NCBI GenBank assembly: GCA_024398095.1
Contig: JAKSJK010000017.1
Span: 1 to 32,469 of the forward strand
DNA: 32,469 nucleotides
Source: Bacteroidales bacterium
GTDB taxonomy: Bacteria > Bacteroidota > Bacteroidia > Bacteroidales > UBA932
Direction: 5' to 3'
Shown here: positions 1 through 32,469 of the stretch, piece after piece
Layout: each line of letters starts with the position of its first letter
Position numbering within the stretch: the stretch's first letter is position 1
Made by a program: the position numbers and the translations under genes
The notes under the pieces: generated by a model
What the model was told of the DNA's origin: nothing
The model's input: only the letters and a program-made list of their open reading frames with translations
The model's database searches: none

Positions 1-1597
1 CCTGTGCATTGTGACGGGTAGTCTGGGTACGGGACTCGCTGGTAGCACGGGTAGCCGAGATGAAGTTGTTGGTCACACCGCCGAGATCTGAGATAACCTG
101 TCCACGGGTGTAGTAGCTGCCGCGGTAAGAGTTGTCCATGATGCCATAGAGTGCATTTGCGGTGAGCCAAGGTGTGATGGTCCACTTGAGGGAGATGTTG
201 CCGGAGAATTTCTGACGGCTGTTCTCACGATCGTAGAAGGCCTCATAGAACTCTGCAGACTGCTGGTTGGCGTTGGTACCTCCGGTAGCGAAGCTGCCAT
301 CCTCATAGTGACCGAGATGGGTAGGAGCCATCATGAGACCGCGGCCGAGAGCATTGAAGTAGTTGCTCGTCATCGGGTTCTTGAGGTTCTTGGTAAAGTC
401 GAAGGTAGTAGTAGCCTCGAGGTTCTTGGTGATCTTGAAGCTGGTGTTACCGTGCATGGTGAAGTTCTGGTAACCGCTCATTGCCACCATGCCGAGATCC
501 TGGAGGTAACCTACGGATGCTGCGTAGCGCATGGTCTTGTTGCCGCCGTTGATACCGATGTACTCCTTGTGGTAGAGAGCCGGGTGATACCAGTCATCCT
601 GCCAGTCATGGTTGGAGAACATGATGGTCTTGCTCGGATCGATAGGGTCGGGCATGGTCTCCCAGCCTGCAGGAATTTCCATTCCCTCATTCCAGTAGCG
701 TGTGGAGTAAACGGCTGTTGCAGAAACGTTACCCACACCTGCACCGTTGGCACCGTCAAGTACCAGGGATGAGTTAGGACCCAGGAGTGCAGCCGGACGG
801 ATGATGGTGAGATACTCGCGTGAATTCGCGAGGTTCCACCTGCGTGCAGGAGAGTTGAAGCCGACCTGTGCGTCGAACACGATCTGAGGAGCTTTGAACT
901 GGTCGCCCTGACGGGTAGTCACGAGGATTACGCCGTTGGATGCACGGCTACCGTAGATTGCTGTGGAAGCCGCATCCTTGAGGACGGTGATGGTCTGGAT
1001 GTCGTTAGGGTTGAGATCCTCGAAAGAACGCTCCACACCATCTACGAGGCAGAGAGGCGCATTGCTTCGGTTGATGGAAGAACCACCGCGGATGAGGAAC
1101 ATAGGAGCCTCGCCCGGGAGGTTGTTGTTAGAGACGATGTGCAGACCGGTTACCTTTCCCTTGAGGGCGTCACCGAGAGTCGACACCGGAGCATCGAGAA
1201 GTTTGTCGCCGTCCATCTGCGCGATAGCGGTGGTAAGGGTCTTGCGGGACTGCGTACCGTAACCCACGACGACAGCATCGTCAAGGACGTTGTTAGGCTC
1301 GAGCATCACGTTGATGATAGCCCTGTTGCCTACAGCCTCGACTGCATCATTGAAGCCGAGGTAGGAGAATAAAAGCGACTGGGTGTCACTAACCTGGATA
1401 GAATACTTACCGTCCATATCCGTGACGGTTCCTGCAGTGGTACCTTGAATGATGACGCCGGCTCCTGGAAGTGGAACTCCGTCGGCATCAGTCACGACAC
1501 CAGAAACAAGATGCTTCTGAGCCAATGCCGAAAGGCTGAACGCCATCAGCATGACCGCAACCATCGTACTCAGACGAAAGATTGATTTCAGACTCAT
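1..1597 (-). CDS. SusC-like TonB-dependent outer-membrane transporter (partial, 3' end outside window)
   Basis: Outer-membrane TonB-dependent channel of the SusC/RagA type, which imports glycans or peptides together with a SusD-like lipoprotein. The ATG at 1597 gives 532 codons with no stop before the window edge; full-length members have about 1000 residues. Residues 1-26 are a signal peptide ending in SALAQ. Residues ~28-115 are a carboxypeptidase-regulatory-like beta-sandwich (VSGVVTDADGVPLPGAGV). The plug domain follows, with the SusC signature LKDAASTAIYGSRASNGVIL near residues 220-240, then the beginning of the barrel. A susD gene would be expected beyond base 1 but cannot be seen. No convincing TAnnTTTG box lies in the 56 bases upstream, so it may be read from the gene before it. 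The substrate cannot be inferred. Confidence 0.95.
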   Translation of the reverse strand, partial: MSLKSIFRLSTMVAVMLMAFSLSALAQKHLVSGVVTDADGVPLPGAGVIIQGTTAGTVTDMDGKYSIQVSDTQSLLFSYLGFNDAVEAVGNRAIINVMLEPNNVLDDAVVVGYGTQSRKTLTTAIAQMDGDKLLDAPVSTLGDALKGKVTGLHIVSNNNLPGEAPMFLIRGGSSINRSNAPLCLVDGVERSFEDLNPNDIQTITVLKDAASTAIYGSRASNGVILVTTRQGDQFKAPQIVFDAQVGFNSPARRWNLANSREYLTIIRPAALLGPNSSLVLDGANGAGVGNVSATAVYSTRYWNEGMEIPAGWETMPDPIDPSKTIMFSNHDWQDDWYHPALYHKEYIGINGGNKTMRYAASVGYLQDLGMVAMSGYQNFTMHGNTSFKITKNLEATTTFDFTKNLKNPMTSNYFNALGRGLMMAPTHLGHYEDGSFATGGTNANQQSAEFYEAFYDRENSRQKFSGNISLKWTITPWLTANALYGIMDNSYRGSYYTRGQVISDLGGVTNNFISATRATSESRTQTTRHNAQ

Positions 1598-1653
1598 AAT
1601 GTTAGATTTAGTTTTAAATGATTAAATGTTGTGTGTTAGTATGATGTGTGTTA

Positions 1654-3414
1654 TCATTTGTCCATATCGAAGTCCACAAGTATAGGCCTGTGGTCCGAAC
1701 TGTCGTAGTAGTTGCTCATCGCCCAGGTCATGTTCGTCCAGGCTTCGTTGAGTATCATCGCGTTCTTCACCTTGCCCATCATGGACGGAGAAGCATACAT
1801 GAAGTCGTAGCGTACAGGATAGTTGCCTGCGGCGTCGTTGCACCAGGTCCTGGTCGCAAAATACTGGCCCGGCCATTTCTCGGCTATTATATCCATATAA
1901 TAAGTGTGGTTGAGGATATAGTCGTGGCTGCTCAGGAACGGGCTGTCTTCGGGCAGTTTGTAACGCCAGTTGTCCTTGCGGCTGCGGGTGTTGAAATCGC
2001 CCATCATCAGCCAGTTGCTCTCTACGGAGAGAGATGGATCCTCGATGCTCTTCGAGCAGATATACCTTATCTCTGCCTCCCTCTGACGGTTTCCTCCCAC
2101 CGACTGCGGATCCGAGGTCTGTTTGGTGACATACTTCGCGTAGTAGCTGTATGCATGCGGCCAGAGATGGAGGGTGACAATGTTGACCTTTGTACCGTTC
2201 ACATCCACCTGCTGCACAGCCGCTCCATGTGCAACCGGACAATAGTTCTCGCCGCAGGTGGCATGGTAGTCGGCAGCATGGCTGGCTCCATCCGTGTAGC
2301 TTGCAGCAAGTTTCTGATGTTCCTCATCGGTCTCGGCAATCTTCACAAGGGTTGTTATCGGATATTTCGATGTCACGATCTGCGGGAAGTAGTCGTCTGC
2401 ATAGATGCGGTAGCCGCCTATGGCAGTATATTTATGGCCGTAGCCGAGAGCGAACTCAGGCCAGCCTGCCGGGAAGTAGCGGTCCGCCACAGCGCATGAG
2501 GCAGTGCTGCGGTCCTTGTAGATGGACTGTCCTTCGCACCAGACACAGATATCCGGATCGTATTTCTCTATGAATTTCCTGAAATTGTTGAATCCGGCAG
2601 TCTGGTCGCTCCACATTCCGTTCTGGATGTTCCAGAACAACACACGCAGATTGTTTTCCGCGCGCTTCCATGCTGAAAGCTTTACAACCTTGATATTGTC
2701 CAGGTAGAAACCATGGTTCAAGCTGGAAGAAGAAGACTCCCCTGCCCAGTACAGCATTGTTCCGTCCGTTGCATCCTCAACCTCCAGTTTCACCTCATTC
2801 CATCCATCGGAGAGAACCGATGACGGGAAAACGAGCGAATGCTCGATGCCGTCATGCGAGTGCGTGAGCTCGTATGGACTGCCGTTGAGAGTGGCAGATA
2901 CAATGACGCCCGCCAAAACCACCTTCGTGCAGATGGCATCGGTCATCCCTTCGGCTTTTTTCAGCGAGAAGGACACGGATATCCTGCTTATCTCGTCCAG
3001 TCTGGACAGCATCGGAGATTGTATTATGCCTCTCTTGCCGTCGGAATTGACTCCGCACGCCAGGCACCCGCTGTTCTCAACCGTCCTGAAGAGATACACC
3101 CAGTCGGCAAAACCACGCAGACGTATGTAGCTGTCATCGCAGACATGGCTGCTGCCCACCGTCTTCCACTGTGCGGACTTGAACTCCACATGGCTGAGAG
3201 GATTCTGGCAGTCATTCTTGAAATCATCAGACTGGATCTGGGGGCCCTTTGAGAGAGTACACTTGTCGAAACTCTCCTCGAATACAACTGAACCCTCCGC
3301 AAGAGTCTCCCCTGCCTGGTCCGAACCATGATCGGGCGGAGCAGGGGGAACAAAGCGGGAACAGGTTGAAACCATCAGGCCAACCACGAGCAGCGATATG
3401 AAGGAAAGCTTCAC
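1654..3414 (-). CDS. Secreted endonuclease/exonuclease/phosphatase-fold protein with N-terminal beta-sandwich
   Basis: 586 residues from a GTG start 6 bases after glpC. An N-terminal hydrophobic segment (residues 1-17) ends at Cys18; the VSTC context is a weak lipobox, so it is either a lipoprotein or simply secreted. Residues ~40-245 look like a jelly-roll or choice-of-anchor module. Residues ~255-586 are an EEP (DNase I/sphingomyelinase-like) domain. Its expected active-site positions are visible: Asn262 in FWNIQNG, Glu294, His416 in TLHLWPH, Asp473/Asn475 in GDFNTRS, Asp537 in RYDFMY and Asp574-His575 in SSDHRP. The family hydrolyses phosphodiesters or phosphomonoesters (DNA, phospholipid headgroups, inositol phosphates). 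The substrate here is unknown. Its position directly behind glpABC hints at glycerophosphoryl compounds, which is inference only. Confidence 0.85.
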   Translation of the reverse strand: MKLSFISLLVVGLMVSTCSRFVPPAPPDHGSDQAGETLAEGSVVFEESFDKCTLSKGPQIQSDDFKNDCQNPLSHVEFKSAQWKTVGSSHVCDDSYIRLRGFADWVYLFRTVENSGCLACGVNSDGKRGIIQSPMLSRLDEISRISVSFSLKKAEGMTDAICTKVVLAGVIVSATLNGSPYELTHSHDGIEHSLVFPSSVLSDGWNEVKLEVEDATDGTMLYWAGESSSSSLNHGFYLDNIKVVKLSAWKRAENNLRVLFWNIQNGMWSDQTAGFNNFRKFIEKYDPDICVWCEGQSIYKDRSTASCAVADRYFPAGWPEFALGYGHKYTAIGGYRIYADDYFPQIVTSKYPITTLVKIAETDEEHQKLAASYTDGASHAADYHATCGENYCPVAHGAAVQQVDVNGTKVNIVTLHLWPHAYSYYAKYVTKQTSDPQSVGGNRQREAEIRYICSKSIEDPSLSVESNWLMMGDFNTRSRKDNWRYKLPEDSPFLSSHDYILNHTYYMDIIAEKWPGQYFATRTWCNDAAGNYPVRYDFMYASPSMMGKVKNAMILNEAWTNMTWAMSNYYDSSDHRPILVDFDMDK

Positions 3415-3420
3415 CGGACT

Positions 3421-4659
3421 CTACTTGTTTGCAGCTGCAGTAGCTTCGAGGTCGAGAGCCTCCGCAAGGATGCTGACAGGATTCTTCACCGCGTAACCGG
3501 TGGACATTTCGATCTGCCACTTGCAGGTCTCGCACTCGCAGGCAACGAAATCAGGGTTCACAGCCTTGATGCCGTCAAAGAGTTCCTTTCCGACCTTCTG
3601 TGAAGTCTCGTAGTTCTCTTTCTTGAAGCCGTAGGTACCGGCCATGCCGCAGCAGTGGCTGTCAAGCAGGGTCAGTTCGAGACCCGGAATCATCCTGAGG
3701 AGCTCGATTGTGAAATTGCCCAGACCGAGCCTCTCCTGATGGCAAGGTGCATGGTAGGCAGCCTTAGCCTTGTAATCCGGTTTCCAGACAAGTTTCACAT
3801 CCCCCTTTGAAATGACCTGGTATAGGAATTTTTCAACGAGGACGATACTGTCGCGAACTGCTGAGTTGTCAATCTCGAGCAGATGAGGATACTCGTCACG
3901 CAGAGTCATGGTGCAGGAAGTTGATACGGTCACGATCTTGCGGCCGGCCTCCACTGCAGTCTTCATTATATCCACATTATGCTGGGCTTTCTTCCTGACC
4001 TGCTTGAGCATGCCGGCAGAGATCATTGCCACACCGCAGCACTCCTCCTTGTCGAGCAGATGGACACCGTAGCCGAGAGCATTGAGCACCGCCACGAAAT
4101 CCTTGCCCAGCTGAGGGAAGTTAAAGTTGGCATAGCAGCCGTGGTAGTAGCTGATATGGTTCTTATACGCATCCTGCTCTGACTGCTTGTTCTTCTTGAA
4201 CCAGCTTTCGAAGGTCTGGGAAGAATACTTAGGCATGGTGCGGTGCTTGCTCACGCCGATGGTGGCGTCGAGCACAGCCTTGACCGGCTTCATGCCGAGG
4301 GCCAGGTTCGCAACCGGCGCAAAAGCCGAAGCGAGAGGTCCCACGAAATCGGTGCTGGCGAGCATGGTGTCGCGGAGGACATGGCTGCGCTTGCCCAGAG
4401 TGAGCTTGGCGTTCTGTATCATGTCGCCGACCTTCACACCTGAAGGGCAGGCTACCTCGCATCGCTTGCAATTGAGGCAGAACTTGAGCATCTCGTCGTA
4501 GAAGACAGGGTTCTTCATACGGTAGCGCTCGCCGTCAGGACCGGCCTGCTTAGGACCCGGATAAAGTTCATTATTTGCCAGAACAGGGCACACAGTGGTG
4601 CAGATCGCACATTTCTGGCACTGTTCGAAATTGAATTCGCTGATATTCTGTTTCTGCAT
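3421..4659 (-). CDS. glpC: Anaerobic glycerol-3-phosphate dehydrogenase subunit C
   Basis: Iron-sulfur, membrane-associated electron-transfer subunit of the anaerobic sn-glycerol-3-phosphate dehydrogenase. It passes electrons from GlpAB to the quinone pool. At 412 residues it matches the usual length. Two ferredoxin-type 4Fe-4S motifs are visible: CQKCAICTTVCP at residues 14-25 and CLNCKRCEVACP about 45 residues later. Two CCG (heterodisulfide-reductase-like) domains follow, ending in EECCGVAM and SHCCGMAG. A last cysteine pair, CECETC, lies near the C-terminus. It is third in the order glpA-glpB-glpC, 8 bases after glpB, and should be co-transcribed with them from the promoter before glpA. 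Confidence 0.96.
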   Translation of the reverse strand: MQKQNISEFNFEQCQKCAICTTVCPVLANNELYPGPKQAGPDGERYRMKNPVFYDEMLKFCLNCKRCEVACPSGVKVGDMIQNAKLTLGKRSHVLRDTMLASTDFVGPLASAFAPVANLALGMKPVKAVLDATIGVSKHRTMPKYSSQTFESWFKKNKQSEQDAYKNHISYYHGCYANFNFPQLGKDFVAVLNALGYGVHLLDKEECCGVAMISAGMLKQVRKKAQHNVDIMKTAVEAGRKIVTVSTSCTMTLRDEYPHLLEIDNSAVRDSIVLVEKFLYQVISKGDVKLVWKPDYKAKAAYHAPCHQERLGLGNFTIELLRMIPGLELTLLDSHCCGMAGTYGFKKENYETSQKVGKELFDGIKAVNPDFVACECETCKWQIEMSTGYAVKNPVSILAEALDLEATAAANK

Positions 4660-4667
4660 AGCCTTGA

Positions 4668-5240
4668 CTAGTTAATGTTCGCTACTGCGTCGAGAGCCGA
4701 CTTGACAATGATTTCCTTTGCATCAGCCTCGATACCGGTGATGCCTGCAAGCACCTCGCCTGCAGCGAAGAGATTGGTCAGTACAACGCCCTCGAGCGCT
4801 ACCCTTCCCTGTCCGTAATTCCTGACTCCGAAAGACATGAACTTCTGATCGGCAGCGAAGTCACGGTCAAACCAGCCGGAACGGTCTTCGTCCGCTTCCA
4901 CGTCGAGTCCGAACACAGGCTCATAGACCGAATTCATGTCGGCAACAATGCCGCGGCTGAAATACTTTCCTGTTGCAAGAATATAGTTGTCTGCAACGAG
5001 GAGTTCATCCTCGAGCCTTTCCGTTACGAGGGAGAGGACCCTGCCGTCTTCGACATTTGCCTTTACCACCCTGTCACCAGAAAAGAGGGAACCGCCAGCT
5101 GCGACGAACTCCTTGAGATCGACATCCCTGAGTGAGAGGCCGTCGGCTACGACAGCACATTTGAGGCCTTTTGCCTGGAGCGCGGTGGCCGCAGTCTTTC
5201 CTGCAAGTCCTCCGCCGATTATTACCACATCGTATCTCAT
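4668..5240 (-). CDS. glpB: Short GlpB-like flavoprotein, anaerobic glycerol-3-phosphate dehydrogenase subunit B
   Basis: The N-terminus has the dinucleotide-binding motif VVIIGGGLAGKTAA (residues 5-18) of GlpB and related flavoproteins. The C-terminal stretch NLFAAGEVLAGITGIEADAK matches the second FAD-contacting region of the family. At 190 residues it is less than half the length of Escherichia coli GlpB (about 419), so the central part is missing or strongly reduced while both ends of the FAD fold remain. The frame is intact with clean spacing: 5 bases after glpA and 8 before glpC. It therefore looks like a compact functional subunit and not a decaying gene. The name rests on position and the two FAD regions. 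Confidence 0.82.
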   Translation of the reverse strand: MRYDVVIIGGGLAGKTAATALQAKGLKCAVVADGLSLRDVDLKEFVAAGGSLFSGDRVVKANVEDGRVLSLVTERLEDELLVADNYILATGKYFSRGIVADMNSVYEPVFGLDVEADEDRSGWFDRDFAADQKFMSFGVRNYGQGRVALEGVVLTNLFAAGEVLAGITGIEADAKEIIVKSALDAVANIN

Positions 5241-5245
5241 ATAGC

Positions 5246-6883
5246 TTATTTCTTGAAAGATGATGGCTTTCCAGCCTTGTAAACCTTCTGCATGAATTCC
5301 ATTTCACGGAGGGTGTCTCCCCAACCGACTGCGGACATGCCCTTCCAACGCTCGTTGAGGTAGTCCTCTGCGAGTTTCTGCTCCATCTCAGGCTTACCAA
5401 GTGCAGCAGCAAGGGCTGCGGCAGCCTTGTAGATGCAGAATGTGCCCTGGCAGGTGCCCATGCCCACGCGGGTGCGGCGCCGCAGGTCGAGAAGGCTGGT
5501 CACACCCAGTTCCTTCACAGCGTATTTGATCTCGCCGAGAGTTACATTCTCGCACTCGCATACAAGTTCGCGGTCTTCCGCCTTTGTGAAATCGATTGCG
5601 GCAGCCCTGGAACCCTGACGTCCGATGGACGCCTTGAAACCGAGGTTAGCGCCCTTGTAGGAAGGGACCTTGACCTCGTTATACTGATCCTTCGGTTCCG
5701 AGCCGGGGAGAGGTGTGGTTGCAGTCACGCAGCCCACAGTGACTCCGAGCTTCTTGCACACAGCGTCGGTAGCCCACTCTGCCATGAGACGGTAGGTCAT
5801 GAGCTTGCCGCCGGTGATGGTCACGAAGCCCTTGATGCCGTCGCGGGTCTCATGGTCGAGGCAGACGATGCCGCGGCTGATGCTGCGGCCGGTTGGGTCG
5901 TTGTCGGCAGCCACGAGCGGACGTACGCCTGCATATGCACGGAGAATGCGGGTATTGGCAAGGCTAGGACAGAGAGCGCATCCCTCACGGAGCAGGAGTT
6001 CCACCTCCTCCGGGGTTACACGCATGTCGTCACACTCCTCGAACGGAATCTTGGTGGAAGTCGTACCGATTACGGTCACGGTGTCGCCAGGCACGAGGAT
6101 GTCGCCGTCGGCAGACTTGCGGCAGCGGTTGATCACGACATTGTTGACGCGGTGTCCGAACACGAGGAGGGCTCCCTTTGCAGGATACATGCCCACGAAG
6201 GCGCCTGCCATCGAAGCAACCTGCTGGCCCCAGATGCCCGCCGCGTTGACTGTCACAGGAGCATAGTACTCTGCATCCTCACCAGTCTTCTTGTTGTGTA
6301 CCCTGACACCCTTGACAGTGTCGCCCTCCTTGATGAAAGAAGTGAGTTCAGTATAGGTCAGGACCTTGGTGCCGTGAAGTTTGGCATCGAGCACGTTTGC
6401 AGCGCAGAGGCGGAAAGGATCGACAGAGCCGTCAGGAACCTGTACCGCACCGATGAGCGTCGGATTGACGGATGGTTCCATCCTGATAGCATCCTTTGGG
6501 TCGATCGCCTTTGCATTGATGCCCGCAGCGATGCAGGCGTCGATGAATTTCTTCTGGTAGTCGAGACCGTATCCGGTGTCCGCATCCTCAGGAAGAGTGA
6601 TGAAGAGACCCTGGGTGTCGTCTACGCAGTTGCGCGCGATCTGACGGAGAATCATGTTCTCCTTGATACACTCGGTTGCAGATTCGCTGTCCTTGACTGC
6701 ATAGCGGGCACCACTGTGGAGCAGGCCATGGTTTCGTCCTGTCGCACCGTCAGCGATGTCGTTCCTTTCGACAAGAAGGACTTTCAGGCCACGGAGAGAG
6801 CAGTCCCTGGCTGTTCCGGCTCCGGTGATGCCACCGCCGACAATGATGACGTCAAACTCATTGTCTTTCAGATTGTTTGCCAT
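5246..6883 (-). CDS. glpA: Anaerobic glycerol-3-phosphate dehydrogenase subunit A
   Basis: Catalytic FAD subunit that oxidises sn-glycerol 3-phosphate to dihydroxyacetone phosphate without oxygen. The 545 residues begin with DVIIVGGGITGAGTARDC, the FAD-binding Rossmann motif of the GlpA/GlpD family, followed by the family block GATGRNHGLLHSGARY. The C-terminal ~90 residues are a BFD-like [2Fe-2S] domain with CECEN and GTCQGTFC supplying four cysteines. This domain separates GlpA from aerobic GlpD. It is the first gene of the glp group, with a promoter 60-95 bases upstream. No glpK, glpF or glpT is in the window, so the glycerol 3-phosphate source must be encoded elsewhere or come from lipid turnover. 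Confidence 0.97.
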   Translation of the reverse strand: MANNLKDNEFDVIIVGGGITGAGTARDCSLRGLKVLLVERNDIADGATGRNHGLLHSGARYAVKDSESATECIKENMILRQIARNCVDDTQGLFITLPEDADTGYGLDYQKKFIDACIAAGINAKAIDPKDAIRMEPSVNPTLIGAVQVPDGSVDPFRLCAANVLDAKLHGTKVLTYTELTSFIKEGDTVKGVRVHNKKTGEDAEYYAPVTVNAAGIWGQQVASMAGAFVGMYPAKGALLVFGHRVNNVVINRCRKSADGDILVPGDTVTVIGTTSTKIPFEECDDMRVTPEEVELLLREGCALCPSLANTRILRAYAGVRPLVAADNDPTGRSISRGIVCLDHETRDGIKGFVTITGGKLMTYRLMAEWATDAVCKKLGVTVGCVTATTPLPGSEPKDQYNEVKVPSYKGANLGFKASIGRQGSRAAAIDFTKAEDRELVCECENVTLGEIKYAVKELGVTSLLDLRRRTRVGMGTCQGTFCIYKAAAALAAALGKPEMEQKLAEDYLNERWKGMSAVGWGDTLREMEFMQKVYKAGKPSSFKK

Positions 6884-6947
6884 ATATATGATTTTAAATT
6901 CGTTGATCTTTTCCTCGCATACGCATTATACGCACGCGTCCGACCAA

Positions 6948-6978
6948 CAAATTTAGCAAATCTTTGGCTAAGAAACAA
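6948..6978 (-). promoter_or_regulatory. Bacteroidota-type promoter for the glpABC group
   Basis: Read on the minus strand there is a TAAATTTG box (6948-6955), matching the Bacteroidota -7 consensus TAnnTTTG. A TTG lies at 6976-6978 with a 20-base spacer, as expected for the -33 element. Transcription would start near 6940, giving an untranslated leader of roughly 57 bases before glpA. Confidence 0.7.
6953..6971. promoter_or_regulatory. Near-palindrome inside the glp promoter, possible operator
   Basis: TTAGCAAA-tc-TTTGgCTAA is an inverted repeat of two 8-base arms with one inserted base. It overlaps the -7 box and fills most of the spacer to the -33 TTG. A repressor bound here would block the polymerase. 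The regulator is unknown and none is encoded nearby. Confidence 0.4.
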
Positions 6979-6986
6979 TCAGTTTG

Positions 6987-7766
6987 TCAGTGTTTCAATG
7001 TAAGTTTCTTGCGATTTATAATCAAACGGCGGAGCTTGGCCGTATCCGGCAGGCTGTAATAAGCCTCGCACTGCTTGAGCCATTCGAGCGCCAGGCTGTA
7101 CTCGCCCAGCATGTAGCAGCAGTAGGCAATGTCGTAGGCCGCACTCGCCTTCCTGTCTGCAGTGCCGGTGCCGGCCAGAGCAAGGAACTTCTCCATTGCG
7201 GCAGAGAAATCCATGGATGCGGCCAGATCTGCCGCCTCCAGCCACTTCTGGTTATCGTAGAAAAAGAGCATGTGGTTCTCCCTGGTCCACACCGGGGAGA
7301 ACTGGAGTCCCAGATCTATCTGGTTGCTGACACTCTGGTATGTGTGTACTTTCTCCGTCTTGTCCATCGCGTCGAGGACGCTGACGTCTGCTGTCCCCGC
7401 CTGCACATCAGCCCCTGAGATCAGGAAGAGCACATCATGGTCAAGTGCGACCATATAGTTCACCAGAGTATCCTTGGCGGCATAATCCGCTCCCTGAGAA
7501 TATGGCAGGGTATAGAACGGGATGACTGTTTCCCCGTCGTTGTAAGCGATCTCGAGATCGGCAGCGAGCTGGTCGGCAAGACCTGCGCAAAGGGTGGAAT
7601 CACCGGGTTGCGCCCCATGGACATAGACGATGCCTATGGAGCGTCCGGTAAAGTCATAACCTGAAGCGGACGGGCTCCTCATTTCAACTTCCATGGTATA
7701 CATAGACGGGCCGCACGCCACCATCGGCAGCAGCATGGCCAGAAGAGCTATCTGTTTCAGTTTCAT
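6987..7766 (-). CDS. Putative lipoprotein of unknown function with helical-repeat C-terminus
   Basis: 259 residues. The N-terminus MKLKQIALLAMLLPMVACG is a lipoprotein signal with the lipid-accepting cysteine at residue 18. The middle has a stretch that reads like a small alpha/beta domain (FTGRSIGIVYVHGA, then YMVALDHDVLFLISGADV). Residues ~175-240 form a TPR-like pair of helices (ASAAYDIAYCCYMLGEYSLA, LEWLKQC). It begins 4 bases after the rimO stop, so it is probably the last gene of the nusB-rimO operon. It resembles uncharacterised Bacteroidota lipoproteins with a C-terminal TPR (possibly the DUF6340 type), but I cannot assign a family firmly and no function is proposed. Confidence 0.8.
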   Translation of the reverse strand: MKLKQIALLAMLLPMVACGPSMYTMEVEMRSPSASGYDFTGRSIGIVYVHGAQPGDSTLCAGLADQLAADLEIAYNDGETVIPFYTLPYSQGADYAAKDTLVNYMVALDHDVLFLISGADVQAGTADVSVLDAMDKTEKVHTYQSVSNQIDLGLQFSPVWTRENHMLFFYDNQKWLEAADLAASMDFSAAMEKFLALAGTGTADRKASAAYDIAYCCYMLGEYSLALEWLKQCEAYYSLPDTAKLRRLIINRKKLTLKH

Positions 7767-7770
7767 ATAG

Positions 7771-9084
7771 TTATTCTATTGGTTTTGCAATAAGGTCGTA
7801 TTCGTCGGCACCAATGATCTCAACGTCGATGAATTCACCGGACATAGAGTACGGATCCACACCGTCAAAGGCGTCAGGCTCATACTTTACAAGAATCTCG
7901 CCATCCACTTCCGGACTTTCAAACCGGCTTCTGCAGACGAAAACTCCGTCGTTGAAAGAATCGATGACAACCCTTTCCACGCTACCCACGCGAGACTGGT
8001 TATATTCCAGAGAAATGCTGCTCTGAAGTTCCATGAGACGGTCCAGCCGCGCCTGCTTGGTCTTCTGCGGCACACTGTCCTTCAGATTTGCTGCACCCCA
8101 GGTACCTTCTTCCTCGGAATAGGTAAAGGCGCCGAGTCGTTCGAAGCGGGCCTCCTTCACGAAATCGAGAAGTTCTTCGAACTCCCTCTTTCCTTCTCCC
8201 GGATGGCCGACGATCATTGTTGTCCTGAGCACCACGCCCGGCACCCTCTCGCGCATCTTGCGTATGAGGTTGCGGGTCCACTCCCCGGTCACATGGCGGT
8301 GCATGTTGTCAAGCACCTTGTCGGAGATGTGCTGAAGCGGAATGTCCATATATGCGCAGACTTTCGGATTGTCTGCCATCTGGTCAAGCACGTCTTCCGG
8401 GAAGTCTGCAGGGTATGAATAATGTATCCTGATCCATTCTATCCCCTCCACCTCTGAAAGCTTCTGGAGAAGCTCCGCCAGGGCTCTTCGATGGTAGAGG
8501 TCCAGCCCGTAGAAAGTGGTGTCCTGGGCAATCACAATCAACTCCCGTACACCCTTTGCAGCAAGCATCTGAGCCTCCTCCACGAGGTCCTCCATAGGCA
8601 CGGAACGGTGCGCTCCCCTGATGTGCGGGATGGCGCAGTAGGAACAGCGTCTGTCACAGCCCTCCGAAATCTTCAGAAAGGCATAATGCTGCGGTGTCGT
8701 AAGATGTCTTTCGTTGTTCTTGGACTCGTCCGGGACAACCCCCAAAGCCTCGAAGAGATCATCATACTCCCTGGCTCCGAACCAGCCATCCACTTCGGGA
8801 ATAAGGTTCGGAAGCTCATCCTTGTAACGCTCTGAAAGACAACCTAGTACAAAGAGTTTTCCAATCTCCCCGTCATTCTTTCGCGAGACCGCTTCAAAAA
8901 TGGCATTGATAGACTCTTCCTTGGCGTCACCGATAAAACCGCAGGTGTTCAGGCAGAAGATGTCGACAGGTTCACACGCATCCTCGGGAAGGATCTCATA
9001 GAGTCCCTCCAACTGCGAAAGTATGTGCTCGGTATCGACCCTGTTCTTGGAACATCCGAGGGTCTGGATCTGGATTTTCTGCAT
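7771..9084 (-). CDS. rimO: Ribosomal protein uS12 methylthiotransferase RimO
   Basis: Radical-SAM enzyme that adds a methylthio group to the conserved aspartate of ribosomal protein S12. The 437 residues show the three-part MTTase layout. The N-terminal UPF0004 domain has cluster-binding Cys11 (LGCSKNR), Cys48 (NTCGF) and Cys82. The radical-SAM core has CDRRCSYC (Cys143, 147, 150). The C-terminal part is a TRAM domain. LGCSKN together with SEGCDRRCSYCAIPHIRG identifies RimO and not MiaB. The ATG shares one base with the TAA of the DUF5606 gene upstream (TAATG), a sign of translational coupling. Confidence 0.96.
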   Translation of the reverse strand: MQKIQIQTLGCSKNRVDTEHILSQLEGLYEILPEDACEPVDIFCLNTCGFIGDAKEESINAIFEAVSRKNDGEIGKLFVLGCLSERYKDELPNLIPEVDGWFGAREYDDLFEALGVVPDESKNNERHLTTPQHYAFLKISEGCDRRCSYCAIPHIRGAHRSVPMEDLVEEAQMLAAKGVRELIVIAQDTTFYGLDLYHRRALAELLQKLSEVEGIEWIRIHYSYPADFPEDVLDQMADNPKVCAYMDIPLQHISDKVLDNMHRHVTGEWTRNLIRKMRERVPGVVLRTTMIVGHPGEGKREFEELLDFVKEARFERLGAFTYSEEEGTWGAANLKDSVPQKTKQARLDRLMELQSSISLEYNQSRVGSVERVVIDSFNDGVFVCRSRFESPEVDGEILVKYEPDAFDGVDPYSMSGEFIDVEIIGADEYDLIAKPIE

Positions 9085-9536
9085 TATTCTGCGTCCTGTT
9101 CAGCCTTGTATGCAGCCTCTCTCTCCTCATCGGTCATGAAGTCGAGGGAAGCATAATTCTTGAGGCAGTTGTACCAGTCGACAACCTTCTTCATATGAGA
9201 CACATAGAAGCGGGTTCCGTCATAGTCGGGTACCGCCTTGTCGAAAAGAGCCTTGATTTCCTCCGGTTTAGCCTTCGAAGTAGGAGCATCAGCCTCTCCG
9301 AGCACAGCCTGGAGCTTTCCGAAAACCTCCTGGAGCTTCATCTCGCCTTCGTCGGTATAGATAGAGATGTCTGCGAGGGTGGTGATGCGTGCGGTCATGC
9401 CGAAAGCGGTTCTCTTCTTGTCGACGAGAGACTCTGCGATGGCGCCGTTGCGGGCCTGTGAAACATAGAGGAAAAGGCCGCTGTGGCCTGATACAGAAAG
9501 GATTCTTGCGAGATCTGTTTTCATATTCTCATTCAT
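9084..9536 (-). CDS. DUF5606 family protein
   Basis: 150 residues, a small cytosolic protein found widely in Bacteroidota without a known role. The opening MKTDLARILSVSGHSGLFLY, then IAESLVDKKRTAF and LADISIYTDEGEMKLQEVF are the conserved blocks of DUF5606. The C-terminal ~50 residues are acidic and helical. The start at 9536 is preferred over the methionine four codons later because its ATG overlaps the coaE stop as ATGA. It sits between coaE and rimO, an arrangement consistent with a translation-linked or housekeeping job, which is inference. Confidence 0.88.
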   Translation of the reverse strand: MNENMKTDLARILSVSGHSGLFLYVSQARNGAIAESLVDKKRTAFGMTARITTLADISIYTDEGEMKLQEVFGKLQAVLGEADAPTSKAKPEEIKALFDKAVPDYDGTRFYVSHMKKVVDWYNCLKNYASLDFMTDEEREAAYKAEQDAE

Positions 9537-10129
9537 TTATATTTTTCTATAAATATATGGTACATGACGTCGACCTTTTCGGCCAGTTCCGCCTCGGTAC
9601 CGCTGTTTTCCAATAAATAGGTAAGCCTCGGATCGGCGGCATCTGCATTCTGCTGCCTGGCACGGGCTTCGGTTTCTTCCCTTGACCTGCCGTCACGCCT
9701 GCAGGCCCTTTCCAAACGCAGTTCCAGAGGAGCATCAACCAGCACAATCTCATCCGCGAAACCATCCGGAAGAGTATGCTGGAGAGCCAGAGCCGATTCG
9801 TATACCACGAACGCCGACGCCTGCTGCGATTTCCACTTTTCAAAATCCCTGAAAACCGCCGGATGGACCAGGTCCTCCAGTATTTTCAGTTCTGAGCTGT
9901 CAGAAAACACACGACTTGCCAGCTCCCTGCGGTCTATCCTGCCATCCGCGCCGAGAACCTCCTTCCCGAAGTGCTCCACAACCGCTTCAAGCAGTTCATC
10001 ATCAAGGTCATACAGACGCTTTGCCGCACTGTCGGAATCATAGGTCGGAAGGCCCTTCCGTGCAAGCATTCCGCACACCATGGACTTTCCGCTGCCGATC
10101 CCGCCCGTTATGACAACTGTCGCCGGCAT
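9533..10129 (-). CDS. coaE: Dephospho-CoA kinase
   Basis: Phosphorylates the 3'-hydroxyl of dephospho-CoA, the last step of coenzyme A synthesis. The P-loop GGIGSGKS is at residues 9-16 directly after the start, followed by the CoaE features YDSDSAAKRLYD and LVHPAVFRDFEKW, and VLVDAPLELRLERACRRD in the lid region. The start is set at 10129 because that ATG overlaps the ybbR-like TGA by one base (TGATG) and puts the P-loop at its usual distance. The reading frame stays open to 10216, but that extension is antiparallel-shadowed coding sequence of the neighbouring gene. The product has 198 residues, normal for the family. Confidence 0.95.
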   Translation of the reverse strand: MPATVVITGGIGSGKSMVCGMLARKGLPTYDSDSAAKRLYDLDDELLEAVVEHFGKEVLGADGRIDRRELASRVFSDSSELKILEDLVHPAVFRDFEKWKSQQASAFVVYESALALQHTLPDGFADEIVLVDAPLELRLERACRRDGRSREETEARARQQNADAADPRLTYLLENSGTEAELAEKVDVMYHIFIEKYK

Positions 10130-11109
10130 CACTCCCTGACAACACATTCCACCATTTCCGGATCGGATGTCCATCTGAGAACTCCATCCGGTTCCCTGTC
10201 TATGCGCACCATGCACCTGCCCCTGTACGAAGCCTCGAAATCTGCATAGTCCACATAGAAAACAGCCTGTTCACGAGGATCCGACTCGAGCGGGAACGGA
10301 CAGATGAAGGAAACCTTTACCTCGGAAGGCAGAACAACAAGTTCCCTGCCCTCGGGAATATTCCGCACCTTCAAATGGTACGACTGGGTCAGTTCGACAC
10401 AACGCTGTACCTTGGCCCGGTAACGCACCGAACCGACGGAAAGGCGTACATCCTTCACCGGCCGTATGCCAACGCTGCCCTTCAGATCCTTGCTGACATC
10501 CATTCTGATGACAGATTCGGTTCTGACAGAACGGATCGCATCCAGTACGGAAGGTTCTCCGAACACCACAACTGAATCCGGATCCAGGACTATGCCTTCG
10601 CTGAAGGTGTACTGAGGCTTGCAGCTGAGATCGCCCACAAACTCCACAGGTACCTTGCGGCAGTTTTCCTCGGGGAACCTGAAAAAGAGAGTATCCGTGA
10701 TGAAATGGTCGGTAACGAAACTTTCACCGAAGATAGAGTGAGAGATTTCCTGCAGTTCCCTGTCAGTGAGATAAAACAATTCACCTTCCCCCCGATGAAG
10801 CTGGGAAGCATCCAGATGCAATTTCCGGGTGTGATTCCGTATGTACCAGCCCAACCTTACATGGTTGAAGCCGCTGGCCTTGCAGATTGCGGTAACCTCC
10901 GGGGTGTTGGACGAAGATCCGGCTCTGCCGTCCAGCGAGCAGAACGCCTTCACAGGAACAGTGACCTCGGAAATATAAACCTGCCCGAGGTTGTGGATGA
11001 ACCACACACTGAACGCCAACAGGAGAGACAGCAGCAATGCAGCCCAATCTCTCCCATCAGTTCCCGTGGTCCTGGTAATCCAGTCCGCGAATGTCCGCCA
11101 ACCTTTCAC
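10129..11109 (-). CDS. YbbR-like domain protein
   Basis: 326 residues. A single membrane anchor lies at about residues 22-43 (WAALLLSLLLAFSVWFIHNL), with the remainder on the outer face. That remainder contains YbbR-type beta repeats, recognisable in KVPVEFVGDL, GIVLDPDSVVVFGEPSVLDA and GIRPVKDVRLSVGSVRYRAK. In Firmicutes, YbbR (CdaR) regulates the diadenylate cyclase CdaA. In Bacteroidota, YbbR-like proteins commonly sit beside yajC and coaE as here, and their role is not established. It starts 15 bases after yajC and its stop overlaps the coaE start. Confidence 0.85.
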   Translation of the reverse strand: MKGWRTFADWITRTTGTDGRDWAALLLSLLLAFSVWFIHNLGQVYISEVTVPVKAFCSLDGRAGSSSNTPEVTAICKASGFNHVRLGWYIRNHTRKLHLDASQLHRGEGELFYLTDRELQEISHSIFGESFVTDHFITDTLFFRFPEENCRKVPVEFVGDLSCKPQYTFSEGIVLDPDSVVVFGEPSVLDAIRSVRTESVIRMDVSKDLKGSVGIRPVKDVRLSVGSVRYRAKVQRCVELTQSYHLKVRNIPEGRELVVLPSEVKVSFICPFPLESDPREQAVFYVDYADFEASYRGRCMVRIDREPDGVLRWTSDPEMVECVVRE

Positions 11110-11124
11110 GGTCGTGCCAGGTTA

Positions 11125-11541
11125 TTATTTTTCGCTCTTTGCAGCCTGCGCCGAAGCCACCTCGGCAGGATCCCTCTGTACAGAGCTCTTAGCGACCTTG
11201 ATCTTGACGTCTTTGTCAATTTCGATGAGGAGGACATTCTCCCTCACCTCGGCGATTGTACCGTAGATACCGCCTGCGGTAACCACCTTCATTCCCTTCT
11301 GGAGGGAGTTGATGAAGTTCTGCTGCTCCTTCTGAGCCTTCCTCTGAGGACGGATCATGAAGAAGTACATGATAGCGAAAAGACCGATGAGCATCACCCA
11401 CATGGTCCAGCCGCCGCCCTGCTGCCTTGTTGCGGCATCAGCCGCCTGCGCAGCCTCGCCTGCTGCAGGATTTGAAATCACCTGCGCTGCCTCGTTTGCC
11501 ACGATATCCTGGGCATAGAGGAGGATGGAAAGTATATTCAT
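11125..11541 (-). CDS. yajC: Preprotein translocase subunit YajC
   Basis: Small inner-membrane accessory protein of the SecDF-YajC complex. Of 138 residues, one transmembrane helix (about 45-63, MWVMLIGLFAIMYFF) is followed by the family signature MIRPQRKAQKEQQNFINSL and GMKVVTAGGIYGTIAEV. An Ala-rich stretch precedes the helix. The length is normal for Bacteroidota. It lies 16 bases after nusB and 15 before the ybbR-like gene, clearly within one operon. Confidence 0.95.
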   Translation of the reverse strand: MNILSILLYAQDIVANEAAQVISNPAAGEAAQAADAATRQQGGGWTMWVMLIGLFAIMYFFMIRPQRKAQKEQQNFINSLQKGMKVVTAGGIYGTIAEVRENVLLIEIDKDVKIKVAKSSVQRDPAEVASAQAAKSEK

Positions 11542-11557
11542 AACTATTTCTGTTTGA

Positions 11558-12529
11558 TTAGATTGTCTTGTTTACATTACCCTCGGCAAGAAGCTTGCGG
11601 GCGGCCTTGTCCAGCAGGCCGTTCACGAAAACGCTGCTCTTCGGAGTGCCATAGAATTTGGAAATCTCGACATACTCGTTGATGGACACGCGTGCCGGGA
11701 TTGACGGGAAGTTCATGATTTCCGCCAGGCAGCATACCATCAGGCATACATCAGTGGACACGAGACGGTCCTTCTCGAACTTCGACACCATGCCCGAAAG
11801 CAGGTCCGAGTACTTCGGATAGGATGAGTATGCATTGTGGAGAAGTCTGACCGTGAAATCCTTGTCACTCTCGACCTCCTTGCCTTCCTTGGCCATAATC
11901 TCGCTCTGATAAAGAGGAGGGAAGCTCCACCTGCCGGTTTTGGCGATGGTCTCGAAGGACCTGCAGCAGCAGGTAAGCGCATAGGCCAGATCGTCATTCC
12001 AGAGCAGGGACATGTCCTCAAGCATTTCCGCAAGGGCTTCGTTGTCAACGAACTCCTCCTCGAAAATCTTCGTGAAGAGCTTGCAGTCCTCCGCGAGCGA
12101 AACCGTCTCGGAAGCCATATAGGACCTGTACCAGTCCTTGGCTGCAATGTCATTCAGGATGTCTTTCAGGATAAGGTCATACTGGTTCCAATCGAACTTC
12201 GGGAACTTCTTCTTCCAAATCTTCTTGAAGTCCGGCTCTTCCAGGAGGAAGGTCGCAAGGGCGTTATCCGCGAACTTTCTGTTCGGATTGAGGTCCTCCT
12301 CGGTACGGTTTATCTTCCGGGACGCAGCCTCGATCCTCTCATTGGCAATCCTGGTCAGAGGGGCTACGGTTCCGAGCATCAGTATGTAAAGATCTCTGAC
12401 TGCCTCGCACGACTGCTCCAGGGCGGAGTCGATGTCGCGGATAGTCATCTGGGTCTGGGAATCCTGGCAGAATACGGTGCTGTAAAGCACCTTGAAAGCC
12501 TTGATTCTCAAGATTCGTCTGTTCAGCAT
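11558..12529 (-). CDS. nusB: Transcription antitermination factor NusB (long Bacteroidota form)
   Basis: RNA-binding factor that joins NusE at boxA to promote antitermination of rRNA operons. Starting at 12529 the product is 323 residues, opening with MLNRRILRIKAFKVLYSTVF, the normal NusB helix 1. An upstream in-frame methionine at 12601 would add 24 AT-rich codons that overlap the promoter region, so it is rejected. Bacteroidota NusB proteins carry a long insertion relative to the ~140-residue Escherichia coli protein, as here. The C-terminal third (NEYVEISKFYGTPKSSVFVNGLLD) is the conserved NusB end. It is the first gene of the operon running to the lipoprotein at 6987. Confidence 0.93.
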   Translation of the reverse strand: MLNRRILRIKAFKVLYSTVFCQDSQTQMTIRDIDSALEQSCEAVRDLYILMLGTVAPLTRIANERIEAASRKINRTEEDLNPNRKFADNALATFLLEEPDFKKIWKKKFPKFDWNQYDLILKDILNDIAAKDWYRSYMASETVSLAEDCKLFTKIFEEEFVDNEALAEMLEDMSLLWNDDLAYALTCCCRSFETIAKTGRWSFPPLYQSEIMAKEGKEVESDKDFTVRLLHNAYSSYPKYSDLLSGMVSKFEKDRLVSTDVCLMVCCLAEIMNFPSIPARVSINEYVEISKFYGTPKSSVFVNGLLDKAARKLLAEGNVNKTI

Positions 12530-12546
12530 TTTTATAAGAATTTTGG

Positions 12547-12554
12547 CAAAGATA
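12547..12554 (-). promoter_or_regulatory. Candidate -7 box for the nusB operon
   Basis: Minus-strand TATCTTTG fits TAnnTTTG and lies 18 bases upstream of the chosen nusB ATG, so the leader would be very short. A clear -33 TTG is not visible at the ideal distance. Confidence 0.5.
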
Positions 12555-12576
12555 CACCGATTTTCAGAAAAAAGTC

Positions 12577-12584
12577 TAACTTTG
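12577..12584 (+). promoter_or_regulatory. Candidate -7 box for the DUF3276 gene
   Basis: Plus-strand TAACTTTG fits TAnnTTTG and ends 25 bases before the DUF3276 start. Together with the minus-strand box at 12547-12554 it makes this an 80-base divergent promoter region. Confidence 0.6.
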
Positions 12585-12609
12585 TTGAGATTTACAATCA
12601 AAAAAGACT

Positions 12610-12957
12610 ATGTACAGAGAAGATTTCGAAGGAGGCTATGCTCAGGAGCATGCCGGTGAGGACGTGTACTCAAAGCCAGTAAGGGCCGGAAAAAGGACTT
12701 ATTTCTTTGATGTCAAGGCCACTAAGGGAAACGACTATTACCTGACCATCACGGAAAGCAAGCGCCGCGTCGAGCGTGACGGACGCTATGCCTACGACAA
12801 GCATAAGATTTTCCTCTACAAAGAGGATTTCGAGAAGTTTGCCGAGGGACTGCAGGAAGTGGTAGATTACATCAAGAAGAACTGCGCATACGAAGTCGTT
12901 GAAAAGAAGGACGACGGCGAGAACTACAGTTCAGATGTAGAATTCGAGCAGCTCTAG
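12610..12957 (+). CDS. DUF3276 / PUR-alpha-like nucleic-acid-binding protein
   Basis: 115 residues. The core SKPVRAGKRTYFFDVKATKG, then YYLTITESKRR and HKIFLYKEDFEKFAEGL, is the bacterial PUR repeat that folds like eukaryotic Pur-alpha and binds single-stranded nucleic acid. A Borrelia homologue is a known DNA/RNA-binding regulator (EbfC/BpuR-type work on PUR proteins); in Bacteroidota the target is unknown. The N-terminus is short and acidic, and the C-terminal ~20 residues are acidic and probably disordered. It is a single-gene unit with its own promoter and a good terminator immediately after it. Confidence 0.9.
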   Translation: MYREDFEGGYAQEHAGEDVYSKPVRAGKRTYFFDVKATKGNDYYLTITESKRRVERDGRYAYDKHKIFLYKEDFEKFAEGLQEVVDYIKKNCAYEVVEKKDDGENYSSDVEFEQL

Positions 12958-12982
12958 CCGCAAAGGCAGACATATATTTGAG

Positions 12983-13010
12983 ATAGGCCGCGTAAGCGGT
13001 CTATTTTTTT
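12983..13010 (+). terminator. Rho-independent terminator after the DUF3276 gene
   Basis: ATAGGCCGC (12983-12991), loop GTAA, GCGGTCTAT (12996-13004) form a 9-bp stem with one G-U pair, followed by a run of T to 13010. Confidence 0.88.
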
Positions 13011-13012
13011 GT

Positions 13013-13020
13013 TATATTTG
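13013..13020 (+). promoter_or_regulatory. Candidate -7 box for the 13062-21677 gene series
   Basis: TATATTTG directly follows the terminator and lies 41 bases before the next start codon. A second TATATTTG occurs at 12973-12980, before the terminator, which would be less useful for the downstream genes. Confidence 0.55.
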
Positions 13021-13061
13021 CGTGTTTATACCTTTAAAACAGAAATCAAAGAAAATCAGAT

Positions 13062-13478
13062 ATGAAAAAAGGACTTGCAATCGGAGGAATCATCACCGCA
13101 CTGGTGATCCTCATCGCTGCCGGAACGGTGTATTTCCGCTACGGTTTCGTATTCGGAGAAGGCGTCAAGGCAGGCGTCCTCAACAGAGTCGTGTACAAGG
13201 GTTACATCTTCAAGACCTATGAGGGCTACATCATCCAGGACGGCATCAGTTCCAAGCAACTCAGCACCAAGGGCGGCAAGGTTACAACCGGAACCGCCAT
13301 CCAGTCCAACGAGTTCTATTTCTCCGTTACGGACAAAGCCATCGCCGACTCCCTGATGTACCACTGCGGAGGCAAGAAGGTCCAGCTCCACTACAAGGAG
13401 TACAAGGGCACACTCCCATGGCGCGGCCAGGAAAAGTTCATTGTCGACAAGATTGTTTCTGTCGAAGACGGAGAATAA
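13062..13478 (+). CDS. Conserved small membrane-anchored protein of unknown function
   Basis: 138 residues. The N-terminal segment GLAIGGIITALVILIAAGTVYF is a single uncleaved membrane anchor or signal. The rest is a small beta-rich exported domain with the blocks GVKAGVLNRVVYKGYIFKTY and GEY-like YEGYIIQDGI, FYFSVTDKAIADSLM and VQLHYKEYKGTLPWRG. This pattern (a 'kxxYKGxxFKTYEG' module) recurs in uncharacterised Bacteroidales proteins, some of them misnamed as 6-phosphogluconate dehydrogenase. It is certainly not that enzyme: it lacks any nucleotide-binding fold. It precedes the S9 peptidase gene by 12 bases. Function not assigned. Confidence 0.8.
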   Translation: MKKGLAIGGIITALVILIAAGTVYFRYGFVFGEGVKAGVLNRVVYKGYIFKTYEGYIIQDGISSKQLSTKGGKVTTGTAIQSNEFYFSVTDKAIADSLMYHCGGKKVQLHYKEYKGTLPWRGQEKFIVDKIVSVEDGE

Positions 13479-13490
13479 AGACATTTCCAT

Positions 13491-15401
13491 ATGAAAAGAA
13501 GCATTTTGAGCTGTACAGCCATGATTCTCGGACTCATGGCCTACGCCCAGGGCAGCGTCTGCAAGATACATCCGGCCAATCCGTCGGACGGAAAAATCCT
13601 CACGATGGAGGAAACCATTCTCTCCAGGCAGCTCTCCCCTTCCTGGCCAGACCTGAAACTGGACAGGCAGCAGCCGGAAGCGCCTATAGCCGAGACCAAA
13701 GACCAATCCCTCTGGGTGAACGGAGTATGCGTGGCTGAAAGCGAAGAGGACGGAATCGTCTACGGAGAATCTGTCAGCCGAAACGAGTTCGGCATCGACG
13801 GAGGCATATTCGTCAGCCCGGACAAGTCCAAGGTAGCCTTCTACCGCAAGGATGAAAGAGCCGTAACCCAGTTCCCCCTTCTGGACATAAAGGACCGGAC
13901 AGGTAAACTGAGGCTCATCCGCTATCCGATGGCCGGAATGACTTCCGAGAACATCAAGCTCGGCATCTATGATGTGGCGAGCGGCAGAACCGTCTGGTGC
14001 AAGGTGGACGATTTCGACGACGAACGCTACCTTACCAACATCAGCTGGACCCCGGACAGCAGGAAGGTCATCATCCAGGTGCTCGACAGGGCCCAGGAGA
14101 ATGTGCATATGAACATGTACAGTGCATCGGACGGACGTTTCCTGCGGACAATCCTCACCGAGCAGAACGATCGCTATGTAGAGCCTCAGGACCCGGTCTG
14201 GTTCCTCGAAGGCCGCGGAGACATCTTCCTCTACCGTACCGACAACCGTGACGCCTACCGCAATCTCTACCTCTGCGACACTCTCGGCACCGTGACCAGG
14301 CTGACCGATGTGGATGCGGATGTGCATTATGTGGCAAACGACGGCAGGTTCGTCTATTACACCTCTGCAGAAGTCTCCCCTGTCGAGAATCATCTCTTCC
14401 GCAAGGAGATCAAGTTCAAAAAGAAAGGTAAGATCGCGCTCGGAGCCGCCCAGAGGCTGACTTTCGCTGAAGGATGGCACAACATGATCCGCATAGAAAA
14501 CGGATGCAAGAGCTTCGTCGACCACTACTCCAGCCTCAACAACCCGGGCACAGTAGAAAGAATCGATGTCAGCGGCAAGAAGGTTGCCTATGAACTTCTC
14601 TCCCAGGCAAAGGACCCGACCGAGGGATATGCATTCACCGAAATCGACCTCGGCACCGTGAAGAGCGCAGACGGCCTCTACGACAACTGGTACCGTCTGA
14701 TCAAGCCTATCAACTTCGATCCATCGAAGAAATATCCAGTAATAGTCTATGTCTACGGCGGGCCTCATTCCCAGATGGTCCAGAACACCTGGCTTGCCCA
14801 GCTGCGCAGATGGGAGATGTACATGGCCCAGAGAGGTTACCTCGTCTATGTGCAGGACAACAGAGGCACCCAGAACAGGGGTGCAGAGTTCGAGAAAGCC
14901 ATCCACAGGCAGTGCGGACAGTGCGAGATGGCTGACCAGATGGTCGGCGTGGAGATGCTCAAGAGCCTCCCTTACGTAGACGCAGACCGCATCGGTGTCC
15001 ACGGATGGAGCTACGGCGGATTCATGACCATTTCCCTCATGACAAACTACCCGGAAACCTTCAAGGTCGGTGTTGCAGGCGGTCCTGTGATCGACTGGAA
15101 ATGGTATGAGGTCATGTACGGAGAGCGCTACATGGACACCCCGGAGAAGAATCCGGAAGGTTTCGCCAAGACCAGCCTCATCAACAAGGCAGGCGACCTC
15201 AAAGGCAAGCTGCTTATCTGCCAGGGCGCGGTAGACAACACCGTGGTCTGGGAGCACAGCCTCAGTTTCATCCAGGAATGCATCGACAGGGAAATCCCTG
15301 TGGACTACTTCCCTTATCCTGTGGCCGAGCACAATGTATTCGGGCGCAACCGCATCCATCTGATGGACAAAGTCTCACTCTATTTCGAAGATTATCTCTA
15401 G
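13491..15401 (+). CDS. S9-family (DPP IV-like) prolyl oligopeptidase, secreted
   Basis: 636 residues with an N-terminal signal peptide ending near AYAQG, so probably periplasmic. Residues ~70-400 are a DPPIV-type beta-propeller (FVSPDKSKVAFYRKDE, NISWTPDSRKVIIQVLDRAQ). Residues ~400-636 are the alpha/beta-hydrolase domain. The catalytic triad is visible: Ser507 in GWSYGG, Asp582 in GAVDNTV and His614 in AEHNVFG. DPP IV-like enzymes remove dipeptides after proline or alanine from peptide N-termini. Length is slightly below the ~700 residues of typical bacterial DPP IV. The expected Glu pair of the propeller that reads the free N-terminus was not identified, so exact specificity is open. It overlaps nothing and ends one base before the ABC transporter start. 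Confidence 0.92.
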   Translation: MKRSILSCTAMILGLMAYAQGSVCKIHPANPSDGKILTMEETILSRQLSPSWPDLKLDRQQPEAPIAETKDQSLWVNGVCVAESEEDGIVYGESVSRNEFGIDGGIFVSPDKSKVAFYRKDERAVTQFPLLDIKDRTGKLRLIRYPMAGMTSENIKLGIYDVASGRTVWCKVDDFDDERYLTNISWTPDSRKVIIQVLDRAQENVHMNMYSASDGRFLRTILTEQNDRYVEPQDPVWFLEGRGDIFLYRTDNRDAYRNLYLCDTLGTVTRLTDVDADVHYVANDGRFVYYTSAEVSPVENHLFRKEIKFKKKGKIALGAAQRLTFAEGWHNMIRIENGCKSFVDHYSSLNNPGTVERIDVSGKKVAYELLSQAKDPTEGYAFTEIDLGTVKSADGLYDNWYRLIKPINFDPSKKYPVIVYVYGGPHSQMVQNTWLAQLRRWEMYMAQRGYLVYVQDNRGTQNRGAEFEKAIHRQCGQCEMADQMVGVEMLKSLPYVDADRIGVHGWSYGGFMTISLMTNYPETFKVGVAGGPVIDWKWYEVMYGERYMDTPEKNPEGFAKTSLINKAGDLKGKLLICQGAVDNTVVWEHSLSFIQECIDREIPVDYFPYPVAEHNVFGRNRIHLMDKVSLYFEDYL

Positions 15402-15402
15402 C

Positions 15403-17238
15403 ATGAAAGAATTCTGGCGGGTACTCAAGCGCTTTGTGAAGCCATACGGAGGCTACCTCTACGGTTCGGTTTTCCTGAACATGTTCTCGGCGGTCTTCAA
15501 CATATTCTCCTTTTCCCTCATCATCCCGGTACTGCAGATCATATTCAAGATGGACACCGCAGATTATGTCATGATGGCGTGGGACACGGAAGGCATGTCA
15601 TTCAAGGCCCTCGCCATCAACAATTTCTACGCAGTCTGCCAGCACATCGTAACCAGCATAGGCCCGTCCTCGGCGCTGCTTGTGATAGGATGCTTCATGG
15701 TGATCATGACCGCACTCAAGTGCAGTTGCTATTTCGGTTCGTCAGCAATCATGATCCCTCTGCGTACAGGCATAGTCAGAGACATCCGCACCCAGGTCTA
15801 CAACAAGCTGATGTCACTTCCCCTCGGATTCTTCTCCGATGAAAGGAAGGGCGACATCGTAGCCAGGATGAGCGGCGACGTGAACGAGGTGGAATACTCC
15901 ATCACCAGCACCCTGGATATGCTCATAAAGAATCCTATCCTGATTATCTTCTATTTCGTCACCCTCATCGTCCTGAGCTGGAAGCTGACTCTCTTCACCG
16001 TGCTCGTGGTACCTGTCATGGCATGGGGAATGGGCGCACTCGGCAGGACGCTCAAGAAGAACTCACTCAAGGCACAGAACCGCTGGAGCGACACCATGTC
16101 ACAGCTGGACGAAACCCTTGGAGGTCTCCGCATAATAAAGGCTTTCAACGCGGAAGAAAAGATGGAAGACCGATTCAGGGACACCTGCGACGATTTCCGC
16201 AACATCAGCGGCAAGGTTGCAACCAGGCAGGCTTCAGCCCATCCGGTCAGCGAGTTCCTCGGCACCGCGATGATCATGGTAGTGCTCTGGTTCGGAGGCA
16301 CACTCATCCTCGGAGGCACCGATATCATAGATGCGCCAGGCTTCATCTTCTACATGCTCATCCTCTACAGCGTACTGCAGCCTATCAAGGATCTGGCAAA
16401 GGCAAGCTACAGCATTCCGAAAGGACTGGCCTCCATCGAGAGAATAGACAAGATCCTGCTCGCAGAAAACAACATCAGGAATCCGGAGAATCCGGTAGCT
16501 GCAGACGGTCTGCATGACTGCATCGAATTCAAAGGCGTAGGATTCAGCTACAACAAGGAGAGGACCATACTTAAGGACATTGACCTCAAGATAAAGAAAG
16601 GTACTACCGTAGCCATCGTAGGCCAGTCCGGCAGCGGAAAGTCCACCCTGGTGGATCTTATTCCGAGATATTATGATGTGGATGAAGGCAGCATAACCAT
16701 AGACGGCACCGACATACGCAGGATGGACATAAAACAGCTGCGCAATCTCATCGGAAACGTGAATCAGGAAGCGATCCTCTTCAACGACAGCATATTCAAC
16801 AATATAGCCTTCGGCGTAGAGAACGCCACGATGGAACAGGTTGTGGCAGCTGCCAAGATTGCCAATGCACACGACTTCATAATGGAAAAGGAAGGCGGCT
16901 ACGACAGCAATATCGGAGACCGCGGCGGCAAGCTTTCCGGCGGTCAGAGGCAGAGGATCAGCATTGCCCGTGCAATTCTCGCCAACCCTGAGATCCTCAT
17001 CCTCGACGAAGCCACATCCGCCCTCGACACCGAATCCGAAAGACTCGTTCAGGAGGCATTGGACCGTCTTACCACCAACCGTACCACCATCGCCATCGCG
17101 CACCGTCTGTCCACAATCAGGAACGCAGACGAAATCATAGTCATGAATGAAGGCCGGATCGTGGAGCGCGGAAAGCATGAGGAGCTGATAGCCCTCAACG
17201 GCTACTACAAGAAACTTAACGACATGCAGGCCCTCTGA
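15403..17238 (+). CDS. ABC exporter half-transporter, MsbA-like
   Basis: 611 residues with fused transmembrane and ATPase domains. About six membrane helices occupy residues 1-320 (for instance NPILIIFYFVTLIVLSWKLT and FTVLVVPVMAWGMGAL). The nucleotide-binding domain has Walker A GQSGSGKST near residue 407, the signature LSGGQRQR near 511, Walker B ILILDEATSALD near 531 and the switch histidine in AIAHRLST. The layout and length match MsbA-type lipid flippases, but sequence alone does not separate these from other homodimeric exporters. The ATG follows one base after the peptidase stop. The TGA overlaps the next ATG (TGATG). Confidence 0.93.
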   Translation: MKEFWRVLKRFVKPYGGYLYGSVFLNMFSAVFNIFSFSLIIPVLQIIFKMDTADYVMMAWDTEGMSFKALAINNFYAVCQHIVTSIGPSSALLVIGCFMVIMTALKCSCYFGSSAIMIPLRTGIVRDIRTQVYNKLMSLPLGFFSDERKGDIVARMSGDVNEVEYSITSTLDMLIKNPILIIFYFVTLIVLSWKLTLFTVLVVPVMAWGMGALGRTLKKNSLKAQNRWSDTMSQLDETLGGLRIIKAFNAEEKMEDRFRDTCDDFRNISGKVATRQASAHPVSEFLGTAMIMVVLWFGGTLILGGTDIIDAPGFIFYMLILYSVLQPIKDLAKASYSIPKGLASIERIDKILLAENNIRNPENPVAADGLHDCIEFKGVGFSYNKERTILKDIDLKIKKGTTVAIVGQSGSGKSTLVDLIPRYYDVDEGSITIDGTDIRRMDIKQLRNLIGNVNQEAILFNDSIFNNIAFGVENATMEQVVAAAKIANAHDFIMEKEGGYDSNIGDRGGKLSGGQRQRISIARAILANPEILILDEATSALDTESERLVQEALDRLTTNRTTIAIAHRLSTIRNADEIIVMNEGRIVERGKHEELIALNGYYKKLNDMQAL

Positions 17239-17648
17239 TGAAGATCGACGCAAAAAAAATGAGAATCCTTTGGCAGATCACCGCTGTGATCTACCTGATT
17301 TGTGTGTTATTCCTGTGTTTCGGTCGCTTTGACAACGCACAGGACGACCTGCCTAACTTCATTTTAGGCATCCCCATGGACAAGGTCGGACATTTCCTCA
17401 TGTTCGTCCCGTTTACCATCATTGCAGTCTACGGCTTCCACAGAAGCACAGGCAAAGCCGGGCGCTTCATCCTCTTCATGTTTCTCGCCTATCTGCTAGG
17501 CACCGCCATGGCAGCCGGAATCGAGATCGGTCAGAGCTACACGGACTACCGCAGCTGCGACGCATTTGACTTCATGGCAGACACACTTGGTCTCTGTTTC
17601 GGAGCCGCTATAGTTGTAGCAGTACAATCAGCAACACAGAAATGGTAA
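17238..17648 (+). CDS. VanZ-like family membrane protein
   Basis: 136 residues with four hydrophobic helices (ITAVIYLICVLFLCF, FLMFVPFTIIAVYGF, FILFMFLAYLLGTAMAAG and LGLCFGAAIVVAVQ). The motifs MDKVGHFLMFVPF and EIGQSYTDYRSCDAFDFMAD are characteristic of VanZ-like proteins, where the H, E, D and N/D residues around the helices are conserved. VanZ gives low-level teicoplanin resistance in enterococci. Most family members, including these short Bacteroidota ones, have no known role. Its start overlaps the ABC transporter stop by one base, and its end overlaps the next gene by seven. Confidence 0.88.
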   Translation: MKIDAKKMRILWQITAVIYLICVLFLCFGRFDNAQDDLPNFILGIPMDKVGHFLMFVPFTIIAVYGFHRSTGKAGRFILFMFLAYLLGTAMAAGIEIGQSYTDYRSCDAFDFMADTLGLCFGAAIVVAVQSATQKW

Positions 17649-20632
17649 GAAAGACTCTCATATCGGCGGCACTTGCGTTTCTGTGTCTGGGAACCTCAGC
17701 CCAGACACTCAAGAAAACAGAATTCAAGGAAGAGTGCGATTCCCTGACTGCCCTCCTCCAGAAGAAAACAGGGGTGAAATCCGGTGTAAGCATAAAGAAT
17801 GTTGTCCTGAATGGACAGGTCATCAGTTTCACATTCACCGAGACTATCGGAGACTACCCTTGGAACAGCGAAAGCCTGAAGGAATTCCGCAAGGAAGTAC
17901 AGAAAAGACTGCCGGCAAAATACAAAGACAAGACAGTCGGCGAACTAACCTGTGTGGGCAGAAGCCTCAGCCGCTATGTGACCCTCCCTCTGGACAATGA
18001 CGGAAAGGCAGACAATTCGCCCTACCGTGTGAGCGAGCGGCGCTCGACCAAGCCTTTGGTCAGCAGAGATGACCAGGGAGTCTTCAAACAAGGCCTCAGC
18101 GGACGCCACCTTGCCCTCTGGCAGAGTCACGGACGTTACTACGAAATCAAACTCGGACGCTGGGAGTGGCAGAGAGCGACCATATTCGAAACAGTAGAAG
18201 ATCTCTACACCCAGAGCTATGTGGTTCCATTTCTCGTTCCGATGCTGGAGAATGCCGGTGCTGTTGTCCTGCTGCCGCGCGAACGCGATTTCAGCGCCTG
18301 CGAGGTCATAGCCGACAATGACGCCGGGATTTCCACTGGCGGCACATATTCAGAAAAAGGCAGCTGGAGCAGCGCGGGGACAGGTTTCTGCAATAAAAAA
18401 GAATGCTATACCGGAGTGGAGAACCCCTTCACCATGGGTACCGCCCGCAAGATAGAACAGAAAAAAGACTCAAAGGCATCGGCCTCCTGGAGCGCAGAAA
18501 TGCCCGAAAGAGGCACCTACGCCGTATATGTCTCCTACAAAAGTCTCCCCGAAAGCAGCGACTGTGCCAGCTACACTGTCCATCACCTGGGCGGTGACAG
18601 CCATTTCACAGTCAACCAGCAGATGGGTGGCAGCATGTGGGTATACCTGGGCAGCTTCGAACTGCCTGAGGGCAAATCAGAAGTCGTGACTCTCGATGCC
18701 GGCATTCCGTCCGGTCATAAGTCCGAAGGCAAAGTGGTCACCGCAGATGCCGTCAAAATCGGCGGAGGCATGGGCAACATTGCCAGGGGAACGGTCGAAG
18801 ACAACGGAGAGGGTCCGACAGTTTCCGGCATGCCGCGCTTCACAGAGGGCGCACGCTACTGGCTGCAGTGGTCTGGCTTTGATAAGAGCGTGTGGAGCCT
18901 CAATGAGCAGAAACACGACTACCGCGACGACTTCATGTGCCGGGGACCTTGGGTGGAGCACCTCACCGGCGGCTCAGCCGTGAATCCGAACGCCACCGCC
19001 GGTAAGAACATCCCGGTAGACCTGGCCTTCGCCTTCCACACTGACGCCGGCACCCGCAAAGACAGTTCCATCGTAGGCACACTGGCCATCTACACACTTC
19101 TCAAAGAAGGCAAGCAGCTCTACACCGACGGCAGCGACCGACTCGCCGCCCGTGAATATACCAACCTGGTGCAGACCCAGATTTGCGACGACATTCGGGC
19201 CCTCTACGCTCCCGAGTGGAGCAGAAGACAGACCTGGGACCGTTCCTACAGCGAATCCCGCATGCCGAATGTGCCGACCATGCTGCTGGAGCTGCTCAGC
19301 CACCAGAACTTCGCAGACATGAAATACGGCCTAGACCCGGCCTTCAGGTTTACGGTGAGCCGTGCAGTATATAAAGGTATGCTCAAGTTCCTTAGCAACC
19401 GTTACGGCTGCAGTTACCAGGTTCAGCCTCTGCCTGTAAACTCCTTCTCAGCGATCCTGAGTGAGGATAGGAGCAAAGTCAGCCTGAGCTGGAAAGCTAC
19501 GGAGGACAGACTTGAGCCGACAGCAAAACCGGATCGCTACATTCTGTACACAAAGATAGATGACGGAGGCTGGGACAACGGTGTACGCATCGACACCGAT
19601 CATTGCGAGGTAGACCTCCCTGCCGGTCACATATATTCCTGGAAGGTTGCGGCTGCAAACGACGGCGGGCTCAGTTTCCCATCCGGCGTGATGAGTGCAG
19701 GTGTGCCTGAAAATGCCGGAAAGACAATGCTCGTAGTGGACAATTTCGACAGGGTTGCCGGTCCGACCTTCTACGACAGTGAAGAGTACGCGGGCTTCGA
19801 CAACCGTCAGGACGGGGGCATAGGCTGGAACTACGACTGTTCATATATAGGCGACATGTACGAATGGCACAGAGTCGAGCCATGGCAGGACGACGATTGT
19901 CCTGGCTTCGGCGCGTCGTACGTGGACTTCGCAGACAAGATCATTGCTGGCAATACCTTCGACTGGAGCGAACGTCACGGCAGATTGATATTCAACAGCG
20001 GCTACGCCTTCTGTTCGGCGTCTGCAACCGCCTTTGCGGCCCGTCCCGAACTTGCACAGTCAGCCCAGGCCATAGACCTGGTCTGCGGCAAGCAGGTAAC
20101 CACCATGACCGGTATCGCCCGCTACGGCTACAGGTACAGCGTCTTCACACCCGAACTTCAAAAGGCGATATCGGGCTATACAGCCAACGGAGGCAGCATG
20201 CTGGTCAGCGGAGCGTACATAGGCACAGATGCCTGGAGCTATGTCTACCCCATCAAGATAGATAAGGATGCAGCGGCCAAGACCCAGGATTTCTGCAAGA
20301 ACGTGCTGGGCTACATCTGGCGAACGAATTACGGAAGCCGCAACGGCACAGTACGCGCCGTAGGTGGATTCGATATGAAGTCCAGGATTCAGATATGCAA
20401 CGAAAAGAACCGCAGTACCTATGTGGTTGAGTCCCCGGACGGAATCGAGCCTTCCGGCAGCAAAGGCAAAGTTGTTTTCAGATACTGCGACAGCAATGTG
20501 GCTGCAGGAGTTTTCTTCGATAACGGGAAATACCGTGTGCTGAGCATGGGATTTCCGCTCGAAGCCATCACCGATGTCCAGGCTGCCCAGTCGCTGATGG
20601 ACAAGTCACTAGAGAAAATTTTCAATAAATAA
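17642..20632 (+). CDS. Secreted N-acetylmuramoyl-L-alanine amidase-like protein with golvesin and Fn3 domains ('xanthan lyase'-type)
   Basis: 996 residues with a signal peptide ending GTSAQ. An amidase_3-like zinc fold appears split in two. The first half carries a His near residue 163 (WQSHGRYYE) and a Glu near 183 (FETVEDLYTQ). The second half resumes around residue 455 with FAFHTDAGTRKDSS, supplying another His. Between them (about 215-390) lies a golvesin-C/xanthan-lyase-like beta-sandwich (GTYAVYVSYKSLPE, WVYLGSFELPEG). A fibronectin type III domain follows at ~600-690, then a C-terminal domain with a flavodoxin or ThuA-like feel (GGSMLVSGAYIGTD). Peptidoglycan amide-bond cleavage is the likely activity. 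The 'xanthan lyase' label of database relatives is probably misleading. It overlaps the VanZ-like gene by 7 bases. Confidence 0.85.
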   Translation: MVRKTLISAALAFLCLGTSAQTLKKTEFKEECDSLTALLQKKTGVKSGVSIKNVVLNGQVISFTFTETIGDYPWNSESLKEFRKEVQKRLPAKYKDKTVGELTCVGRSLSRYVTLPLDNDGKADNSPYRVSERRSTKPLVSRDDQGVFKQGLSGRHLALWQSHGRYYEIKLGRWEWQRATIFETVEDLYTQSYVVPFLVPMLENAGAVVLLPRERDFSACEVIADNDAGISTGGTYSEKGSWSSAGTGFCNKKECYTGVENPFTMGTARKIEQKKDSKASASWSAEMPERGTYAVYVSYKSLPESSDCASYTVHHLGGDSHFTVNQQMGGSMWVYLGSFELPEGKSEVVTLDAGIPSGHKSEGKVVTADAVKIGGGMGNIARGTVEDNGEGPTVSGMPRFTEGARYWLQWSGFDKSVWSLNEQKHDYRDDFMCRGPWVEHLTGGSAVNPNATAGKNIPVDLAFAFHTDAGTRKDSSIVGTLAIYTLLKEGKQLYTDGSDRLAAREYTNLVQTQICDDIRALYAPEWSRRQTWDRSYSESRMPNVPTMLLELLSHQNFADMKYGLDPAFRFTVSRAVYKGMLKFLSNRYGCSYQVQPLPVNSFSAILSEDRSKVSLSWKATEDRLEPTAKPDRYILYTKIDDGGWDNGVRIDTDHCEVDLPAGHIYSWKVAAANDGGLSFPSGVMSAGVPENAGKTMLVVDNFDRVAGPTFYDSEEYAGFDNRQDGGIGWNYDCSYIGDMYEWHRVEPWQDDDCPGFGASYVDFADKIIAGNTFDWSERHGRLIFNSGYAFCSASATAFAARPELAQSAQAIDLVCGKQVTTMTGIARYGYRYSVFTPELQKAISGYTANGGSMLVSGAYIGTDAWSYVYPIKIDKDAAAKTQDFCKNVLGYIWRTNYGSRNGTVRAVGGFDMKSRIQICNEKNRSTYVVESPDGIEPSGSKGKVVFRYCDSNVAAGVFFDNGKYRVLSMGFPLEAITDVQAAQSLMDKSLEKIFNK

Positions 20633-20642
20633 TAGTTTAACC

Positions 20643-21677
20643 ATGACTTACGTCCCCAAGAATTACAAGAATCTCCTCGGCAGCAAGGAGGAGACAGAGA
20701 AGGGCATCAAGGCAGTAAAGGAAATGTTCCAGCAGAATCTTTCCGCCCAGCTGGCCCTGTTGCGTGTCACAGCCCCGATGGTAGTGCTCACCGGCACCGG
20801 CATCAACGATGATCTCAACAGCATCGAACGTCCTGTACGCTTCCCTATCAAGGGAATGAACGAACAGAACGCAGAAGTGGTGCATTCTCTCGCAAAATGG
20901 AAGAGGTTAAAACTCGGCGAGATGGGCGTGCAGCCCGGACGCGGTCTCTACACAGATATGAACGCCCTGCGCCCAGACGAGGATCTGGACAACCTGCACT
21001 CCATCTATGTGGACCAGTGGGACTGGGAGAAAGTGATCCGCAAGGAAGACCGCAACCTGGAGTTCCTGAAAAAGACGGTGCGCCGCATCTACGAGGCCAT
21101 CAAAGTCACTGAGAACAAACTCTTTGTGGAATACCCTCAGCTCCAGCCGCTGCTCCCCGACGACATTATGTTCATCAGCGCAGAGGAACTGCTGCAGAGA
21201 TATCCGGGTATGACCGCAAGAGAGAGGGAGGATGCAATCGTGAAGGAATACAAGGCCGTATTCATCATGGGTATCGGCTGCAAGCTCAGTGACGGTACCA
21301 TCCACGACGGACGTGCCGCTGACTACGATGACTGGAGTACTCCTAACGAGGAAGGCTTCAACGGCCTCAACGGCGACATCATGCTCTGGAACCCCGTTCT
21401 CGAGCGTGCCTTCGAGGTCTCCTCAATGGGAATACGCGTGGATGAGACCGCAATGAAGGTGCAGCTTGCAGAGCGCGGCCAGGAGTGGAAGGCGGATCTG
21501 ATGTTCCACAAGAAGCTCCTGAACGGAGAACTGCCTTATACCATCGGTGGCGGCATTGGACAGTCCCGCCTGTGCATGTATCTGCTCAGAAAGGCTCACA
21601 TAGGTGAAATCCAGTGCAGTATCTGGCCCGATGAGATGCGAGCCGAATGCGCGGCAGGCGGAATCGACCTGGTGTAA
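20643..21677 (+). CDS. asnA: Aspartate-ammonia ligase (asparagine synthetase A)
   Basis: ATP-dependent synthesis of L-asparagine from aspartate and ammonium, AMP-forming, a class II aminoacyl-tRNA-synthetase-like fold. The 344 residues include the family blocks GTGINDDLNSIERPV, the motif SIYVDQWDWEKVI, GRAADYDDWSTPN and the C-terminal GGGIGQSRLCMYLL (class II motif 3). The length agrees with AsnA (about 330-345). It is the last gene of the plus-strand series, 10 bases after the amidase gene, and is closed by a strong terminator. It may also have its own promoter but none is clear. Confidence 0.97.
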   Translation: MTYVPKNYKNLLGSKEETEKGIKAVKEMFQQNLSAQLALLRVTAPMVVLTGTGINDDLNSIERPVRFPIKGMNEQNAEVVHSLAKWKRLKLGEMGVQPGRGLYTDMNALRPDEDLDNLHSIYVDQWDWEKVIRKEDRNLEFLKKTVRRIYEAIKVTENKLFVEYPQLQPLLPDDIMFISAEELLQRYPGMTAREREDAIVKEYKAVFIMGIGCKLSDGTIHDGRAADYDDWSTPNEEGFNGLNGDIMLWNPVLERAFEVSSMGIRVDETAMKVQLAERGQEWKADLMFHKKLLNGELPYTIGGGIGQSRLCMYLLRKAHIGEIQCSIWPDEMRAECAAGGIDLV

Positions 21678-21679
21678 AA

Positions 21680-21708
21680 AAAATCCTGGCTTGATCGCCA
21701 GGATTTTT
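21680..21708. terminator. Bidirectional terminator between asnA and manC
   Basis: AAAATCCTGGC (21680-21690), loop TTGATC, GCCAGGATTTT (21697-21707) with T on the plus strand and A/T symmetry on the other. The stem directly follows the asnA TAA and abuts the manC stop at 21708, so it can end both convergent transcripts. Confidence 0.9.
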
Positions 21709-22760
21709 TATTTGGAGAAATCTTTGATTCGTTGCTCCTGATCTTTTTTACAGATGAGCAGGCGTCCGTCCTTCTGTGCAACTATGCAATCGTCGAGTCC
21801 CTGGAGGACTGTAAGCCTGTCGCCGGAAAGATGGACAACGCAATCCCTGCATTCGTAAAGTCGCACTTCCCCATCGCTCACCACCGCATTGCCGTCACTG
21901 TCGCGATGCAGATTGGTCCAGAGAGATCCCCAGGTACCGAGGTCAGACCATCCGAAATCGCCCGGAATCGTTAATATGTCCGGAGACTTTTCCATAACGG
22001 CATAGTCAATGCTGATCTTCTCGCAAGTCGGGAAGAGTTCTTCGATTGCAGACAATTCGTCGGCCTGGCCGAAGTGTGATGCCATGTTGTCCATGACAGC
22101 TGCAATCTGAGGCGCATAGGCACGGATCGCACACATGATGGAAGAAAGATTCCAGACAAAGATGCCGGCATTCCAGAGAAAATCCGCAGACGAGACATAT
22201 CTCCTGGCCGTTTCCAAATCAGGTTTTTCCTTGAAAGATGAAACCTTGCGGATCTCCGCAGGGCCTGCCGGAGCCTCCACATAACCATAACCGGTCTCAG
22301 GCCTGGTCGGCTTGATTCCGACTGTCACAATTGACTTGGAACCCGCAGTGCATGCGAGAGCTTCGCGAATCACGCGTCTGTATTCAGTCACATCCAGCAC
22401 GAGGGCATCGGACGGAGTTACGACTATATTGGCAGAATCGGTCCTGGATGCGATTTTCCAGCTGGCATAGGCGATGCACGGAGCCGTATTGCGGGCTGCC
22501 GGTTCCGCTAGAATATTGCCCGCAGGCACTTCCGGGAGCTGCTCTCGCACTATATCCACATAGGATGCAGAGGTAACCACCCAGAGTCTGTCGGGAGTGC
22601 AGATGGCACCTTCTCCCTTGCAGAAACGGTCAAAGGTAAGCTGGATCATAGTCCTGCCAACTCCCATGACATCTATGAACTGCTTCGGATACTGAGGAGT
22701 GCTCATCGGCCAGAAACGGCTGCCGATGCCTCCTGCCATTATGACTACATGGGTCTCCAT
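21708..22760 (-). CDS. manC: Mannose-1-phosphate guanylyltransferase
   Basis: Makes GDP-mannose from mannose 1-phosphate and GTP, for capsule, O-antigen or fucosylated glycans. The 350 residues start with the nucleotidyltransferase signature GGIGSRFWPMSTPQYPKQF (residues 11-29), followed by AEPAARNTAPCIAYA and SDALVLD, FKEKPDLETA, FLWNAGIFVW and GDFGWSDLGTW. All are diagnostic of ManC-type guanylyltransferases. It is the short single-domain form without the phosphomannose isomerase domain found in proteobacterial fusion enzymes. It begins one base after the fhs stop and is the last gene of the MATE-upp-hydrolase-fhs-manC series. Confidence 0.95.
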   Translation of the reverse strand: METHVVIMAGGIGSRFWPMSTPQYPKQFIDVMGVGRTMIQLTFDRFCKGEGAICTPDRLWVVTSASYVDIVREQLPEVPAGNILAEPAARNTAPCIAYASWKIASRTDSANIVVTPSDALVLDVTEYRRVIREALACTAGSKSIVTVGIKPTRPETGYGYVEAPAGPAEIRKVSSFKEKPDLETARRYVSSADFLWNAGIFVWNLSSIMCAIRAYAPQIAAVMDNMASHFGQADELSAIEELFPTCEKISIDYAVMEKSPDILTIPGDFGWSDLGTWGSLWTNLHRDSDGNAVVSDGEVRLYECRDCVVHLSGDRLTVLQGLDDCIVAQKDGRLLICKKDQEQRIKDFSK

Positions 22761-22761
22761 A

Positions 22762-24429
22762 CTAGCTGAGTCCTTCTATCTGTCCGTCTACAAGATCTAT
22801 TCTCAAAGCCTGAGGCGACTTCGGAAGGCCAGGCATGCGGATGATGGAACCGGCGATGGCAACTATCATCTCGGCACCTGCATTGATCACGATATCCTGG
22901 ATATCGATGTCGAATCCCTTTGGAGAACCATATGCCTCCGGATCCTGTGAGAATGAATACTGAGTCTTGGCGATGCAGACTGGAAAACCTGCAAATCCGC
23001 CTGCGACAGCCTCCGCGATATGCTTCTTGGCAAGATCGCTGAAATGAACGCCGTCTGCGCCATATATCTTCTTTGCGACAGCCTCGATCTTATCTTCGAT
23101 GGAAGCCTCCAGAGGATAGGTGAACTGAAGCGGCTTCGAAGGATTCTCTTCTATGGTCTTGACTACCAGGTCGGCAAGTTCCACCGCACCCTGTCCGCCC
23201 TCGCAGAAGGCGTTGTTGATTGCAAACGGAACACCGAGTTCTGCACAATGCTCACGCACGAGATCCATCTCCTCCTTGGTGTCGGAGGCGAACTGGTTGA
23301 AGCATACGAGCACGGTCTGGCCGAAACCATGGAGGTTTGCGATGTGACGGTCCAGGTTGCAGAAGCCTGCTTTGACAGCCTCCGGAGCCGGAAGTTTCAG
23401 ATCTTCCGCTGCTACACCGCCGTGCATCTTGAGGCCCTGGAGAGTGGCAACGATGATAGTCAGAGCCGGCTGGAGACCTGCCACACGGCACTTGATGTCG
23501 AGGAACTTCTCAGCGCCGAGGTCTGCAGCAAAGCCAGCCTCCGTGATTGTATAGTCGCCATAGGTCATCGCCATCCTGGTGGCTATGATAGAGTTGCAGC
23601 CGTGCGCGATATTGGCGAACGGACCGCCATGGATGAATGCAGGAGTATTTTCCGTGGTCTGCACGAGGTTAGGGTTGATGGCATCCTTGAGCAGAACAGT
23701 AATGGCTCCACCTATGCCGAGGTCCTTGACCTTGAGCGGCTGGTCATCCATCGTATAGCCAAGCAGGATGTTGTCTATCCTTCTGCGAAGATCGTCCAGA
23801 TCCTTCGACAGACAAAGTATGGCCATAATCTCTGATGCCGGGGTGATATCAAAGCCTGACTCATGAGGATCGCCGTTGGAAGCAGGTCCGAGGCAGGTCA
23901 TTATCTGGCGGAGAGAGCGGTCGTTCACATCCATAACCCTCTTCCAGAGAATCTCCTTCATCTGGAAACCTTCGGCGCGACGCTGATAGATGTAGTTGTC
24001 CAGCAGGGCTGAAATCATGTTGTTGGCAGAAGTGATTGCATGGAAGTCACCGGTAAAGTGAAGGTTTATCTTCTCCATTGGCACCACCTGCGCATATCCT
24101 CCGCCTGCAGCACCGCCCTTCATGCCGAAGCAAGGGCCAAGTGAAGGCTCCCTCAGGGCCAGGACAGCCTTGCGGCCGCTCTTTGCCATTCCGAGCGCGA
24201 GGCCTACTGAAACGGTGGTCTTGCCGATACCGGCCTTGGTCGGAGTAATGGCGGTGACAAGAATCAGCTTGCTCTTAGCCATCTTTTCCTTATCGATCAG
24301 TTCGTAAGGGACTTTGGCGATGTATTTGCCGTAAGGCTCAAGTGCTTCCCTGCTTATGCCGAGACCGTCTGCGATCTCACCGATAGGCTTCAGAACGGCT
24401 TCTCTTGCGATTTCAATATCAGTCTTCAT
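22762..24429 (-). CDS. fhs: Formate-tetrahydrofolate ligase
   Basis: Couples formate to tetrahydrofolate with ATP, giving 10-formyltetrahydrofolate for purine and formyl-Met-tRNA synthesis. The 555 residues match the family length. Diagnostic segments are the P-loop [10 protein letters not shown] at residues 62-71, [20 protein letters not shown] and the adjacent [15 protein letters not shown], and [13 protein letters not shown]. In formate-producing anaerobes it recycles formate into one-carbon metabolism. It lies 2 bases after the hydrolase gene and 1 base before manC. Confidence 0.97.
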
Positions 24430-24431
24430 AG

Positions 24432-25385
24432 TTACTCTACCTGGTTCTTAAGGAAATTACGAACTACTGCAGTATATTCAGCCGGGTGATCCTTGTAAGA
24501 TTCAGCATGCTTGGAGCCCTCTGCTATCCACATTTCGCGGTAACCGTTCACCTTTGCGTCATAGTTGCGGTACACATTCTCCGTGAGAACGTAATCGTCG
24601 TTGTCACCGTGGATGAAAAGCACAGGAAGTTCGCATTTTGCAAGCTGGTTCACAGAAGATGCTGTCTTGAAATCCCAACCGTACCTGCACTTTGTGATAA
24701 GGTTTGCAGAATGCAGTATAGGGAATGGAGGCAGGCCGAACTGGCCCTTGAGTTCCTTGGAGAACTGTTCCCAGACAGAACTATAGCCGCAGTCGTCGAT
24801 GAAGCCCTTTACATATTCAGGGAGTTCGTCGCCGGAAACCATCATTGTGGTTGCCCCACCCATGGAGATGCCATGGACAACCATGATGCTGTCCTGGAAG
24901 ATTTCGTGTGCGATCGGAATCCACTGCTCCACATCCAGACGGTCCTTCCAGCCCATCTGGATTGCATCACCCTCGCTGCCTGCGTGGAAATTCAGTGCAG
25001 GGAGCAGGATATTGTAACCGAGAGAATCACGGAACATCCTGGCGATGTGCATCATTGACATAGGGTTGGAGGTGTAGCCGTGCACGATGACGGCGCTGCG
25101 ACCGGTATTCTGCTCAGCCTCTGCATAGTATGCACGGATGCGGAACCCTTCGTCATCAGTAATGACTGTGTCCTTCATCACATCTGCAGCCTGAAGAGAG
25201 TCGACCCACTCCATGAGGAACGGATACCTGTTGTCGAGTTTGTCGTGGTCTTCCTGCTCCGTGCCGACATCAGCCTTAAGAGCGTAATTCACCATATATG
25301 CACCAGCGCCGTAGCTGACGCCTGCAAAAAACAACACGAGTACTCCGAGTACCCATGCTGCAATTCTGACACTTTTCTTTGCCAT
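24432..25385 (-). CDS. Membrane-anchored alpha/beta hydrolase
   Basis: 317 residues. The N-terminal [22 protein letters not shown] is a membrane anchor or uncleaved signal, so the enzyme probably faces the periplasm. The hydrolase fold shows an oxyanion-type [10 protein letters not shown], the nucleophile elbow HGISMGG with Ser174, an acid in HGDNDDYV (Asp261 or Asp263) and a His near residue 293 in GSKHAESY. It resembles the BAAT/YfhR-type and acyl-peptide-hydrolase-like esterases (YtaP/BEM46 group). The substrate is unknown. Its placement between upp and fhs gives no functional clue. Confidence 0.87.
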
Positions 25386-25388
25386 ATA

Positions 25389-26018
25389 TTACTTTGTTCC
25401 GAAAATACGGTCGCCGGCATCGCCGAGACCAGGCATGATGTAGCAGTTCTCGTTCAGGCAGCGGTCCACTGCTGCCACATAGATATCCACGTCAGGATGC
25501 TTCTCCTGTACCGCCTTGATGCCTTCCGGTGCAGCCACGAGGCACATGAGGCGGATGTCCTTGCATCCATGCTCCTTGATGAGATCAAGCGCGTCGCAGG
25601 CGCTGCCGCCTGTTGCGAGCATAGGGTCGGTAACGATCACCATGCGGTTCTCGATGCCCTTAGGGAACTTGCAGTAGTATGGCACCGGCTTGTGGGTCAC
25701 CTCGTCGCGGTAGAGACCGATATGGCCGATACGTGCAACCGGGATGAGAGCCCTGAGTCCGTCCACCATTCCGAGACCTGCACGGAGGATAGGTACGATG
25801 GCAACTTTCTTTCCGGCAATCCTCTTCTGGACCGTCTTCTCCATCGGAGTCTCGATCTCAACATCCTCAAGCGGGAAGTCGCGAGTGACTTCATAGCCCA
25901 TGATGAGGGAAATCTCATAAAGGAGCTCTCTGAAGGTTGAAGAAGGGGTGTTTTTGTCGCGCATGATCGTCAGCTTGTGCTGGATCATAGGATGGTCAAT
26001 GACATGTAATTGGCTCAT
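25389..26018 (-). CDS. upp: Uracil phosphoribosyltransferase
   Basis: Salvages uracil with PRPP to give UMP. The 209 residues carry all of the usual blocks: [44 protein letters not shown], the PRPP loop [12 protein letters not shown], and the uracil-binding C-terminus [17 protein letters not shown]. The length is exactly as expected. It begins 11 bases after the MATE transporter gene and ends 3 bases before the hydrolase gene. Confidence 0.97.
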
Positions 26019-26029
26019 GATTATCAGGT

Positions 26030-27451
26030 TTAGTTATTTTCTGTCCTTAAAGTTACGTTATTTTTCAATACATAGCGCTGGCTATATAGAAGAATTGCAG
26101 CAAGAAGTGCTCCCATGATGTCGCTTATGACGACAGAAATCCAGATCCCCGTCAGTCCCTGGCCTCCCAGCGCGGCTACGATCGGTGGGATGATGTAGAT
26201 CATCGGGAGAAGGAACAGCACCTGACGGCTGAGGCTTGTGGTGATTGCCACCCAAGGCTTGTCGATGGACTGGAAGAAGTGCGAGTTGGTGATAGTAAAG
26301 CCGATCAGAGGGAACATCACCAGCATGTAGCGCATGGCCGGAGTACACATCTGGAGCATGTTGACGTCGCGGGTGAACATGGATGCCAGCGCAGTCGGGA
26401 ACACGAGTCCGAGGAAGGCGCCCACCGAACCGACCAAGACATTCACCTTCGTTGCCAATATCAATACCCCTTTCAGACGGTCCGAATGTCCTGCACCGTA
26501 GTTGTATCCGGCGATAGGCTGCATTCCTTGGCATATTCCGATGATGAACATCACAATGAAGCTGCAGAAGGTGTTGCACACGCCGTAAGTTCCCACGGCA
26601 AGGTCACCGGCATGTTCGCCGTAGACGCCGGAGAGTTCCGCACCGTAACGCAGCAGCTGAGAGTTGAGCATCGCAACAACTGCGGACGCAGCCACATTCA
26701 TAGAGAACGGGCTTATGCCTATGAGCAGTATGTTCTTGAAAATGTAGAATCTCGGTTTCCAGGCGTGCCTGCGGAAACGTATGAAGGATGACTTCTTGCA
26801 GAAATGGATGATCGCAGCCACGGCAGTGGAAGCCATAGAGATCGTAGTAGCCCATGCCGCACCTGCGATGCCCCAATGGCACACGAAGATGAAGATAGGG
26901 TCCAGGATCATGTTGAGAACCGCGCCGCCGACGAGGATAAACATGGATTTCACCGGGTAGCCCGTCGCCCTCATCAGGCCTGTGAGGTTGAAGGTCAGTG
27001 TGGTGAGGAACATGCCCGGCAGCACGATGAGCATATAGGTCCTGGCATATTGCAGGGTCAGTTCGGAGGCTCCGAAGAGGCCAAGAATGCCATCGAGGAA
27101 GCCATAGCAGATGCTCAGGAAGATGGCGCCGAAGAAAAAGGTCAGCAGCAAGCTGTTGCCAAGGATGTTCTCGGCCCAATTGATGTCTTTCTTGCCAAGT
27201 ACGATGGACATGCGCGCAGCCGAACCGGCTCCTACGAGCGATCCGAATGCGTGTATGATGTTCATTACGGGGAGTGTAATCGCAAGGCCTGCAATCGCCA
27301 TTGCATCCACGCCCTGGCCGATGAAGATACGGTCGGCGATGTTGTAGATCGAGGCGATCACCTGGCTTATGACCGAAGGAAGCGCATAAGCCAGCAGCAG
27401 CGCGCCTATGCCCTTGGTCTCAAGTTCCTTTGTTCTGTCAAGTTCATTCAT
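26030..27451 (-). CDS. MATE family multidrug/toxin efflux transporter
   Basis: Sodium- or proton-coupled efflux protein of about 12 membrane helices, 473 residues from the start chosen here. MATE features include [24 protein letters not shown]-type helix 1 (shown with a break), [20 protein letters not shown] and the repeat in the second half, [15 protein letters not shown]. The open frame extends upstream to 27814. The extra 121 codons cross a TATATTTG promoter box, a long inverted repeat and a frameshifted RHS scrap, none of it MATE-like, so the ATG at 27451 ([20 protein letters not shown]) is the start. It leads a compact series with upp, the hydrolase, fhs and manC. Confidence 0.93.
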
Positions 27452-27459
27452 AGCGGGCG

Positions 27460-27467
27460 CAAATATA
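27460..27467 (-). promoter_or_regulatory. Candidate -7 box for the MATE-upp-fhs-manC series
   Basis: Minus-strand TATATTTG fits TAnnTTTG and sits 8 bases upstream of the MATE ATG, implying an almost leaderless transcript. No good -33 TTG is visible. The box supports the shorter MATE start. Confidence 0.5.
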
Positions 27468-27484
27468 CGAAATCTTCCTGATAC

Positions 27485-27562
27485 AGTTCGGGGCATCGCA
27501 GCGTCCTCGCTCCGCGAAGCATAGGGATATGCTCCGCGAGGCCATCTGTGATGCCCCGAACT
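27485..27562. repeat. 78-bp imperfect inverted repeat with nested hairpin
   Basis: Outer arms AGTTCGGGGCATCGCAG (27485-27501) and CTGTGATGCCCCGAACT (27546-27562) pair at 16 of 17 positions. Inside, AGCATA-ggga-TATGCT forms a second stem flanked by GC-rich CCTCGC/GCGAGG-type partners. There is no T-run on either side, so it is not a standard terminator. It lies between the MATE promoter and the RHS scrap and may be a dispersed palindromic element or a recombination scar. Confidence 0.75.
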
Positions 27563-27603
27563 CTCATTGCTGTATTTCCAGAAGCTCACATCAACATAAT
27601 TGG

Positions 27604-27740
27604 GCTGAACACGAACGGGCCTATGTATTCGTATCCGTTGAGTGATGAATCCATGACGCCACACCTGTTTCCATCCGAAAGATAGGAATAATTCACAGAG
27701 CTTTCGAGAGTCTCCACTCCACATAACATGGCATCGTCGT
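27604..27740 (-). pseudogene. RHS core fragment, frameshifted remnant
   Basis: Bases 27604-27703 match 30291-30390 of the intact RHS module at 96 of 100 positions without gaps. In the RHS frame it reads SSVNYSYLSDGNRCGVMDSS and then LNGYEYIGPFVF before a stop. Just upstream PCYVE is encoded in a different frame: the segment joining it is 17 bases where the intact copy has 12, a 5-base length change. It has neither a start nor a tip, and is the leftover of a third RHS module. Confidence 0.88.
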
Positions 27741-27779
27741 GAAGTATAGTGGATGCTATAATCGAGGTTCAGGCTCACT

Positions 27780-28628
27780 CTATAAACAAAGACACCGAAC
27801 AAAACGAATCTCATTCACTTGCGGAGTCATATCAATAAAATGCCTTGAAAAAGAATCTAAAGCTGCCAAATATTCCCAGCAAAAATCTTCGGCCCTAAAA
27901 TTATCTACATCGATTTCTGAAAATACCCGAGAAGAATCATCTCGTAAATAGATTTCAGTGAAGTTGGGGACCTCTATTATTTCAATGCCATTAGCCTTGG
28001 AGTATTTCATATGCACATTAAATGGAATGGTACAGCTACCATCTGTCTTAACCCATAAGCTATTTCGAAACGATTTTGAGATCTCAGCTATACCTGTTTG
28101 GAAAGTCCCATTTAATTCAAAGTCCATGAGGTCTAGAATTACCCTGCCACTTGAGTTTAAAAAAACCGGGGAATATCTATATGTCAATCCCCAAGGCGCA
28201 CTCTCTCCGCGTTTTCTCTCATTGATTCGGTCTATCACTGTACCATGCATGACGAAACCAGCCTTATTCTTACTGTCATATAGATAGAATTGATTCTGAG
28301 ATGAAACGATATTTACGCAGCCTGTCAATAAAACATCTCTAAGCGGTTGGTGTGGCACATCACGACCAAGTTTTACCCCACAATCGTAATATATCTCCAT
28401 CCCATCATACGACTCCATATCTAATACAAAGTTGTATAAGTCGCTAACATTGCTTGGATATGCATGATAATCTTCGAAATAAGATTGTACTATCATCCAA
28501 TATGGACAATCAATCCGTTGATGTCTTATTGATTTCCGAATGACCCATTGATTTCCCGTGCATGATAACATAATGCACGCAATAAAAACCAGAATAGCCT
28601 TGTACAATATGCAGTTAGAGTATCTCAT
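27780..28628 (-). CDS. Putative lipoprotein of unknown function in the RHS accessory region
   Basis: 282 residues from the ATG at 28628, which puts a lipoprotein signal at the N-terminus (KAILVFIACIMLSC, lipid cysteine at residue 23). An in-frame ATG 14 codons upstream would bury that signal. The mature part has no family I recognise. It begins with a possible helical stretch (YWMIVQSYFEDYHAYPSNVS), typical of small substrate-binding or 'pilin-like' N-termini, and the rest is beta-rich with several acidic patches. Base composition is clearly AT-richer than the core genes nearby. It has its own -7 box at 28757-28764 and sits just upstream of the RHS remnant, so it may be cargo, possibly an immunity or surface protein, of a lost RHS module. 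Confidence 0.75.
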   Translation of the reverse strand: MRYSNCILYKAILVFIACIMLSCTGNQWVIRKSIRHQRIDCPYWMIVQSYFEDYHAYPSNVSDLYNFVLDMESYDGMEIYYDCGVKLGRDVPHQPLRDVLLTGCVNIVSSQNQFYLYDSKNKAGFVMHGTVIDRINERKRGESAPWGLTYRYSPVFLNSSGRVILDLMDFELNGTFQTGIAEISKSFRNSLWVKTDGSCTIPFNVHMKYSKANGIEIIEVPNFTEIYLRDDSSRVFSEIDVDNFRAEDFCWEYLAALDSFSRHFIDMTPQVNEIRFVRCLCL

Positions 28629-28756
28629 CGATTGATTTTCCCAAAGTTTGTTCCAAATAACTTGTTGCAAGAATTCAAGAATGCTTGAGCTTCAATAATT
28701 TCCCTAAAATAGGCTTGAAAAGATAGGAAAGAGTTAATAGATTAGTGTTCGAAGGA

Positions 28757-28764
28757 CAAATATA
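28757..28764 (-). promoter_or_regulatory. Candidate -7 box for the 27780-28628 lipoprotein gene
   Basis: Minus-strand TATATTTG, 128 bases upstream of the chosen start. It lies immediately after the two hairpins that follow the previous gene, an arrangement of terminator then promoter. Confidence 0.45.
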
Positions 28765-28768
28765 GAAA

Positions 28769-28815
28769 TCTCTCCGTGAATTTCACAGAGAATCCCAAGC
28801 GTCCGTTCTGCGGAC
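28769..28815 (-). terminator. Two short hairpins after the 28816 gene, possible terminator
   Basis: GTCCG-CAGAA-CGGAC directly follows the stop codon (28801-28815). TCTCTGTGA-aat-TCACGGAGAGA (28769-28791, with a small bulge) comes next, ending in ATTTCTAT. The T-run is weak, so termination is only likely. Confidence 0.4.
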
Positions 28816-29289
28816 TCAGTGAGACATCACTAAACTTTTCACACGATGGACGATACCGCTTCCAGTATCGTAAAACAGTCTCTCAGTACGAATGCCGAGA
28901 GAGTCACAGACTTTGGTAAAATCATCTTTTAAATACGGCCCATAACCTTGATCAGAACGTTTGTCTATCAACCAATAGTAATCTGAATCAAGAGAGCCTG
29001 GGAATACTGATGGGCAATTATATAAACCACAATTATAACGGCCTCCGGGATTCTGCATTACGAGAATTACATCCCTGTCGTAAACTATTCTCTTTATTTC
29101 AGGAGGAATATCAGGTTTAGGCTTAGAAACTGTAGAGAAATAACAATTCAAGTCACTTAGGATATGTCGATTTTCTGGTACATAATAATAGCCCTTCCCT
29201 AAATTATATTTTTCTTGATTACATAAAGAAACACAGCATAACACGCATACAAGAAGCATACATTTATGTGTCAGTCCTATTTTAGCCAT
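28816..29289 (-). CDS. Small exported protein, DUF3997-like; candidate immunity protein for the RHS tip
   Basis: 157 residues. The N-terminus (CMLLVCVLCCVSLCNQ) is a hydrophobic export signal, with a weak lipobox at VSLC. The mature part reads YNLGKGYYYVPENRHILSDL, IPPEIKRIVYDRDVILVMQN, DYYWLIDKRSDQGYGPYLKD and DFTKVCDSLGI. This order (a 'GYYYV' start, a '.I.PP.I..Y.YD..fI' strand, then 'YWIIDK....YGPL....F...'), resembles the DUF3997 family of small lipoproteins; the assignment is from memory and tentative. Its ATG lies inside the end of the RHS gene (13-base overlap), the usual coupling of a toxin with its immunity gene. Function is inferred from position only. Confidence 0.7.
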   Translation of the reverse strand: MAKIGLTHKCMLLVCVLCCVSLCNQEKYNLGKGYYYVPENRHILSDLNCYFSTVSKPKPDIPPEIKRIVYDRDVILVMQNPGGRYNCGLYNCPSVFPGSLDSDYYWLIDKRSDQGYGPYLKDDFTKVCDSLGIRTERLFYDTGSGIVHRVKSLVMSH

Positions 29290-30524
29290 GGCACTAAAGG
29301 TTTTAACTTCGCTGTCCCATAGAAATGAATATCGTATGGCGTTCCTTTTCCAGCATACATAGACCCAATTATAGTTTCAAAATTTCTTGGCCAATTAAGA
29401 ATATTTGCCCAACTTTTCATATCGAAATTATATGTATCTTCAAATGTACGGACACCATGATCAGGATACCTGCGAAATGAAATATTTCCGTATACAAGTC
29501 CATCCTTTAAACTGAAATTATAGAGCAAATTAAAACAATACGTCTTCCCTACGTACTTCTCTCCCCACGAACGAAAGGCAGATAAATTAATTTTTCTCAG
29601 ATCAACATATAACCTCTGTCCATTACCGGATTTATACCACTCATTTGCCTCATCCAAAGTCAAATAGCCGTCCCAATCTGGTCTTGTTGGAAGAGAAGAA
29701 TGATTCCGGCTAAAATTCATAAATGCGTCATCATTAACCAAACCAGCTAAACCCATATCTAGTTGCATAACCTGCGCAGAGGTCATTGAAATATTATAAT
29801 CAGCCCTTGGAACAATTATCGCATCCCCCTGTAGTCCACTGTCAGTGGTACCAATCAAATTTCCATATTCATCATAGATAGGATTTCTCCCATCCGGGTC
29901 TACATAATTCACCGGGTCGCCTGCACAGAAGGACAGAGGGTTGACTGTGTGGTTCTTCTCGAAGAGCGGGTCAGGGGTTGTCCACATCGGGATTACCGGG
30001 CTGTACATGCGGGCGCCGTAGTCGTAGAGGTTCACGGAATCAAAGTTCTGGAACTCCTTGCCGTTGAAACCATGAGGATTATCCCCGGACGAGGGCAAAG
30101 AGGTGTTCCACAAACTTCCGTAAGGCGTATAGTCATAGAATTTCACCTCGCCGGCGGCATCCCTCGCACGGACGCTGCCGAGGTAGTCCATTGACCAGTA
30201 TTCCGGGACTAGCCCATCCTGACCCGGCACACGAACAAAGCGGCCGCAAGACATGTCGGCGGAGGACAAAGTCAGATTCTCCCCGTCCCGGCTGTACACG
30301 AACGGTCCTATGTATTCGTATCCGTTGAGTGATGAATCCATGACGCCACACTTGTTTCCATCCGAAAGATAGGAATAATTCACAGAACTTACAGGGGTTT
30401 CAACATAACACGGCAGATTCAGGATATTATATGAAATTGACCTGTCCTCCCGGCCGCTATAGGTCTGCCGCCCCATGGCATCATAGATGAGATCCGGAAA
30501 TGATTTAGCGTTTAATCCAACCAC
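29277..30524 (-). CDS. 5'-truncated RHS-repeat protein C-terminus with variable tip (module 2)
   Basis: Frame open from 30536; a GTG at 30524 gives 415 residues. It begins within the RHS shell (IYDAMGRQTY, SYNILNLPCYVETP), continues through the repeat-associated core (DYLGSVRARDAAGEVKFYDY, FNGKEFQNFDSVNLYDYGAR, MYSPVIPMWTTPDP, NPLSFCAGDPVNYVDPDGR at ~213) and then changes to a variable tip of about 200 residues. The tip includes LTLDEANEWYKSGNGQRLYV, CFNLLYNFSLKDGLVYGNIS and AGKGTPYDIHFYGTAKLK, blocks I recall from other Bacteroidota RHS proteins of unknown activity. The signal peptide, the bulk of the YD repeats and the upstream shell are all missing. Core codons are GC-richer than the tip. 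It overlaps the preceding lipoprotein gene by 20 bases, and may be a displaced donor cassette without its own expression. Confidence 0.85.
   Translation of the reverse strand: MVGLNAKSFPDLIYDAMGRQTYSGREDRSISYNILNLPCYVETPVSSVNYSYLSDGNKCGVMDSSLNGYEYIGPFVYSRDGENLTLSSADMSCGRFVRVPGQDGLVPEYWSMDYLGSVRARDAAGEVKFYDYTPYGSLWNTSLPSSGDNPHGFNGKEFQNFDSVNLYDYGARMYSPVIPMWTTPDPLFEKNHTVNPLSFCAGDPVNYVDPDGRNPIYDEYGNLIGTTDSGLQGDAIIVPRADYNISMTSAQVMQLDMGLAGLVNDDAFMNFSRNHSSLPTRPDWDGYLTLDEANEWYKSGNGQRLYVDLRKINLSAFRSWGEKYVGKTYCFNLLYNFSLKDGLVYGNISFRRYPDHGVRTFEDTYNFDMKSWANILNWPRNFETIIGSMYAGKGTPYDIHFYGTAKLKPLVPWLK
29891..29958 (-). repeat. RHS core direct repeat, partner of 32402-32469
   Basis: 68 bp coding NHTVNPLSFCAGDPVNY and the DPDGR that closes the RHS core. 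It matches 32402-32469 at 60 of 68 positions without gaps. The repeat probably continues past the window edge at the other copy. Such core repeats are the sites where tips can be exchanged by recombination. Confidence 0.9.
30291..30390 (-). repeat. RHS core direct repeat, partner of 27604-27703
   Basis: The intact copy of the 100-bp segment repeated at 27604-27703, with four substitutions and no gap. It encodes part of the RHS shell around YLSDGNKCGVMDSSLNGYEY. Confidence 0.9.
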
Positions 30525-31794
30525 TGTATAAGAAAATCAGATTTTCTTGACCATCTATGCTCACAATATATACATTAACCTTCAACATATCTAACGACTC
30601 TTCTTCTACCTCTAATACAAAGTCAGCTATTGATGTTTGCTGATAAACGTGTCCAATGATGTCAATAGCAGATGAGTCCCTATATACGACATCGTCTTTA
30701 CATACCCTATACAGTGGACGATTTGGTAAAACATGTTTTTCAACACCAAAATTTGTCATCGTCCCGACCGCATTGTCCTCAACAATACCCATATCTGGAA
30801 AATAACGCAACAAATACGAATACTCTGCGCCACCAGAGCCAAATATATTGCGCGTCCATCCCGTCAGGCCATTGACGGTAACCTTAAACCAATCGCAACC
30901 TTCAATGTCATCAACAGAAAAAAATGTGAAATAAATACAATCTGAAATATCCACCGAAATATACTCCCCAGACTCTTCTGGGACGAGATATAGTTTCAAC
31001 ATTGGATTCTTGGCATTGATATAATAATCACAATCAAGAAATCCACCTATTTTGCTCTTATCTACCCATCCACGATATAAAAAAAACAATTCACTTTTTC
31101 CGATTGAATCTTGACTTTCGTCAACAAGGAACACATTTGCATTAAACCTGTTCTCGCTGGAAGATATAACGAAAAAAACAAAAGAAAACTGATTGATTCC
31201 AGATATATTTCCGATTATATCGGCAGAAACTGAATCTTTATAGACAGCCATGGGGCCATGAGGGTACAACAGGACAGGGCTAAAAGGCCTTGGTCGAATG
31301 CCATCGGCTGTGAATCCATCAAAACCCAATAACTCAACCTTGGAAGTACGATGATACGAATACGTCCTATACGAGCCACACCTGTTTTTTCCATACTTCC
31401 TGCGACCAGACAGCGGCTTCCACAACTTGCTACCCGATACTATAGATTCTAATGTATCAAATTGAGAGCCGAAAATCCTACATTTAATTCCATCCAGATA
31501 GCCAACGCCCAAACATCGTGATGGAATCGTACGTCCCCCTCCCATACTGCCAGGAAAACAGACTATTATTGTAGTATCAACGTTACGCTTATAATACTCA
31601 TCATGGTGCCAACGGCTAATATCAAAACATATATCGACTTGTTTAAGTTTTGAATTACCATATTTTGAAAAATCCAGCACAATACTATCCAACTGAGGAT
31701 CTTTAAAAAGGGGGGAACCGAATGATGAACGAATATTGCAAGAAACAATGGATGTCAACAACAAAGGCAAGAAAAATTTAGGTATCATTTCCAT
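30505..31794 (-). CDS. SH3-repeat-like lipoprotein, candidate immunity protein for the RHS tip at the window edge
   Basis: 429 residues from 31794, or 427 from the ATG at 31788. The latter forms an ATGA overlap with the RHS stop and is equally likely. The signal IPKFFLPLLLTSIVSC ends in a good lipobox. Three SH3b-like repeats follow: residues ~184-245 (VYKDSVSADIIGNISG then FFLYRGWVDKS), ~266-318 (LYLVPEESGEYISV then WFKVTVNGLTGWTRN) and ~369-428 (VYRDSSAIDIIGHVYQ then LIFLYSGWIKR). The first and third are clearly related. The N-terminal ~170 residues are not recognised. SH3b repeats normally bind peptidoglycan or proteins; this could block a secreted toxin in the periplasm, which is inference. 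Base composition is AT-rich. Confidence 0.75.
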   Translation of the reverse strand: MEMIPKFFLPLLLTSIVSCNIRSSFGSPLFKDPQLDSIVLDFSKYGNSKLKQVDICFDISRWHHDEYYKRNVDTTIIVCFPGSMGGGRTIPSRCLGVGYLDGIKCRIFGSQFDTLESIVSGSKLWKPLSGRRKYGKNRCGSYRTYSYHRTSKVELLGFDGFTADGIRPRPFSPVLLYPHGPMAVYKDSVSADIIGNISGINQFSFVFFVISSSENRFNANVFLVDESQDSIGKSELFFLYRGWVDKSKIGGFLDCDYYINAKNPMLKLYLVPEESGEYISVDISDCIYFTFFSVDDIEGCDWFKVTVNGLTGWTRNIFGSGGAEYSYLLRYFPDMGIVEDNAVGTMTNFGVEKHVLPNRPLYRVCKDDVVYRDSSAIDIIGHVYQQTSIADFVLEVEEESLDMLKVNVYIVSIDGQENLIFLYSGWIKR

Positions 31795-32469
31795 GGCCTA
31801 CTAACTATTTTGGGGGTTGGAATACGCGATTTGTTAATTGCATATTTTCGTCCACTGAAAGGGAAAAAAACAATTGAAGTTACTCCAGATCGTATATATT
31901 CAGAAACATCATTATTATAATAAGGAGATTCGCACCAATCGCATGTTCCACTGCCAATGTAATGTCCTTTAGAATCAAATGAGCTAGCATAATAGAAATC
32001 GTAGCCCATCGACTCCAATTCAGCCTTCTCATTATCAAGTTCATCCGAATGAGAATGCATTTTCCAGACAGTCTTATTTAATGGATCACTCACGCCGCTT
32101 CTTTTCTTGTTTGTCACTAAAGCGTACTCTCTATCATTCAAATACAACCCCCACTCACTTTGAAAGAACACACTCGCCGCAAAATAAAAAACATTCTCAA
32201 TATCTATTCTACACACATCTTTCGGGGCTCTGCCTCCATTCACAAGTGATGGTAAAATATTCGTATCCCGCACTTTTAAAAACTTTTGTTCTGAATATGA
32301 ATTAGTCGATGAGTAAGCATAAAGTCTGTCAAACGGTTCTTCCTTGTGTTCCTCAATAAAAACAATCGCTCCTGTATCATCAACACTATACCAATCCCTC
32401 CCATCTGGATCGAAATAATTCACCGGGTCACCTGCACAGAAGGACAGCGGATTGACTGTGTGATTCTTC
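31785..32469 (-). CDS. RHS-repeat protein C-terminus with JAB/MPN-metallopeptidase-like tip (partial, 5' end outside window)
   Basis: The frame runs open from the window edge (32469) to a TGA at 31785, 227 residues visible. The first ~24 residues are RHS core (NHTVNPLSFCAGDPVNYFDP DGR, shown with a break); the remaining ~203 are the tip. The tip has FFQSEWGLYLNDREYALVTN, then VWKMHSHSDELDNEKAEL. A glutamate in a beta strand, followed ~40 residues later by H-S-H, is the pattern of the JAB/MPN (JAMM) zinc peptidase fold, found in several polymorphic-toxin and RHS proteins. The canonical S-x(2)-D downstream of the histidines is not clear, so the assignment is moderate. Its stop overlaps the SH3-repeat lipoprotein start. 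Confidence 0.75.
   Translation of the reverse strand, partial: KNHTVNPLSFCAGDPVNYFDPDGRDWYSVDDTGAIVFIEEHKEEPFDRLYAYSSTNSYSEQKFLKVRDTNILPSLVNGGRAPKDVCRIDIENVFYFAASVFFQSEWGLYLNDREYALVTNKKRSGVSDPLNKTVWKMHSHSDELDNEKAELESMGYDFYYASSFDSKGHYIGSGTCDWCESPYYNNDVSEYIRSGVTSIVFFPFSGRKYAINKSRIPTPKIVSRPWK
32402..32469 (-). repeat. RHS core direct repeat at the window edge, partner of 29891-29958
   Basis: Same 68-bp core segment as 29891-29958 with 8 differences, ending at the last base of the window. It marks the end of the conserved core of the next RHS module. Confidence 0.9.

Follow-up and report, generated by a model that had tools for sequence, protein, structure and literature searches.

Layout of the array

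The window (the whole stretch of DNA analysed, 32,469 nucleotides; contig C59 of a draft genome that is 82% complete and in 149 contigs) ends in an array of RHS fragments. Read along the minus strand, a core fragment plus tip occurs twice, each time followed by an overlapping gene; the series closes with a further lipoprotein-like gene and then a core scrap of 115 bp. The RHS frames in the ORF list span 31785-32468 (module 1, open at the contig end) and 29277-30524 (module 2). As the first-pass annotation had described, both minus-strand core pieces run to a common boundary, DPDGR, and then pass into unrelated tips (tip 1 against tip 2 by BLASTP, best E 5.8). The tip frames and all three immunity frames are open. 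GC content is 34-45% in 400-base blocks over the tips and immunity genes, 53.5% in a block within the core (30000-30399) and 47-55% in the flank (24000-27599), a distribution that fits the array reading.

The core fragment of module 1 (32398-32469, minus strand) is cut by the contig end. It matched the core of a full-length rhs gene on contig C117 of the same genome at 68/71 positions (32469-32399), with the first 55 bases (32469-32415) identical. NCBIfam Rhs_assc_core matched the module 1 frame below threshold only (0.024). Tip 1 (31785-32396, minus strand), a putative toxin domain of 203 aa, gave no family match, and no relatives were found beyond its own genome among the 400 genus genomes searched. 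A JAB-like assignment of tip 1, suggested by an HSH stretch, was dropped. Putative immunity gene 1 (30505-31794, minus strand, 429 aa) starts with an ATG at 31794 and overlaps the tip 1 stop, ending at 31785, by 10 bases. Its N-terminus appears lipoprotein-like by eye; family searches gave no match and a PDB sequence search likewise nothing usable.

Module 2 starts right past the immunity 1 stop codon with a core fragment at 29886-30503 (minus strand), of which 30501-29888 aligned ungapped to the full-length core at 570/614 positions (93%). NCBIfam Rhs_assc_core matched this frame at 1.8e-16. Only 13 residues precede the core match, a GTG start being possible at 30524, and no signal peptide was seen by eye. 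The module had been said to begin mid-shell with neither signal peptide nor YD repeats, which is accurate except that a single YD-like stretch, YDAMGR as judged by eye, is kept at the start. Module 2 is a fragment with no export signal and little of the shell; module 1 runs off the contig end. Tip 2 (29277-29885, minus strand), a putative toxin domain of 202 aa, had matches in 9 other genomes among the 400 searched (own included in the 400), mostly partial. Two of these are tips of long rhs frames, each matched over less than the whole domain (G335, residues 2-175, 30%; G346, residues 1-119, 33%).

Putative immunity gene 2 (28816-29289, minus strand, 157 aa) starts at 29289 and overlaps the tip 2 stop (29277) by 13 bases. 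It is lipoprotein-like by eye and matched DUF3997 barely above the Pfam cut-off; its relatives stand after tip 2 relatives or after toxin stubs. The first-pass annotation had a small gene overlapping each RHS stop: the overlaps were found in both modules, but the first gene is large. A terminator-like hairpin 3′ of immunity 2 (28770-28792, minus strand) is a weak candidate, with 6 such sites in the region against 3.6 expected. Searches of Pfam, NCBIfam, PADLOC and PDB sequences gave nothing usable on the toxin class of the tips, and single-sequence folds had a mean pLDDT of 32 (tip 1) and 34 (tip 2). Viral contigs held no relative of the core or of tip 2.

The promoter-like element TATATTTGTCCTTCGAACACTAA (28742-28764, minus strand) also stands at the 5′ end of the rhs operon that holds the full-length gene. 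Its pattern has 4 copies in the 2.45 Mb genome, all at RHS/immunity loci, and stands 5′ of a toxin stub on contig C128 and of the window's lipoprotein gene. A sigma-70 scan of the array returned 16 sites against 15.8 expected, and Rfam nothing at gathering threshold. Directly after the element lies a 38-codon open frame (28625-28741, minus strand), a possible toxin stub whose stop codon shares an ATGA with the start of the gene that follows; its similarity to the tip ends in G199 and G191 was no better than that of shuffles (0.25 and 0.71). The next gene is a putative orphan immunity lipoprotein (27780-28628, minus strand; ORF 27780-28670), matching the further exported-protein gene of the earlier description, with ATG 28628 a likelier start than 28670. 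Its relative in G191 stands directly after an RHS core-plus-tip frame and that in G199 directly after a frame related to the G191 tip. The core scrap (27603-27717, minus strand; 109/115, 95% to the full-length core) is a probable remnant of a further module; it had been placed at 27604-27740, and the core match was confirmed over the shorter span.

The full-length rhs operon

The RHS operon on contig C117 consists of two genes, both of which start with signal-peptide-like stretches (by eye). Core homology between the full-length gene and the array stops at the DPDG boundary, after which the tips are unrelated; the tip of the full-length gene contains a HEIGH stretch and matches Peptidase_M57 below threshold (E 0.047). 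The first-pass annotation had set two findings against its own reading, the lack of any full-length rhs gene in the genome and an unvarying tip order among strains; the first is answered by this gene, with its 93% identical core. The array was not seen beside it; the contig of the window ends inside core 1.

Alignment of the core repeats for recombination signs, as had also been proposed, gave a patchy identity: the 44 differences leave one stretch of 150 bp free of any (p 5e-5 by permutation, and 0.002 when only third positions are counted). On this evidence the array might be kept mainly as a reserve from which the full-length gene exchanges its tip through the core, a route known from evolved Salmonella. 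The homology of 614 bp is similar in length and identity to that of 522 bp (95%) between main and orphan rhs genes given in the part of the Salmonella study drawn on here (Koskiniemi et al., 2014, PMC3967940), and both window tip frames are open. In Salmonella, however, the genes are adjacent and recombination was demonstrated, whereas here recombination is possible, the full-length gene is non-adjacent and the swapped state was not observed in the one genome of the species.

Contig C59 ends in exactly the 55 bases common to the full-length gene and then differs from it; contigs C13 and C112 open with the same 55 bases. This fork could come from cells bearing tip 1 on a full-length core, through a live swap or a rearrangement between C117 and C59. 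We consider that very improbable: the fork is explained just as well by another copy in this genome that was left unassembled, and past the array C117 and C59 lead into different genes.

Further array pieces were located on contigs C128 and C46. C128 contains a 1679-bp exact duplicate, and its copy of tip 2 has a net 248-bp loss. Strain mixture could account for the contig forks and for this duplicate. The T6SS sheath family PF05943 was not found in the 82%-complete genome, with a positive E. coli control.

Arrays across the genus

The core protein was found in 121 of the 400 genus genomes searched, own included, and the array layout recurs in 20 selected stretches. Wherever a selected stretch has a long rhs frame, that frame stands first (12/12). 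The 41 orphan core fragments, two of them from the window, have their starts scattered between positions 2 and 163 of the model, with 13 at the model start. Cores of one genome had a median DNA identity of 0.84 (53 pairs) and cores of different genomes one of 0.63 (1208 pairs); recent duplication is a possible source of this likeness as well as recombination. Tips of the same genome were without clear similarity in 45 of the 47 pairs scored. An ATG frame of at least 80 aa starts at 39/49 tip ends (random positions, 30%), at 31 of them with a hydrophobic N-terminus (random positions, 4.9%). Most orphan tips in the selected arrays are ∼160-230 aa long, so many have not decayed, which again favours a tip reserve. 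A wider scan of genome contigs returned one distant locus.

Taken with the module anatomy, this recurring layout bears out the earlier proposal of an orphan rhs-CT/immunity store in its structural part; tips may also be exchanged from the array.

Toxin stubs and probable retention of immunity genes

The immunity-2 family was followed over 13 loci. The toxin is reduced to a 3′ stub at 7 of these and whole at 2, which speaks against a reserve of tips as the main purpose; we regard that reading as rather unlikely. The immunity frame is open at 6/7 stub loci. Six of the 13 loci were built into the search profile, four of them chosen for having stubs. Of the 7 loci outside the profile, 3 have stubs (one being the C128 copy and one found at E 0.005), 1 is truncated where its contig begins and 3 have no stub. 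Immunity genes are also damaged in places, with a stop in G120 and matches in two frames in G222.

Such damage, together with the core scrap, the shortening of tip 2 on C128 and the scattering of array pieces over C128 and C46, would suit plain debris of rhs duplication and decay, serving as neither store nor shield and with no present function. That is improbable, given that the tip and immunity frames are all open in the window, that immunity frames outlive toxins at nearly all stub loci and that a promoter-like element stands ahead of two immunity genes. The relatives and the C128 copy point as much to immunity retention with toxin decay as to a toxin store. The array may act as a shield no less than as a store of tips, and is perhaps retained chiefly for its immunity genes.

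More tentatively, and at somewhat less than even odds, a weapon could be turned into a shield by deletions that bring the promoter of the rhs operon up against the final codons of a tip, leaving a promoter-stub-immunity unit. This arrangement would occur twice in the source genome, on C128 and ahead of the window's lipoprotein gene, the stub being only possible at the latter; six further loci of the immunity-2 family in the genus show the toxin-stub half. Promoter sharing was seen in the source genome only. A TAnnTTTG motif precedes one of the six stubs in other genomes (G396), the other five being covered by the motif scan only, and the sequence upstream of the G396 stub had no stretch in common with two regions around the long rhs frames of G396. 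We propose that stubs persist because the immunity gene starts within the toxin's last codons, so that the tip end serves as its translation start region.

Probable origin and use of the array

The window most probably holds an orphan rhs-CT/immunity array (probability roughly 0.85, judged from sequence) in which immunity outlasts the toxins, with protection the likely use and tip reuse second. One full-length rhs gene, in the C117 operon or an unassembled sister copy, would display a single C-terminal toxin tip. Arriving tip-immunity cassettes would recombine in the conserved core and move the resident tip, together with its immunity gene, further downstream, as the anatomy suggests. What remains of each displaced cassette would be a stretch of core, differing in length from case to case, that runs to an exact boundary and is followed by tip and immunity gene. 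With no export signal on the displaced core, its tip would be silent unless core recombination, which is possible, joined it to a full-length gene again. Immunity genes seem the lasting part, the toxins of relatives decaying to 3′ stubs. Two immunity units of the source genome stand behind a copy of the promoter-like element of the rhs operon, which would drive their expression. The likely benefit is protection from siblings or neighbours that still bear those tips, with reuse of tips second.

Orphan rhs-CT/immunity arrays are already described in Enterobacteriaceae, and the present array belongs to another lineage. Dissociated tips downstream of rhs genes there carry partial cores of varying length and dissimilar tips, with cores near-identical within a genome and exchange confined to one core clade (Jackson et al., 2009, PMC2935791). 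Core fragments of varying length with dissimilar tips occur here too; unlike in the part of that account used for comparison, the host is a member of the Bacteroidota, in keeping with DUF6443 and the single named distant relative, rhs comprises two genes and the full-length gene lies on a different contig. Orphan cdiA-CT/cdiI and rhs-CT/rhsI modules have no start signals but keep a conserved boundary peptide and an adjacent immunity gene that is still expressible, and the reservoir and broad-immunity ideas were both put forward for them (Poole et al., 2011, PMC3150448). The conserved boundary and adjacent putative immunity gene are shared; a promoter-like element and toxin stub before putative immunity genes, known from sequence alone, distinguish the present case from the modules in the portion of that report consulted.

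Orphan immunity arrays in the T6SS clusters of Vibrio cholerae arise by effector displacement (Kirchberger et al., 2017, PMC5361080). Immunity is likewise kept there while effectors are displaced and the effector 3′ end remains; as far as that source was used, the difference is that no T6SS link was found here in the incomplete genome. Gut Bacteroidales also have toxin-less immunity genes, thought to guard against neighbours (PMC12247911); those described in the relevant part of that study concern T6SS effectors and lie in recombinase-linked clusters, whereas here they lie beside RHS core and tip fragments.

New here is the decay pattern, toxin stubs with immunity frames mostly open, and arrays of this kind look like leftovers of past tip swaps. 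The displacement of rhs tips, worked out in Enterobacteriaceae, is extended to a large genus. Its many natural arrays allow toxin store and immunity bank to be weighed by which half decays first, and the toxin-stub pattern offers a specific, testable indication that immunity is selected for.

Layout of the array

The draft genome comprises 2.45 Mb in 149 contigs (82% complete), and the window is one whole contig, C59. Read along the minus strand from its right end, C59 begins with 72 bases of RHS core end followed by a tip of 203 aa (tip 1; module 1) and a gene of 429 aa (immunity 1) overlapping the tip 1 stop by 10 bases. A 614-bp RHS core fragment starts right behind the immunity 1 stop and is followed by a tip of 202 aa (tip 2; module 2) and a gene of 157 aa (immunity 2), with a 13-base overlap. 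The first-pass annotation had described small genes overlapping each RHS stop by 4-13 bases, and this holds, the first gene being 429 aa long. It also holds that a third RHS scrap and a further exported-protein gene extend the series: on the same strand follow a hairpin and promoter-like element, a lipoprotein-like gene of 282 aa (27780..28628), a core scrap of 115 bp (27603..27717) and, beyond it, a MATE transporter gene. Lipoprotein-like N-termini were recognized by eye in all three putative immunity genes. From its sequence, the array is an orphan rhs-CT/immunity array of putative toxins and putative immunity genes.

A short repeat at 27498-27548 recurs at 92-95% identity downstream of two further RHS loci, on contigs C13 (1567-1617) and C112 (1783-1833 and 2036-2075) of this genome; contig C117 has its own GCGAAGCGAG repeats. 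Tested genes within 3421-24429 were ordinary (glycerol-3-phosphate dehydrogenase subunits GlpC and GlpA, RimO, an MsbA-like ABC transporter, formate-tetrahydrofolate ligase), and two of the seven frames tested there against NCBIfam had no match (13056-15359, 17642-20632).

The last 55 bases of C59 are an exact copy of a C117 core stretch; they also open C13 and C112, whose sequences diverge thereafter. Exactly 55 shared bases at a fork are expected from de Bruijn assembly at k=55. Assembly has thus probably cost module 1 its upstream half, and an orphan module 1 is not distinguishable from the tip of another full-length gene.

Full-length operon and core copies

The core was used as a DNA query against the genome and matched four places, three in the window and one on C117. 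The rhs operon on C117 consists of two genes, with frames of 1012 aa (RHS_repeat) and then 1424 aa (DUF6443, RHS_repeat), both with a signal-peptide-like start by eye. The second gene closes with the same core and a tip of its own, followed by a lipoprotein-like gene that overlaps it. A full-length rhs gene with this core, which the first-pass reading of the array as a tip store presupposes, is thus present. The C117 core is identical to module 2 at 570 of 614 positions, gapless and ending at the DPDG boundary, to module 1 at 68 of 71 and to the scrap at 109 of 115. The three tips beyond the boundary are mutually dissimilar (best E 0.11, 2.4 and 5.8), in agreement with the annotated switch from shared core to unrelated tips. 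A second core clade is found on C13 and C112, whose cores are 93% identical to each other over 583 bp (blastn) and 57-60% identical to the C117/window clade over the last 180 bases.

Two-gene rhs layouts were also seen in fetched stretches L098 (G396:C19; a 1009-aa frame and, immediately after it, a 1439-aa frame that has a signal-peptide-like start of its own) and L047 (G274; 978 and 1185 aa). Other rhs frames of the genus are single, of about 2000-2400 aa.

The T6SS sheath family was not found in the genome (82% complete), and this, together with the signal-peptide-like starts on both genes, would make Sec export likelier than T6SS for the C117 operon proteins.

The C117 core and module 2 differ at 44 sites in 614 bp, yet share one identical run of 150 bp (permutation p 5e-5; 0.002 on third positions alone). 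At sites separating the full-length gene from module 2, the scrap agrees with the full-length gene at 6 and then with module 2 at 2, and has 4 private changes. In this alignment of the core repeats, as first proposed, the patchy identity and the 150-bp run fit gene conversion, but uneven constraint may contribute.

Arrays across the genus

A search of 400 genus genomes, own included, found the core protein in 121 (E<=1e-10). Twenty stretches were fetched because at least two core matches lay near each other on the same contig, and are therefore uninformative on prevalence. Among 52 core ends, own genome's included, median DNA identity was 0.84 within genomes (53 pairs, spanning both clades where present) versus 0.63 between genomes (1208 pairs). 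Tips were scored, without a shuffle baseline, for 47 of the 53 within-genome pairs; 45 scored <=48 and two scored 278 and 492. A long frame (at least 450 residues ahead of the core) was first on its strand in 12/12 stretches having one. The 41 orphan fragments, two of which are from the window, had left ends ranging over model positions 2 to 163, with 13 beginning at the model start. An ATG frame of at least 80 aa begins at 39 of 49 tip ends, with a hydrophobic N-terminus in 31 of the 39; at random positions in the same stretches the values were 30% and, with a hydrophobic N-terminus, 4.9%. The combination seen here, left ends that vary, right ends that are exact and a leading long gene, is the signature of rhs tip displacement, as already described (PMC2935791).

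The pair scoring 492 consists of two orphan modules of one array (L054, G323:C19; 1037 and 7056), perhaps a duplicated cassette. At 7601 and 8993 of L058 (G027:C6), the first residues past the boundary are shared by the tip of a full-length rhs gene and a scrap downstream of it; this scrap may be a decayed, displaced copy of that tip.

Tip decay and retention of putative immunity genes

Of the 400 genomes searched (own included), nine besides its own matched tip 2. Five places (C128 of the same genome, G396, G087, G120, G068) matched only its last part, followed by an immunity-2-like gene; C128 and G087 also retain a short separate piece of its beginning, and the G120 stub has internal stops. 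A profile built from six immunity-2 proteins gave 13 loci (14 rows, two being one place). The tip is whole at two (C59, G014:C28), a stub with a matched part of 15 to 78 residues at seven (the same five, G378, and G014:C18 at E 0.005), cut by the contig start at one (G064) and not detectable at three (G140, G283, G222). The profile contained six of the 13 loci, four chosen for having stubs; outside it, stubs occurred at three of seven, and one of these three is the window's own gene as duplicated on C128. Immunity-2 genes are also damaged, with a stop near the match end in G120 and a match split over two frames in G222. Among the nine tips that are whole or stubbed, six finish in PW[IL]K, one in PWIH and two otherwise (C128 equals C59); the PW[IL]K codons overlap the first codons of the immunity gene. 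The stub may be kept since the tip's end would house the immunity gene's translation start region.

C128 carries a 100% identical duplicate of a 1679-bp piece of the array, covering the tip 2 end, immunity 2 and the larger part of the lipoprotein gene. Next to it lie 61 bp from tip 2, 248 bp net having been lost in between; the core was absent from the 6.3 kb of C128 fetched. The genome has four occurrences of the pattern TATATTT-N(4-10)-GAACACTAA (reversed control, 0). One precedes the C117 operon and one the C128 remnant; the other two lie ahead of the lipoprotein gene, in C59 and in the C128 duplicate. GAACACTAATCTATTAA is common to the C117 and C59 copies; on C117, 5 bases separate its end from the first gene's ATG. 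Because the promoter-like pattern of the operon precedes them, the two immunity units look as if they were rhs operons with everything between promoter and tip end deleted. Promoter sharing was not found in G396, the sole other genome where both sides were compared.

The lipoprotein gene has two relatives outside its own genome (333 genomes searched), one right behind an RHS core-plus-tip frame (G191) and one right behind a coreless 152-aa frame related to the G191 tip (G199). Given these neighbours, the gene is probably a member of an RHS-linked immunity family. Similarity of the frame ahead of it to related tips was not above chance, and a toxin remnant there is only putative.

At the end of C128 (L045, 6041-6305) the duplicated lipoprotein gene lacks its last 17 codons, homology stopping at window position 27831; the sequence from there to the contig end is unrelated to the window and may be an insertion element. 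Near the end of contig C46 (L103), an array scrap at 4456-4564 matches window 27728-27836 (109 bp, 97%) and 4362-4391 matches 28788-28817 (30 bp, 93%).

Interpretation

Orphan rhs-CT modules (PMC3150448), displaced effectors with retained immunity genes (PMC5361080) and orphan immunity genes in gut Bacteroidales (PMC12247911) are already described; in the literature covered, no description of rhs-CT arrays in a comparable genus was found. Use of the array as a tip store, as first annotated, is possible. The decay seen at one immunity family favours instead an immunity bank that would have arisen by displacement.

Follow-up and report, generated by a model that had tools for sequence, protein, structure and literature searches.

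The window analysed here comprises the entire 32,469 nt of contig C59 from a Bacteroidales assembly of 2.45 Mb, which is 82% complete. Its right-hand part carries a series of RHS-related genes on the minus strand, which, when read from right to left, starts with the end of an RHS core followed by a tip (CT1) and a candidate immunity gene (Imm1), continues with a 615-nt core with its own tip (CT2) and candidate immunity gene (Imm2), a third gene and a core scrap of 131 nt, and finally leads into a MatE gene and a gene that we take to be upp, a name which, as in case of manC mentioned further below, was assigned by eye. The features of this region are compiled in Table 1.

Table 1. Features of the RHS region in the window and their sequence relationships.
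Feature	Position	Strand	Remark
RHS core piece 1, terminal part (cut by the contig end)	32398..32469	-	89% to core piece 2
Tip 1 (CT1), with HSH motif, resembles Tox-JAB-1	31785..32397	-	long rhs ORFs carry related tips
Imm1, candidate immunity protein, 429 aa, lipobox-like signal	30505..31794	-	10-nt overlap of its start with the CT1 stop
RHS core piece 2, displaced, without shell	29887..30501	-	93% DNA identity to C117 core over 614 nt; TIGR03696 60.4 bits
Tip 2 (CT2), colicin-M-like fold in model	29277..29886	-	
Imm2, candidate immunity protein (DUF3997), exported	28816..29289	-	PF13162 25.7 bits, cut-off 25
Promoter-like sequence ahead of gene 3, common to the C117 rhs operon	28734..28768	-	86% over 35 nt
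Gene 3, lipoprotein-like; may be an immunity gene whose tip was lost	27780..28670	-	distant relative behind displaced tip in L101
RHS core scrap without tip	27603..27733	-	91% to C117 core

The open reading frame of the first module extends from 31785 to 32468, with its 5' end open at the contig edge, and that of the second from 29277 to 30524, where it begins with a GTG start codon. Both core pieces, whose match extends over their last 72 nt, run up to the same boundary at positions 32398 and 29887, where they end in FDPDGR and VDPDGR, respectively, before continuing into tips that are unrelated to each other (with 13 identities in 42 in the best local alignment). These features confirm an observation of the first-pass annotation, which had described RHS core pieces with a shared DPDGR boundary that switch to unrelated tips. 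The same annotation had placed a small gene behind each tip, with an overlap of 4-13 bases. The overlap is found in both cases, with 10 nt between the rhs1 stop and the start of Imm1 and 13 nt between the rhs2 stop and the start of Imm2, but Imm1 is not a small protein. The end of Imm1 is in turn overlapped by 20 nt by the reading frame of module 2. As had also been proposed, module 2 begins in the middle of the shell, at the equivalent of residue 1018 of the 1424-residue rhs protein encoded on contig C117, and shell, export signal and normal start are absent.

A step in base composition coincides with the boundary between core and tip, with a GC content of 53.3% in core piece 2 and 53.6% in bases 1-27400 of the contig against 37.2% in CT2, 37.5% in CT1, 38.5% in Imm1, 37.1% in Imm2 and 37.6% in gene 3. 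Gene 3 had been regarded as an exported-protein gene that continues the series, and it shares the AT-rich composition of the modules, but it is located between module 2 and the scrap and is preceded by promoter-like sequence of its own. The scrap itself, which had been recognized as a third RHS piece, is indeed present and corresponds to residues 37-79 of the query core. It is located, out of frame, in the long reading frame that was assigned to the MatE gene.

Our search of the assembly for a full-length rhs gene with the same core led to contig C117, where the protein of 1424 residues adjoins a partner of 1012 residues, both starting with signal-peptide-like segments. It is the sole full-length class-A rhs found in the 82% complete assembly, which contained no second shell. 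The similarity of core piece 2 to the C117 core is pronounced (E 2.3e-264), and the 43 differences over 606 aligned nt are silent in 26 codons and change the amino acid in 13. The resulting values of dN (0.028) and dS (0.265, NG86) describe the whole divergence from C117 and not the time since displacement. The differences are clustered, and an identical run of 150 nt was reached in 0 of 10000 shuffles. Such a pattern would be left by exchange or conversion within the core, although it may also stem from uneven selection. The neighbours of C117, which include a gene that by eye we take to be acyltransferase-like, differ from MatE and upp in the window, whose contig ends inside core piece 1.

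Concrete cases of tip exchange are found in metagenomic proteins. Two of them, P0003 and P0004, are identical in 145 of 146 core residues but carry unrelated tips, and P0004 in turn shares its tip with C117 (205 of 205 residues), with a core that is identical in 142 of 146 positions. Likewise, the CT1 relatives P0122 and P0123 are identical in 133 of 133 tip residues, which constitute the entire tip of P0123, and in 74 of 99 core residues. At the protein level, and on short metagenomic contigs as opposed to named strains, tips are thus exchanged between relatives on a near-constant core.

The relatives of the locus are not confined to this assembly. The 415-residue module was matched in 24 of 61 genomes and the C117 protein, with at most two candidates scored per genome, in 144 of 400 genomes of the genus at E 0.001, with the own genome counted in either case. 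A search with CT1 matched 48 of 300 genus genomes, many of them across the core end only, and a scan of named genomes returned two loci with 40% and 29% identity. From the genus we have fetched 24 loci, which were chosen because of the presence of RHS hits and thus do not constitute a random sample, and at least two cores are found in 17 of them. Defining a displaced core as one that is preceded by less than 300 residues of ORF and located away from a contig edge, we count 28 cores that keep the boundary, including the one in the window. Their starts are distributed between positions 2 and 149 of the 191 positions of the model, with 21 located at position 20 or later, and their fixed end is partly an effect of selection since only cores reaching the boundary were counted. 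Another 10 core fragments have no boundary, among them the scrap in the window and part of a core in L112 that is split in two by a frameshift, with the other half contained in the 28. Individual tip families are shared by long and short genes from different genomes: a HExxH family is found on a long ORF in L050 and displaced in L043 and L108, and a HSH family occurs in L102-L105 and L113 as part of long ORFs and in L106 at a contig edge. These two labels and the term transpeptidase-like used below were assigned by eye and describe what the tips presumably are.

In light of these properties, the locus is best explained as a displaced array of rhs-CT/immunity modules, a reading to which we assign a probability of about 0.85. 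The array would consist of one or two modules of tip and immunity gene that begin with a core fragment each, together with a tipless immunity-type gene and a core scrap, all kept apart from the exporting shell. Homologous recombination in the shared core could then join a stored tip, along with the respective immunity gene, to a full-length shell, or the same process may instead push an old tip aside. The proposal of an orphan rhs-CT/immunity store from which tips are swapped is thus partly supported, by the module anatomy, the full-length rhs with a homologous core, the GC step, the tip variation on a near-constant core in metagenomic proteins and the similar arrays in the genus, whereas recombination and swapping in this strain, as well as expression, toxicity and immunity, are features that we infer.

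The end of the window bears on the question of how much of the array is displaced. Its last 55 bases (32415-32469) are exactly those of the C117 core, and with the very next base, where the core gives way to the tip, the two sequences part. A corresponding relationship is found for C112 and C13, two contigs with a class-B core, which are identical in their first 55 bases and match at 93% over 583 nt before running into different tips; a third contig for this branch was not found in the bin. That the overlap amounts to exactly 55 bases in both cases, which are independent of each other, is characteristic of an assembly graph with k=55, the default top k of metaSPAdes, and CT1 is thus attached to a core that has its last 55 bases in common with C117. 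As judged from these overlaps, the window ends where the assembly branches and a single core sequence continues into two tips, and contig ends at core/tip boundaries could in general serve to recognize tip variants in metagenome assemblies. Module 1 might not be displaced but belong, as its tip, to another full-length rhs gene with a shell nearly identical to that of C117, which was collapsed by the assembler, with only module 2 and the scrap displaced behind it. This would refine the displaced-array explanation instead of fully competing with it, and we regard it as a serious option that falls slightly short of even odds. It would account for the window stopping precisely where its sequence turns into C117 core, and it agrees with the fact that, for matches up to E 1, no other contig of the bin contains a shell or a second left branch of the class-A core. 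It also finds a parallel in 8 of the 24 fetched loci (L044, L045, L050, L101, L109, L112, L113 and L114), where a long rhs ORF, with at least 700 residues preceding the core, is followed by displaced cores. Conversely, the identity to C117 covers 55 nt only, and arrays do occur without a full-length rhs, in a whole 9.6-kb contig of G002 (L086) and in a 14-kb stretch from G039 (L043) that begins at a contig end.

Part of the array is found a second time in the assembly. Contig C128 contains positions 27831-29509 of the window (1679 nt) at 100% identity and 61 additional nt of CT2, in a copy that is devoid of 248 nt inside CT2 and whose tip frame is thus broken. It keeps Imm2 as a whole and 280 of the 296 residues of gene 3 at 100% identity, and no core was found beside it. 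On its right side, the copy runs into the start of an ORF at the contig end, by eye presumably transposase-like, with a sequence that occurs once in the bin. The copy looks like an orphan set of immunity genes, and the deletion in CT2 implies that modules also decay. Orphan immunity genes and acquired interbacterial defence in Bacteroidales reportedly concern effectors of type VI secretion systems (PMC12247911, PMC10470768), and the copy resembles such cases in its intact Imm2 and nearly complete gene 3 next to a broken tip. The T6SS sheath model PF05943 had no match in the 82% complete assembly, but among 14 controls it matched E. coli alone, and a Bacteroidetes-type sheath may thus escape it.

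Decay could be extended to the entire locus, which would then be a relic made up of leftovers from old exchanges without present use. The tipless scrap, the disrupted CT2 in C128 and the 10 core fragments lacking a boundary would all fit such a history. We nevertheless consider it unlikely, since the ORF of module 2 is intact and that of module 1 open up to the contig end, core piece 2 has remained open over more than 600 nt with differences that are mostly synonymous, and the 1679-nt copy, being fully identical, is probably recent. A mixture of strains with CT1 and the C117 tip as alternatives, where the branch point would reflect tip variation in the population, could draw on the 55-nt branch point common to both contigs and on the variable tips of P0003 and P0004 on one core, but is rather improbable given that the different downstream flanks of the two contigs are not those of simple alleles of one locus.

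Displaced arrays as a kind are already known, and the present case is carried by a Bacteroidales genus, to which it extends the displaced-tip model. For enterobacteria, the sections of the original report considered here describe near-identical partial cores of variable length with scattered starts and a fixed end, dissimilar low-GC tips and some fragments without tip (Jackson 2009, PMC2935791), all of which resembles our observations. The differences to this description concern the organism, the array, which is not seen directly behind a full-length gene, and the export-type N-termini of the following genes. In the orphan rhs-CT of Salmonella, a region of 522 bp is 95% identical to the main gene, compared to 614 bp at 93% in our case, and the passages used here provide evidence for recombination and inhibition, both of which we infer (Koskiniemi 2014, PMC3967940). 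The order of toxin and immunity gene and the arrangement in cassette arrays are shared with polymorphic toxins as described in parts of a broad survey (Zhang 2012, PMC3482391). TANFOR toxins of Bacteroidetes are likewise polymorphic and have a downstream immunity gene, but they contain another N-terminal domain, and the part of the report consulted makes no mention of displaced arrays (PMC7073777).

With respect to the identity of the tips, CT1 is 39% identical to P0122 at a coverage of 96%, and tips related to it are part of extended rhs ORFs of 2262 aa in L102, 1533 aa in L104 and 913 aa in L107. CT1 has no match in Pfam. Of the NxxxE and HxH signature of Tox-JAB-1, we find, by eye, HSH and the glutamate, with phenylalanine replacing the asparagine. 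A structure model of CT1 was unusable (pLDDT 35.5). The model of CT2 shows a colicin-M-like fold that, by structure only, qualifies as ColM fold. The colicin M motif DXYDX5HR is absent from CT2, and the window lacks an HR at the corresponding distance. In an alignment of the family inspected by eye, DxY is found in 33 of 33 sequences, followed by D in 22, N in 6, including the window, and G in 5. Since CT2 has no Pfam match up to E 1 and a tip profile of 9 sequences (A4) retrieved no ColM chain up to E 10, we have rejected a link to ColM at sequence level and base the relationship on structure. CT2 shares its modelled fold and a putative membrane-associated type of immunity with the colicin M family, for which degenerate motifs have been described in the sections we refer to (Ghequire 2018, PMC5821083), and a homologue found by structure and accompanied by an immunity gene appears in part of another report (PMC11148199). 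From the predicted fold and the N-terminus of its partner, CT2 is most likely directed, like colicin M, at a cell-wall precursor in the envelope, with Imm2 as exported immunity protein.

Imm1 and Imm2 are both located in the position of immunity genes, and would thus be expected to neutralize the respective tips. For Imm1, there is no match in Pfam or NCBIfam up to E 1, and a distant relative (27.8%, E 5e-6) is found in a stretch inside the rhs array of L108. The homologue search with Imm2 retrieved its own cluster only. Relatives of Imm2 immediately follow a CT2-family tip in L047 and a CT2-family remnant in L048. In L101, the gene following a displaced tip is distantly similar to gene 3 (22.6%, E 0.001). 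In the sampled loci, 45 genes follow 48 tips, and 44 of these 45, some of which are mutually related, start with a hydrophobic, export-type stretch according to a hydropathy measure that was set after the sequences had been seen. Hydrophobic N-termini are found in 59 of 141 ORFs of 100-450 residues from the same loci, a set that includes spurious ORFs, and in 42 of 103 following ORFs located more than 3 kb from any core. A strict lipobox pattern is contained in 13 of the 45 genes, and we thus do not claim all of them as lipoproteins.

The export-type N-termini and the fold of CT2 hint at an arsenal that is directed against the envelope. In its general form, the RHS tip store of the genus would be almost wholly envelope-directed, with Sec-exported shells, interchangeable tips (colicin-M-like, HSH/JAB-like, HExxH and transpeptidase-like) and an exported or membrane-anchored immunity protein for practically every tip, an idea that we hold to be not quite an even bet. 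If true, the delivery route would end in the periplasm, unlike that of the cytosolic nuclease tips of classical Rhs proteins, and an RHS attack on the cell envelope, as suggested by the N-termini, would tell where the delivery route ends. In the parts of the survey of polymorphic toxins cited above, Tox-JAB-1 is found on RHS proteins of Bacteroidetes with the lipoprotein Imm65 as partner, which is the only lipoprotein-like immunity protein of a collection that also lists some secreted or transmembrane ones (Zhang 2012, PMC3482391), in contrast to the prevalence of hydrophobic N-termini among the genes following tips in our loci.

As for the genomic site, the neighbourhood of upp is not syntenic, and no empty site was found via upp and MatE in 15 fetched loci, which contain upp alone in 10 cases, adjoining MatE in one (L088), manC, as presumed from its appearance, in three and RHS cores in one (L086). 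A palindrome at 27513-27534 was considered as an rhs-specific site of site-specific recombination and rejected, as the assembly contains 20 copies. Copies of this palindrome also adjoin other rhs loci.

Within arrays of the same Bacteroidales genus, tip families can recur: the paired tips share 51% and 74% identity (L108 and L109 arrays), and in both loci other modules sit between the two occurrences. The cores beside upp in L086 belong to another species of the genus, and the window array is likewise located near this gene.

The contig carrying the partial array copy (C128) ends in the start of an open reading frame, transposase-like by eye, which adjoins the copy of the candidate immunity gene Imm2 and the lipoprotein-like gene 3. 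A promoter-like sequence is common to gene 3 and the rhs operon of C117, the contig with the only full-length class-A rhs found in the assembly, where the operon version has TATATTTA; the C128 flank contains a variant of it. The REP-like palindrome is found at 19 places of the assembly besides the window, with copies adjoining several rhs loci.

Coordinates of repeated and associated features
Feature	Position	Remark
Imm2 and the greater part of gene 3; CT2 (tip preceding Imm2) broken	L011 (C128) 5304-7041	Imm2 and gene 3 part duplicate the window sequence at 100% identity
Tip family present twice in one array	L108 1037-7056	
Tip family present twice in one array	L109 6606-9867	
Transposase-like stretch, RHS core and tip	L043 4451-6373	single open frame; transposase-like by eye
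REP-like palindrome GAGCATATYCCTATGCTTCGCG	window 27513-27534	one of 20 copies in assembly G000
Two displaced RHS cores without shell	L086 2525-3941	immediately adjoining upp
Promoter-like TATATTTG ... GAACACTAAT	window 28734-28768; L010 ~14106; L011 ~5291
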